Shown: positions 1 to 64,000 of the stretch, one piece after another
How the letters are laid out: the number at the start of each line of letters is the position of its first letter
Numbering within the stretch: position 1 is the stretch's first letter
Position numbers and translations under genes: made by a program
The notes under the pieces: generated by a model
Told to the model about the DNA's origin: nothing
The model's input: only the letters and a program-made list of their open reading frames with translations
Databases searched by the model: none
Origin: Cymodocea nodosa
Taxonomy: Eukaryota > Streptophyta > Magnoliopsida > Alismatales > Cymodoceaceae
NCBI GenBank assembly: GCA_036874045.1
Contig: CM072339.1
Location: 16,127,501-16,191,500 of the forward strand
Reading direction: 5' to 3'
Length of the DNA: 64,000 bases

Positions 1-689
1 ACAAAGAACCCCTCCTTCAATGTTTAAACATTACGAACTAATTAGAAATACATTTTTGTTAGTTTTGTCCTCCACTTACAACCTAAGTGGAATGAGCTTT
101 TCAAAACTTTAAATGTAAAGAAAAACTTTGATAATCAAAACATAAAAGCAATAGTCGATTTTCTAAAAATGACTAAAACTCTAATCAAGTTGGAAAATAT
201 AAAACATAAAACATTGAAACTCCATGCTTCTACAAGGGTTGATCTTTGATACCCTCTTAATCAACAAGTCCTATGTGAATGCTTTGGTGTTATGTTGAGC
301 ATTTATGATCTCTTCAGCATTTACACACATTTATAATCATGTATACTCATACATGATCGAATACAAGTTCACTCCATGATCACTAGTTCTTTAACCATGA
401 TTGTGAAAACATGGGTTGATCATTATTCTTCCACTATCTCTAAAATTTTTGTTTAATTTGAATTTTGATATTTGAAACTACACGTTCTTTTTATACACTG
501 TGATCTTGGCATGATCAATAACAAACTCTCATGATTTTCTTGTTATACTATTCTTATAATAAAGTGAAAAATGAATTTTTCCTATAAAATTAATTTTCAT
601 AAAATTTGTTAAATAACTTGGAACAATAATCATAAAATAATAACAAAGTTCTATGAGAAATATAACATTACATTCAGTAAAGTTTGTTC
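1..689. other. AT-rich noncoding stretch
   Basis: No convincing reading frame, RNA gene or element terminus is visible. The sequence is AT-rich with scattered words such as CATGATC and ATGATCA around 330-425. Confidence 0.6.
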
Positions 690-1066
690 AAACATAATGA
701 ACTTATTCTATTGTGTTTAGACTTGTTATTTAATCTAATAGTGTTATGTATATAAAAGTTAAGCATGACAAACTAAATTCATTGAGTTTATGTAAAGTCT
801 ACAAACACATGTTTGTGTGCAAAAATTAAACATAATAAACTAACTTTGTTGAATTTACATAAACAATATAAGCACACATAAGTATAATAAAGATAAACAC
901 AATGGACTAACTTCATTAAGTTTACATAAACCCCACAAGCACTTTATGGAGTTTAAGTCTAAACATAACAAACTAATTTTATTAGATTTATGTGAACACC
1001 ATAGACTCCGTATAAAAGTTGTATGTCTAAACATAATGAACTAATTTCATTAGGTTTACACTTGTG
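690..1066. repeat. degenerate tandem array, about six 67-bp units
   Basis: A core like AAACATAATGAACTAA, followed by a TTCATTAGGTTTACATAAA-like tail, starts near 690, 761, 827, 894, 960 and 1028, a spacing of 66-71 bp. Units are diverged by many substitutions. The core (GGACTAACTTCATTAAGTTT at its best) resembles the hairpin word found in the gypsy and copia LTRs further right, so the array could be an old relative of those LTR repeats; this link is weak. Confidence 0.6.
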
Positions 1067-1372
1067 AATATTTTCATTCACTTATAATTAATTTTTGTAA
1101 ATATTAGCTTTAAGTCATACAAAGATTAAAATAATCATCATCAACAAAACATATGATCCTTAACAATGATATATTTAAACATTCCATTCAAAATTTTGAA
1201 TACTCAAACATAAACTCATAAAGTTAAATAAATTATTTTATTTATAAAATAAAATTAAAATTACATTGTAAGCTATAATGACACAAATATTACATCAAAT
1301 ATTTTTTTATTTGATTCACAATTTCACATTCAAATTTTTAAATTTATCTACAAAATCATTTTGTTGTTATTT

Positions 1373-3035
1373 ACAAACTCGAGCAAGTTTCCAATCTTTA
1401 ATGTATATGAAAGTCTCTAAAATGTTATTTTTTAACCTAATTTTTTTATCATCTAATATATTTTTACTAATATTAAAAGATTATTCATGTGTTATAGAAG
1501 AAGTTGAAATTGTAATTAAATTTTTAGTCATTAAAGATAAAATTGAAAATATATGTTTTTTATTTTTCCACCAATTAATTGCATTAATGTCCATTAAATT
1601 AGGATGACTTATTAAAATATGCTCAAATCATATATTGATGTTGATGATTATGATAGTTATTTTAAATTAGATGAATAATGTATTCATTGTGATCTAAACT
1701 TTATAGCATATAAATCAAACATGTTATTTAAATTTTCTTTTACATTTCAATAGTTACATTAAGTTCTATATTTAAACAATTTTATATCATAATTAATAGT
1801 TTTCTAACAATTTTTATTTTAGTCCTAAGATCTAAGCAAACACTTAATATATATAAAAGAGGTATATTATTCCAATACTTTAAAAAAATTTCTTTCAATT
1901 TTAGAATTATTGGTATAAAAAATGGAAAATTATCATAATTATTAAAAAAAATTGTAATATTATATAAATAATGTATTACATAAATAGAAGTAGAATAATA
2001 TACTTTAGATAATTATTTACTTACATTATAAAAAGGTTTTATAAATTCAAAAAATAATTAACAATTGTAAAATCATTTTCATTTAAAGTAATTGTACTAT
2101 CATCAATTCTACTATTATAATAAGTTTTTATTACTTCTTTATAAAGCAAACAATTAATCATATACATGATTAAATTCTTGTTAATGTTTACTATCAAATA
2201 AAATATAAGTTAATGTACTTTTAATATTTTCAATATAAGGTTTTATTTCTTTAACACCTACTTGAACTATAAGATTAATTATATGACATATACTTCTTTG
2301 ACGAAATAAAGTAAAACTATTTAGTAGAGTTAATTTATTTTTAAACATGAGAATGACTATAGTATTATTAGAAGCATTATCAAAAGTAATATTATCTACT
2401 TTTTCTTTAATTCCATAAAGTTTAAAATTTTTCATAATAATAGGAAAAAATATTTTGAGCATTACGAGGATGATTTCTTTTTCTAGATTTTATTAATCTC
2501 TTTTGTAAAATCAAATCATCATCAATAAAATGTACAGTAATAACAATATATCCTATTTTAGTTTTTCCTTCCTAAATATCTATTGTACATGCTATTAAGG
2601 TATTTATAAAACTCATTACATTAATTAATTTCATTCTAAGCCTATTATAAATCTTAAAAATACCTTATTTGGCGCTATCTTAGAAACATTTTTAAATTAT
2701 TGACAATATGTTTATAAAATATATTCTTAAAAATGTTGACTATCTTCAAAATTAATAGGTAAATTTTGAATAGTAATAAATTTAATATGCAAATCTCTAG
2801 TCCTTCTAACATCATAATGTTATAATGAAATATTAACTTTAAAATTAAAATCAAGTTGAATTTAAATCATTTTATTTTTTTCAATATTTTTAGATTCACA
2901 AGTAACTAAATGTCTACTTAAATGAATTGTACCACTAGAAGTCTTATAAAAGAAGTTTGTATTACAAAATCTTGCAGCTCTACCAGAATGTCATCTTCCA
3001 TAGGTTTTAGTTTTATCTTGAACTTTGAACATAGA
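1373..3035 (-). pseudogene. hAT-family transposase relic
   Basis: Three separated blocks on the minus strand match a plant hAT (BED-finger, ricesleeper-like) transposase in the expected order. A BED-type zinc-finger piece lies near 2885-3010 (GTIHLSRHLVTCESK). The catalytic-core piece is at 2181-2462 and shows ITFDNASNN followed by ICHIINLIVQVGVKEI, the usual DNA-x-N and CxxHxxNL context of the second catalytic Asp. The C-terminal dimerisation piece is at about 1373-1614 (NWWK, LSLMTKNLITISTSS, then KDWKLARV). The frame is broken by stops and by AT-rich degenerate sequence at 1640-2180, so no product is expected. The family excises and reinserts DNA through terminal inverted repeats. This copy looks immobile. 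Confidence 0.82.
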
Positions 3036-3364
3036 GTAGATCTTAAGTTTAGCAGCAATATTTAAAGATACTCCAAAACTTCTAAAGTTTAGGACTATAG
3101 TTTTAACTAAAAAGTTTAAAATTCATTGTCATCAGTGTTGCTAAATCGTTCAAAATTGTAATAGTATTTTATTGAATTTAAGAATTTTTTAACTTGAGGC
3201 TTAGAGAGATTGTGAATTTGAGAGAAGATTTAGAGTTTGTGATTTATAGTATAGATGAGATTATTGAGTTGTGAATATTGAATAAGTTCTAAAGTTTATT
3301 TATAGTTGTCCAACCCCCTCTTCTCCCTCTCCCCCTTCACGCCTTGCCATCGTTAGTGCAAACT

Positions 3365-3556
3365 ATCGTTGCCCACACATTGCCTTGGGCAACGTTCGTT
3401 TTCATGGACCAATGAATGTTGGGCAACATTCACGAAAGCAAACGTTGCAATGCAACATTCAATCGAATATTGCACCAGCCCGTGGGCCTGTGATGACCAG
3501 CAAGGTAGCTTAAGTCAGGTTGGCCCAAGATAGCCTGCTCGTTTGATACCTCTACT
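3365..3556 (-). mobile_element. probable 5' end of the hAT element
   Basis: Upstream of the transposase start lie repeated subterminal words (GCAACGTTC, GGCAACATTCAC, AACGTTGC), typical of hAT ends. Read on the minus strand, the segment ending near 3556 begins AGAGGTATCAAACGAGC, like the terminal repeat of many plant hAT elements, which starts with AGAGGTGTCAAACGGGC-type sequence. No matching left terminal repeat or 8-bp target duplication was found, so the left boundary is unknown. Confidence 0.45.
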
Positions 3557-4020
3557 AGATCAATCATTGCTTACATTTCTACTGTAGTTTTTTCTCCCAC
3601 ACCTTTCCACCAACTACTTTCCCTATCCTTTGTTCTTTTCCTATTGCAACTCTCACCAACTTTTTTCCTTTTCTTCCTTGGTGTTCCTTTCTCCATTCCT
3701 TCCTTTGCTTTTCCACCTCATTCTTTTACTTTATACTTTTAAAGAAGAATGTTTCATATGTTAGTCACATCAAGCACACACAATATGAAAACATATAATT
3801 TCATTACATATGTAAAAGAGAGTACACGAAAACGTACAATTCAAGATTACAATGAAATGATATAACAAGAAGTTCATGTTCACTTCTAAGAGTATTTGAT
3901 ATATTAGTTTGTTTAAGTTCGTATCTAGGAGTGTTTTTTTTTTATTTATAGATAGTTTAAACTCATATTTTAGGTATCTTAATGCATGTAAGGGTACTTC
4001 ATTTATTTGGACATACACCT
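3557..4020. other. pyrimidine-rich noncoding
   Basis: Plus strand is C/T-rich (3570-3740), then AT-rich. No feature recognised; the short minus-strand open frame here has no family features. Confidence 0.5.
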
Positions 4021-4312
4021 AAAATATTTAGATAATTTGGGTATGCATATGGGACCGTCTTGGTAATTTAGAAGTCCACATGGGCACTTTGATAATTTGA
4101 GAATCCATATAGATGGTTTTGGTATTTTGGAGTTCACAAAGGGGCACTTGAACAATTTTGAGGTTTATAAGGGAATTTTGGTAATTTAGGACTCATGAGG
4201 GTATTTTGGTAATTTGAGACTCTTGATGGCATTTTGGTGATTTGCGACCTATGAGAGCATTTTGGTTAATTAGAGCTTTACAAGGGTGTTTAACAATTTC
4301 AAAAGTGTACAG
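4021..4312. repeat. minisatellite, roughly 30-bp units
   Basis: About nine degenerate units built on ATTTTGGTAATTTGAGACTC with a following GGG-containing spacer. Spacing is 29-36 bp. Clearest units run from about 4170 to 4290, where ATTTTGGT recurs every 29-30 bp. Confidence 0.65.
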
Positions 4313-4699
4313 GGATACCACATCTTTTCTTAATGCATGCACGTACTTTAATGTTATGCATAAATGATGATACATATCTTATTTTTAAAATGTATCTCCA
4401 TGTACATATCTTTGTCCTCATATTTTCAAAAGTCATTTGTGTGGATGGGCTACTTTATTTAAGCTCAGTCAATAGTTTTACTTCCTTTAAGAACTAAAAT
4501 GGATTGGGTCGAATAAATCACTAGACATTATATTTTTTTTATTTCTCCAGCATACGGGTCATGCTGTAACATCATTGTACAAGGTCCAATCATCATTGTC
4601 CTTTTCTTTTAATATACGGTCCATTTGTCCTAGCCCGGTCTGTTTAAGAGCCTAATCAACTTTACCTTCTCGTCTTTTTTCAATTTTTAACATATGGGT

Positions 4700-4835
4700 C
4701 TAATCAAAATTTCAAATACGCCGAAGTCGTTATATGTATATTTTTTATCCTTCAACATATTCCTCTTTTTTTTCTTTTTTTTCTTTCTCTTTAGTCGAAA
4801 CCCTAACATTGTTGTTGCCATCAAACCCTAGCACC
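4700..4835 (+). promoter_or_regulatory. gene-like promoter with telo-box words
   Basis: A TATA-like TATATGTATATTTTTT (about 4731) is followed by a CT-rich leader and two AAACCCTA telo-box words (near 4798 and 4825), a layout common in promoters and leaders of plant housekeeping genes. No gene body follows: the plus frames downstream close quickly. It could be a promoter fragment copied here with a transposon, or chance. Confidence 0.25.
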
Positions 4836-6870
4836 ACCATCACCGATGGTTGTCGGTCTGTTTGATAAGGTTGTATGTTTAGGTTGACAAAGGAGAGAAT
4901 GAGGCTTGCCGAAGGTGCAACCCTACCCTCTCGATTTTTCAATTGATTCCACATGTGATGGACAAATGATCTAAGGTCAAGGCATGCGAGCAGCAACAAA
5001 TCTTGATTGGTATATTGGAAAATGAGCAGAGCGTCGACGAGCAAACAAGTGAAAGTGGGGGTTTGTGTAGTTGGGAGATTGGGGAAAATTGAGGGAAAGA
5101 AAATTGTGGAAAATATTTTCTTCTTATTTCTTGTATTTGTATCTTAAGAGAAGAGAAACGAAGGGAGATGACATCTCATCGTCTCCTCTTGTTTTAAGGA
5201 AAACATTTCTTGTCATTTTTTATCTCATCACTTCAAAAATGACATTGACTTGTACCATAATAATTATCAATATAATTTTAATAAATTATAATAATAAATA
5301 ATGTATTATAGTTATAATAGATTAAAATAAATAATAATATTAACGTAATACCAATGAAGTATGATTATAATAATAAATAAATAATAACACATTATAATTA
5401 TATAAATTAAAATAAAAAAATAATGTTCAAGAATGATACTAAATTATAATACCTTAAAGTACAATAATGTTAATATTACAAGAATAAATCATATATTAAC
5501 ATACTTCAGCTCAACTTAATAAGACCTTAAATAAGTAATGTTAATTCCATCACAACTTAATAATATTAAATAATACGTTAACATATTCCAACACAACATA
5601 AACAATATGTTAAATAAATAACATTGAGCGAAAATATTTACTTGAAGATATTGTAGATGAATTAGTTGAAATGAATGCTAATGATCTTAATGAAACTCCT
5701 ACAATTATTGAAGAAAAAGAATATATTATACCAGTGAAATGAGTGTTGAACAAAAAAAAGAGAGTAGCTAATGAAATGTGTGAATAAATTATATTCTCTA
5801 TGTGGCAAAGACATAATATATAACATATAATATAACATTTTGATGTTGTATATTGTCTATTTTTTTTAAAATTTAGATTATAATGAATAATTTTGTTTAT
5901 GTTAATTACAAGCATATTAATTATAGGAAATTTTAATGTATACTCTAATATTTAAAATATTACCTTTCAAATATAATATTTTTCTAATTTATTATTTAAT
6001 TTTTAAAAAATTATTATCTTTTTAATTTCCTATCATTTCATATAATTGTACAAATAGTGCATTTTCCGATTCCTGTCATTTCATCCAATGCACAAGCAAC
6101 ACTATATTTCTATTATATTTCATTATGTCTTATCATTTTCATTTCCTACTATTTCTATCATTTTTGTTATTTCATTTCCTAATAGGAAATGTGCATAAAT
6201 AGGGTTAAAGTGTCTAAAGAGTTGATATGTGAGAAGAGGGCATTCAATGAGAGCTTCTAAAGGTTTGTTGACAAGTGAGGAGAGGGGGTTTTATAGCCAA
6301 ACCCTTTCCAAACATTTGGCCACTCGAATCAGCAAGTGTGACCAACATTAATTCAAGGTATGGATTGCTTGCAATTTTTTGGTGTTGAAGAGTGTGATTT
6401 TCGAGATCATGACAATCTAATTGGGTGTAGTTGTGGTGATGGGCAACAATCAACATGTTGTCATCTCTAACGATCACCTGATTTTTCAAGGAAGGTAGTT
6501 GCAAGTGATAATAAATAGCAAGTCACAATTTCTGCCAAGCAACAACCACAATCATTATACCATTCCTACCCACTTATTGCCCAACTGGGGGTAGAAAGCA
6601 AATGGTGATGGGTGGCAGTGGAGATTGGTTTCTTGTTCTCATCTATCAGTTGCTCAATTGTTCATCACAATTGGTGGTAGGTAGCAACTAGAATTGACAT
6701 ACTAACCTACATATCGTTCACTTGATTTTTTTTCTTTTCACCATCAACAAAGATGTTTGACGAAAATTATGCCATTTAGTCAAGATCGATGAAGATGGCA
6801 TTGGGCACAAATAATTTGACAATTACTAGAAGTGTAATGTACATGAATAATGCTAATCTTGTTTTTAAAG
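4836..6870. other. AT-rich intergenic, no gene recognised
   Basis: Contains TAATAA-rich low-complexity sequence (5260-5600) and repeated TTTCATTTCCTA-like words (6020-6190) that resemble the end of a short MITE, but no paired termini were seen. Open frames here are short and lack recognisable motifs. Confidence 0.5.
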
Positions 6871-6884
6871 AACTATAAGAAATC

Positions 6885-7358
6885 AAGGCATTGATCCATG
6901 GATTCTTGAAATAAAGAGGGAGTTATTAGGATCAAATCAAGGATAAAGCTCAATTGTTATCTACTTTACAAAACTTAAGGGTTTACGGAACAAGCTAAAA
7001 GCATGCAAAGATCTCCCAAAATATACCTATGAAGCTATAAAAGAAATCATAGAAAATGAGTAAAAAGAAAGAGTTTTCTAGTTTCTTGGATTAAATCAAT
7101 CTTATGCTGCCATTAGAGGTCAGATACTTCTCATGCAACCTCTCCCAAACTTAGACAAATGCTATTCTCTTATATTACAAGAAGAAAAGCGAAGGAATAT
7201 AGTTGCACTTAAAGTTATCGATGGAAGTCCTCTTGCTGCAACTACTAAAGGAGAAAAGATGACTGAAGCTTAGAAATTGAAGACTAAGATAGGGAAGGAC
7301 AAACTTGTATGCTCTCATTATAATTGTGTTAGGCATGGATACGTGTTTTTGGCTTAAA
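6885..7358 (+). pseudogene. Ty1/copia gag fragment (C-terminal half)
   Basis: The frame reads through several stops with clear gag features: YFTKLKGLRNKLKAC, then FLGLNQSYAAIRGQILLMQP and SLILQEEKRRNIVAL, the standard core of plant copia gag (UBN2/Retrotran_gag-type). It is followed by a degenerate zinc knuckle beginning CSHYNC. Gag forms the particle shell and binds RNA. Stops include TAA and TAG inside the core, so it is dead. No protease or other pol domains follow; the match ends near 7358 where an LTR-like stretch begins. Confidence 0.75.
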
Positions 7359-7690
7359 GGGTTTCAACTAAGATACAAACTACACGATATATTCCCTATC
7401 TATTCAAACAAATATCACTAGCTTGTATTTCATGTATCTTACTATATCTACATTAATCTTTGTGTAGTCAATACTTGTATTAATCTTTGTGTAGTCAATA
7501 CTTGTATTATAAGTTTGCCATATTTTCTTACTTCTCTAGAAAGTTCCTCCAGTGGCTATATAAATTGTATTACTCCTTATAAATAAAATGTAATGTTGGA
7601 GACATTGTTTTGTGTTCTCAATTGTCCCTTGCTTACCATCTTCATTAACTTCATCATAATATCAATTACCTACTTCATTCATAGCTTCTA
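7345..7690 (+). mobile_element. possible copia LTR fragment
   Basis: Between two gag fragments of the same strand lies noncoding sequence with a TATA-like GGCTATATAAATTG (about 7553) and a downstream AATAAA-like TAAATAAAATG, as in an LTR promoter/polyadenylation region. Ends and primer-binding site are not identifiable. Confidence 0.3.
7452..7505. repeat. perfect 27-bp tandem duplication
   Basis: Two exact, adjacent copies of a 27-bp unit starting ATTAATCTTTGTG and ending ATACTTGT, at 7452-7478 and 7479-7505. Confidence 0.9.
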
Positions 7691-7699
7691 TTAGATCTC

Positions 7700-8105
7700 C
7701 CATCAATGATGAGTCTTAAGACACTTATCTCCACCCTCCCACCACTAATCTTGCTCCATCTTATAACATCTACCATGCTTTTCCCAACCCACTCAATTGA
7801 ACCAACTATTTATCCTAGTCAAGCCAATTCTAGTTAGCTCTTCATGAACTTCAATATTTTGTCAATCCTCACCATCTTGTTCCCTCCATTGACTCTCTAA
7901 CCTATCAAGACTAGAGTAAGGCCAACTACCTCGTTCTGAATTAGATACATGTCACTATTGACCCTACCATCTAGTCTACTCTCACACAAGGTCTTTCTAC
8001 CAAGGATGCCTAGAACCAACTTCAAACTCAATTTACTCTAATTGTTCAATCACATTATAAAGTTCTCTATGACCAACTTCTTACTTTGAAGAAGAGGCCT
8101 AATTA
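7700..8105 (+). pseudogene. Ty1/copia gag fragment (N-terminal half)
   Basis: The stretch near 8005-8105 reads (with a TAG stop) as NQLQTQFTLIVQSHYK then LYDQLLTLKKRPN, matching the part of plant copia gag that precedes the block seen at 6885-7358. Upstream, 7700-7800 shows a P/L/N-rich leader typical of gag N-termini (HAFPNPLN). The reading frame shifts and carries many stops. Because it lies after, not before, the C-terminal-half fragment, the two come from different insertions or a rearrangement. Confidence 0.5.
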
Positions 8106-8136
8106 GTGTTAGGATTATGAAGTTTAACTTTGATAA

Positions 8137-8365
8137 TAAAAAATCATAAGTTAAGTTTAATATACTTAGTTATTTAAATAAAATTAAATTACCTTAAGAT
8201 AGTTGATGATTAAATTACCTTAAGTATATTAATTTAAAAAATCATAAGTTAAGTTTAATATACTTAGTTAATTACCTTAAGTATATTAATTTAAAAAATC
8301 ATAAGTTAAGTTTAATGTACTTAGTTATTTAAATAAAATTAAATTACCTTAAGATAGTTTAATGT
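8137..8365. repeat. three-copy tandem repeat
   Basis: AAAAATCATAAGTTAAGTTT begins units near 8139, 8235 and 8292. The first and third units share an extra ATTTAAATAAAATTAAATTA segment that the middle unit lacks, so the units differ in length (about 96, 57 and 73 bp). Confidence 0.8.
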
Positions 8366-10280
8366 CATAAGTCATGCATCTACCATCATCTTCTTCCCCA
8401 TTTCCCTATTTCTCTATCAACCTCTCTTTCCAAGCTGATGCCCCCTACCATTTAGATGTAGATCGACATCAACATTTGGATCCTTTGCTTGCTTGTCAAT
8501 GTTGTTCACCTCAAGCTCGATGGCAAGTTGACATGTTTGTTCCTCTTCTTCAACATTGAACAAGCAATCTCAATCTCGACCACTAAGAGCTCCGTTGGCC
8601 ACAGAAATGAAACAAGAAGAATATGGTAAATGTAAAAATGCTTTTGTTTGAGAGGGAGACAAGAGAAGGATTAGTTTGATGTTTTTGATGCAAGTTTGTG
8701 TTGCACTTTTATACAAAACAAGGATTGAGAAGATGCCTCATGAATATCTGAATGCCAAAAATCTCTTGACAAAGCACTCATCTTGGGAAATCTTCATACC
8801 AATGGAGAATGCAGAAGAGCAAGCCCATTAGGTGCTCATGATGGAGAGGGACATGGAAATAGTAATATGTTTGCATCTGATCCATTTTGTTAGATTTTGA
8901 TGCTACTTAGCTTTCCATGTGTTTGTTGTTTATGAGTTGGATGGCTTTTACATTATTATTATGACACATCTTTTTTGTTGCATGGGTTCGTGAACAAATA
9001 TGAGTGTCAACCCTTTCCCATGCAATTTTTGAATCGTTTTTTTTGTAAAATTCCTATAGTAAATGTTTCCTATTATTTACATATAAGTATATGATTTAGC
9101 ATTATTATAATTTATATATATACATGTATATAAATATAAATATACCTAATCAAAACTCTCACAATGAAACAAAAAATTGAAAATATTGTTGTGTTTGGTG
9201 TGATGAAATGAAATCTGAATGGAATATGATGATGTATTTGAACTTATCATTATCCTTTTATATGAAAATATTATCACCACATTTTTATATGATCCAAATT
9301 CCATTATTGATAACATTCATGTAATTTAATTAATTTACTCTAAACATTATCAATCATATATTAATATCATTAAATATTATAAATCATATATATTTAGGTT
9401 ACTTATGAAGTTTGTATATTAATATTTTAATATACAAATACATACCATTATTACTTTACTTAACCATTTCAATATACTTTATATGAATTCTACCACTTTC
9501 CAAAACATGCATAAACACAAAATTTATTTTTAATGAATTCTGTTGCTTTCCTATTGATGCACAAACACATAAATTTCTTATTTCTGACAAATTCTAAGGA
9601 TTTTGATTCTAATAAATTTCAAGAATTCCTTCTTGATAGATTTCAGATATACAAATAAACCTTAAGTAGAATAGTAGTAGAATTCAAAGAAATCAATACT
9701 ACACAAAACTTTCTATAAGCCCAAAATTGCCCTCAAAAACCTTCCAAATCTCTTACAAGAGTTGCTACACTTTCAAATATGAGCAAGTTACTAATTAAAG
9801 CACTAAAAACCAATCACAACACAACTAAATTGTAATCCAAACCAATTAAAATTCGCATAGGATTCAGCAAAACAAATGAAACAACCAAACAGTAACACAC
9901 AAACCAGAATTTTACTAAAAACTTGTCTAAAACTACCACCAACACAACCCAAACAACTAAACAGTAAATACCACGCCTAATCTAATGCAAATCTATGACA
10001 AAGAACTAATTAAAATCATAACAGTTAACCCTAAAAAAATGGAACTAAGGCAGAAACAAACGCAACCTGAAAATTAACCTAAAAACTCGAAACTCAATTC
10101 TGCGCTACTCAAACAGACATGTTGATGCTTTCAATAATGAATTAACACATATAAATCTGCAAATATCACTCTAAAACATAACAAAACATAATAGATTCAC
10201 ATATATAATCAAAGATCTATTACAACAACAACAAAGCATGCCAAACAGTACCAAAAGTTAACGATAATATAAATTTTTTA
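8366..10280. other. long stretch without recognised genes
   Basis: AT-rich noncoding. A 61-codon plus frame at 8374-8559 (rich in Pro, Ser, His, Cys) has no family features. 9660-10280 is A-rich with short CAAACA and ACAAC words. Confidence 0.5.
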
Positions 10281-10665
10281 CTACCATACTTGAAACAAAA
10301 CAGTAAAGAAAAACTGAAATAAGGCGAGATCTTCATGCCAGATGTTGCTGATCCTTTGGAGAAGTCCATGTCGATGCGAACACACCTTGAATGGAAGGAT
10401 CGAATGCTGGAAACTTTTGATCTTCACGTAGCTTGAACACTTCACTATTGTGCAAGTCCCTCTACATTGAACCCAAGCTTCCTTCACGTTGAGAGATCAC
10501 GACCGTGTCGTCATTCCACCTAGAACCAACTCCGACGAATCTCCACACCACTACCAAGAAGAACGGGTGAAGAGCATGGGAGAGGCGACAGCTGAAATCC
10601 TGTTTTCCTCCCTCAAACCTCAACGGACGACCCTTGCTTCCTTATAAATACATGGGCTCGTGAGT
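10281..10665 (-). promoter_or_regulatory. possible minus-strand promoter and leader
   Basis: Read on the minus strand, a good TATA box (TATTTATAAGG, about 10640-10650) is followed by a locally GC-richer segment with a 68-codon open frame (10281-10487) of no known family. The base composition differs from the AT-rich surroundings, as in a captured gene 5' end or the promoter of an unrecognised element. Confidence 0.25.
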
Positions 10666-11312
10666 TCACGTCTCATGCATTGTCTCTTCCCAAAATACCC
10701 CTTGACGTGCACACTTGCAACATGTACAAATTTGTCATTTGCTTCATGCAATTTCTTGTATTCAAATCTTCCAAAGTGGTCATTCAATCAATTTATTTCT
10801 TCCTTATACATCTCATCTTAAATAGGAGTAATCTTAATTAGTTGAAAATCTCTACAAGATAAAGTACGTGATACTTAAAGATATCTATTATATTGAAACT
10901 TAGCAAGGTCTTCTACAAATTTTCGCCTCATTAGATATTCCTAGTGTATACCTTTGAGTGTCTATTAAGACTCACATATTATCACTTTCATGGATACTAC
11001 TAGAAGATAGAAAAAAAAGAAAAAAATAAGAGTAATTTTGTTACATTTCACAGATTTTTTTCTTCTTTTTATACCTAATTTCTAATTTTTCCCCTGAAAA
11101 TATTATACTACAAATCCCTGCAAAATTACATCAAAATACCCCTCGTAAAGCACTATATTACATAAAAACATATATATAATTGTACACATTTTAATGTTGA
11201 ACATAAACCATATCTATTTGCTCCATCAATAGCTTTGTATTAATAACTATATAGCTCACAATATTCTAATACATTTTCTTACAAGGAAAACTACCAAAGT
11301 AATTGGTGCGGG
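10666..11312. other. AT-rich noncoding
   Basis: No recognisable feature. Confidence 0.5.
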
Positions 11313-12678
11313 TGTTAAGATCGAGATAGATCATTAAATGGGGTGAATGGTGATTCTCCTTATTTTTAACTTACAACAATAAATGTAAACTAAAATGGTT
11401 GCAGTTTAACTACAGTTCAACAAATTCTTTGATTATCAGAAATTATTTAGAATGATATAAAGTTAATTTGTGCGAACTACTCAAGTTTTGTGATGTGATT
11501 TAAAATAGTAGTACACTGTAAAAAGTGATATCATATCAAGCCACAAGAACACAGAGAATTCTTAGAGTAATTTCCTAATTAAATACGTTTACTCTACAAG
11601 TAACTAAGCTTATACCCTTTTCACAATAACTGGTGTTGCTTCAAAGCTGACACCCCATACAAGTCTGGTGCTCTTATAGATTCAACACATACATTTACTA
11701 CTAATGTTTTTAGTAAGATGAGCACTTGAACCTCATTGTCTTGACTACAATGTCAAGTCCACCCTCCTTAACCTTAAAGGAGTACTAAAGTTTTTTACAA
11801 GAAAATACTACAAAGTTTAGCATCTTAACCCAAAACTAGTTAAGCCCACCCTTCTTTAATTAAGGAGTACCACCTGAAATCCTAGGTAACATCACCACAA
11901 CTCAGTAAGCAATGAAAAGCTTGCAATATAGAAATAAACCTTACAATCCTTTTATTCTTGTAAATAGAATAATAAGAGTCATGCCCAAACAAAGTGTTGT
12001 GCCTAAGAGAGTTCTAAAATGTCATGAAGATATTTGTAATATAGTCAAGTTGCAAATGTGCAGGTTCTTCTACTTAATAATTAAACTTGAGGCCATATTT
12101 TTCTCTAGAATGTGACAATATAGTAGTTAGATTTGGTCATTTGATGATTCATTCTAGCAATAGCTAGTTTTCTTTTTTTGTCTTTGATATATTTGAAAGT
12201 CCGTTTTAGGAAACGGTGATCTGTTTTTCACATATGTAAATAGCAGTCATTTTGTTGTGCTAAAACGGTGATCTAATTGTATAATTTAGATATCTGAATT
12301 TATAGAACTAAAACTTAACTGTTAGCAATCTCAATCATTACTTTATTCCAGTACAGAATTCTTAGTAATACGCAATCTATAAAAATGGATGCCCAAACAA
12401 TCATAATAGTGGTCCATTTTGACATACAGGTTGATTCTAAGTTCCTGTCCTAATAAATAGTGATCCATTGGATAGGAGTGGTCATCCAATTTAATAATTT
12501 CTATTGGACCTAGTAATGTTATGAGCAATTGCCCAATTATTAGATGTTGGTGGCCCAAACCAGAGAATACAGAATAGCAATTCCTAAGAAGATACTTCTA
12601 GTAACCAATTACCAATGATCTATTCTAAAAAGATTGTGTACTAACTGTGTTCCTCTTAGAAATGGTTACTAAAACATC
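11313..12678. mobile_element. copia-type LTR fragment (outer)
   Basis: Begins TGTTAAGATCGAGATAG and soon GGGGTGAATGGTGA, the terminal signature of copia LTRs in this window (compare 22455). It contains repeated GGTGATCCATT-like words (12210, 12260, 12415, 12465). It is interrupted at 12678 by a solo LTR; sequence with the same words resumes after 14231. The far end was not identified. Confidence 0.45.
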
Positions 12679-14226
12679 TATTAAGAAAATCTTTTCTATG
12701 AGGTTTTGATAAAATAAAACTTAATAATATATATTTAGGTAAAAATTATGTACAAGTAGAAACTTAGAATGTATATTGTCTTGTCATTAAAAATGACGTA
12801 CCAATTAGTAAATCAACATATTATTACTAGTTAAATAAAAAATCATCTAAGTTACTAGAACAAAGAACCAACATACCATTATCATAAACGGCATATCGTT
12901 TCTAGATGAATAATAATCTAGTAAAGTTATTAAAATAATTTTTGGCATACTGTTGAGTCTAACAGCATATCATTTGTCATAAATAGTGATTAGTTGAAAT
13001 TTCTGGATAGGAAAACAATATATCGTTACTAGACAATGATATGCTATTTGATCATCTATAGCCCCACTATACCAACAAGCATATTGATTTCTGGAATCAA
13101 GTCAAGTAAGCTCTAGTAAATGGAAGATCAATTCTAAAGGACAGCACATCATTCGCTCTTAAGATTGTCAAGAATGAATAAATGGCATACCGATTGTTTC
13201 ACTAGTACACCATTTTATGGAACAAGTTTGATAGGATATAAAGAACAAAACATCCAGAATTGTCTTTATATACCAATTGGATGATAGCTGAGTAGATATT
13301 TAAAAAATAATATACCGATACATAAAACTGCGTACTAATATAAGAATGAAATGTCCAATTGAGAGACAACTATATTAAAATTCAAATAATGGCATAGCGG
13401 TTGTAAAAATGGCATATCAATTTATTGAAAATTTGGACAAATCCTAGTAGATTATCTTGAAACCCTAACACCCACCTTATATGCACAAGTGATCCCACAA
13501 CTTAAGAGGTAACGACTTCACGTGCTTTCACTCCTACAACATTCAAAGGCTCCAATTAACATCATTTTGAGACATCCAAGGTAAAAAAGAAGATTGATTA
13601 AGAGTAGAATTGAAGAGAATTTGTTGTTGCTTTGAAGTCTCATATCAAGTATGCTTTAAAGGTATTGAAAGACTTCATTCTCATGTGGATTCATTCGACA
13701 TAACAAAAGGAGAAGTGGTTGTGTGATTTGATTTACAAGTGTTTCTTATTGTGTTTGTGTTTAACTGATTTTGATTTAATTCTATTTTAGGCTTTAAACA
13801 TTAGGGAAATGTATCATTTGATTGTAGTGAGAGGCACACCAATTTTGTTATGGGCACCTCGAATTTGAGGTGGATCTCCTAGGTTTATGAGTGAAATTGT
13901 GCTTGGTAGTGTTTTACCAAGTGGGGGTTAATATTAGTCCAAAAATAGTATGGTTGGGTATGGTGTTCAACCTTAAATATCTAAAAAGAGTTGATTGTTA
14001 AGCCCAAAAAAGTACTAGGTGCAAAGGCTGGGTGTTTAACCTATAAAAACATCAGATTTAATGGAAAGCATAAGCTTGGAAGTTAGTGAAATGGATGTAC
14101 CTGATTGAGGAATTATTATAAATTTCTTGTGTCTTTTCTTTGTGATTTATATTTTTAATTATTATTTATTACTTGTATATAAATTTACTATTCACCTCCA
14201 TTTAATAAAGTAAATTGATCCTATCA
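12679..14226 (+). mobile_element. solo copia LTR with 5-bp target duplication
   Basis: The segment starts TATTAAGAAAATCTTTTC, a decayed form of the TGTTAGGAAAACC start seen at 16307, and ends with the typical TTGATCCTATCA (from TTGATCCTAACA). It is flanked by perfect 5-bp duplications ACATC at 12674-12678 and 14227-14231. No coding domain lies inside, so it is a solo LTR left by LTR-LTR recombination. Length is 1,548 bp. Confidence 0.6.
12850..13430. repeat. cluster of GGCATATCG-like words in the solo LTR
   Basis: At least eight degenerate copies of a word near GGCATATCGTTT or its variants (for example 12888, 12945, 12967, 13181, 13389, 13411) are dispersed in both orientations in the LTR. 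Confidence 0.45.
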
Positions 14227-14231
14227 ACATC

Positions 14232-14804
14232 TAATAATGGTGATCCATTAGGGCTCTGGTGTTGGTTTCCCAAGATGGACATTTTTACTCTAAGAATGGG
14301 TATCCAAAATTTCTTATTCGATGACTCAATACTGTATATTATGGTTTTTCTAAGTATTTATGAAATCCTCTAAGTATTTCTAAGTGTATCTAATTTTAGC
14401 TGAATCTAATGCTTGGATGTTGATCTAAGACTTTCTTGAATGCAAGAGCATTAAGATTTTACAAAGGATTCTAAAAACAAAATAAAATATAAGAGACTTA
14501 ACATTGTATCTTCATGGTTTTCATCCCTTTTTCATGATCTTTATCTTTCAAAGCTCGTACCTTTAGAATTTTATCTTCATATACTTGGAACCTTCAAGGC
14601 TTTATGCTATTGCTTTCTTGACCTTCTTTCTTCGAATTCTTCTTGATTAAAGTTTTATTTTGGCCTCGCTACTTTGTATTTCCTACACATTCTTTAATCT
14701 ATAGAAACTCACAATCATTAAGTTCTTTTTCATCATTAAAACTAATTGAAAAAGATTTCCATAATAGTAGGAACTATTTTTTCTAATTCAAAATTTATAT
14801 TACA
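14232..14804. other. continuation of outer LTR or spacer
   Basis: Starts with GGTGATCCATTAGGG, the word repeated in 12.2-12.5 kb, so it probably continues the interrupted LTR. No gene is visible before the pol fragment at 14805. Confidence 0.35.
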
Positions 14805-16310
14805 TAATGTTTTGTATGTTCCCACATTTAAGGTAAACTTAATATTTGTTAGAAAAGTTACTAAGTAGATTAGTTGTTCCATAAAGTTTACCCCAATTTT
14901 TGCCTCTTCCAAGACCTAGTCTTGAAGAAGGTGATTGGAGAGGGTAATAGTACTATGATCTATATTTCTTTGTAAGAAAGATGCCTAAGATTTTTGCTAT
15001 CTACAATCAAAATAATGTTTGGCATTGATGACCAAGGCATCTATTAATACACAAATTCAAATTGTTGTCAAAAATTGTAAAAGATGTGGATGATCCTTGT
15101 TTGGATACTTTTCAAAATTGCAATACTTGCCCAAAGGCAAAGAATATTAGAAATAAATTTTCTACAAGCAGTATTAAAACAAATAAATGTTTGATCTTAT
15201 ACATGTGGATGTTTGGGAAAATTTTCCTATTACTACTTATTTAGGAGCTAGTTATTTTTTGACTATAGTTGACTATACTAAATCTATTGGACCTACCTCA
15301 TGAGTAATAAAGGTAAAACCTTTTTTATTGTTAAAACATTCTTTGCCTTTGCCAAGGATCAATTTAATTGCAATACCACACACTTACTTAATAGAATGCC
15401 TACAAAAATACATGGAAATAAGTGTCCTTTGGAGTTATTACTAGGAAAACCTCCTAGATATGAACACCTTAGAACTTTGGGTTCTTATGTTATGCAAAAC
15501 AAATATATCCTAACAACAAGTTTCATGAAAGAAGTTACAAATCCATATTTATTGGACACCCAATAGGACATAAAGCTTATAAATTATATAACTTGAAAAG
15601 CAAAAGATATATTACTAATAGGGATGTCAATTTTGGTGAACATGTTTTTCCTTTTGCATAAGAAAATACTAAGGAACACATTGAAAATGTGTAACACATA
15701 CATTTTTTATAAATTTAGTGTGACAATAGTTTGATTGATTACTAAAAAAAATCAAAATCAATCTAAAAAGGAAGATACTATTATACAAAAAGACCAACAA
15801 GTTTGAGTAATTTTTTCAATCCAACTTTGGACAAAACTCAAGTTTCAACCAATACCACAATCAAGTATCCTATACAATTATATACTTCCAACCATAAATC
15901 ATCCCCACTTAAAGCTTTACAGCCTTCATCATGCAAAATAAAGAACCAAAAGACTTCATTAAGGTTGAGATAGATCAAAATTGAAAGTAAGCAATAAATA
16001 AAGAAATCTCAACATTAAATGCAAATAACACTTGGGAACTAGTAGATAAACCAAACAATCAATATGTTGTAGGCTCAAAATGTGTCTATAAATAAAATAT
16101 AAAGTAAATAGAGAAATTAAACTATATAAGGTAAGGTTGGTAGCCAAAGGATATACCCCAAATTGAGGGTTTTGATTATCATTAGAGTATTGCATCAATT
16201 GCAAAAATAACCACCTTTTGTTTAATTTTAGCTATAGCTCCTAATAAAAGTTGGCATTTGCATCCAATAAATGTTGATAATTCCTTCTTACAATAAAATA
16301 TTCAAGTGTT
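14805..16310 (+). pseudogene. Ty1/copia protease-integrase-RT relic
   Basis: The order of blocks is that of a copia pol. The end of protease is near 14805-14900 (NVLYVPTFKVNL-like). A pre-integrase zinc-finger region follows at 14990-15140 (LSKIVKDVDDPCLDT, CNTCPKAKNIRNKF). Integrase pieces are at 15180-15680 (NKGKTFFIVKTFFAFAK joined directly to HLLNRMPTKIHGNKCPLELL, then GHPIGHKAYKLYN). The N-terminal RT is at 15960-16310 (NNTWELVDKPN, then LAIAPNKSWHLHP). The integrase core is internally deleted between AFAK and the LLNRMPT block, removing the second Asp and the Glu of the DDE triad. Many stops and frame changes occur. RT stops at about 16310, where an LTR-derived hairpin begins. Confidence 0.8.
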
Positions 16311-16449
16311 AGGAAAACCTTTCTCCTAAAATTTTGATGAAAAAAAATTAATGATATATTTAGATAAAATTTTTTGTATTAATATATAATTTCTTATCTA
16401 AATATATCATTAAATTTTATTTCATCAAAACCTTATGAGAACTTTTTTT
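16307..16449. repeat. large inverted repeat made of LTR-start sequence
   Basis: The left arm (about 16311-16370, TTTTGATGAAAAA through ATATATTTAGATAA) pairs with the right arm (about 16394-16449, TTATCTAAATATATCATT through TTTCATCAAAACC). Each arm resembles the start of the copia LTR at 12679, so this is two LTR starts head to head around a short loop. Confidence 0.7.
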
Positions 16450-17027
16450 TACAATTTTCCTCTTTTCCATGATGATAAAACTTCATGATATGTAACTCTA
16501 TCTCTCACTAAAACTTTAAAATTATAACACATTATACATCAACAAAAAAACAACATACATCATCATTTAATTCTCTCCATTTTTGTCATAAGCAAAAGGT
16601 AAAGAAAGATTCTTAGTAGCTTCCCCCTTCAATATAAGTGTCTATGGTTGAACACCTTAACAAGGGTTCCAATATAAGGGTTCTAGCAGTATTGGTTGTT
16701 TCCATGAGTTTTTTTGTTCAATGTCACAAATGTTGATTTTATATTAGATTTCATTTATTATTTGAGAGACCTCTCAAGAGTTTACGACTAACTCTACACT
16801 TTACACCTTTTTTTCGAAAATGATGTCTCATTTACATCATGCCTGATGTGATCAAATGTGCAAAGAAATATACAACTTTAAAAATGTATCTCATTAATGA
16901 TTGTGAAAGTACAAAATTTGGAATATAATTCATATAAGAACAAATTGAGACAGAAAATATAGAGAATCTAAGTTCTCGGTCACAACTCATAAGATAGCTT
17001 CACTAATGTTAGAGTGATTGTTTGATA
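16450..17027. other. noncoding; possible copia 3' end on minus strand
   Basis: On the minus strand a purine-rich GACAAAAATGGAGAGA (about 16568-16584) resembles the polypurine region of copia elements, with nothing recognisable around it. Confidence 0.25.
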
Positions 17028-17222
17028 GTTTAGGCTCATATTTAGAAGCATTTAGCAGTTCAATTCAATTTAATGAATATTTTCTATGCTTTATATGAAG
17101 AACCTAGAGAGTTTAAGCTCATATCCAAGAGCATTTAGCAGTTCGATTTAGTTTAGCAGATATTTTCTATGCTTTAAACGAAGAACCTAGATAGTTTAGG
17201 CTCATATTTAGGAGCATTTGAC
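17028..17222. repeat. 83-bp tandem repeat, 2.3 copies
   Basis: Units start GTTTAGGCTCATATTTAGAA at 17028, 17111 and 17194. Each contains AGCATTTAGCAGTTC, TATTTTCTATGCTTTA and GAAGAACCTAGA. The third is cut after about 28 bp. Confidence 0.85.
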
Positions 17223-17497
17223 TTTACTCTTTTTTTTTCTAGATGTGTTTGTATTTTATATTTTAGAGTTTATATTTGTTTGATTTTAGACTTAGAAACT
17301 TATCTTTTCTTTAAGTTTGAAATTTTGATTTTGGCTTTAGGTGATTATAGAAGTAATAAGGTTTGCTTAATTTGAAACTCAAATATTTGTGTTTCCTTAA
17401 TATCCAAGCTATTAGGTTAATTTAATTAATTTCTTTAGACTTAGATTTCTGTTTTTTTTATCTAAGCCATGACTTAATTTGGCTTTACTTCAAGTAT

Positions 17498-17550
17498 TTC
17501 TTCTTCTTCTTCTTCTTTTATATCTGAAGTAGTTTTTTTTTTTTTTTTTT
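17498..17550. repeat. TTC microsatellite and T18 tract
   Basis: About six TTC units (17498-17516) and an uninterrupted run of 18 T (17533-17550). Confidence 0.95.
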
Positions 17551-17835
17551 GTCCTCTAAGATATTGGAGTCTAAAGATATAGAAACCTTCCCCTCCCAAT
17601 ACATTCTATATCATCCTCTATGCATAAGGTTATGACATGAACATGGGAAACTACCACTAATATATGGAAAAGAAACCTAAAATCATCACCAAGAGACTTG
17701 TCTATATTGGCAATGAACTTAATAAATAGAGTTTAATAACAAAACACTCCATATGGAAATTAAAATAAAATGGAAGTCAACTAGGGGTTATCACATCCAA
17801 TAGAGATCCCAATCAACCCTACGCCCATGTTATTG

Positions 17836-18242
17836 CTAGTAATCTTGTAGAATTAACGTGGAAGTTTGAAAAACTTGTGCTCTTTTATTTCTCCATAGCA
17901 CATGTCCATAGAGGGTGTAAAAATAGGCCAAAATATCATTGTTAGGGAAAGATGGATGACATATGATCCTTCCTTCTCTTCTCACTCTTTTTGTATCTTC
18001 AGGTTGAGGTATTTCCTTAATTGTTATTGCTCTAGAAGGATAACTATATGATTTTTTGACATTCTCTTCTTTTAGTTTTTCCATTGTAATCTCTCTCTTT
18101 CAGTTTCCTACTTTGGTATTTCAATTTGGTGGGTAGTTTCATTTACCGTGAAAGGGTCAATTTGTGCTCCTTTGTCTTGTTTCATTGTCTTTGGTCGTTT
18201 GGACTTCTTCTTGCTCCTCCTATTCTTACTGTTCCTTGCCAT
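17836..18242 (-). pseudogene. unrecognised small ORF pair, possibly one broken gene
   Basis: On the minus strand an ATG at 18242 opens a strongly basic stretch (SKNRRSKKKSKRPKTMK) of about 44 codons, stopped by TAG. A second frame from 18084 to 17836 gives 82 residues (PSRAITIKEIPQPEDTKRVR, then ILAYFYTLYGHVLW). The two frames are offset, so they could be one gene with a frameshift. A Lys/Arg-rich start suggests nucleic-acid binding, but I do not recognise the family. It could equally be chance frames in transposon noncoding DNA. Confidence 0.22.
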
Positions 18243-18479
18243 CGACTCCTTCGACTTTGTTATTTAAATTATGAGTAGTCATCAAAACTATTGAGTTACT
18301 GATTTAATGGCTAAAGGTAAAAATAAAAAATATAGGAAGAACACATGAGAGAAAGGAAGTTGCAGCCTAAGCATAGAAGTTTCATACTTGTCCATGAGCC
18401 AAACTCTAACACCTTATACCCCTCTCCTTATATCAAAGGTACTTAATTTTGTTTTTGCTTGTTTGTTACTTGTCTATTG

Positions 18480-18790
18480 TTGTTGTTGCCCTTTTTTTTT
18501 AAGTATAGATACTCTTTATTTTGTATCTAACATTAGTTTGATTTTTTTTATCACTTAGACATATAGATATACTTTTTATATCTAGGCCGTTTGATTTTGT
18601 TTTAGATACTTGTATCTAGTATCTAAAATAACTCTCTCTTTTTAACTCTTAGATATTTTTATATCCTTATATCAAAAATATTTGATTTTATTTTAGATAC
18701 TTTTTAATTTGTATCTATAACTAATTTGATTTTTCCAACACATAGATATATTTTTCTTTTTGCATTTTTTATATCTAAGATATTTGTTTT
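18480..18790. repeat. dispersed TTAGATACTTTTTATATCTA-like words
   Basis: Words like TAGATACTTTTTATATCTA and its relatives recur at about 18505, 18555, 18600, 18650, 18695 and 18740 in a T-rich stretch that lies at the truncated end of the minus-strand copia element. Confidence 0.45.
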
Positions 18791-20710
18791 CATTTTATGC
18801 CATAACCATTTATCTTCACTAGAGTCTACTAAACATGCATCACTTGTGGAATTTTCAATTGGAAAGTCTAATGCATAAATTGAATTATCTTTAAAACTAG
18901 TAAATTTAATTTCAAGGGTCTCTTGATTTATTATAAAGTACTTTTTAGCAATAAAGAATAAATTATACCCTTTATCACAAAGTTGTCCTAAACTTAACAA
19001 ATTTTGTTTTAAACTATTTACATACAAAACATTTTCAATTCTACCATTTTTGGATGCAATATTCCCTACAACAGTAATTTTACACTTCTCATTGTTACCA
19101 AATTTTACTAAACTAGAATTTATTGATTTAATAGAATGAAGAAAACTTTTCTTATCTATCATGTGTTTAGAGCAACTGCTATCTATGATCCATCTTGATG
19201 TTTGTACTTTTTTGTCCTTGTAGTCTTACAAATCATACTAAACGTAAGGTCTTTGGTACCCAAATCTTCTTTTTATGGCAAAAATTATAGTATCATCTCT
19301 ATAAGATTGAATCATTCCACCATAATAGGAAACTTCTTGTGGAGTAGCATACCCTAGGCCAAATTTGTTCATTCACATTCTCTGGGATCCTATAATTTTA
19401 TTTAAGCTACTTTCTCCTTTAGTAAATTTACATATAGTGTTTTTCAAATAAGTAATTTTAGCTTTCAATTTTTTGTTTTCCTCTATCAAATCAAAGTTAC
19501 TACAGTTATAAGTATCTAGTTTTGTTTTTAAGTTTCTATTATCAATTAAAGCTTTTTCTAACTAAGCAAATGCATCTTCTAAACAAGAGTTGAAGCTTTT
19601 AACCTCCTTCTTATAATTTTTACATTTCACATATAAGTTGTCTACTATACAAAGAAGATTATTTATATCTAGATTATTATTTTCATTATCCAAACAATAA
19701 AGAGATGTGGAGCATACCTCTTGAGCTATAAAACACACATTTGTAGGCACATCCTCATTTGAATCTAAAGAGTTGTTAGATGAACTGCTATCATCTCATG
19801 TAGCTTTCAAAGTCATTTTCTTCTTATTCTTCTTCTTCCATTTTTGTTGATCCTCCTTCTACATTAGTGGATAATAAATTTGTATATGTCCATGTTTCTT
19901 ACATTTGTAGCATATAGGAACTTTAGATCTGAAGGTGTTGGCTTTGCTTCTACATTTCATTATTTTTCTAAAGTTCTTGGCCAAAAACAATACTTCATCT
20001 TCTTCAGAACTCAATTGTTCTTCTATTAAAGGGAAAGTCAGTTCTTTCTTCTTTTCAACTTTTCTTTTAGTGGCTCCTTCCTCCTCCTTCCATTCCTTCA
20101 TTTGAACTTTGTGAGCAAAAAGGTTTCCTAATAGATCTTCAACTAAATAATTGTTTAGATCCTTTGAGTCTTGTATGGATGTTGACTTCTATTTCCATTC
20201 AGTTGTCAAACTGCTCAAGATCTTTTGTACATGTTCATGAGTGAAAAATTCTTTTCCAAGACCTCTCAACCCATTTACAATTTCTATAAATTTTGAAAAC
20301 ATGTCAGTAATATTCTCATTGTCAAGCATTTTGCATAGTTCATATTTTCTCAATAGAATACTAATTTTAGTATCTCTCACTTGGTTGGTTTTTTCATAAG
20401 TAATTTGAAGAGTTTTCTAAGTCCCATGAGCAAACTTACATACAAAAATTTTATTATACTGTTCAGTAGTAAATGTACAATAAATCACATTCATGCCATG
20501 AGCATCTAGTTAGATGAGTTTATCATCCTCCTTAGACTAATCATCTTCATGACTAGTTGGAAGTGGTGCACTACAAACAACCAACTTCTAAAGCTTCACA
20601 TCTGAGCTCCTAAGGAAACACTCCATCTTATTTTTCAAGTACCCATAATATGTACCATCAAATAGGAGAGGTCGATAGATGTTCTACCCCTCTATAGTAT
20701 AAGAAGTCAT
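18704..20710 (-). pseudogene. Ty1/copia gag-protease relic (SIRE-like layout)
   Basis: From ATG 20710 the gag-pol frame stays in one register for about 2 kb; only in-frame stops interrupt it. Gag core lies at 20189-20450 (ILLRKYELCKMLDNENIT, MFSKFIEIVNGLRGLGKEF). The zinc knuckle near 19870-19920 reads CYKCKKHGHIQIYY, so its last Cys is Tyr. A coiled-coil-prone region follows. Protease has DSS (near 19180) in place of the catalytic DSG of the family. The pre-integrase domain starts (WLWHK) and is cut off near 18730. Long gag with a helical region before protease is usual for SIRE-type copia elements. A PBS remnant sits just upstream, and integrase, RT and RNase H are missing. Inactive. Confidence 0.85.
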
Positions 20711-20740
20711 GATCTCAGATGGTTAAATTTATGATACGAG

Positions 20741-20758
20741 ATCAACCTGCTCTAATAT
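20741..20758 (-). other. copia primer-binding site, half
   Basis: Minus-strand ATATTAGAGCAGGTTGAT is a decayed initiator-Met tRNA primer site (family form TGGTATCAGAGC). Its other half (GATACCAATTGTTAGG on the plus strand) is at 22446, after the solo gypsy LTR. The 5-bp flanks AATAT (20754-20758) and GATAC (22446-22450) are probably a decayed target duplication. Confidence 0.6.
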
Positions 20759-22445
20759 TGTTTAGAATGAAAAAGTGCATAATATTAACGGTTAAATAAT
20801 GGTTAATTGTATTATATTTAGTTTATTATATGGGAATTAAGTCATTATGTTATAATTGCACTATTATATGCTTTAATGAAAGAATCTGCATAATTTCAAA
20901 GAATTAGTGTTAATTAAATATATTCCTACACTATCAGTGAGTTACAGACTTTGTAATTCTTAAGTATCCGAAATGTCTATTATTTTAGAGAGTTACATTT
21001 TATGCACTGTATAGTTATGTTTTAAACATTTAAAGAATACTTTATTATTTCACGTAGGACACGTGTTGTAACCTTAATATATGTCTTAAGTAGATTTTCG
21101 GTAAGTTAGGTGCTAACTATTCGAAATGTATGTAAGTTTCAGATACTTATAGTTGTAACTATCCAAAATATCCTTTTTATTTGTAAAGAAGAATTACGTA
21201 CGTGTGAATTTAAATGTTTTATTATGTCACATGAGCAGCACATGTTTAACTCGTTAAGTTAGTATAATTATACGTGTTGAGTTACTTGAATATACACTAA
21301 GGTAATGTGTTGTGTTAGTGCTATAAGCTTATAAGTTATTCCTTTACTACACGTGTTTTATAGTTAAGTCTGTTGAGTTACACTAACTCCATAGACTAGT
21401 TATTTTCTAATATGCCACTGTAGTAGTTGCAGAAATAGGAAATACGCAGGAAAACCATGATTGCGTGTATCATGCAAGAATTAACTCGTGGAATGAAGAA
21501 GAAATCAACATCGTTGATACAAATAAAGGAAATCCAACCGATCATATAGGCAGAAGTAGTTACTATTGAAAGAATATAAAAGAAGAGGAGAAAGACGAAA
21601 AAAGTGTGTGAAGGTGGAGGACCGCACTAACTGCAAGAAGCGTTGGAAGTTCCTTGAAGCTCCACTACACCAAAAATCACCAATCATCGGAGGTCTATGA
21701 GGATACTTTTTAGATGTCAGGTCGATTTTGAGCCAAACACGGTGACTAACAACCACTGTGAGGAGTGATCACGTCACAGGAAGGAAAGTCATTTTCACTA
21801 AGCATAGACTCATATCTTAAGAGATCGTAAAGCTTCTAGCCTTGGTTTCGAGTTGATGCTAGTATACTAAAGAGGAGATCAACTTACAAGTCTTGGTTCA
21901 CGATTCTATAGGGAGAGGAGGCAAGATTGTAAGTGATTAAGTTTTCAGTGGTGTAATCGTGTTGCATGTAGTGATGGAAGTTCTTATTGTTAATAGAGAT
22001 TTTTATATTTCACCCTTCGCTCATCGTCAGAAACATATTAAAACAAAAATACTAAAAAAAAACTAATTATCTGTGTTGTATTATTTGTTTTGTATCGTGA
22101 TTAATGTTATCATTATCAATATTGTGAATGTTTTATGTTTGTTTGATTTAGAAAATAGAAAGTAGTTTTATTATTTACTGGAATTGATTCATATAGAAAA
22201 CTAAAGATCTTAATAGTTACTATTCGAAATATTTAAATGTTAGTATTGATTAATGACAAATCTCAGATTAACTATTCTTACTCAATATCTATGGGATCGA
22301 CCTGTACTTGCATACAAATACAATATACACTATGCACTTGCAGTTAAAAACACAAATTGGACTTATTATCTAATTTGTGTGAAAATTATTTGTTTACAAC
22401 TGAATGAGAATTTATGCATAAAAAGTAAACAAAACAAATCGAACA
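20759..22445 (+). mobile_element. solo LTR of the gypsy family
   Basis: Starts TGTTTAGAATGAAAAAGTGC and ends with ACAAATCGAACA, giving TG...CA ends. Its inner parts match the LTRs at 45739-47584 and 54371-56229: the CTTAAGTATCCGAAATG block, a TATA-like AATATAAAAG near 21577, and the GTGCAAGTACAGGTCGATCC-type block on the opposite strand near 22300. No internal domain is attached and it splits a copia primer site, so it is a solo LTR. Length 1,687 bp. It carries the U3 cassette that is also found in the copia LTR at about 23165. Confidence 0.8.
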
Positions 22446-22454
22446 GATACCAAT

Positions 22455-22672
22455 TGTTAGGACTAGATAACTCACCAAAGTGGGGGTGAATGGTGATGTT
22501 AAAAAACTTTTAGATACTATTTAAAATTTTACGATTTATGAGTTGTGATTTCAAGTATGCAAAACAAGTAAACAAAATTATGCACAAAGAGAAAGAAGAA
22601 TGAAGATAGTAACATAGAAAGTTTTAGGTGGTTCACCCCTAACAGCTAATCTACCCTTAAGGTACAATTGAT
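22455..22672 (-). mobile_element. end of the 5' LTR of the minus-strand copia relic
   Basis: Plus-strand TGTTAGGACTAGATAA followed by GGGGGTGAATGGTGATG is, read on the minus strand, the LTR end that adjoins the primer site (GATACCAAT at 22446). The rest of this LTR is replaced by the plus-strand copia element starting near 22673. It also ends in a 22-bp palindrome with arms AAGGTACAAT and ATTGTACCTT (22660-22681). Confidence 0.5.
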
Positions 22673-24315
22673 TGTACCTTAGGGCTTCATTATCAATTTA
22701 ACTTACACACTTACTATTGAGTATTATGTTTTGATGATGTGTGCTAAACAAATATAATAATATTTACTCAATTACTATTGTTTGTGAAAATAAATTAAGA
22801 ACATCAATTAATACAGAAAAAGTTTACTGATATAAATACTTGTTTATAATGGATCTAAGATTATGCTATGTTAAATAACTAGTCGTTAAGTTAACTTGTA
22901 TTTTTATTGCAAAGCATGATATGTTTTAAAGTTATATTTTCTATATGATGTACAGTGCACGTTAAGACAACTCATTGAGTTAGTGTGTTATTTGTAAAAA
23001 GATCACATGAGAACTCATTGAGTTATAGGCTTAAAGGTTAAAATAGGTCACGTGAGAACTCGTTAAGTTAGTGAACAAAAGGTTAAAATGAAGAGACAAA
23101 CTCGTTAAGCTAGTATTAAGCACGTGGTGAAATTAAAGTTTACGAATGTTATATTGTATCACGTGAGTTGCACATGTTTAACTCGTTAACATAACTAAGC
23201 GCGTTAAGTTGCTATATTGAATACTAAGGCAATGCGTTAGGTTATCGTTATAAACTTAAAGTTATTATTATTGCATGTGGTAAATACCTTATTGTAAAAA
23301 TATTTGTTTATTATTGGATCAGTGAGTTATCAGATTTTCAGATACTTAGAAAACTTAACTATCCGATACTTAAACTGTTTTCGGTGAGTTAGCATTTAAC
23401 CTTCCAAAAGAAAGGTTAAGTTGGTTCGTTGAGTTATCTGTAACACAATGAAGTTAGTTCATTAAGTTAGCATAACACCACAGACTTAGTTCGTTGAGTT
23501 AGCTACAGTACTTGTCACGTGTTTTGGCACATGATTAACTCGTTAAGTTATAAATCTACTTGTTTTACTTGTTTAGTTAACATTAATATGGCTTGTTATT
23601 ACACTTGATGAAAAATTTTGGACGAGAAAGTTTATTTTGCAGGAAATTTTTCAGAGATCTAGGATTGATGATTAAAGAAAATTCAAAAGGAAAACATGGG
23701 TTAGAACGTGTGTATTTCGATGAAGGAAAAATAGAAGACATGAAGAGTGAAAAATTGATTGTGGTTAAACGTGGAGGATATGTATGAAGTGAATATACAG
23801 TATAAAGGCATAAAATTCTTGTTGATCAATCATCCCTGTGCACCAAACGAAAAATATTTTTAGGGATCAAAAACACCTCTCTAGGGAAAAGCTCTCAAAT
23901 AGAAGAAAATTCAGTGAAATAGAGAAAGTCAGATATATGTCACTAAAGATTTGAAAAATCAAAAGAAAGTAAATTCGATGAAGCAAAGAAAGTCAGATAT
24001 TTGTCACTGAAGAATTACAGAAGAAGAAGAAGAAGAAGAAGAAAAATCTCAAATAGGGAGAAATGTTTTAAATTCCGCAAATGAGTTTTCTTTGTTTGTA
24101 GTTATGAAGTTGATTAGATGAAACATGGTATCGTTATATAATTACATCTACAATTTCTAAGGAGAGTTGAATTGTATATTGTAATTGAAACCTTGAATAA
24201 AATGATTTGATTAAAATAGTGTCTCAACTTGTTTTTAATATTAAAGTTTCAATTATACTTAAATATGTTGAAAAACACAATTCACCCCCCTCTTATGTAG
24301 CCATTCGATCCTATA
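22673..24315 (+). mobile_element. 5' LTR of plus-strand copia element
   Basis: Ends ATTCACCCCCCTCTTATGTA, then CCATTCGATCCTATA, two bases before the primer site at 24318. The start is uncertain: TGTACC at 22673 is placed by aligning with the 3' LTR start at 30942. The shared TTAAGTTAACTTG-type block (22863-22908 versus 31194-31246) supports the pairing. Between 22970 and 23560 it has many ACTCGTTAAGTTA / ACTCGTTGAGTTA words and a block (23165-23290) homologous to the gypsy LTR cassette. Confidence 0.55.
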
Positions 24316-24317
24316 AG

Positions 24318-24329
24318 TGGTATCAGAGC
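24318..24329 (+). other. copia primer-binding site (initiator-Met tRNA)
   Basis: TGGTATCAGAGC is the standard plant copia primer site, complementary to the 3' end of initiator-Met tRNA. It follows the LTR end by two bases. Confidence 0.9.
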
Positions 24330-24514
24330 TTGTTAATAATCTTTGATATAAAATCGATACCAACTTAATTAATATTAGAGCTTATTCTACCTTCCTTGTT
24401 TTTAAACAGAAATTAATATCTAAGCATACATTTAACTTTATTGATTTTAGGCTCAAGTTATTTTTAAAGTTTTAAACTATTTAAAATCTAATAGGTTGAA
24501 AAATCTAAGATAAG

Positions 24515-26717
24515 ATGGCTACTGGAAATGACAATTTTTCTTTATATGAAGGCTAAAATCTTAATCGTCCTCTTTTAATTGATGGAATACATTTTGAATA
24601 TTGAAAATATAAGATGATAGTCTTTCTTCAAAGTGTAGATCACAAGTTATGGTTCATGATTTCTAAACCATATACTCCATTAACTACTCCTTATAATACT
24701 TGGACAGTTACTAAAAAAGAAAATGAAAATCTAAATGCAAAAGGGTTAAATATCTTATTTTGTGCATTGAGTTATGAACAGTTTAGTAAAGTGCCGGTAT
24801 ATAAATTTGCTTATGAGGTGTGGCATGCATTAGAAGTTTCATATGAAGATACTTCTCAAGTTAAAGAAACTAAGATAAATATATTAATTCATAAGTATGA
24901 ATTCTTTAAGATACATGAAGACAAAAGTATTTCTGAGATGTTTTCCAAATTCCTAAATATTATAAACTCTTTAAAATGCTTAGGAAAGAATTTTGAACAG
25001 AAGGATTTGGTAAGAAAAATTCTTAGATCTCTAACTTCTAAATGGTCTCAGAAAGTGACATCAATTGAGGAATCATAAGATTTAAATATTTATACTATAA
25101 ATGAACTTATAGGAAATTTAACTACTTATGAAGTTCAATTAAATGATTCACTGAGTCACAATAAATTAAAAATGAAGAAAGAAATAGCCTTCGAAATTAA
25201 TTTAGATTCTGAAATATCAACTTATTCTAACAAGGATTTGATTTTGCTAACTGGGAAATTCAAGAAAGCAAGAAAAGCTAGAAAACAACAAAGGAACAGA
25301 AATGACAAACCCTCAACGCTAAAGTCACTGAATGAAAAGAATTCTTCATCTAGAAAGTATGTATGTTACAACTGCAAGAAACCTAGACATCTTTCTTTAG
25401 ATTGTCCTATAAGGAAAATGAAAAGCAAAGTAAGATAAATCAAAAGAAGAAGGCTCAGAAAACTCAGAAAAAGTTTTATAAGAAAAAACTTTAAAGGTCA
25501 CTTGGGATGACACATTAGAAGAGTCTAAATCTGAAGAATTATCATCAAAATCTTCACATTCAGAAGAACAACTAGAGTTAGAAGACGTTGCTCATGTGTG
25601 CTTCATGGCAGATGAGTCTGAGGTAATATCTAATCTTGAAAGTTATTCAGATTTTAACTTTGATGAATTATTATGTGCTTATCATGCATTACTACAAAAA
25701 CTTAAAGTTTGTAAACTAGAAAATAAGAATATTAAAAACTCTTTATCCATTATGGAAGAAGAAAATTGTTTCCTGTCTACTACTTTAGAAAAGTTTAAAT
25801 GTGATAATGAAAATCATGCTAGAGATTTGCATAAATTTAATGAATGTGTCTTGCATGAACAAATACAAAATATAAATGCTGAAAAATTGAAGATAGAATC
25901 TGAAAATGAAAAATTGAGAAATAATATAAATGATCTTGAGTTAGAGATTGATAGATTAAAAATAAGAGAGCTAAATTTAAATTCCACCATTGAGAAATAG
26001 AATTTAAGTCAAACTAAGTTAGACAAACTAACTAGTACCCCTGTAGTGTCATATAAATTTGGCTTAAAATTTGATTATCCTGAATACCCTAAATCTCAAG
26101 CCAACAAAGGATTTATTAGTTGTAGTTCAACTTAATCTAAGACTAAAATTCCTTTTATCAGGAAACAAGGTAATAAATATGTAAAAATAGGTATTTCAAG
26201 GGATGAATCATGCAGCAATAATATAAACCAATGTGATTTATCTAAATGTACTTCTAACATGACTATCAATGTTTCTAAAAATCTTGTTTCTTTTTCTGAA
26301 AATTCAGTTACTAATGTTTCTAAAATTTCAAACAATTGTAATAAACTGAAAATTCAGGAACCTAAGCATGAAATTCAAAACACTAGTATTAGACCAATTA
26401 TTAGTTCTACATGTTATTTATCTGAATATTCATGTGTAGAAAAAGTTTTTGTATGTACTAAAAATTTAAATACAAGTACAAAATCTTGGTATGAACTTAC
26501 TGAAATGTATGAGCATGACCAAAATAAATTAACATTTGATAAAAATCGATTTGGTCTTGATTATACTACATCTGAAAATAAAAAGAATATTTATAAGAGG
26601 AATAATTCTATAAGTGAGTATGAAGCTAATGATAAATCAGTAGTACTTACAACTAATAAGAATGTAAATGACAATGTTAAACTATTTTTAAACAAAAAAA
26701 AAGAAATATGCTTTTAA
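24515..26717 (+). pseudogene. Ty1/copia gag and linker (SIRE-like)
   Basis: From ATG 24515 (MATGNDNFSLYEG) the frame is broken by two early stops, then runs 24614-25078 and 25172-25438 in the same register. The gag core shows EVWHALEVSYEDTSQVK and ILIHKYEFFKIHEDKSI. The zinc knuckle CYNCKKPRHLSLDC (about 25365-25410) keeps all Cys and His ligands. A frame change precedes 25596-26000, a Lys/Glu/Asn-rich region likely to form a coiled coil (LEIDRLKIREL), followed by an Asn/Ser/Lys-rich linker up to 26717. The long linker before protease is usual for SIRE-type elements. Gag packages the RNA; this copy cannot make a full product. Confidence 0.85.
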
Positions 26718-26766
26718 TGAACTTGGTCCTCAAAGACATTGGGTACCAAGAAATAGTTCTTCTTTA

Positions 26767-28234
26767 TAGGAGGAAATAACATCAAAATGGATTTTGGATA
26801 GTGGAGCATCAAGTCACATGACCGAACAGAAAAACTTACTAAAAAATTTTACAAATACCAAGAAAGGAAGTGTAATATTTGGAAACAAAAGCAAGGATAA
26901 AATCATAGGTATGGGCAATGTTCAAATAACTTCTACTTGTGTTATTTTGAATGTACTGTATGTAGAAAACCTAGGATTTAATTTGTTGAGTGTTATAAAA
27001 CTAATTGATAATGGATATTATGTATTGTTTGAAAACACTATATGCAAAATTATTGATAAAATTACAGATGAACTTAAGTTTATTACTAAAAGAAAAAGTT
27101 CTCTATGTATTTTATCATTACCTTCTAGTGTAGTTGATTTAAATTCATGTTTGCTAGATGAAACTAGTGATGCATATCTTTGGCATAGAAGGATTAGACA
27201 TATAAATATGAAACTGTTGCATAAATTGTCTAGAAAAAATTTAGTGAGAGGTTTACCAAAGATTAAATACTCAAAGGATTTAATGTGTGATACATGTGAG
27301 TTAGGTAAATTTCATAAAAACTCTTTTAAATCTAAAACTGATATATCAAGCAAGAGAGTCTTAGAACTTATACATATGGATCTTTTTGGACCAACAAGAA
27401 TCATGAGTCTTGGTGGTAAACAGTATGTATTTGTTTTAGTAGATGACTTCTCTAGATACATTTGGGTATATTTTCTAGCAACTAAGATAGAAGTTTTTGA
27501 AACGTTTAAAATGTATTGTAATCTTGTTCAAAATGAACATAGTGTCTTTGTTCAAAAACTTAGGAGCGATCATGGCACTGAATTTGAAAATGATCAAATG
27601 GATAATTACTGTAAAGATCATGGCATTGATCACAAATATTCTTTTCCAAAAATACTTTCTCAAAATGGTGTTTTTGAGAGAAAGAATCGATCACTTCAAG
27701 AAATGGCTAGAACTATATTAAAAGAAAATAATTTACCTCAAAATCTTTGGGCTAAAGCAGTGAATACAGCTTGTTATATTATTAACAGAAATTACCTAAG
27801 ACCTCTTGTTAATAAAACTCCTTTTGAAATTATGTTTAATTGGGTTCCAAAAATTTCCTATATGAAACCATTTGACTGTAAGTGTTTTATTCTTAACACT
27901 AAGGATAAAAGGAATAAAATTTCAAGCTAAAGTAGATGAAGGAATTTTTGTAGGTTACTCTACTAGAAGTAAAGCCTATAGAGTTTATAATAAGACTTCT
28001 ATAACCATTGAAGAATCCCTTCATGTAAGCTTCAATGAAAATTCTTTTAGAGAATCTCAATCTAAAGCTGATAATGATTATATGATCAATTTCCCAAAAG
28101 AATTAGAGATCAATAGAGAGATTGAAGATTTATCTGAGAAAATTAAAAATATGAACTTAAATAATCAAACTAATGATCAAAGTGATGTACTTTTAGATGT
28201 TGGTGAGAATATTGAGGAAAATCATAGAAATTGA
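26767..28234 (+). pseudogene. Ty1/copia protease and integrase
   Basis: Protease begins WILDSGASSHM with the catalytic DSG at 26797. A pre-integrase zinc domain follows (LWHRRIRH near 27178, then CDTCELGKFH near 27287). The integrase core keeps its three acidic positions: Asp in HMDLFGP (about 27376), Asp in RSDHGTEF (27568) and Glu in VFERKNRS (27675). A frameshift near 27890 moves the reading into 27872-28234, which carries the C-terminal EGIFVGYSTRSKAYRVYN motif. It is the best-preserved catalytic region in the copia elements here. Only the frameshift and small lesions disable it. Confidence 0.9.
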
Positions 28235-29074
28235 TGTTATTCTTCATCACATCCCATCACTCAAGTTACTGTAATATTAATGAGGGAGTTAAAACTAAAG
28301 CTTCAGTAAATTTAAACAGTATGTGTATGTTTGTTTCTATGGTGGAACCAAAAAATATAGAAGAAGCATTATTTGATAAAAATTGGATAGTGGCAATGCA
28401 AGATGAACTAAATCAATTCATCAGAAATGATGTTTGGGAATTAGTCTCTCCATCAAAAATCAATCCATAATAGGTACAAAGTGGATCTTTAGAAACAAAA
28501 CTAATGAGACTGGTCAAGTTATAAGAAACAAAGCTAGATTAGTTGCACAATGGTGTACATAGGAAGGACTTGATTATAATGAAACATTTGCTCCTATGGC
28601 TAGGTTAGAAATTATTAAAATATTATTAGCCTATGCTTGCTATATGGATTTTAAACTATATCAAATAGATATAAAGAGTGCATTTCTAAATGATTTAATT
28701 AATGAAATAGTTTATGTGAAATAACCACCTGAATTTGAAGATATTAAAAATCCTAACTATGTGTATAAATGGAAGAAAACCTTATATGGTAACCACCTAG
28801 ATCGTGGTATGAAATATTATCTACTTTTCTTGTAGAACAAGGATATATCATGGGAAAAGTAGACCATACTATTTTTATCAAGAAAGATGATAAAGATCAG
28901 ATTGTTGTTCAAATATATGTGGATGATATAATCTTTGGAGCAATTTCTGATAAACTAATAAAAATATTTTCTAAAGAGATGACTAGTCAGTTTGAAATGA
29001 GTATGATAGGAGAACTTTCATATTTTCTAAGACTTCAAATTAAGCAAATAGATAAAGGCATATTTTTAAATTAG
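28235..29074 (+). pseudogene. Ty1/copia reverse transcriptase
   Basis: The RT start is at about 28340 (VEPKNIEEALFDKNW, then NDVWELVSPSK). After a frame change near 28465 come GTKWIFRNK, KARLVAQ and LYQIDIKSAFLND with two stops. After another lesion around 28790, where part of the LKQAPR-type motif is missing, the palm region carries the YVDD catalytic motif at 28915-28929. A stop lies at about 29074. The enzyme copies element RNA into DNA in the virus-like particle; this copy is disrupted by at least two frame changes. Confidence 0.9.
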
Positions 29075-29089
29075 GAAAAATATGCAGTT

Positions 29090-29865
29090 GAAATGCTTAA
29101 GAAATTTAATTTTAATGATACAAAGATTCGAGGAACTCCTATGAGTACTTCTTTAAAGTTAGATATTGATGACATAGGAAAATCAATAGATCAAAGAAAA
29201 TATAGAAGTATGATTGGTTCTTTACTTTATTTGACAACTAGTAGACCTAATATTATGTTTGTTGTGTGTGCTTGTGTTAGATTTCAATATAATCTTAAAG
29301 AATCACACTCAATTGTTGTTAAAAGAATATTTAGATATATACAAGGAACTAAAAATTTCAGACTATATTATTCTAAGGATAGTTCAATAGATCTTATAGG
29401 ATATATTGATGCTGATTACATAGGATCTAAATCTGATAAAAAGAGTACTAGTGGCACATGTCAATTATTGGGAAATAATTTAGTGTTATGGTTTAGTACA
29501 AAGTAAAACTATGTAGTACTTTCAACCATTGAAGCTAAATATGTTGCTGTTGCATTGTGTTGCACTCAGATTCTGTGGATAAGGCAAACTTTAGAAGATT
29601 TAGATTATCTTCTAATACAACTGAGATTTATTGTGATAGTAGTTCTGTAATAAATCTTTCTAAAAATCCTGTATTACATTCTAGAGTAAAGCATATAGAC
29701 GTTAGACATTATTTTCTAAGAGATAATGTAATTAAAGGAAAAATTAAATTAGGATTTGAGCCTAGTAAAAATCAATTAGTTGATATATTTACAAAACCTC
29801 TAGATGAAAATACATTCTACAACATAAGATTAAATTTAGGTATTTGTAGGCTATGTGATGTATAA
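29090..29865 (+). pseudogene. Ty1/copia RNase H
   Basis: RT thumb/RNase H region: YRSMIGSLLYLTTSRPNIMF, then YIDADYIGSKSDKKSTSG with its catalytic Asp at about 29409, a stop at 29504, a frameshift near 29560 and the end EIYCDSSSVINLSKNPV, HIDVRHYFLRD and LVDIFTKPLDENTF. The last motif is the usual C-terminus of copia polyproteins. The product ends at 29865. Confidence 0.9.
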
Positions 29866-30925
29866 AATGCTTAAACTCCACAAAAGATAAATATTATTGA
29901 TGATGTTGTTTATCTCATAGATATTATATACTTATCATAAATATCTAAGTAATATCTAAATTGCTACATAAGATACTATGTATTTACAATAAAATTATTA
30001 TAGTATCTTATTGATTTTACTTATTTTTCTAAGTTTAATGGTTTTCAAAATTTTAAGTGGAAATGTTAATGAAAAACATTAAATTCCTCTGAATTCCTAA
30101 AATTTTGATTAAGTGTTTTCTTTGGATCAATGAAAGTGCATATGATCAAAAATGAGTTTGACTTGATTTATTAAACTTGTAGAATAATTTATATGTAAAT
30201 CATATTAAACTACTAATCAAAAGTATAAGCTTATTGAAATTGATTCATATTTTCAGTAAAATTATACAAGTAAAATTGTATGAGATTTGTGCTTTATTGC
30301 ATCTGTATTAATGAAATACATATATACCGTGCTTAAAATAAAAAATGCTTACAAAGTGAAAATCTTTGAGAGTTTATTAATCAATTCGATCACGAGCTTC
30401 TTGTACTTCAGTAGATAAGTATGTAAGGATTGTAGTCTTGAAAAAAGATTCTTTAAACCTAGCAACCTAAGGTCCTAATTAGACCTAGGATTATTGACTG
30501 AAAGCTCATTACATGGGTACATTAGAAAGTTCTTGTATGATTCAAGCTTTTCAAATTAACTTTTAAAGAAAATTATCAATATTTACTGTTTTGAAAAAAT
30601 AAAAGTTGTTTCATTAAATACAGATATATTTGAATTGAATATAATTTCTACCAATATGATTGCTGATTTGTTGAATCTAAATTAGTACTTTTGAAAATGT
30701 TTATTTGAGATACATTCCTTTATTCTCCTTGTGTTAATTATATTAAGTTTAAAGTTATATTTTTGATTCATATACAGTTGGAGTTGATTCTAGAAATCAT
30801 TTTTAATGAATTCAGGATAATAGAAAATTTCTGAAAAGAAAATTTTAAAGTATAGTTACAATTACCACCTATTTTATACAAGTATACTTTGTATGTTATT
30901 AAATATATTTAAAGTATATTTGTAG
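29866..30925 (+). other. copia 3' noncoding region, shared with gypsy family
   Basis: About 1.06 kb without a frame. From about 29930 it can be aligned by eye with the region just before the gypsy 3' LTR (43870-44900 plus; 48720-47700 and 59710-58690 minus). Anchors include GATCACGAGC, GTACATTAGAAAG, TATGATTCAAGCTT, TCAAATTAACTTTTAAAG and CTGTATTAATGAAATAC. Confidence 0.75.
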
Positions 30926-30938
30926 GGGGAGGAATTAC
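30924..30938 (+). other. copia polypurine tract
   Basis: AGGGGGAGGAA lies just before the putative LTR start TGTCTAAAATAG (30942). It is the likely primer for plus-strand DNA synthesis. Confidence 0.6.
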
Positions 30939-30941
30939 AAT

Positions 30942-31260
30942 GTCTAAAATAGATTAATATCATTCAAAATATAAATCTTAGTTAATTTGAGTTTAGTCCT
31001 CTTAAGATTTTGACGAAAAATTTTAACAAACAAACAAACTATTTTAGGTTCATAAAAAGAATATTAGAATATTTTACAATGTTCTCAATATAATGTTTTA
31101 TATAAGTTACTTATAGCTTATATGTTGTTTTCGGAAGCTTTTAGTTGAAAACATTTGAAACTTGCTTTTTTTTTGGTTAAGTATACTAATTAGACGTTAT
31201 GTTATGTAAGGTAACTATTTGGGGTTGTTAAGTTAATTCTTAAACTTGTTTATACAACAG
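30942..31260 (+). mobile_element. 3' LTR of plus copia element, truncated
   Basis: Starts TGTCTAAAATAGATTAA after the polypurine tract and shares the ACTATTTGGGGTTGTTAAGT-type block with the 5' LTR. It is cut after about 320 bp by a minus-oriented gypsy LTR. Confidence 0.5.
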
Positions 31261-32839
31261 TGTTAGAAGACTTGTATAATTTTTTTTATGCTTATATTAA
31301 TAATTACTTTTAGAAGTAAACAAACAACATTTCACACAAATTATATATTAATTCCAATTTGTATTTTAACTGCAAGTGCACAGTGTATATTGTATTTGTG
31401 TGCAAGTACAGGTCGATACCACAAAGATTGAGTAAGAATTGTGTACTGTTCTGATTTTTATATTGGAATTTATATGTGTTTAGTTAAGCACTTTGTTGAG
31501 TTACAATTACACAATGGACCTAACTCGTGGAGTTATGGTTAACTCAATGGACTGACCTCGTAGACTTAAGTTAACTCCACGAGCTTATCTTTCCAGTTAA
31601 ATAATGCTATTTACAAAGGAATTCGGTCAACCATTGGGCAATTCCATAGAATGTAAATAACATCAATTAAGCTCTTTAATGTTAGTTAATATTAGATTTG
31701 TCATTAAGCAATACCAACATTCAGATATTTCAAACAGTAACCATTAAAATCTTTAAGTATCTGGAACAAATCAATTTCAGTAAACAATAAAACTATTTTT
31801 TATTTTCTAAATTAAACAAACATAAAACATTCACAATACTAACAATGATAACATTAATCACAATACAAAACAAACAATACAACACTCTAATACTAAATGT
31901 AAATAAAGATAATTTATTGTTTTTGGTATTTTTGTTTTGATATGTTCTTGAAGATGATTGAAATGTGAAATGTAAAAATCTCTATCGATAGTAAAAACTT
32001 CCATCACTACATGCGACGCGATTACACCACTAAAAACTTAATTACTTACAATCTTGCCTCCTCTCCTTATAGAATCGCAAATTAAGAATTGTAAAATCTC
32101 CTCTTCAGCATACTAGCATCAACCCGAAACCAATGCTAGAAGCTTTACGATCTCCTAAGATATGAGTTGGTGCTTGATGAAAATGGTTTTCCTTCTCATG
32201 ACGCGATCACTCCTCACAATGATTGTTAGTCACCGTGTTTGGCTTTGAATCGACCCGACATCGGGAAAGTATCTTCATAGACCTCTGATGGTTGGTGATT
32301 TTGGTGGTGGTGTGGAGCTTTAGGGAACTTCCGACGCTTCCTGTAGTTAGCATGGTTCTCCACCTCTACACACGTACTTTCTTCGTCTTTCTCCTCTTCT
32401 TTTATATTTCTTTCAGTAGTAACTGCTTCTACTTAATTGATCGGTTGGATTTCCTTCATTCATATCAATGATGGTGATTTCTTCTTCCTTCCACAAGTGA
32501 ATTCCTACGTGATACATGTAATCGTGGTTTTCCTTCAAATTTCCTATTTCTGCAACTGCTACAATGGCATATTAGAAAATAAATGGTTTATGAAGTTACA
32601 TATAACTCAACGAACTTACTTCATTGATTTAACTATAAAACACGTGCGATAAAGAAATAAGTAGTTCAGATATTTCAAATACTTACAAACCTTAACTATC
32701 TGATGCTCAAATGCATTTCGGATAGTTAACAGATAACTTATCGAAAATTCACTTAAGTTATGCATTACGGTTTAAACACATGTACTCTAGGAAATAATAA
32801 AATATTCTTTAAGCATTTAAAACATAACTATTCGGTACA
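31261..32839 (-). mobile_element. gypsy-family LTR, truncated (LTR B)
   Basis: Minus-oriented LTR: AGAAGTAAACAAACAACA, TGTGCAAGTACAGGTCGAT, the CTCCTCACAATG / GTCACCGTGTTTGGCT block and a TATA-like block (TTTATATTTCTTTCAG) all occur in the order of the full LTRs at 45739 and 54371. The left boundary is diverged (31261-31305). The right end lacks the last 250 or so bases of an LTR and stops exactly where a plus-strand LTR of the same family begins (32840), so it was probably split by that insertion. Confidence 0.75.
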
Positions 32840-33438
32840 TGTTTAGAATGAAAAAGTACATATTATTAACGGTTAAATGATAGTTAATTGCATAATATTT
32901 AGCTTATCATATGAGAATTAAGCCATTATGTTATAATTACACTATTATATGCTTTAATTAAAGAATCTACTTAATTTCGGGAAATTAATGTCAATTTAGT
33001 ATATTTTTGAACTGTCGATAAGTTGCAGGCTGTGAAATTCTTAAGTATCCGAAATGCACATGAGCATCGAATAGTTAAATTTATGCACGTGTTTTATAGT
33101 TAAATCAACGAAGAAAGTCTGTTAAGTTATCTGTAACTCCACGGACTATTTATTTTCTAATATGCCACTATAGCGGTTGCAGAAACAGGACGGTTAGAAG
33201 AAAAACCACGATTGCATGTATTGCGCAGGGAGAAGAAATCATCGCCGTTGATATGAATGAAGGAAATCCAACCAACCATTCAAGCAGAAGTAGTTACTAC
33301 TGAAGAAATATAAAAGAAAAAGAATAGGCATAAAGATAAATTAACTAAGTAAAAATAGAAGTAACAAATCCAATTTTTTTGGTACGTTATTGGAGATCTA
33401 ATCAGATATTCTGGTGTCGTGTTGGGAAAACACAAACA
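32840..33438 (+). mobile_element. 5' LTR of plus gypsy element, internally deleted
   Basis: Starts TGTTTAGAATGAAAAAG, ends AAAACACAAACA. It is 599 bp, against 1,846-1,859 bp for complete LTRs. The sequence runs normally to AATATAAAAGAAAA, then jumps to AGAATAGGCATAAAG near the LTR end. The full LTR has TAAAAGAAAA at both places, so about 1.2 kb was lost between short direct repeats. Primer site follows at 33446. Confidence 0.85.
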
Positions 33439-33445
33439 AGTTTTA

Positions 33446-33462
33446 TGGTGCTGTTGCTGAAG
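33446..33462 (+). other. gypsy primer-binding site, decayed
   Basis: TGGTGCTGTTGCTGAAG is a mutated form of the Asp-tRNA-type primer site TGGTGCCGTTGCCGGGG kept by the minus element at 54347-54363. It lies seven bases after the LTR end, followed by GAATT repeats. Confidence 0.8.
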
Positions 33463-33530
33463 AATTGAATTGAATTGAATTAATATAAGCAACTGTTAGA
33501 GCTGTTTTGTTTTAATAGCCAGAGTGTTGT

Positions 33531-36500
33531 GTGTTTTCTTATGTAATTGAGAATATGGCATATGCTTATGCTCAAAGATTTCTGAAACCTGTAATTAGCA
33601 TATGTGAATTCTGCAATTCTAAAGGATATGACATTTCTAACTGTTTGAAACTGAGATATTTACAGATGGTTAGATCCCATGAACAACAAATGAATTATCC
33701 TCAATATAATAGAGCTAAGTATGAGAATTCTATAGTTTACCCAACTGATGGTCAGTATAGAGTGTGTAATATGTTGAGAGACACGAAAGTTTGGGATAGG
33801 TATGACAAACTAGAGCGTAGTATAGAGCAAAACTTAGACAAACTAGAATACTTTATGTGTCAGCAACAAGAAGTCAATCAATTAAACTATAAGGAAGCAT
33901 ATTCAGAACCTAAAAAGGATATAATTTACAAAACTGAAAAAACCATAATGAAAATTGATCAAAAATTGAATGCAATGAGATTAGATGATCTGGAAAGAAA
34001 ATTAAAATCATTAGACGAATATACAATGAAAATACAAGTTATGCAATAGGACAATGAAAATTATAATGTTATAAACCTACATAATTTGCAAAATATACAG
34101 CAAACAGAAAATATTAATGCAAGAGAATTTAAAGAATGCACTCTAAAACTAAAAGCAATTGAAGATCATAAACATGAAAATGATATACAAAAACATCATG
34201 AGAGTAACGAAAATCTGGAAGATGTTTGTGTAACATTAAAATCTGAAATTGATATACCACCAAGAACTCAAAATGAAAATGATATGAAGGTGGATAAGAG
34301 TAAAAATCAAAATGATAATGAAAATGTAATAGCTGAAAATCTAGAAATCACTAAAGAACAATCTGAATCTGCTAATGAAGCTAAAAATGATCAAACAAAT
34401 CAACTAAAAGAAAAAGAATCTTTTAAATCACAATCCTTAGCACCCTATCCTGAAAGATTACAACAAACAATACCTGAAAAACAAGAAAAAATCAAAGAAA
34501 TTTTTGAAAAAGTACAAGTTAACATTCCTTTGTTAGATCTATTGCATAAAATGCTACCTTGTGCTAAATTTCTGAAGGATTGGTGTACTAGGAAAAGAGA
34601 GCGAAAAGTTCTTAGAAAGGTCTTTTTACCTAAGCAAAGTAGTTCCCTATTTCTGCCACAAATTCCTAAAAAGTTATTTGATCCTGGAATCCCTGTTATA
34701 TCATGCACCATAGGAAATACCATTCTAGAAACAACCTTAATAGACTTAGGTGTAGGTATAAATGTTATGCTAAGTGATATACTTGCATCCTTAGGATTAG
34801 AAGGCTTAACTCCTACTAGTACGGTTATTCAATTAGCTGATAGAAGTATAAGATACCTTAGAGGAAAAGTAGAGGATGTTTTAATTAAAATCAAAAATTT
34901 TATATATCATATTGATATTGTAATTTTGGATTCCCAACAAATTAAGCATAAAAATGGTGATGCATCTTTAATTTTGGGAAGGCCATTTTTAGCAACATCA
35001 GGGGCTGCTATAAATTGTAAAACTGGAGTAATGAAGTTAGCATATGGTAATGATGATACTCAATTAAATATTTTCAAACCAGAAAGGTTTGAGGAATTAG
35101 AAATGTCCTTACATATCATAGATTTTTTAGAGGATGAAGGAGATATGTTAGAAGATGTGATTCAAGAAGAATTAAATAGGCAAATCAATTCTGAAACTTT
35201 AGAGGAAAGTGAAAGCATAAATATAGGAGGAGATTAGGAAGAAATTGATTTAGAAAATGATGATGTTCAATTAGGAGCTCTAGCTTCTGATGGGCAACAT
35301 TTAGAATTAAAACCTTTACCTCCTGAATTAACCTATATATTTCTTGAAGATAAATGAACCTGTCCAATCATTATTGCTTCAGATTTAAAAGAGGATCAAA
35401 TAGTTAAATTAAAAGATGTAGTAAAAAGTTATAAAGAAGCAATAGGATGGACTATGACTGATATAAAAGGGTTAAGTTCAACTTTATGCTGTCACCACAT
35501 ATATTTAGAAGAGAATGCTAAACCTATTAGAATTCCTGAGAGGAGATTAAATCCAAATCTTAAGGTAGTTAGGAAGGAAATAGTGAAATGGTTAGATAAT
35601 GACATAATTTATCTGATTTCTGATAGCTCGTGGGTTAGTCCAATCCATGTAGTTCCCAAGAAATCAAGATTAACAGTTATTAGGAATGAAAGTCAAGACT
35701 TGATACCTACTAGAATTCAATCAGGCTGGAGAGTATGTATAGACTATAGAAAACTGAATGCTGTGACTAGGAAAGATCATTTTCCTTTACCTTTTATAGA
35801 TCAAATGTTGGAAAGATTAGCAGGGCAAGAATATTTTTGTTTCCTAGACAGGTATTCAGGTTATAATCAAATTCCAGTAGCATTAGAGGATCAAGAGAAA
35901 ACAACTTTCACATGTCCTAATAGAACTTATGCTTTTAAGAGAATGCCATTCGGATTATGCAATGCACCAACTACCTTTTAAAGGTGTATGCAGGGCATAT
36001 TTACTGGAATGACTAAAGATTTCTTAGAAATATTTATGGATGATTTTACAGTATATGGCAACTCATATGAAGTTTGTTTAAGCAATTTAGACCAAATATT
36101 AAAATGCTGTGTGGAAAAAAATCTGGTTTTAAATTGGGAAAAATGTCACTTCATGGTTAAACAAGGAATAGTCTTAGGGCATGTTGTTTCTAAGAAAGGG
36201 TTGGAAGTAGATAAAGCTAAACTAGAAGTAATTTCTAATCTACCAGACCTAAATCAGTAAAAGATATTAGATCATTATTAGGACATGCTGGTTTTTATAG
36301 AAGATTTATTAAAGACTTTAGCAAAATAGCTAGACCTTTAACTAATCTATTAAAAGATATCCCATTTAACTTTGATAAAAATTGCAAGGAAGCATTTTTC
36401 AGACTTAAGACAAGCTTAGGTATGTCACCTTTTAGGTTAGTATATGGAAAAAGTTGTCATTTACCAGTTGAAATAGAACATAAAGCTTATTGGGCATTAA

Positions 36501-36907
36501 AAACTCTGAACACTAATTTAAATCAAGCTATTGAAAATAGAAAAATGCAACTAATTGAATTAGAAGAATTTAGAAATGAAGCTTATTCGAAGATTGTAAG
36601 AGAAAAAGAGAAAATAAAATTTTGGCATGATAGAAAAATTATTCCAAAAAGCTTTGAAATAGGATAAGAAGTATATCTTTATATGGCTAGACTCCATAAC
36701 CATCTAGGAAAATTAAGATCTAGATGGGCAGAACCTTACATAGTTCGAAATATTTATCCTTATGGAGCTATTGAAATTGAAAATCCTAAAAATCAGAATA
36801 TATTTAAAGTAAATGGACAAAGAATTAGACCTATTCTGGAAACACCAAAAAGCTCCTTTAGAATTATAGAAGAAGTTAGAGTAGAGGACTACTTGAACTT
36901 TACTTAG
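33531..36907 (+). pseudogene. Athila-like zinc knuckle, protease, RT and integrase tail
   Basis: One frame from ATG 33531 runs to 36260 with only in-frame stops (near 34048, 35235, 35355, 35979). It opens with a zinc knuckle, CEFCNSKGYDISNC, whose His ligand is Tyr here (His in the minus copy), and a Glu/Lys/Asn-rich coiled region. Protease follows: CTIGNTILETTLIDLG (DLG about 34742), then QLADRSIRYLRG and ILGRPFLATSGAA, all typical of Athila. RT shows WRVCIDYRKLNAVT, FLDRYSGYNQI, FKRMPFGLCNAPTTF and the catalytic FMDDF (about 36034). After a frameshift near 36258 the RT end ([19 protein letters not shown]) is joined at about 36420 to the integrase tail ([15 protein letters not shown], then [12 protein letters not shown]). 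RNase H and the integrase zinc and catalytic core are therefore deleted. No capsid gag precedes this ORF. Confidence 0.9.
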
Positions 36908-37165
36908 TAAGAAATCAGTTTTTATGTTTATATATATAAAAAAAAACACATTAAAATATAAATATATATATATATTTAAAATATAAAAATCGTTACGGTT
37001 CAACCGACCGAATCCATCGGTATGACCAGAACATAAAAATATATATATATATTAATTTTCAGAAAAAATGTTGGTTTTACTGAAACATAGTATCAGTTCA
37101 ACTGAAAAAAATTAGGTCTGACCAAAACATAGTATCGATTAAGCCGGTAAAAAAAAAAAAAAAAC
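36908..37165 (+). repeat. CGGT hairpin units (short array)
   Basis: AT-rich sequence with inverted pairs such as CGGTTCAACCGACCGAAT and GTATCGATTAAGCCGGT around GGTTTTACTGAAACATAGT. It is the same repeat that is longer in the minus element at 52425-52860. It ends in an A-tract (37147-37165) that is the break point of the deletion in the minus element. Confidence 0.7.
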
Positions 37166-37207
37166 AGAAAAACTATTATCTATAGTATTTTTATTATTAT
37201 ATCTGTT

Positions 37208-37320
37208 TGTACGAGGAGTCTGTTGAGTTACGTCTAACTCAACGAGCTTACTCCGTTGAGTCTTGAGTTAGTCAACGAGCTTATTCCGTTGAGTTAATTG
37301 TAACTCAATGGAGTACTGTA
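37208..37320. repeat. hairpin-word array 1 (ACTCAACG / CGTTGAGT)
   Basis: Alternating copies of GTTGAGTTA and TAACTCAACGAGC with short spacers, forming several possible 10-13 bp stems between pol and the next ORF. Confidence 0.8.
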
Positions 37321-37494
37321 GCTAAGATCGTGGATGAGATAGTAATAGTTGGTTTGGGAAATGACTCGATTACCTGCCTAAACTTAGGGCTTATTTATCT
37401 TAAACATAGGGTTTTGGGGGCATTATCTGGCAAATCATTTAGAATCTAGAACAGTAGAAATCAGAGAGATTCCGTGTTGTTGAGTAACTCCACG

Positions 37495-39688
37495 ATGAGG
37501 AAGATGACACCTGAATTCTAGGAAGAGGCTGTTGATACATCAGAATTTCTAAAGGAATCAGAAGAATGGCACACGCGGTAGAAGATCAGAAATACGATGA
37601 GAGAAAAAGAGTTACAGAAGATAGAATCTGAACTTTTTAGATTAAGAAGAATATTAGTAGATTGTGGTATACAAATACCTTAGATAATGGAGACACGAAT
37701 CAGAGTAGCAACAGAAATTGTAGTTAGTAAAGAAAGAAAAATCAGGCCGAACAATGAAGTAGCCCTAGAGCTAATCCAGCATAAGGCCAGATTATGGTTC
37801 AAAAGGTGCATTGCTGGTCGTGGAAGTTGAGAAATATGGCGGTAGGAACAATAAGAGGCAACTGAAGAACAAGACGAGCCGACTGCTGAAAGACTTGTTC
37901 TTGAGGAACAACAGCCAGGACCTTCTGTTCCACCATTTAAGCCGTTGGCACGAGCAGAAATGATGGGGCCTTCGATTGAAGAAGAGTTAAAGGAATTTCA
38001 AACACTGGTTCAAGTTGGGAAAAACCAAGGAGAATCAGAAGATTTGACAGTGGCTAAAGCACACCTAGTGTTTGATGCACTTTACAAAAAGAGGGCTGCA
38101 GAAAAGTTGAAAGCCCAATATAAAATCAAAATGGAATAGCATCAAGAAGCTGCTGCCAAACCTACAGTAAAAGGAGATGAGACTGGTCCTTCAAGACTAA
38201 TAGAAAAAGTTAAACATGAAGAGTCAGTACCTGTGGCTCGAAGGCCTGTAGAGCTTACTTTTGTAGATTTAATCTCAGAAGAAGAAGAGGAAGAACAAGC
38301 ACAATTAATCAGAAAAAGGAAAGGAAAAGAGATAGTACCTGACTATCAAGAAGAGATTAAATCTGAGATACCAATGTCAACAGGGCCTATGGAGCCAATT
38401 TTTATAAACCTGCTATCCGATTCTGAGGAGTAGGAGCAAAGACAAGAAGAAAATCAGGCAGAAATTAATCTCCAGCTTGTACAAGAAGAAAGAACAGAAA
38501 TTAGGGCTGAAACTGAATTACCCGTGACTCCATCCCAATCTGTTACAGAATCAGAAAGAACAGTAACAAAACAGATTGGTAGTTAGGAGGAAGAAGAAAG
38601 AGTAAAAAATGAAGAGGCTGAAAGAAGCCATTTGGACAAAAATAACTTCATAGATTCCACTGAAGAGCAAGCAGCAATTTATGGAAAGAATTCAAGACAG
38701 AGTGGAGAGTTCTGCCGACTCACCACCACAGACAGAAACAGAAACAAAAATTCAGGAATCTGTAGAGAATGTTCAGATGCAGCCTATAGAAGAGGAATAT
38801 CAAGAACAAACCCCTCTGGAACAGCAAAGTCACATTCCTGACCCGACTAAAACAATAGTTCTGAATGAAGTACATTTTTGTAGTCAGGAAGTTTATATCA
38901 AATACCAAGAGATTAGGGGTTATGATATCATTTACAGTAGACTAGTAAATTGGGATGGAATGCAAGAAATCAAAGATTTATTTGAGTTCCAAGGTCTACT
39001 AAAGTTCATTTCTCAAGAAAGAGGGCATGCAGTATATGAGAATTTAGTGCCCTGTTTCTATGCAAATTTAAGAGAAGGAAAAGGAGGATTAATTTCCAAC
39101 GTGGAAGAAGTTGATGTACAGATAACACTAGAGCTTCTCCACAACATTTTTGGATTAAAGAATGAAGGTCTAAAAATTTTGGAAGACACAACTGCTGTCG
39201 AGTGGACTGAACAGGAAATCAAAGATTGTTTAGCTATCAATCCTGGTGTGCCTTTATTAAACAGATTGAAGCATTTAAGTGGTAAAGCACACATGATAGC
39301 TAACATTCTGATTAAAAATGTCTATCAATGACAGGGCCATGACATAGAATTAAGTCAATTTATCAAATGGGCCACATATACAGTTGTAAATAGGATTCAA
39401 ATAAATTGGTCTGCAGTTTTTATCTCCAAGCTGAAAGTAGTAAAGAAAAAATTATTTTATGGAGATTTGATTCCACTACTGATGGTAGATTGTATTGATT
39501 TCACGAAATGGACATCAAAAAGGATCAGATCAAGAACCATTTCAGTGAAAGAATACAGAAATTTTGTAGCTACAGAGATAGCTGTACCTTCTGGAGGAAT
39601 TACAGGAGCTGTAGAGAGAATTAATCAATTAAAACTTCAATTAGAAAAACTCCAGAAGGAAGTAGATGAACTTAGGAATAGAGATTAA
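37495..39688 (+). pseudogene. Athila-type 3' ORF (Transposase_32-like)
   Basis: From ATG 37495 the first frame carries at least nine in-frame stops, mainly TAG, in a Glu/Lys/Arg-rich region with acidic patches (ISEEEEEEQ near 38275). Near 38680 the reading moves to another frame, which holds the conserved domain: LFEFQGLLKFIS, LVPCFYANLREGKGG, ITLELLHNIFGLK, LAINPGVPLLNRLKHLSGK, then a stop at 39330. After it come NRIQINWSAVF and a heptad-like end (INQLKLQLEKLQKEVDELR). The core looks like the domain called putative plant transposon protein (Pfam Transposase_32) in the ORF after pol of Athila elements. Its role is unknown; an envelope-like role has been suggested for the position. The minus element at 45739 has lost it; the third element carries it at 63431. 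Confidence 0.65.
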
Positions 39689-40096
39689 ATTGTAGTGTTC
39701 GTCTACTTGTATAAAATTATATGATGTATTTACACTGTAAATTGATTCATATGAATGAATATAATTTTTTAGATGTACTTTTAATACGTGTTTTGGATGT
39801 GAAATGAATGGAATTTATTGAATATTATATAATTTGTGGAACTTTGTGAATGAATATGTAACAGAATTACAATTTGCTGAATGACAAGATAAATGCTTAA
39901 AAATTTCTGCATGTTGCAAGGTAAAATGTAAATTCTGCATAATATAAAATGACCTGCAAGTTAAATCTTTATATAATGTTCAAATTTAAATGAATTTTGA
40001 TTAAAATGAGGCATTAATGACATAGATTTAACTTTATTTCAGTTAGTAGAATAAAAAAAACAGAGAGGAATTTATGAGAGTAAAACATAGAGGTTG
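39689..40096 (+). other. AT-rich spacer between 3' ORF and gag
   Basis: No frame. Conserved in the third element (about 63430-63050, minus). Confidence 0.6.
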
Positions 40097-40290
40097 CCAT
40101 GTGTTAATTCAACGAAGTAAGTTCGTTGAGTTAACCGTAACTCCACGAGGTCAGTAATATAATATAAGGTCACTTCGTTGAGTTATCTGTAACTCAATGA
40201 AGTTAGTCCGTGGAGTTAGCAATAGTAACCAGCTGTGTTCCGTTAAGTTATCTGTAACTCAACGAGATTAGTTCGTGGATTAAGTAGAAC
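40097..40290. repeat. hairpin-word array 2, upstream of gag
   Basis: About five copies of the hairpin word, for example TTCGTTGAGTTATCTG then TAACTCAATGAAG. Also kept in the minus elements at 52185-52360 and 62835-63020. Confidence 0.85.
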
Positions 40291-40424
40291 GGTTATTCTT
40301 TTAACTACGAATGAAACTTCGTCGGCTTCGCGGTTACTAAAATTTGAAATTAATAGTGATACACGTACCCATAAAAATAGGAACCACGATGCAAGACACG
40401 TTATTGCAATGAGATTTATTCACT

Positions 40425-40510
40425 TTATGGATGTACATTATATATATAAATCAGAATGTTATTTACGAGTTACCAATACTTTTAAAAGAAAGGAGAATGC
40501 GTTGGAGGAA
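40425..40510 (+). promoter_or_regulatory. possible internal promoter for gag and F-box
   Basis: TACATTATATATATAAATC (about 40435) is a TATA-like run about 170 bp upstream of the gag ATG and downstream of hairpin array 2. The block GGTTACTAAAATTTGAAATT, then ACCACGATGCA, is conserved in all three elements. Because gag sits behind pol, a separate transcript would be needed to express it; the promoter itself is inferred only from position and a TATA-like motif. Confidence 0.35.
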
Positions 40511-40609
40511 CTAGAAGGCGAAGCAGCTGATTCGAATTCATCCGACAACAAATATTTACTAAATGGAAAGCTTCAAACTGGTATGTAATTAATCTTCTCC
40601 TATTAATTT

Positions 40610-41953
40610 ATGAGCACATGGACTTGTTCTTTAAGCACTAAATGATTAGTAAGAACACCTACCCAGGAATTTTCATCGCAAAGGAGTACTGAAAAATTTT
40701 CTGAACTGAACTTTAATGAAATTCTTTGGGGTGTAGTTAACCTTTCTTTAAAAGAGAACATAGAAATGACTGTTTCAGTAGAAAAACCATTAGGAGAAAT
40801 TCTGTATTCGGAATTAGTTGATGAACCTTCATGTATTCGATTGCCAAACTTTGAGGGAGATAGGTTTGAACTGAAATCTAATTATATTAGTTAATTACCA
40901 CATTTTCATGGATTAGAAAGAGAGAATGCCTATTATTTCCTTAGAGAATTTAATGAAGTTTGTCAAATGATGAAAATGTTGAACATGAGTATAGATGCTA
41001 TTAAATTTAGATATATCACTTTTTCTTTAAAAGACACAGCTAAGAGATGGTTATATACTCTATTGCCTGATTCAATTTCTACATGGACTGAATTTTGCTC
41101 TGTTTTTCTGGAAAAATATTATCCAACACATCAAACGATTAAAAAGAAGAAAGAAATCTTAATGTGTAGCCAAAAACAGGGTGAATCATTCTGGAAATAT
41201 TTTGAAAGATTTAAAGATTTACTAACTCAATGTCCACATCATGCAATGAGTAAAGCATAATTAATAGGTATAATTTATGAAGGCATAGATGTTTCAACAA
41301 AATCTTTATTAGAATCTACTTGTCAAAATGGATTTTTAAAGTTATGTACTGAAGAAGCATGGGCATATTTAGAAAACTTTGCAAAAAGAACTGCATAGTG
41401 GAAAAACTCGGTTGAAGCTATTGTAGATAAAAAAATATTGCTAAGAGGAATGCATGAAATAGATTCAAGTACTATGCTTGAGGTGAAATTAAATGAATTA
41501 ACAAAGAAAATAGAAGAGTTATCATTAAATCAAAAGCTAGCAGAAAAGAATGCAAACATAAATGATTTAGATATTATTTATGCTAGAAACCACAGAGATA
41601 ACTTGGGAAATTCTTATAATCCTAATTAGAGAAATCACCTGAATTTATCTTGGAGAAACAACAATTTCTAGGGAGGAGAAAATGTAAATGAGAAGAATAT
41701 AAGTTATGAAGCATTACTAGAACAAGGATCTAGAATAGAGAAATTAGAAAAGATAATCTAATAATTAAATAATCGTCTAGATTTTGTATTTAGAAGTGCT
41801 GCAATTCAAAATCAGAATAGAAATATGCCACTTAGACAGAAGGAACCAATGGAAGCTAGACCTACTGGAGGATTGCCAATACAAGCTATACATAATCTTG
41901 TCAATAGAACTGTTAATGAAATTGATACCTCTTCTAGGAGGATAACTGAATGA
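40610..41953 (+). pseudogene. Athila-like capsid gag, located after pol
   Basis: ATG 40610 and stop TGA 41951-41953 bound 448 codons in a single register, with about seven internal stops (for example at 40643, TAA in IS-LPH, TAG before WKN, TAG in NPN-RNH). The N-terminus holds SCIRLPNFEGDRFELK and YYFLREFNEVCQMMK. The retrotransposon gag core lies at about residues 120-200: SLKDTAKRWLYTLLPDSIS, WTEFCSVFLEKYYPTH, FWKYFERFKDLLTQCPHH. The C-terminal third has the Athila gag signature NPNxRNHLNLSWR. There is no zinc knuckle in this ORF; it is at the start of the pol ORF instead. Gag builds the particle. In Athila elements gag precedes pol, so the position here is abnormal. Confidence 0.88.
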
Positions 41954-41978
41954 AGCAGCATATCTGAAGCAACTATCT

Positions 41979-42131
41979 GTATGTATATATGTTTTATTTT
42001 TAGTTAATAGTATCGTAGAGTTAGTTCTTAACTCAACGAACTTAGTCCGTTGAGTTATTCCTTAACTCCACGAGGGTGTGCAGTAGTTATGTTAATTTTC
42101 TGTTTCTACTAAATTTGTGTGTGTTATATAG
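41979..42131 (+). other. 153-bp GT-AG intron between gag and F-box
   Basis: Starts GTATGTATATATG after exon end CAACTATCT, ends GTGTGTTATATAG before AATCAACAAATGG. It is AT-rich and contains a hairpin word (ACTCAACGAACTTAGTCCGT around 42030). The element at 45739-56229 has the two exon ends joined exactly (junction 50472/50473). The third element retains the intron, but its donor reads AT instead of GT. Confidence 0.85.
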
Positions 42132-42140
42132 AATCAACAA

Positions 42141-43301
42141 ATGGAATTGATGCAATTACCGTTGGATGCACTAAGGGAAGTACTGAGTAACTTGTCAGCT
42201 AAATATCTGTGCAGGTTGTGTTGTGTATCAAAGGAAATTAAAGACTATATTGAAGAAAAATATTTTCATGGACTACAAGCTACAAAAATGACTAAGATTA
42301 GAGATGGATTCATATGGAGGTCATTTAATCGTAGTTCAATTAATCATGAATATCTTGCTATAGAAGAAACTACTGGAATTCCACCCAATACATTAGAAGG
42401 AATAAATCATATTATGGGGATAGATGAATGATTAATCATATACAGGATGAGACCAAGGTATGCAAGTTTATTCTTACCTGATATTTTGATAAGAAATCCT
42501 ATAACAGGAGAAGAATGGAATATAGGAAGATCTAATAGATTTGAAGTACCAACTGTAAATTGTGGATCGGCCTTAATATTTTATGATAAAAATTTTGCAA
42601 TTCCTGAGAAATTATATTATTGGAGACCTACAGGAAATTGGGGTAAAGATTTACGCTTAAGTGTGTATAATTTTCTGAATAGATCTTGGAATGAAAATAA
42701 TATGATATATCTAGGACAGAAATCATTAATTAACCAAACACATGTCATACTTGATGGATATATACATCTTGTCACAGATATATCAATTGCATTTGGATCT
42801 GATTTATACATAGTGAGCATAGACAATTATGATGAATATATAGAAATTTTACCTATACCGAGTGAAATAGCTAAACCACCATCTACAGAATTTAATAAAA
42901 TTCAAATAGGAATGTGGTATAATGAAGAAGATGATCCTACTTTATGTTTGATAAGATGGTGGGATGAATTAATGAAATTTCAAATATGGATTATGGAAGA
43001 CATTAATGAATGGAAGTGGGAAGAGGAATATATTGAAATAGATGTAGAAATAGAAACTGCTACATTACCCTCGAACCAAAAAGGATCCCTTTCTGCATTT
43101 CATATCATTAATGGTAATACACTTGTATATGGAATTCATAATATATTACACGCTTACAAATTAAGAAGGAACAAGAACAACATGAAAACAGAATTAATAG
43201 CAAGAAGAACTATGCCTAAAAAGTTTGCTTGGACTGATACATTTATTCCATTTGTTCCTACTTTTCAATCATGTTCTTCAGTTGTGATTTTGTGTGTTTA
43301 A
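42141..43301 (+). pseudogene. F-box protein gene carried by the retroelement
   Basis: ATG 42141 to TAA 43299-43301, 386 codons with one TGA stop at codon 97 (42429-42431). Residues about 4-45 form an F-box: LPLDALREVLSNLS, then CRLCCVSKEIKDYIEE. F-box proteins bind SKP1 in SCF ubiquitin ligases. The remainder resembles plant F-box-associated C-termini: LIRNPITGEEW (about 116-126), then YYWRPTGNWG, RLSVYNFLNRSWN and SIDNYDEYIEILP, which usually binds substrates. The minus element carries the same 386-codon ORF with a different single stop. The N-terminal exon is joined to the gag region by the intron. Host-gene capture is the simplest origin; a role against host silencing, as for plant viral F-box proteins, is speculation. 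Confidence 0.82.
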
Positions 43302-45035
43302 TGTTGTGTGTATTCTACGTTTACTTAAAAAAAAAATATAGTTTTCATTTTATTTTATAAAAGAAAAAAAAAAACAAAATATCAATCCAGTTTGTTGGTA
43401 TCTGTTCTGGGAAACCAATTAGCTTGCTTGTGAGCCACCAAAGGCATAGGAGCCTGGGTTCCACACAAGACATTGAATTATCAATATCTGTTAAATGTTA
43501 TTTTGCTATATATTTTTTGCTTTTATCTGTGAATGAAAAGTTTTCAGAATCAAAAATCGAAATATGTAGAAGGAGATACAAACAAATCAAGGTATGTAAC
43601 TGATTACTTGTCCTGAATTTTAAATCAACAAAATTGTATTCATGTCTGCTACAATTACTATATTTACTGCCAAATCTTTTACATTGAGGATAATGAAAAA
43701 TGTAGGTATGGGGGAGAGGTAATTAAAGTAACATCCATGTAAGTTTGTTAATTAAAAAAAAAAAAAAAACTTAAAATGGTACCGTAAAGTTTTGTGGAAA
43801 TTGAAAATTTTTATGAACTTGCTGTAACTATCCGATAATTGAGACTATAAAATTTATAATTTGTAACTGCTTGAATGTTATATTTAGAAGGCTATATATG
43901 ATGCTATAGAATTTACTATTTATGCAAATCTAGATATAGTATCTTATGTTTTTTCTGAATTTCATTAGTTTAACAGTTTCACGATTTTAAAATGAAATCA
44001 GAATGCTTAATGAAAAATCAGTAAATTATTTGAAGTCCTGAAGGAGCTAAGATGTGAATTCTAGATTAAATGAAACACATATGATTAAAGATACATTTAA
44101 TTTGATTGATTGAACTTGTAGAATGATTTATGTGTAGATCTTATTAAACTACAGAAAAAGTATGAGCTCACTATTATGGATTCATATTTTCAGTAAATGA
44201 TAGAAGCAGGACTATATGAGATTGGTGTTTTACTTCATCTGTATTAATGAAATACGTACATATACAATATGTGATTAATGCTTTGTTTTGTGTGTATTTA
44301 AAAAAAAAAAAGAGAAAAATTTGAGACTTTATTGACTTGTTTGATCACGAGCCTTTTGTACTTGAGCAGATAGGTATGCAAAGATTTTTTCCCTGAAAAA
44401 AAAAAAAAAAAGACTCTTGAAATCTCGCAACCTAAGATCCTGATCAGATCTGGGATTGTTAACTTAAAGCTCGTTACATGTGTACATTAGAAAGCTCTTA
44501 TATGATTCAAGCTTGTCAAATTAACTTTTAAAGAAAAAAAAGAAAAAAGAAAAGAAAAAAAGAACATATACTGTTCTGAAAAGATACAAGTGTTTTTTGA
44601 AATACAGATATCTTATGAATCGAGTATATTTTCTGTTATCTAGAATTGCTGAAATATGAATCTGGAATTGACTTTTGAAGTTGTTTTAATAGAGATACAA
44701 TTCTTTATTCTACTTGTCTTAATCATATTGAATTGGATTGTACTTTGATTCATATGTTGTTGAAATTTCTTCTAGAAATCTTATTGGAAAATTTAGGATA
44801 GCAGATGATGAAAAGAAGAACAAACGATAATATAATTAACACCTACGAGATGATGATATACTTTGTATGTAATTTGCATATATTCTAAGTATATTTGCAG
44901 GTTTATTACTGAAACATACAGAATATATATTTTTTTATGCTGAACGAAAGAAAAAATAAGAAGAGGAATTAATTCTAGCACTTCTTGAAAGACCAATTAA
45001 TTAGATCTTAGTTTGCTAAGGGACTAGCAAAATTT
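43302..45035 (+). other. gypsy 3' noncoding region
   Basis: About 1.7 kb without a frame. It contains a locally GC-richer block (43388-43480: GGGAAACCAATTAGC, then GGAGCCTGGGTTCCACAC) conserved in all three copies. It also has an internal polypurine-like tract GGTATGGGGGAGAGG (43706-43720), and from about 43870 the part shared with the copia 3' region. Confidence 0.7.
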
Positions 45036-45049
45036 AGGTATGGGGGAAG
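45036..45049 (+). other. gypsy polypurine tract
   Basis: AGGTATGGGGGAAG directly abuts LTR start TGTTTAGAATG at 45050. The same junction is at 47584/47585 and 58555/58556 on the minus strand. Confidence 0.9.
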
Positions 45050-45738
45050 TGTTTAGAATGAAAAAGTGTATATTATTAACGGTTAAATGATGGTTAATTG
45101 CATAATATTTAGCTTATCATATGAGAATTAAGCCATTATGTTATAATTGCACTGTTATATGCTTTAATTTAAGAATCTGCTTAATTTTGGGGAATTAATG
45201 TCAATTTAGTACATTTCTGAACTGTCGGTAAGTTACAGGCTGTGAAATTCTTAAGTATCTGAAATGCACCTGAGCATTGGACAGTTAAATTTATGCACGT
45301 GTTTTATAGTTAAATCAACGAAGAAAGTCCGTTGAGTTATCTGTAACTCCACGGACTATTTATTTTCTAATATGCCACTTAGTAGTTGCAGAAATAGGAT
45401 AGTTGGAAGAAAAACCGCGGTTGCATGTATTGCGTAGGGAGAAGAAATCATCGTCGTTGATATGAATGAAGGAAATCCGACCGACCATTTAAGCATAAGT
45501 AGTTACTACTGAAGAAATATAAAAGAAAAGAAGAAAAAGAAGGAGTGTGTGATCAATGGACGCCTAGTGTGTATAGAGGAGGAGCACCGAGCTTTCTGCA
45601 CGCAGTATCGGTAATTCTCCAAAGTACCACACCAACCATCGTTACCACCACTATCACTACCATAATCACCAACCATTGGAGGTCTGTGAGAATACTTTTT
45701 AGATGTTGGGTCGATTCCAAGCCAAACACGATGCATGA
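45050..45738 (+). mobile_element. 3' LTR of plus gypsy element, part 1
   Basis: From TGTTTAGAATG to the left target-duplication copy CATGA (45734-45738). It includes the TATA-like AATATAAAAG near 45520 and the hairpin GTCCGTTGAGTTA / TAACTCCACGGAC. It continues at 56235 after the nested element, and lacks the U3 cassette present in the nested element's LTRs. Confidence 0.88.
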
Positions 45739-47584
45739 TGTTTGGGTTTTCCCAGCACTACACTAGAAAAACTTGGATTTGTTACTTCTATTTTTACTTA
45801 GTTAATTTATCTTTATGCCTATTCTTTCTTTTAGAAGTAAACAAATAACCTTTAATACAATTTAGATATTAATTCCAATTTGTACTTTAACTACAAGTGC
45901 ACAATGTCTATTGTATCAGTGTGCAAGTACATGTCGATCCCATAGGGAAGTGCTGACGAATTTAAGAAATGTTTGATTGTGAACAATTCAAATTTATATT
46001 CAATAAGCACTTCGTTGAGTTACAGTTAACTCGACGGACTAAGTTCGTTGAGTTATGGCTAACTCAACGGACTATCCTCGTGGACTTAAGTTAACTCCAC
46101 GAGCCTGTCTCTTCTTTATAATACTGCTATTTACAAAGGAATTCGGCCAACCATTGGGCGATTCCACAGATTGTAAATAACATTAATTAAGCTTTTTAAT
46201 GCTAGTTAACATTGGATTTATCATTAAGCAATAATAACATTCAAATGATTCAAACATTAACCATTAAAATCTTTAAGTTGTTTTGTACGAACCAATTTTA
46301 GTAAACTATAAAATTAAAACTAACATAAAACAATCATAAAACTGATACAGATAACATTAATCACGATACAACACAAACAATACAACATACAAACAAAGAT
46401 AAATTGTTTTTGGTATTTTTGTTTTTGATGAAATGGGCGAAAGGTGAAATGTAAAGTAATCTTACTTGACAGTAAATACTTCCAACACTACTTGCAACAC
46501 GATTACACCACTGAAAATTAAACCACTTACAATTTTGTCTCCTCTCCCTATAGAATCGCGAGTCCAGAATTGCAAGATGATCTCCTCTTCAACATACAGG
46601 CATCAACCCGAAGCCAAAGCTAAAAGCTTTACGATCTCCTGAAATATAAGTCGGCGCTTGGTGAAAATGTCTTCCCTTCCCGCGACGTGATCACTCCTCA
46701 CACTGGTTGTCAGGCATTGTGTTTGGCTCGGAATCGACCCGACATCAAGCAAGTATCCTCACAGACCTCCGATGATTGGTGATTATAGTGGTGATAACGA
46801 TGGTTGGTGTGATACTTCGAAGAATCGCCAATACTGTTTGGAGAAAGCTCGGTGTTCCTCCTCTGTATACACTAGCCGTCCATCGATCACACACACTTCT
46901 TCTTTTTTTCTTCTTTTCTTTTATATTTCTTTAGTAGTAACTACTTCTGCTTGAATGGTCGGTTGGATTTCCTTCCTTTAGATCAACGGCGATGATTTCT
47001 TTCTCCCTACGCGATTGAATTCCTGCGTGATACGTGCAAACATGGTTTTTCCTTCCAACTATCTGTTCCTGCAACCGCTACAGTGGCATATTAGAAAATA
47101 TATAGTCCGTGGAGTTACAGATAACTCAACGGACTTCCTTCGTTGATTTAACTATAAAACATGTGCAAAAATAACAACTTAAGTTTATAACGCTAACCTA
47201 ACGCGTTGCCTTAGTGTATTTTCATGTAACTCAACGCGTGTAGTTATACTAACTTAACGAGTTATAACATAAGTAAATCTACCAGCTCTCAACACGTGTC
47301 AGCAGTAGTTTAAACATAAAATAACATTTTGGAGAGTTATAGGTATAACTATCCGATGCTCAGATGCATTTTTGGATACTTAAGAATTTCATAGCCTGCA
47401 ATTTACCGACAGTTCATAAATGTACTAAATTAACATTAATTCCCCAAAATTAAGCAGATTCTTCAACTAAAGCATATAACAGTGCAATTATAACATAATG
47501 GCTTAATTCTCATATGATAAGCTAAATATTATGCAATTAACCATCATTTAACCGTTAATAATATGCACTTTTTCATTCTAAACA
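45739..47584 (-). mobile_element. 3' LTR of nested minus element
   Basis: 1,846 bp; differs in length from the 5' LTR by one 13-bp indel (CTCAAATACAACA at about 55030, absent near 46385). Ends TG...CA on the minus strand. It contains the U3 cassette (about 47165-47345) that is shared with the copia LTR. Confidence 0.92.
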
Positions 47585-47597
47585 CTTCCCCCATACC
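47585..47597 (-). other. polypurine tract of nested element
   Basis: CTTCCCCCATACC on the plus strand, the complement of GGTATGGGGGAAG, abutting the LTR. Confidence 0.9.
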
Positions 47598-49302
47598 TAA
47601 ATTTTGCTAGTCCCTTAGCAAACTAAGATCTAATTAATTGGTCTTTCAAAAAGTACTAGAATTAATTCTTCCCCTTTTGTTTTTTTTCTTCTATTTAGCA
47701 TAAACATATATTCTGTATGTTTCAGTAATCAACCTACAAAGATATTTAGAATATATGTAAATTACATACAAAGTATATCATCTTCATATAGGTGTTATTT
47801 ATATTATCGTTTGTTCTTCTTTTCATCATCTGTAATCTTGAATTTTCCAATAAGTTTTTTTAGAAGAAATTTCAACAACATACAAATTAAAGTACAATCC
47901 AATTCAATCTGATTAAGACAAGTAGAATAAAGAATTGTATTTCCATTAAACAACTTCAAAAGTCAATTCCAAATTCATATTTTAGCAATTCTAGATAACA
48001 GAAAATATACTCGATTCATAAGATATCTGTATTTCACAAAACACTTATATCTTTTCAGAACATTATATGTTTTTTTTCTTTCCTTTTTTTTGTGTACTTT
48101 AAAAGTTAATTTGACAAGCTTGAATCATACAAGAGCTTTCTAATGTACCCATGTAACGAGCTTTCAGTCAACAATCCCAGATCTGATCAGGATCTTAGGT
48201 TGCCAGATTTTCAAAGTCCTTCTTCAGGTCAACAATCCTTACATACCTATATGCTCAAGTACAAAAGGCTCGTGATCAAACAAGTCAATAAACTCTCAAA
48301 GTTTTTTTTTAAAAAAAAAAAATAATAATAATAATAAATGCACACACAAAACAAAGCATTAATCACATACTATATATGCACGTATTTCATTAATATAGAT
48401 GTAGTAAAACACCAATCTCATATAATTCTGCTTCTATCATTTACTAAAGATATGAATCCATAACAATAAGCTCATACTTTATATGTAGTTTAATAAGATC
48501 TACACATAAATCATTCTACAAGTTCAATTAGTCAAAGTAAATGTATCTTTCATCATATGTGTTTCATTTAATCTAGAATTCACATCTCAGCTCCTTCAGG
48601 ACTTCAGATAATTTTCTGATTAAGCATTAAATATTCTGATTTCATTTTAAAATCGTGAAACTATTAAACTCATGAAATTCAGAAAAATCATAAGATACTA
48701 TATCTAGATTTACATAAATAATAAATTCTATAGCATCTTCTATAGCCTTCTAAATATGACATTCAAGCAGTTTATAAAAATTTTACAGTCTCAATTATCG
48801 AATAGTTACAGCAAGTTTATAAAAATTTTCAATTTCCTCAAAACTTTGCAGTACCATTTTAATTCCTTTAATTAATAAACTTACATTGTTGTTACTTTAA
48901 TTACCTCCCCCCCATACCTACATTTTGCATTGTCCTCAATGTAAAAGATTTGACAATAAGTACAGTAATTGTAGCAGGCATGAATAAAGTTTTCTTTGAT
49001 TTAAAATTCAGGATAAGTAATTGGTTACATACCTTGTTCCATTTGTATCTCTTTCTGCATATTTCGATTTTTGATTCTGAAAAACTTTTCATTCCTAGAT
49101 AAACATAGAATATAAAACAAAATAACATTTAACAGATATTAATAAATCAGTGTCTTGTATGGAACCCAGGCTTCTATGCCTTTGGTGGCTCACAAGCAAG
49201 CCAGCTGGTTTCCCAGAATAGATACCAACAAATTGGATTGATATTTTGTTTTGTTTGTTTTTTTGTTTTTTTTTCTCTAAAAATAAATGCAAAATACACA
49301 AC
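47598..49302 (-). other. 3' noncoding region of nested element
   Basis: Counterpart of 43302-45035. The internal polypurine-like tract (CCTCCCCCCCATACC on the plus strand) is at 48903-48917 and the GC-richer block is near 49140-49235. 47700-48720 matches the copia 3' region. Confidence 0.75.
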
Positions 49303-50463
49303 TTAAACACACGAAATCACAGCTTGAGAACATGATTGAAAAGTAGAAACAAATGGAATAAATGTATCAGTCCAAGCAAACTTTTTAGGCATAGTTCTTC
49401 TTGCTATTAATTCTGTTTTAATGCAGTTCTTATTCCTTTTTAATTTGTAAACATGCAATATATTATAAATTCCAAATACGAGTGTATTACCATTAATGAT
49501 ATGAAATGCAGAAAAGGATCCTTTTTGGTTCCAAGGTAATGTAGTAGTTTCTATTTCTACATCTATTTCAATATACTCCTCTTCCCACTTCCATTCATTC
49601 ATGTCTTCCATAATATATATTTGAAATTTCATCAGTTCATCCCACCATCTTATCAGACATAAAGTAGGATCATCTTCTTCAATATACCACATTCCTATTT
49701 GAATTTCATTAAATTTTTCAGATGGTGGTTTAGCTATTTCACTCGGTACTGGTAAAATTTCTATATAATCATCATAACTGTCTATGCTCACTATGTATAA
49801 ATCAGATCTATATGCTATTGATATCTCCGTGACTAAATAGATATAACCATCAAGTATGACATGTGTTTGGTTAATTAATGATTTCTGTCCTAGATATATT
49901 ATAATGTTTTCATTCCAAGATCTGTTCAGAAAATTATACACACTTAAGCGTAAATCTTCACCCCAATTTCCTGAAGGTCTCCAATAATATAATTTTTCAG
50001 GAATTGCAGAATTTTTATTAGAAAATATTATAGCTGACCCATAATTTTCAGTTGGTGCTTCAAATATATTAGGTCTTCCTATATTACATTCTTCTCCTGT
50101 TATAGGATTTCTTATCAAAATATCAGGTAATAATAAACTTGTATACCTTGGTCTCGTCTTGTATATGATTAATCTTTCATCTATCCCCATAATATAACTC
50201 ATTCCTTCTAATGCATTGGGTGGAATTCCAGTAGTTTCTTCCATAGCAAGATATTCATGGGTATTTGAACTACGATTAAATGACCTCCATATGAATCCAT
50301 CTCTAATCTTAGTCATTTTTGCAGCTTGTAGTCCCTAAAAATATTTTTCTTCAATATAGTCTTTAATTTCCTTCGATACACAGCACAGCCTGCACAGATC
50401 TTTAGTTGACAAGTTACTTAGTATTTCCTTTTGTGCATCCAACGGTAATTGCATCAATTCCAT
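49303..50463 (-). pseudogene. F-box protein gene, nested element copy
   Basis: Same length as the plus copy (ATG 50463, 386 codons), with one TAG at codon 43 (50335-50337); from codon 50 onward it is open to the end. The F-box reads LPLDAQKEILSNLSTKDLCR, and the C-terminal region matches the plus copy closely. The stop at codon 43 is shared with the third element, so it predates their separation. In the spliced arrangement of this copy an open frame runs upstream of the ATG through the exon junction (NEAAYLKQLSNRQ) into the end of gag, in a different register from gag, starting at 50661. Confidence 0.82.
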
Positions 50464-50497
50464 TTGTCGATTAGATAGTTGCTTCAGATATGCTGCT

Positions 50498-51841
50498 TCA
50501 TTCAGCTGCCCTCCCAAAAGAGGTATCAATTTCATTAACCATTCTATTGACAGGATTAGGTATAGCTTGTATTGGCAATCCTCCAGTAGGTCTAACTTCC
50601 ATTGGTTCCTTCTGTCTAAGTGATATATTTCTATTCTGATTTTGATTTGCAGCATTTCCAAATATAAATTCTAGACGATTGTTTACTTGTTGGATTATCT
50701 TTTCTAATTTCTCTATTCTAGCTCCTTGTTCAATTAATACTTCATAACTTATGTTATTCTCATTTATATTTTCTCCTCCCTGGAAATTATTGTTTCTCCA
50801 AGATAAATTCAAGTGATTTCTCCAATTAGGATTATAAAAATTTCCCAAGTTATCTCCCTGGTTTCTAGCATAAATAATATCTAAATCATTTATGTTTGCA
50901 TTCTTTTCTGCTAGCTTTTGATTTAATGATAACTCTTCTATTTTCTTTGTTAATTCATTTAATTTCACCTCAAGCATAGTATTGGAATCTATTTTATGCA
51001 TTCCTCTTGGCAATAATCTTTTATCTGCAATAGCTTCAACTGAATTTTCCCACTATGCAATTCTTTTTGCAAACTTTTCTAAATATGCCCGTGCTTCTTC
51101 ACTACATAATTTTAAAAATCCATTTTGACAAGTAGATTCTAATAAAGATTTCGTTAAAACATCTATGCCTTCATAAATTATGCCTATTAATTGTGCTTTA
51201 CTCATTGCATGATGTGGACATTGAGTCAGTAAATCTTTAAATCTTTCAAAATATTTCGAGAATGATTCACCCTATTTTTGGCTACACATTAATATTTCTT
51301 TCTTCTTTTTAATCATTTGATGTGTTGGATAGTATTTTTCCAGAAAAACAGAGCAAAATTTAGTCCATGTAAAAATTGAATCAGGCGACAGAATATATAA
51401 CCATCTCTTAGCTGTATCTTTTAAAGCAAAATGGATATATCTAAGTTTAATAGCATCTATACTCATGTTCGGCATTCTCATCATTTGACAAACTTCGTTA
51501 AATTCTTTAAGGAAATAATAGGCATCCTCTCTTTCTAATCCATGAAAATGTGGCAATTGACTAATATAATTAAATTTCAGTTCAAACCTATCTCCCTCAA
51601 AGTTTGGCAATCGAATACATGAAGGTTCATCAATTAATTCAGGATACAGAATCTCTCCTAATGGTTTTTCTACTGGAGCAGCCATCTCTACGTTCTCTTT
51701 TAAAGAAAGGTTAGCTACACCCCAAAGAATTTCGTTAAAGTTCAGTTTAGAAAATTTTTCAGTACTCCTCTGCAATGAAAATTCCTGGATAGGTGTTCTT
51801 ACGAATCGTTTAGTGCTTAGAGAATGAGTCCATGTGCTCAT
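50498..51841 (-). pseudogene. Athila-like capsid gag, nested element copy
   Basis: ATG 51841 to TGA 50498-50500, 448 codons, interrupted only by two TAG stops (near 51270 and 51055). It is the least damaged gag in the window. The start is MSTWTHSLSTKRF, then the SCIRLPNFEGDRFELK block, the gag core and the signature NPNWRNHLNLSWR. The TAG near 51270 falls after MCSQK, where the plus copy has an open codon. It again lies on the 3' side of the integrase tail. Confidence 0.9.
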
Positions 51842-52184
51842 AAATAAATAACAGAAGATTAATTACATACGAGTCTGAAGCTTTCTATTCTATAAATATT
51901 TGTTGTCAGATGAAGGTTGAATCAGCTGCTTCTCCTTCCAGTTCCTCCAACGCTTTCTCCTTTCTCTTAAAAGTGCTGGTACTCGTAAATAACATTCTGT
52001 TTCATATATATACTACGCATCCATAAAGTGAATAAATCTCGTTGCAAGAACGTGTCTTGCAACGTGCATCGTGGTTCCTGTTTTTATGGGTACGTGTACC
52101 ACTACTAATTTCAAATTTTGGTAACCGCTAAACCAACGAAATTTCGTTTGTGGTTAAAAGAATAACTGTTCTGCTTAATCTACG

Positions 52185-52365
52185 AACTAACCTCATTGAG
52201 TTACAGATTACTCAACAGAACACAATCGGTTACTGTTGCTAACTCCATGGACTAACTTCGTTGAGTTACAGATTACTCAACGGAGTGACCTTATATATAT
52301 TACTGACCTCGTGGAGTTATAGTTAACTCAATGGACTTACTTCGTTGAGTTAACACTTGGCAACA
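52185..52365. repeat. hairpin-word array upstream of gag, nested copy
   Basis: Four to five units such as TTCGTTGAGTTACAG then ACTCAACGGAG; same position as 40097-40290. Confidence 0.85.
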
Positions 52366-52424
52366 TCTAAGTTTCACTAACGAAAGTTTTCTATTCTGTC
52401 TTTTTTTTCTTTTTTTTACAGGTT

Positions 52425-52865
52425 TAATCGATACTATGCTTCGGTCAGACCTAAATATTTTTTTATTTTTTTACTTTCTTTCGGTTGGACCAATACAATG
52501 TTTCGGTAAAACCAATATTTTTTCTAAAAATTAATATACAATTTTTTTTCCAGTTTAACCGATGCTATGCTTCGATTAAACCTAAATATATATATATTTT
52601 TTTCTTTCGGTTGAACCGATACTATGTTTCGGTAAAACCAAATTTTTTTAATGTTCCGGTCATACCGATGCTACGCTTCGGTTAGACCTAAATATTTTTT
52701 ATTTTTTTACTTTTCTTTCGGTTGAACCGATACTATGTTTCGGTAAAACCAAATATTTTTTAATGTTCTAGTCATACCGATGCTACACTTCGGTCAGACC
52801 TAAATATTTTTTAATTTTCCGATCATACCGATGGATCTAGTCAGTTGAATCGCAACTATTTTTAT
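52425..52865. repeat. CGGT hairpin array, expanded
   Basis: Seven to eight units. Each has an inverted pair, for example GGTTGAACCGATAC / TTTCGGTAAAACC or GGTCATACCGATG / TTCGGTTAGACC, separated by T-rich spacers. The plus element has about three such units. Confidence 0.85.
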
Positions 52866-52959
52866 GTTTGATATATATAATTTTTTTAATGTTTTGTTTT
52901 GTTTTTTTTTTTTTTTTTAAGATAAACATATATATATAAACATAAAAACTGATTTTTTA

Positions 52960-53757
52960 CTAAGTAAAGCTCGAGTAGTCCTCTACTCTGACTTCTTCTA
53001 TAATTCCAAAGGAGCTTTTTGGTGTTTTCAGAATAGGTTTAAGTCTTTATCCATTTACTTTAAATATATTCTGATTTTTAGGATTTTCAATTTCAATAGC
53101 TCTATAAGGATAAACATTTCGAACTATGTAAGGTCCTGCCCATCTAGATCTTAATTTTCCTAGATGGTTATGGAGTCTAGCCATATAAAGATATACTTCT
53201 TGTCCTATTTCAAAGCTTTTAGGAATAATTTTTTTATCATGCCAGAATTTAATTTTCTCTTTTTCTCTTACAGTCTTTGAATAAGCTTCATTTCTAAATT
53301 CTTCTAATTCAATTAGTTGCATTTTCCTATTTTCAGTAGCTTGATTTAAATTAGTGTTCAGAGTTTTTAATGCCCAATAAGCTTTATGTTCTATTTCAGC
53401 AGGTAAATGACAACTTTTTCCATATACTAGCCTAAAAGGTGACATACCTAAGCTCGTTTTATAAGCAGTTCTATAAGCCTAAAGTGCATCTATCAATCTA
53501 TTAGCCCAATCTATTCTAGTAGGATTTACTACTTTTTCCAAGATTAATTTAATTTGTTTGTTTGCACTTTCTACTTGTCCACTTGTTTGAGGATGATATG
53601 ATGTTGCTTCAAAACTTCTATTACAGAAATGAGTTCCTCTATCACTGATAATAGCTTTAGGTATTCCAAATCTGGCAAATATATTTGTTCTTATAAATTG
53701 TATTACCACTTTGTTATCATTAGTTTTTGTAAGAATAGCTTGTTGTATATTTTGCAA
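52960..53757 (-). pseudogene. Athila-like integrase remnant
   Basis: The integrase core begins inside the deletion junction: NIFARFGIPKAIISDRGTHF (second catalytic Asp), then FEATSYHPQTSGQVESANK with the Glu. About a dozen residues usually present between FEA and YHPQ are missing. A stop lies near 53479, then the C-terminal part [20 protein letters not shown], then [20 protein letters not shown]; the frame ends at 52960 with a TAA at about 53044. The N-terminal zinc domain and first Asp are absent: the sequence before NDNKVVIQF derives from the ORF start (NIQQ), so protease, RT and RNase H were removed in one deletion. Confidence 0.9.
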
Positions 53758-53793
53758 GTTGTGCAGGTTTATAACATTATAATTTTCATTGTC

Positions 53794-54255
53794 CTATTGC
53801 AAAACTTGTATTTTCATTGCATTCAATTTTTGATCAATTCTCTTTTTTTCAGTTTCGTAAATTATATCCTGTTTAGGTTCTAAATATGCCTCCTTATAGT
53901 TTAACCGGTTGACTTCTTGTTGTTGACACACAAAGTATTCCAGTTTGTCCAGATTTTGCTCTATACTATGCTCCAGTTTGTCATAGCTATCCCAAACTTC
54001 AGTGTCTCTCATCATATTACACATTCTATACTGACTATCAGTTGGGTAAACTATAGGATTCTCATACTCGGCTCTATTATATTGAGGATAATTCATTTGT
54101 TGTACATGGGATCTATCAATCTGTAAATGTCTCAATTTCAAACAATTAGAAATGTCGTGTCCTTCAGAATTGCAGAATTCACATATGCTAATTAAAGGTT
54201 TCAGAAATCTTTGAGCATAAGCATATGCCATATTCTCAATTACAGAAGAAAACAC
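53794..54255 (-). pseudogene. zinc-knuckle start of pol ORF, nested copy
   Basis: ATG 54255, first residues MFSSVIENMAYAYAQRF; zinc knuckle CEFCNSEGHDISNC with all ligands (C-x2-C-x4-H-x4-C). Followed by a Gln/Glu/Lys-rich segment to a stop at 53794; the reading continues after it for about 10 codons to the deletion joining the integrase. It starts about 90 bases after the primer site, with no capsid domain between. Confidence 0.88.
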
Positions 54256-54346
54256 ACAACTCTGGCTATTAAAACGAAACAGCTCTAATAGTTACTTATA
54301 TCTATTCAATTCAATTCAATTCAGTTCGACTCAATTCAATTCAATT

Positions 54347-54363
54347 CCCCGGCAACGGCACCA
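54347..54363 (-). other. gypsy primer-binding site
   Basis: Minus-strand TGGTGCCGTTGCCGGGG, complementary (one mismatch) to the 3' end of a plant Asp tRNA, the primer used by many Athila-like elements. Seven bases separate it from the LTR. It is followed by a (TTCAA)n stretch (54302-54346). Confidence 0.9.
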
Positions 54364-54370
54364 TAAAACT

Positions 54371-56229
54371 TGTTTGGGTTTTCCAAGCACTATACTAGAA
54401 AAACTTGGATTTGTTACTTCTATTTTTACTTAGTTAATTTATCTTTATGCCTATTCTTTCTTTTAGAAGTAAACAAACAACCATTAATACAATTTAGATA
54501 TTAATTCCAATTTGTACTTTAACTGCAAGTGCATAATGTCTATTGTATCAGTGTGCAAGTACAGGTCGATCCCATAGGGAATTGTTGACGAATTTAAGAA
54601 ATGTTTGATTGTGAACAATTCAAATTTATATTCAATAAGCACTCCATTGAGTTACAGTTAACTCGACGGACTAAGTTCGTTGAGTTATGGCTAACTCAAC
54701 GAACTATCCTCGTGGACTTAAGTTAACTCTACGAGCCTGTCTCTTCTTTATAATACTGCTATTTACAGAGGAATTCGGCCAACCATTGGGCGATTCCACA
54801 GATTGTAAATAACATCAATTAAGCTTTTTAATGCTAGTTAACATTGGATTTATCATTAAGCAATACTAACATTCAGATGATTCAAACAGTAACCATTAAA
54901 ATCTTTAAGTTATTTTGTACGAACCAATTTCAGTAAACTGTAAAATTAAAACTAACATAAAACAATCATAAAATTGATACAGATAACATTAATCACGATA
55001 CAACACAAACAATACAACACTCAAATACAACATACAAACAAAGATAAATTGTTTTTGGTACTTTTGTTTTTGATGAAATGGGCGAAAGGTGAAATGTAAA
55101 GTAATCTCACTTGACAGTAAATACTTCTGACACTACTTGCAACGTGATTACACCACTGAAAATTAAACCACTTACAATTCTGTCTCCTCTCCCTATAGAA
55201 TCGCGAGTCCAGAATTGCAAGATGATCTCCTCTTCAACATACAGGCATCAACCCGAAGCCAAGGCTAAAAGCTTTACGATCTCCTGAAATATGAGTTGGT
55301 GCTTGGTGAAAATGTCTTCCCTTCCCGCGACGCGATCACTCCTCACAGTGGTTGTCACGCACTGTGTTTGGCTCGGAATTGACCCGACATCAGGCAAGTA
55401 TCCTCACAGACCTCCGATGATTAGTGATTATGGTGGTGATAACGATGGTTGGTGTGATACTTTGGAGAATCGCCGATATTGTCTGCAGAAAGCTCGGTGC
55501 TCCTCCTCTGTATACACTGGCTGTCCATCGATCACACACACTTCTTCTTTTTTTCTTCTTTTCTTTTATATTTCTTCAGTAGTAACTGCTTCTGCTTGAA
55601 TGGTCGGCTGGATTTCCTTCCTTCAGATCAACGACGATGATTTCTTTCTCCCTACGCGATTGAATTCCTGCGTGATACGTGCAAACGTGGTTTTTCCTTC
55701 CAACTGTCTGTTCCTGTAACCGCTACAGTGGCATATTAGAAAATATATAGTCTGTGGAGTTACAGATAACTCAACGGACTTCCTTCGTTGATTTAACTAT
55801 AAAACACGTGCAAAAATAACAACTTAAGTTTATAACGCTAACCTAACACGTTGCCTTAGTGTATTTTCATGTAACTCAATGCGTGAAGTTATACTAACTT
55901 AACGAGTTATAACGTAAGTAAATCTACGAGCTCTCAACACGTGTCATCAACAGTTTAAACATAAAATAACATTTCAGAGAGTTACAGGTATAACTATCTG
56001 ATGCTCAGATATATTTTCGGATACTTAAGAATTTCACAACCTGTAATTTACCGACAGTTTATAAATGTACTAAATTAACATTAATTCCCCAAAATTAAGC
56101 AGATTCTTCAACTAAAGCATATAACAGTGCAATTATAACATAATGGCTTAATTCTCATATGATAAGCTAAATATTATGCAATTAACCATCATTTAACCGT
56201 TAATAATATGCACTTTTTCATTCTAAGCA
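54371..56229 (-). mobile_element. 5' LTR of nested minus element
   Basis: 1,859 bp, nearly identical to the 3' LTR. On the minus strand it begins TGCTTAGAATG (one change from TGTTTAGAATG) and ends AAAACCCAAACA. Few differences between LTRs imply a recent insertion. The TATA-like word AATATAAAAG lies near 55565-55575 (as CTTTTATATT on plus). Confidence 0.92.
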
Positions 56230-56850
56230 CATGACAACCACTGTAAGGAGTGATCACGTCGTGGGAAGGGAAACCATTTTCACCAAGCACCGACTCATAT
56301 TTCAGGACATCGTAAAGCTTCTAGCCTTGACTTCGGGTTGATGCTTGTATGCTGAAGAGGAGATTATCTTGCAATTCTGGACTCACGATTCTATAGGGAG
56401 AGAAGACAGGATTGTAAGTGATTTAATTTTCAGTGGTGTAATTGCGTCGTATGTAGCGACAGAAGTATTTACTGTTGATTGAGATTACTTTACATTTCAC
56501 CTTTCGCCCATTTACATGTTCATATTAAACCAAAAATACCAAAAACAACTTATCTACTATTGTATGTTGTATTTGAGTGTTGTATTGTTTGTGTTGTATC
56601 GTGATTAATGTTATCTTTGTCAGTGTTGTGATTATTTTATGTTTGTTTTAGTTTTACAGTTTATTGATATTGGTTTGTTCAAAAGACTTAAAGATTTTAA
56701 TGGTTACTGTTTGAATTATCTGAATGTTAGTATGCTTAATGATAAATCTAGTGTTTACTAACATTAAAGAGCTTAATTGATGTTATTTACAATCTGTGGA
56801 ATCGCCCAATGGTTGTCCGAATTCCTTTGTAAATAGCATCAATTATAACT
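56230..56850 (+). mobile_element. 3' LTR of plus gypsy element, part 2
   Basis: Begins with the duplicated target CATGA (56230-56234), then CAACCACTGTAAGGAG directly continues the LTR interrupted at 45738. It runs to AATTATAACT at 56850 and is interrupted again by the third element. The rest of this LTR lies beyond the window. Confidence 0.9.
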
Positions 56851-58555
56851 TGTTTGTGTTTTCCCAGTACGACACCAGAATATCTGATTAGATCTCTAAT
56901 AACGTACCAAAAAAACTAGATTTGTTACTTCTGTTTTTACTTAGTTAATTTATCTTTATGCCTATTCTTTTTCTTTTAGAAGTAAACAAACAACCTTTAA
57001 TACAATTTAGATATTAATTCCAATTTGTACTTTAACTGCAAGTGCACAGTGTCTATTGTATTAGTGTGCAAGTATAGGTCGATCCCACAAGGAATTGCTT
57101 AAAAGTTTAGAACTGTCTATTTGTTAACAATCAAATTTATATATTCAATAAGCTCTCCATTGAATTACGGTTAACTCAACAGATAAAGTTCATTGAGTTA
57201 TAGCTAACTCAATGGACTAACCTCGTGAACTTAAGTTAACTCCACAAGCCTATCTTTTCTTTTTAAATATTGCTATTTACAAAGGAATTCATCCAACCAT
57301 TGGGCAATTTCACAGATTGTAAATAACATCAATTAAGCTCTTTAATGTTAGTAAACATTGGATTTATCATTAAGCATACTAACATTTAGATAATTCAAAC
57401 AGTAACCATTAAAATCTTTAAGTCTTTTGAACGAACAAATTTCAGTAAACTGTAAAACTAAAACAAACATAAAACAATCACAACACTGACAAAGATAACA
57501 TTAATTATGATACAACACAAATAATACAACACTCAAATACAACATACAATAGCAGATAAGTTGTTTTTGGTATTTTTGGTTTAATATGAACATGGAAATG
57601 GGCAAAAGGTGAAATCTAAAGTAATCTTAATCAACAGTAAATACTTCCGTCACTATATACGACGGGATTACACCATTGAAAATTAAACCACTTACAATCC
57701 TGTCTCCTCTCCCTATAGAATCGTGAGTCCAGAATTGCAAGATAATCTCCTCTTCAGCATACAGGCATCAACCCGAAGTCAAGGCTAGAATCTTTATGAT
57801 CTCTAGAAATATGAGTCGGCGCTTGGTGAAAATGGCTTCCCTTCCCGCGACGCGATCACTCCTCACAATGGTTGTCATGCACCGTGTTTGGCTCGGAATC
57901 GACCCGACATCTAGAAAGTATTCTCACAGACCTCCGATAGTTGGTGATTATGGTGGTGGTAACGATGGTTGGTGTGGTACTTTGGAGAATTGCCGATATT
58001 GCCTGCAGAAAGCTCGGTGCTCCTCCTTTGTACACACTTGCCGTCCATCAATCACACACCCCTTCTTTTTCTTCTTTTCTTTTATATTTCTTCAATAGTA
58101 ACTGCTTCTGCTTGAATGGTCGGTTGGATTTCTCTCATTCATATCAACGGCGATGATTTCTTCTCCCTGTGCAATACAAGCAATCGTGGTTTTTCTTCCA
58201 ACTGTCCTGTTTCTGCAACCGCTATAGTGGCATATTAGAAAATAAATAGTCTGTGGAGTTACAGATAACTCAACGGACTTACCTCGTTGATTTAACTATA
58301 AAACACATGCATAAATTTAACTATCTGATGCTTAGGTGCATTTCGGATACCTAAGAATTTCATAGCCTGCAACTTACCGACAATTCAGAAATGTACTAAA
58401 TTGACATTAATTCCCTAAAATTAAGCAGATTCTTTAATTAAAGCATATAATAGTGCAATTATAACATAATGGCTTAATTCTCATATGATAAGCTAAATAT
58501 TATGCAATTAACCATCATTTAACCGTTAATAATATGCACTTTTTCATTCTAAACA
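56851..58555 (-). mobile_element. 3' LTR of third gypsy element
   Basis: Plus-strand start TGTTTGTGTTTTCCCAG, end CATTCTAAACA; 1,705 bp. It lacks the U3 cassette that the nested minus element carries, which explains most of the shorter length. Left flank TAACT (56846-56850) is the expected target duplication; the other copy is off the window. Confidence 0.9.
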
Positions 58556-58568
58556 CTTCCCCCATACC
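58556..58568 (-). other. polypurine tract of third element
   Basis: CTTCCCCCATACC on plus, abutting the LTR. Confidence 0.9.
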
Positions 58569-60288
58569 TAAATTTTGCTAGTCCCTTAGCAAACTAAGAT
58601 CTAATTAATTGGTCTTTCAAGAAGTGCTAGAATTAATTCTTCTTATTTTTTCTTTCGTTCAGCATAAAAATATATATATTCTGTATGTTTCAGTAATAAA
58701 CCTGCAAATATACTTAGAATATATGCAAATTACATACAAAGTATATCATCATCTCGTAGGTGTTAATTATATTATCGTTTGTTCTTCTTTTCATTATCTG
58801 CTATCCTAAATTTTCCAATAAGATTTCTAGAAGAAATTTCAACAACATACGAATCAAAGTACAATCCAATTCAATATGATTAAGACAAGTAGAATAAAGA
58901 ATTGTATCTCCATTAAAACAACTTCAAAAGTCAATTCCAGATTCATATTTCAGCAATTCTAGATAACATAAAATATACTCGATTCATAAGATATCTGTAT
59001 TTCACAAAACACTTGTATCTTTTCAGAACAGTATATGTTCTTTTTTTTTCTTTAAAAGTTAATTTGACAAGCTTGAATCATGCAGGAGCTTTCTAATATA
59101 CCCATGTAACAAGCTTTCAGTCAACAATCCCAGATCTGATCAGGATCTTAGGTTGCCAAATTTCAAGAGTCTTTTTTTTTTTTCTTTTCAGGGCAACAAT
59201 CCTTACATACCTATTTACTCAAGTACAAAAGTCTCGTGATCAAACAAGTCAATAAAGTCTCAAATTTTTCTTTTTTTTTTAAAAAAAAAATACACACAAA
59301 ACAAAGCATTAATCACATACTGTATATGTACGTATTTCATTAATATAGATTAAGTAAAACACCAATCTCATATAGTCCTGCTTCTATCATTTACTGAAAA
59401 TATGAATCTATAACAGTGAGCTCATACTTTTTCTGTAGTTTAATAAGATCTACACATAAATCATTCTACAAGTTCAATCAGTCAAAGTAAATGTATCTTT
59501 CATCATATGTGTTTCATTTAATCTAGAATTCACATCTCACCTCCTTCAGGACTTTAGATAATTTACTGATTTTTCATTAAGCATTCTGATTTCATTTTAA
59601 AATCGTGAAACTGTTAAACTCATGAAATTCAGAAAAAACATAAGATACTATATCTAGATTTGCATAAATAATAAATTCTATAGCATCATATATAGCCTTT
59701 TAAATATAACATTCAAGCAGTTATAGATTACAAATTTTACAATCTCAATTATCGGATAGTTACAACAAGTTCATAAAAATTTTCAATTTCCTTAAAACTT
59801 TGTGGTACCATTTTAAGTTTTTTTTTTGTTCTTTAATTAACAAACTTACATGGTTGTTACTTTAATTACCTCCCCCCCATACCTACATTTTGCATTGTCC
59901 TCAATGTAAAAGATTTGGCAGTAAATACAGTAATTGTAGCAGACATGAATACAGTTTTGTTGATTTAAAATTCAGGATAACTAATCAGTTACATACCTTG
60001 ATTTGTTTGTATCTCTTTCTACATATTTCGATTTTTGATTCTGAAAACTTTTCATTCACAGATAAAAGCAAAAAATATATAACAAAATAACATTTAACAG
60101 ATATTGATAATTCAGTGTCTTGTGTGGAACCCAGGCTCCTATGCCTTTGGTGGCTCACAAGCAAGCTAGTTGGTTTCCCAGAACAAATACCAACAAACTG
60201 GATTGATTTTTTTTTTTCTTTTATAAAATAAAATGAAAACTATATATATTTTTTAAGTAAATGTAGAATACACACAACTTTAACACAC
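58569..60288 (-). other. 3' noncoding region of third element
   Basis: Same landmarks as the other copies: internal polypurine-like tract at about 59869-59882, GC-richer block near 60105-60205, and a copia-shared stretch at 58690-59710. Confidence 0.75.
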
Positions 60289-60968
60289 AAAATCACAGCT
60301 TAAGAACATGATTGAATTGTAGGAACAAATGGAATAAATGTATCAGTCCAAGCAAACTTTTTAGGCATAGTTCTTCTTGCTATTAATTCTATTTTCATGC
60401 AGTTCTTGTTCCTTCTTAATTTTTAAACGTGTAATATATTATAAATTTCAAATACAAGTGTATTACCATTAATGATATGAAATGCAGAAAGAGATCTTTT
60501 TTGGTTCCAAGGTAATGTAGCAGTTTCTATTTCTACATCTATTTCAATATATTCCTCTTCCCACTTCCATTCATTTATGTCTTCCATAATCCATTCTTCT
60601 CCTGTTATAGGATTTCTTATCAAAATATCAGGTAATAATAAACTTGCATACCTTGGTCTCGTCTTGTATATGATTAATCCTTCATCTATCCCCATAATAT
60701 GATTTATTCCTTCTAATGTATTGGGTGGAATTCCAGTAGTTTCTTCCACAGCAAGATATTCATGATTAATTGAACTACGATTAAATGACCTCCATACAAA
60801 TCCATCTCTAATCTTCGCCATTTTTGCAGCTTGTAGTCCCTAAAAATATTTTTCTTCAATACAGTCTTTAATTTCCTTTGATACATAACACAGCCTACAA
60901 AGATCTTTAGCTGACAAGTTACTCAGTACTTCCCTTAGTGCATCCAACAGTAATTGCATCAATTCCAT
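60289..60968 (-). pseudogene. F-box gene, third copy, internally deleted
   Basis: ATG 60968. F-box region VSKEIKDCIEEKYF is followed by the TAG also seen in the nested copy. From RNPITGEEW the sequence jumps to IMEDINEWKWEEE, losing about 160 residues. It has a further stop (ILHV-stop) near 60427, and a one-base loss at the very end removes the normal stop. Not functional. Confidence 0.82.
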
Positions 60969-60977
60969 TTGTTGATT

Positions 60978-61133
60978 CTGTATAACACACACACAAATTT
61001 AGTAGAGACAAAAAATTAATATAACTACTACACACCCTCGTGGAGTTAAGGAATAACTCAACGGACTAAGTTCGTTGAGTTAAGAACTAACTCTACGATA
61101 CTATTAACTAAAAATAAAAACATATATACATAT
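60978..61133 (-). other. intron retained in third element
   Basis: Counterpart of 41979-42131. Acceptor ends TTATACAG; donor is ATATGTATAT, so the GT is lost. It contains the hairpin word at about 61035-61095. Confidence 0.8.
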
Positions 61134-61158
61134 AGATAGTTGCTTCAAATATGCTGCT

Positions 61159-62501
61159 TCATTCAGCTATCCTCCTAGAAGAGGTATCAATTTCATTAAC
61201 AGTTCTATTGACAAGATTAGGTATAGCTTGTATTGGCAATCCTCTAGTAAGTCTAGCTTCCATTGGTTCCTTCTGTCTAAGTGGTATATTTCTATTCTGA
61301 TTTTGAATTGCAGCACTTCCAAATACAAAATCTAGATTATTGTTTAATTGTTGGATTATCTTTTCTAATTTCTCTATTCTAGATCCTTGTTCCAGTAATG
61401 CTTCATAACTTATATTCTTCTCATTTACATTTTCTCCTCCCTAGAAATTGTTGTTTCTCCAAGATAAATTCAGGTGATTTCTCCAATTAGGATTATAAGA
61501 ATTTCCCAAGTTATCTCTATGGTTTCTAGCATAAATAATATCTAAATCATTTATGTTTGCATTCTTTTCTGCTAGCTTTTGATTTAATGATAGCTCTTCT
61601 ATTTTCTTTGTTAATTCATTTAATTTCACCTCAAGCATAGTACTTGAATCTATTTCATGCATTCCTCTTGGCAATATTTTTTTATCTGCAATAGCTTCAA
61701 CCGAGTTTTCCCACTATGCAGTTCTTTTTGTAAAGGTTTCTAAATATGCCCATACTTCTTCACTACATAACTTTAAAAATCCATTTTGACAAGTAGATTC
61801 TAATAAAGATTTTGTTGAAACATCTATGCCTTCATAAATTATACCTATTAATTGTGCTTTACTCATTGCATGATGTGGACATTGAGTTAGTAAATCTTTA
61901 AATCTTTCAAAATATTTCCAGAATGATTCACCCTATTTTTGGCTACACATTAAGATTTCTTTCTTCTTTTTAATCGTTTGATGTGTTGGATAATATTTTT
62001 CCAGAAAAATAGAGAAAAATTCAGTCTATGTAGAAATTGAATCAGGCGATAGAGTATATAACCATCTCTTAGCTGTCTTTTAAAGAAAAAGGGATATATC
62101 TAAGTTTAATAGCATCTATACTCATGTTCGGCATTTTCATCATTTGACAAACTTCATTAAATTCTCTAAGGAAATAATAGGCATCCTCTCTTTCTAATCC
62201 ATGAAAATGTGGCAATTGACTAATATAATTAGATTTCAGTTCAAACCTATCTCCCTCAAAGTTTGGCAATCGAATACATGAAGGTTCATCAACTAATTCC
62301 GTACACAGAATTTCTCCTAATGGTTTTTCTACTAGAACAACCATTTCTACGTTTTCTTTTAAAGAAAGGTTAGCTACACCCCAAAGAATTTCGTTAAAGT
62401 TCAGTTTAGAAAATTTTTCCAGTACTCGTCTGCGATAAAAATTCCTTGGTAAGTGTTCTTACTAATCATTTAGTGCTTAGAGAACGAGTCTATGTGCTCA
62501 T
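61159..62501 (-). pseudogene. Athila-like capsid gag, third copy
   Basis: ATG 62501, stop at 61159-61161; 1,343 bp, so the register is broken by small indels (for example a 2-bp loss near 62074, where LKD-TAK becomes LKDS). The same domain order as in the other copies: SCIRLPNFEGDRFELK, YYFLREFNEVCQMMK, then EVKLNELTKKIEELSLNQKL and NPNWRNHLNLSWR. It shares the TAG after MCSQK and the TAG before WEN with the nested copy. Confidence 0.85.
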
Positions 62502-62834
62502 AAATAAATAGGAGAAGATTAATTACATACCAGTCTAAAGCTTTCCATTTAGTAAATATTTGTTGTCGGATGAATTCGAATCAACTGCTTCACCTTCCAG
62601 TTCCTCTAACGCATTCTCCTTTCTTTTAAAAGTGCTGGTAACTCACAAATAACATTCTGATTTATATATATAATGTACATCCATAAAGTGAATAAATCTC
62701 GTTGCAAGAACGTGTCTTAAAACGTGCATCGTGGTTCCTGTTTTTATGGGTAGGTGTACCACTATTAATTTCAAATTTTAGTAACCACTAAGCCGACGAA
62801 GTTTCGTTTGTGGTTAAAAGAATAAATGTTCTGC

Positions 62835-63020
62835 TTAATCCACAAACTAACCTTGTTGAGTTACAGATAACTCAACGGAACACAATCAGTTACTATTGCT
62901 AACTCCACGGACTAACTACGTTGAGTTAAAGATAACTCAATGGAGTGACCTTATATTATATTACTGACCTCGTGGAGTTACGGTAAACTCAACGAACTTA
63001 CTTCGTTGAGTTAACACTTG
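62835..63020. repeat. hairpin-word array upstream of gag, third copy
   Basis: TTGAGTTACAGATAACTCAA and related units, same place as in the other two elements. Confidence 0.85.
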
Positions 63021-63430
63021 GCAACTTCTAAGTTTTACTCCATGTAAGTTCCTCTCTATTTTTTTTATTCTGCTAACTGAAATAAAGATAAATCTATGTC
63101 ATTAATGCCTCATTTTAATCAAAATTCATTTAAATCTGAACATTATATAAAGATTTAACTTGCAGGTCATTTTATATTATGCAGAATTTACATTTTACCT
63201 TGCAACATGCAGAAATTTTTAAGCATTTATCCTGTCATTCAGCAAATTGTAATTCTGTTACATATTCATTCACAAAGTTCCACAAATTATATAATACTCA
63301 ATAAATTCCATTCATTTCACATCCAAAACACGTATGAAAAGAATATCTAAAAAATTATATTCATTCATATGAATCAATTTACAGTGTAAATATATCATAC
63401 AATTTTATACAAGTAGATGAACAATACAAT

Positions 63431-64000
63431 TTAATCTCTATTCCTAAGTTCATCTACTTCCTTCTAGAGTTTTTCTAATTGATTAATTCTCTCTACAGCT
63501 TCTGCAATTCCTCCAGAAGGTACAACTATCTCTACAGCTACAAAATTTCTGTATTCTTTCACTAAAGTGGTTCTTGATCTGATCCTTTTTGATGTCTATT
63601 TTGTGAAATCAATACAATCCACCATCAGTAGTGGAATCAAATCTCCATAAAATAATTTTTTCTTTACTGCTTTCAGCTTGGAGATAAAAACTGTAGACCA
63701 ATTTATTTGAATCCTGTTTACAACTGCATATGTGGCCATTTGACAAATTGACTTAATTCTATGTCATGGCCCTGTTGTTGATAGACATTTTTAATCAAAA
63801 TGTTAGCTACCATGTGTGCTTTACCACTTAAATGTTTCAATTTGTTTAATAAAGGCACACCAGGATTGATAGCTAAACAATCTTTGATTTCCTGTTTAGT
63901 CCACTCAACGGCAGTTGTGTCTTCCAAAATTTTTAGTCCTTCATTCTTTAATCCAAAAATATTATGGAGAAGCTCTAGTGTTATTTGTACATCAGCTTCC
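63431..64000 (-). pseudogene. Athila-type 3' ORF (Transposase_32-like), third copy, partial
   Basis: Continues off the window. It shows LAINPGVPLLNKLKHLSGK and ANILIKNVYQQQGHDIEL, open where the plus copy has a stop. Frame changes follow near 63730 and the C-terminal heptad-like end lies near 63435-63500. Position upstream of gag agrees with the plus element. Confidence 0.7.

Follow-up and report, generated by a model that had tools for sequence, protein, structure and literature searches.

The window, i.e., the whole 64,000-nucleotide stretch of Cymodocea nodosa DNA analysed in this work, carries three copies of an LTR element family, referred to below as the plus, minus and third elements. 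Their features are located as follows (window positions, strand, description):

32840..33438, +, 5' LTR of the plus element; starts TGTTTAGAATG, ends ..AAACA, matching the LTR starts and ends of other copies
33446..33463, +, PBS of the plus element, diverged; identified by visual alignment with 54363-54346 and genome copies
33555..36667, +, pol of the plus element: zinc-knuckle region, pre-protease region, protease, RT (RVT_1, 5.6e-15)
37222..37309, +, palindromic repeat cluster (GTTGAGTTA / TAACTCAAC) before the 3' ORF
37497..39688, +, 3' ORF, broken, with a PF20167-like C-terminal half; start approximate
40105..40263, +, palindromic repeat cluster before gag
40439..40449, +, TATA-like box before gag (putative role), found with changes in six gag copies
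40563..40580, +, six-codon exon predicted as the gag leader
40581..40666, +, predicted intron 1 in the gag leader (86 bp, GT..AG); GT and AG in 6/6 copies
40667..41953, +, gag: capsid and C-terminal region without zinc knuckle, broken by stops
41979..42131, +, intron 2 between gag and the F-box gene (153 bp, GTATGT..TATAG); the minus element lacks exactly this segment
42141..43301, +, F-box gene: F-box and F-box-associated region (FBA_1, 0.056, short of the cut-off)
43302..45049, +, 3' untranslated region, with the polypurine tract (45036-45049) at its end
45050..45738, +, 3' LTR of the plus element, first part, resuming at 56235-56848
45739..47585, -, 3' LTR of the minus element
49303..50463, -, F-box gene of the minus element, with one stop
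50472..50473, -, splice scar of the minus element, the exact site of the missing intron 2
50498..51784, -, gag of the minus element
53047..53740, -, integrase part of the minus element, fused to the pol N-terminus by deletion
53797..54231, -, pol N-terminus of the minus element with zinc knuckle CEFCNSEGHDISNC
54346..54363, -, PBS of the minus element (TGGTGCCGTTGCCGGGGA)
54371..56229, -, 5' LTR of the minus element
56235..56848, +, 3' LTR of the plus element, second part
56848..58555, -, 3' LTR of the third element; inner end approximate
58556..63999, -, third element: 3' ORF, gag, intron 2, F-box gene, 3' UTR; extends beyond the window

The plus element has a 5' LTR shortened by an internal deletion, followed by a PBS which the earlier note had correctly placed at 33446 and which is too diverged for a PBS scan. 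Its pol reading frame opens at 33519, with the ATG (33555) lying 91 nt past the PBS; the zinc knuckle is without its His (CEFCNSKGYDISNC), the protease gave weak Pfam matches only, RNase H and most of the integrase are deleted, and stops and frameshifts are present, with an integrase tail left. The 3' ORF and gag follow, the capsid being recognized at 40895-41260 (PF03732, E 2.1e-18), so that the order noted previously (PBS, zinc knuckle-protease-RT-integrase tail, 3' ORF, gag) agrees with the ORFs and the domain matches. The reading of the stretch up to 43301 as gag had to be corrected, as gag stops at 41953 and 42141-43301 is the F-box gene. This gene, the introns and the gag-less sister family described below had no place in the earlier note.

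The minus element, whose LTRs (56229-54371 and 47585-45739) are 95.0% identical, is flanked by the perfect target duplication (TSD) CATGA (45734-45738 and 56230-56234), from which it follows that an element having a late-gag order has transposed. Its order of PBS, zinc knuckle-integrase and gag was also found as described: the pol ATG (54231) is followed by a zinc knuckle retaining C-x2-C-x4-H-x4-C, the protease, RT, RNase H and the start of the integrase are missing, and gag comes next. A gap of under 100 bases between PBS and pol, as claimed earlier, holds for the plus element and is slightly exceeded here (114 nt). In the third element, the 3' ORF (63999-63599) precedes gag (62444-61159), again in line with the earlier description; its pol lies beyond the window, and its intron 2 is present with a mutated donor. 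In every window copy the capsid gag (PF03732) takes a late position: it follows pol in the plus and minus elements and the 3' ORF in the remaining one.

The same order recurs elsewhere in the genome. Besides the window, a genome sample of 289 kb (including 2 kb of N; the genome exceeds 160 Mb) was analysed, of which 287 kb of readable stretches from six contigs together with the window make up 351 kb. Six gag copies were found by profile search (346 kb), and the identical six by blastn (351 kb): the three in the window and three more on contig C1, at 6.3, 11.9 and 20.3 Mb. Gag is late in all six, preceded by pol itself in three (plus, minus and 11.9 Mb), by the 3' ORF alone in two (third element and 6.3 Mb) and by the post-pol untranslated stretch alone in one (20.3 Mb). 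Nine PBS junctions could be inspected in the 351 kb (eight found by scan and that of the plus element, read by eye), and eight of them run into a zinc-knuckle pol, the ninth belonging to a deletion derivative; at none of the nine was gag placed ahead of pol. One LTR/pol boundary (L006) was excluded from this tally, as it lacks both the PBS and the initial 1341 bases of the pol part. Intact copies with gag directly after the PBS, which the earlier note had named as the finding that would speak against an inherited order, were absent from the 351 kb.

Pol, which begins about 100 nt past the PBS, opens with a zinc knuckle, and a Pfam search of its 388-aa N-terminus at E 0.1 revealed no capsid domain. 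Reciprocally, the C-x2-C-x4-H-x4-C motif was absent from all five gag copies examined (of the six known). Gag is thus split, its nucleocapsid zinc knuckle heading pol and its capsid portion sitting in the 3' unit. As each of the six gag copies contains at least one stop, there is no intact working copy among them. When contig C1 was sampled at even intervals (20 stretches of 10 kb), the family accounted for 39,978 of 200,000 bases at no less than 70% identity (9 of 20 stretches) and for 29,027 at no less than 80% (8 of 20), which marks it as a major, successful lineage.

The copy at 11.9 Mb (C1:11,890,001-11,910,000) is near-complete and comprises the PBS, zinc knuckle-protease-RT-RNase H-integrase, the 3' ORF, gag and the F-box gene, and it was covered up to 442 of the 1748 bases of its 3' UTR. 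Its pol is nearly full (RVT_1 1e-26, RT_RNaseH 8.4e-37, rve 1.2e-14), and its 3' part matched PF20167 (2.7e-6), Retrotrans_gag (2.5e-20) and F-box (3.1e-10). From these copies, the family layout may be reconstructed as LTR, PBS, a zinc knuckle-protease-RT-RNase H-integrase unit, 3' ORF, a capsid gag and F-box unit, polypurine tract and LTR. The 20.3-Mb copy, flanked by the TSD GGAAG, has kept the LTR, PBS and gag and has no pol or 3' ORF. It was considered as a canonical gag-after-PBS form and rejected, since its leader carries the post-pol untranslated repeats; pol and the 3' ORF were therefore deleted.

A sister family (C1:16.105-16.114 Mb) shares the zinc-knuckle-first pol and has no gag, with no sense ORF longer than 67 aa found past the integrase. 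Its LTRs differ at 2 of 1536 bases (99.87% identity) and its TSD, read by eye, is ATAGC, so it has moved recently. The capsid may also serve such gag-less relatives. Among plant elements, BARE-2 is a gag-less passenger. For Retand, 7 of 63 clusters were reported without GAG and 2 of 63 without GAG and AP (PMC11963269); these clusters resemble the sister family in missing gag, although a gag moved downstream is not described in the available part of that article.

Concerning classification, the elements display Ty3/gypsy hallmarks, i.e., LTRs of TG..CA type, a PBS, a polypurine tract, 5-bp TSDs (CATGA, GGAAG, ATAGC) and, in the 11.9-Mb copy, the PROT-RT-RH-INT order. The PBS is of the TGGCGCCGTTGCCGGGGA type, which we take to be that of Athila. 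The tentative label Athila-like rests on this PBS, a gag motif and the layout. Members of the Athila clade (Athila, Calypso, Diaspora) share with the present family the PR-RT-RH-IN order, the 5-bp TSD and, apparently, the TGGCGCCGTTGCCGGGGA-type PBS. What departs from Ty3/gypsy is the position of GAG, which in the standard order GAG-PROT-RT-RH-INT, as given in the accessible text of PMC6317226, stands ahead of PROT. In the accessible part of the Diaspora report (PMC1142308), that element has a single gag-pol polyprotein, in which gag leads and contains the zinc finger, and a PBS pairing with tRNA-Asp; Arabidopsis Athila elements having pol also have gag, as far as the consulted sections of PMC2410132 describe them. 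In the present family, compared with both of these partial accounts, pol precedes the capsid gag and begins with the zinc knuckle. The PBS lies 7 bp from the LTR here and 5 bp in Diaspora; long LTRs are common to Diaspora and the present family, and the extra 3' ORF is shared with Athila and absent from Diaspora. No tRNA gene with which the PBS might be paired turned up, as the window and 29 of the 31 sampled loci contained no tRNA gene at all. The extra ORF after pol is PF20167-like, at E values that pass Pfam's cut-off neither in the plus element (0.0094) nor in the best genome copy (2.7e-6), and PF03078 (Athila ORF-1) gave no match to it. Pol-less Arabidopsis Athila elements with gag or gag and env only (PMC2410132, as excerpted) have gag without pol, like the 20.3-Mb derivative; the latter differs in that the post-pol untranslated stretch leads up to gag and the F-box gene comes next.

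The anatomy of the 3' unit suggests that the family has its own route of capsid production. Intron 2, present in the four other copies covering the site, is exactly missing from the minus element, most simply because its RNA was spliced before reverse transcription. Reading from the predicted leader exon across intron 1 into gag meets no stop in five of six copies, and the leader ATG is missing in two of six. The F-box acceptor has a phase equal to that of gag and is open in three of the four copies examined, a stop lying between this acceptor and the F-box ATG in the 11.9-Mb copy. Accordingly, gag would be expressed through a subgenomic and spliced mRNA from an internal promoter a short way upstream, to which the TATA-like box, the leader exon and the 86-bp intron point; alternative splicing could join the leader exon in frame to the F-box exon. 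Pol would be translated from genomic RNA starting in the 5' LTR, and the capsid would assemble in trans with it; as the messages would be separate, the Gag:Pol ratio would depend on two promoters or on splicing, and not on a single polyprotein. Foamy viruses also make Pol from its own message, apart from Gag, as in the proposed scheme; they differ in their hosts, in the envelope and in gag still being first. Among the palindromic clusters, a strong RNA fold was predicted only in the LTR (z -8.6; others -1.9, -2.1 and -3.0).

Deep comparisons place gag under purifying selection, with a dN/dS of 0.17-0.24 in all five pairs with the most diverged copy; the close pairs, 10 of the 15, gave 0.41-1.19, as expected of decaying copies. 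Gag, the 3' ORF and pol all remained well under 1 in deep comparisons, and the F-box gene gave 0.45-0.56 in six of seven deep pairs and 0.78 in the seventh, a short one. The reading that we consider probable, together with the separate expression of gag outlined above, is that of an Athila-like Ty3/gypsy family which is abundant and whose rearranged gene order is inherited.

Recombination among a few neighbouring copies would be conceivable in a window where three elements are nested and pieces are inverted, but late gag at three further places on C1 (6.3, 11.9 and 20.3 Mb), with the whole order at 11.9 Mb, and the 5-bp TSDs on the minus element and on the 20.3-Mb derivative rule such a local origin out and leave it practically no probability; the earlier argument for an inherited architecture is thereby supported. 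It is also unlikely that the rearranged copies are passengers with a captured gag and F-box, mobilized by a gag-first master elsewhere which supplies Gag and Pol. All copies observed are somewhat broken, as this would predict, and gag loss is known in other plant LTR families (PMC11963269, in the part available); however, gag-first copies are absent from the 351 kb, the rearranged 11.9-Mb copy has a nearly full pol, dN/dS of gag, the 3' ORF and pol lies far below 1 in deep comparisons, and the zinc-knuckle-first pol is common to the sister family.

With regard to the 3' unit, the full-length LTR transcript could be spliced to yield gag, in the manner of retroviral env, or gag could arise by reinitiation, in either case without an internal promoter. 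The minus copy, with its full-length RNA apparently spliced at intron 2, speaks for this, and we hold it to be a possible but doubtful explanation, as neither the TATA-like box nor the leader exon with intron 1, all retained just upstream of gag, would be needed for it. With a TATA-like box, two introns and an F-box gene, the unit also resembles a host gene in its anatomy and might be cargo with no role in the particle: a domesticated host locus, made up of a gag-derived gene next to an F-box gene, that was captured together with its promoter and introns. This seems quite improbable, given that gag carries a NPNWRNHPNLSW stretch, presumably of Athila type, is retained in the derivative without pol and 3' ORF, and is under tighter constraint than the F-box gene by the deep ratios given above.

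Searches for wider relationships gave little. Structure models were poor, with a mean pLDDT of 35.9 for the gag piece (alignment of 3 rows) and 42.7 for the pol N-terminal piece (2 rows). Up to E 1, the F-box, gag and the pol N-terminus had no sequence match in the PDB, and viral_contigs yielded no relatives of gag or RT. Among the literature matches listed, judged by title and outside subscription journals, no description of gag after pol was found; an ORF downstream of pol, termed env-like in the available part of the report, occurs in rotifer elements (PMC5408684).

A gag-first order has been treated as a constant of LTR retrotransposons. According to the accessible text of PMC6317226, a reference survey of plant elements always discarded those with an unexpected domain order as likely mispredictions, and families with late gag would therefore be filtered out. 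In a more far-reaching and only tentative scenario, the gag-pol polyprotein would have been dissolved into a knuckle-bearing Pol made from genomic RNA and a spliced capsid gene with its own promoter, sharing its leader exon with an F-box protein that possibly turns the host ubiquitin machinery against silencing factors, and the capsid would be a public good mobilizing gag-less sister families. If the capsid does have its own spliced message, control of the Gag:Pol ratio in plant elements becomes directly testable, and the F-box partner hints at a possible counter-defence.

The window, in which the GC content is 30%, carries a nest of three copies of a single Athila-like LTR retrotransposon family, hereafter the plus, minus and third elements. 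The minus element sits inside the 3' LTR of the plus element, has LTRs of its own of 1.85 kb (95.0% identical) and is flanked by the 5-bp target duplication (TSD) CATGA. The other parts of the nest are placed as follows:

32840-33438 (+), 5' LTR of the plus element
45050-45738 (+), 3' LTR of the plus element
from 56235, restart of the remainder of that 3' LTR, abutting the 3' LTR of the third element
third element (-), its 5' part lying beyond the window

In the plus element, the primer-binding site (PBS) lies at 33446 and the pol ATG 91 nt further. Its pol begins with the zinc-knuckle region, followed by protease and RT (RVT_1, 5.6e-15), the RT region being joined by a deletion to the integrase tail, and beyond pol come the PF20167-like 3' ORF, the capsid gag (Retrotrans_gag, 2.1e-18) and an F-box gene. 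The minus element, where 114 nt separate the PBS from the pol ATG, reads PBS, zinc knuckle, integrase, gag, F-box, and the part of the third element within the window reads 3' ORF, gag, F-box. For all three elements, these results bear out the domain order described in an earlier note on this DNA, as well as the perfect target duplications that it gave for one of them; the gap of under 100 bases which it had given between PBS and pol holds for the plus element and not for the minus element. The range given in the note, with gag as its last gene, runs to 43301. The ORF ending there is the F-box gene, and its identification as gag was ruled out by the F-box match (3.1e-10) in the 11.9-Mb copy of contig C1.

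Two further regions were observed beside the nest. The segment 29949-30926 (+) shares about 71% similarity with 43877-44901 in the 3' UTR of the family and is perhaps a relict element immediately upstream of the plus element. At 24605-29503 (+) lies a broken element with zinc-knuckle, integrase and RT-like ORFs, which is Ty1/copia-like by its motifs.

The genome sample consisted of 20 evenly spaced 10-kb pieces of C1, four adjoining pieces (three of 10 kb, one of 2 kb), five pieces taken on other contigs and a further piece of 5 kb (351 kb in total, window included, one all-N 2-kb piece left out). Within the evenly spaced C1 pieces, the family accounted for 39,978 of 200,000 bases at an identity of at least 70% and for 29,027 of 200,000 at 80% or more. 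A near-complete copy was found at C1:11.89-11.91 Mb (fetched stretches L010 and L022), comprising LTR, PBS, zinc knuckle-protease-RT-RNase H-integrase, 3' ORF, gag, intron and F-box, and read through the first quarter of its 3' UTR, where the fetched piece stops. Its reading frames are almost open, with long uninterrupted stretches of pol and a single stop in gag.

The profile search revealed six gag copies, three in the window and three on C1 at 6.3, 11.9 and 20.3 Mb. Pol is visible upstream of gag in three of them (plus, minus and 11.9 Mb); in the third and 6.3-Mb copies the 3' ORF lies upstream, pol being beyond reach or missing, and in the 20.3-Mb copy gag is preceded only by the untranslated stretch that normally follows integrase. 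The F-box gene follows gag in five copies, the remaining one being cut short. Searching the 351 kb for the PBS (up to four mismatches) gave eight sites, or nine with the diverged PBS of the plus element; an LTR/pol boundary at 6.3 Mb lacking the PBS and pol start was excluded from this count. Eight of the nine sites lead within about 130 nt to zinc-knuckle pol (seven belong to the main family and one to a sister family), and at none of the nine was a capsid gag found ahead of the zinc knuckle.

The ninth site, at 20.3 Mb, leads to gag and could be read as a gag-first form. Its leader, however, carries the post-integrase repeats, and the copy has its own TSD, GGAAG, which together show that it arose by deletion from the pol-then-gag order. 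Other deletion derivatives join the zinc-knuckle region to the 3' UTR (contig C6), integrase to F-box (18.9 Mb) and 3' ORF to F-box (16.1 Mb). The earlier note had argued for an inherited architecture rather than a local rearrangement, and the recurrence of late gag at 6.3, 11.9 and 20.3 Mb of C1 supports this; the opposing case that it named, intact copies with gag right after the PBS, was not encountered in 351 kb. Late placement of gag characterizes a large family and is not peculiar to the window nest.

Degenerate tandem repeats of the GGTCTGACCGAAGCATAG type were observed right after integrase (36950-37164, 52387-52900 and, in fetched stretch L016, 4250-4690), and it is at this spot that deletions end, both in the minus element and in the 20.3-Mb derivative.

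Pairwise dN/dS was computed with codons containing stops or gaps removed, and pairs with fewer than 60 codons or dS of 0.02 or less discarded; some sets also contain the relatives at 4.9 and 16.1 Mb, which are diverged. For gag, the values were 0.17-0.24 against the most diverged copy (five pairs) and 0.41-1.19 in the other 10 pairs (median over 15 pairs, 0.47), and by these values gag evolves like a working gene. Medians for pol were 0.35 in protease-RT (27 pairs), 0.25 in integrase (15), 0.17 in RNase H (25) and 0.43 in the N-terminus (33), and for the 3' ORF 0.18 in the C-terminal (27) and 0.68 in the N-terminal part (15). The F-box, with a median of 0.67 (28 pairs) and, against the 16.1-Mb copy, 0.45-0.56 in six of seven pairs (0.78 in the short seventh), makes a weaker case for a working gene than gag.

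The minus element lacks exactly the intron at 41979-42131 (153 bp, GTATGT..TATAG), which all four other copies spanning the site carry; this loss most simply reflects RNA splicing followed by reverse transcription. Upstream of gag, GTATGTAATTAATC is kept in all six copies and is followed at a distance of 86 bp (101 bp in a single copy) by the AG that precedes the gag frame. The six-codon leader has an ATG in four copies and continues open into gag in five of six; gag of the third copy is broken by a later frameshift. Since the F-box acceptor matches the gag acceptor in phase and is open to the F-box ATG in three of four copies tested (the 11.9-Mb copy has a stop between them), one predicted leader could serve both gag and F-box. 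A TATA-like box about 120 bp upstream of the leader marks a putative promoter.

Clusters of palindromic half-sites (GTTGAGTTA/TAACTCAAC) were also noticed, in the window (37222-37309, 40105-40263, 42015-42071, 46014-46100) and in the 11.9-Mb copy (L010:2010-2096; L022:6499-6573, 3479-3637, 1656-1712). In the latter, all four genes have such a cluster upstream (LTR end, pre-3' ORF, pre-gag, F-box intron), with additional ones within the LTR; promoter or RNA elements are possible roles.

The sister element, at C1:16.105-16.114 Mb (fetched stretches L013:5094-9999 and L031:1-4291), starts like the main family, with a PBS and then a pol ORF with zinc knuckle (CSYCHVKGHDESIC), and no gag was found in the 1.5 kb after integrase. 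Its LTRs differ at 2 of 1536 positions (99.87% identical), its TSD is ATAGC, and a single stop and a single frameshift interrupt its pol. The element moved recently. If a capsid is needed, the Gag of another element therefore served it. Gag-less plant elements are already known, as stated in the part of the literature consulted (PMC11963269).

The protein of a third family shares about 33% identity with the 3' ORF (L012:5008-6075 (-), L029:9090-9947 (-), L024:3091-3774 (-)), and incidental inspection showed no pol of its own beside it. A short LTR piece (positions about 321-425) was also met in LTR-like sequences belonging to other families:

L011:5334-5448, recurring LTR piece
L012:7353-7457, recurring LTR piece
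L012:8645-8750, recurring LTR piece
L013:4703-4807, recurring LTR piece
L029:1244-1349, recurring LTR piece

The gag of the 11.9-Mb copy retains NPNWRNHPNLSW, which is typical of Athila gag. Pol carries the motif C-x2-C-x4-H-x4-C at its N-terminus in the 11.9-Mb copy, in the minus element and in the sister; gag lacks this motif in all five copies tested. Diaspora, in the excerpt consulted, has a single gag with capsid and zinc finger ahead of protease (PMC1142308), whereas here the zinc knuckle is on the pol N-terminus and the capsid in a separate gag. The consulted section on Arabidopsis Athila reports gag in all pol-bearing elements, the pol-less ones having gag or gag and env (PMC2410132). 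For plant LTR elements, the consulted part of a reference survey lists the Ty3/gypsy order as GAG-PROT-RT-RH-INT, and the survey discarded elements of unexpected order as likely mispredictions (PMC6317226). Within open-licence literature, no description of gag after pol was found. By the tested features the family is Ty3/gypsy, gene order excepted: unlike in GAG-PROT-RT-RH-INT elements as that part of the survey defines them, its capsid gag follows pol.
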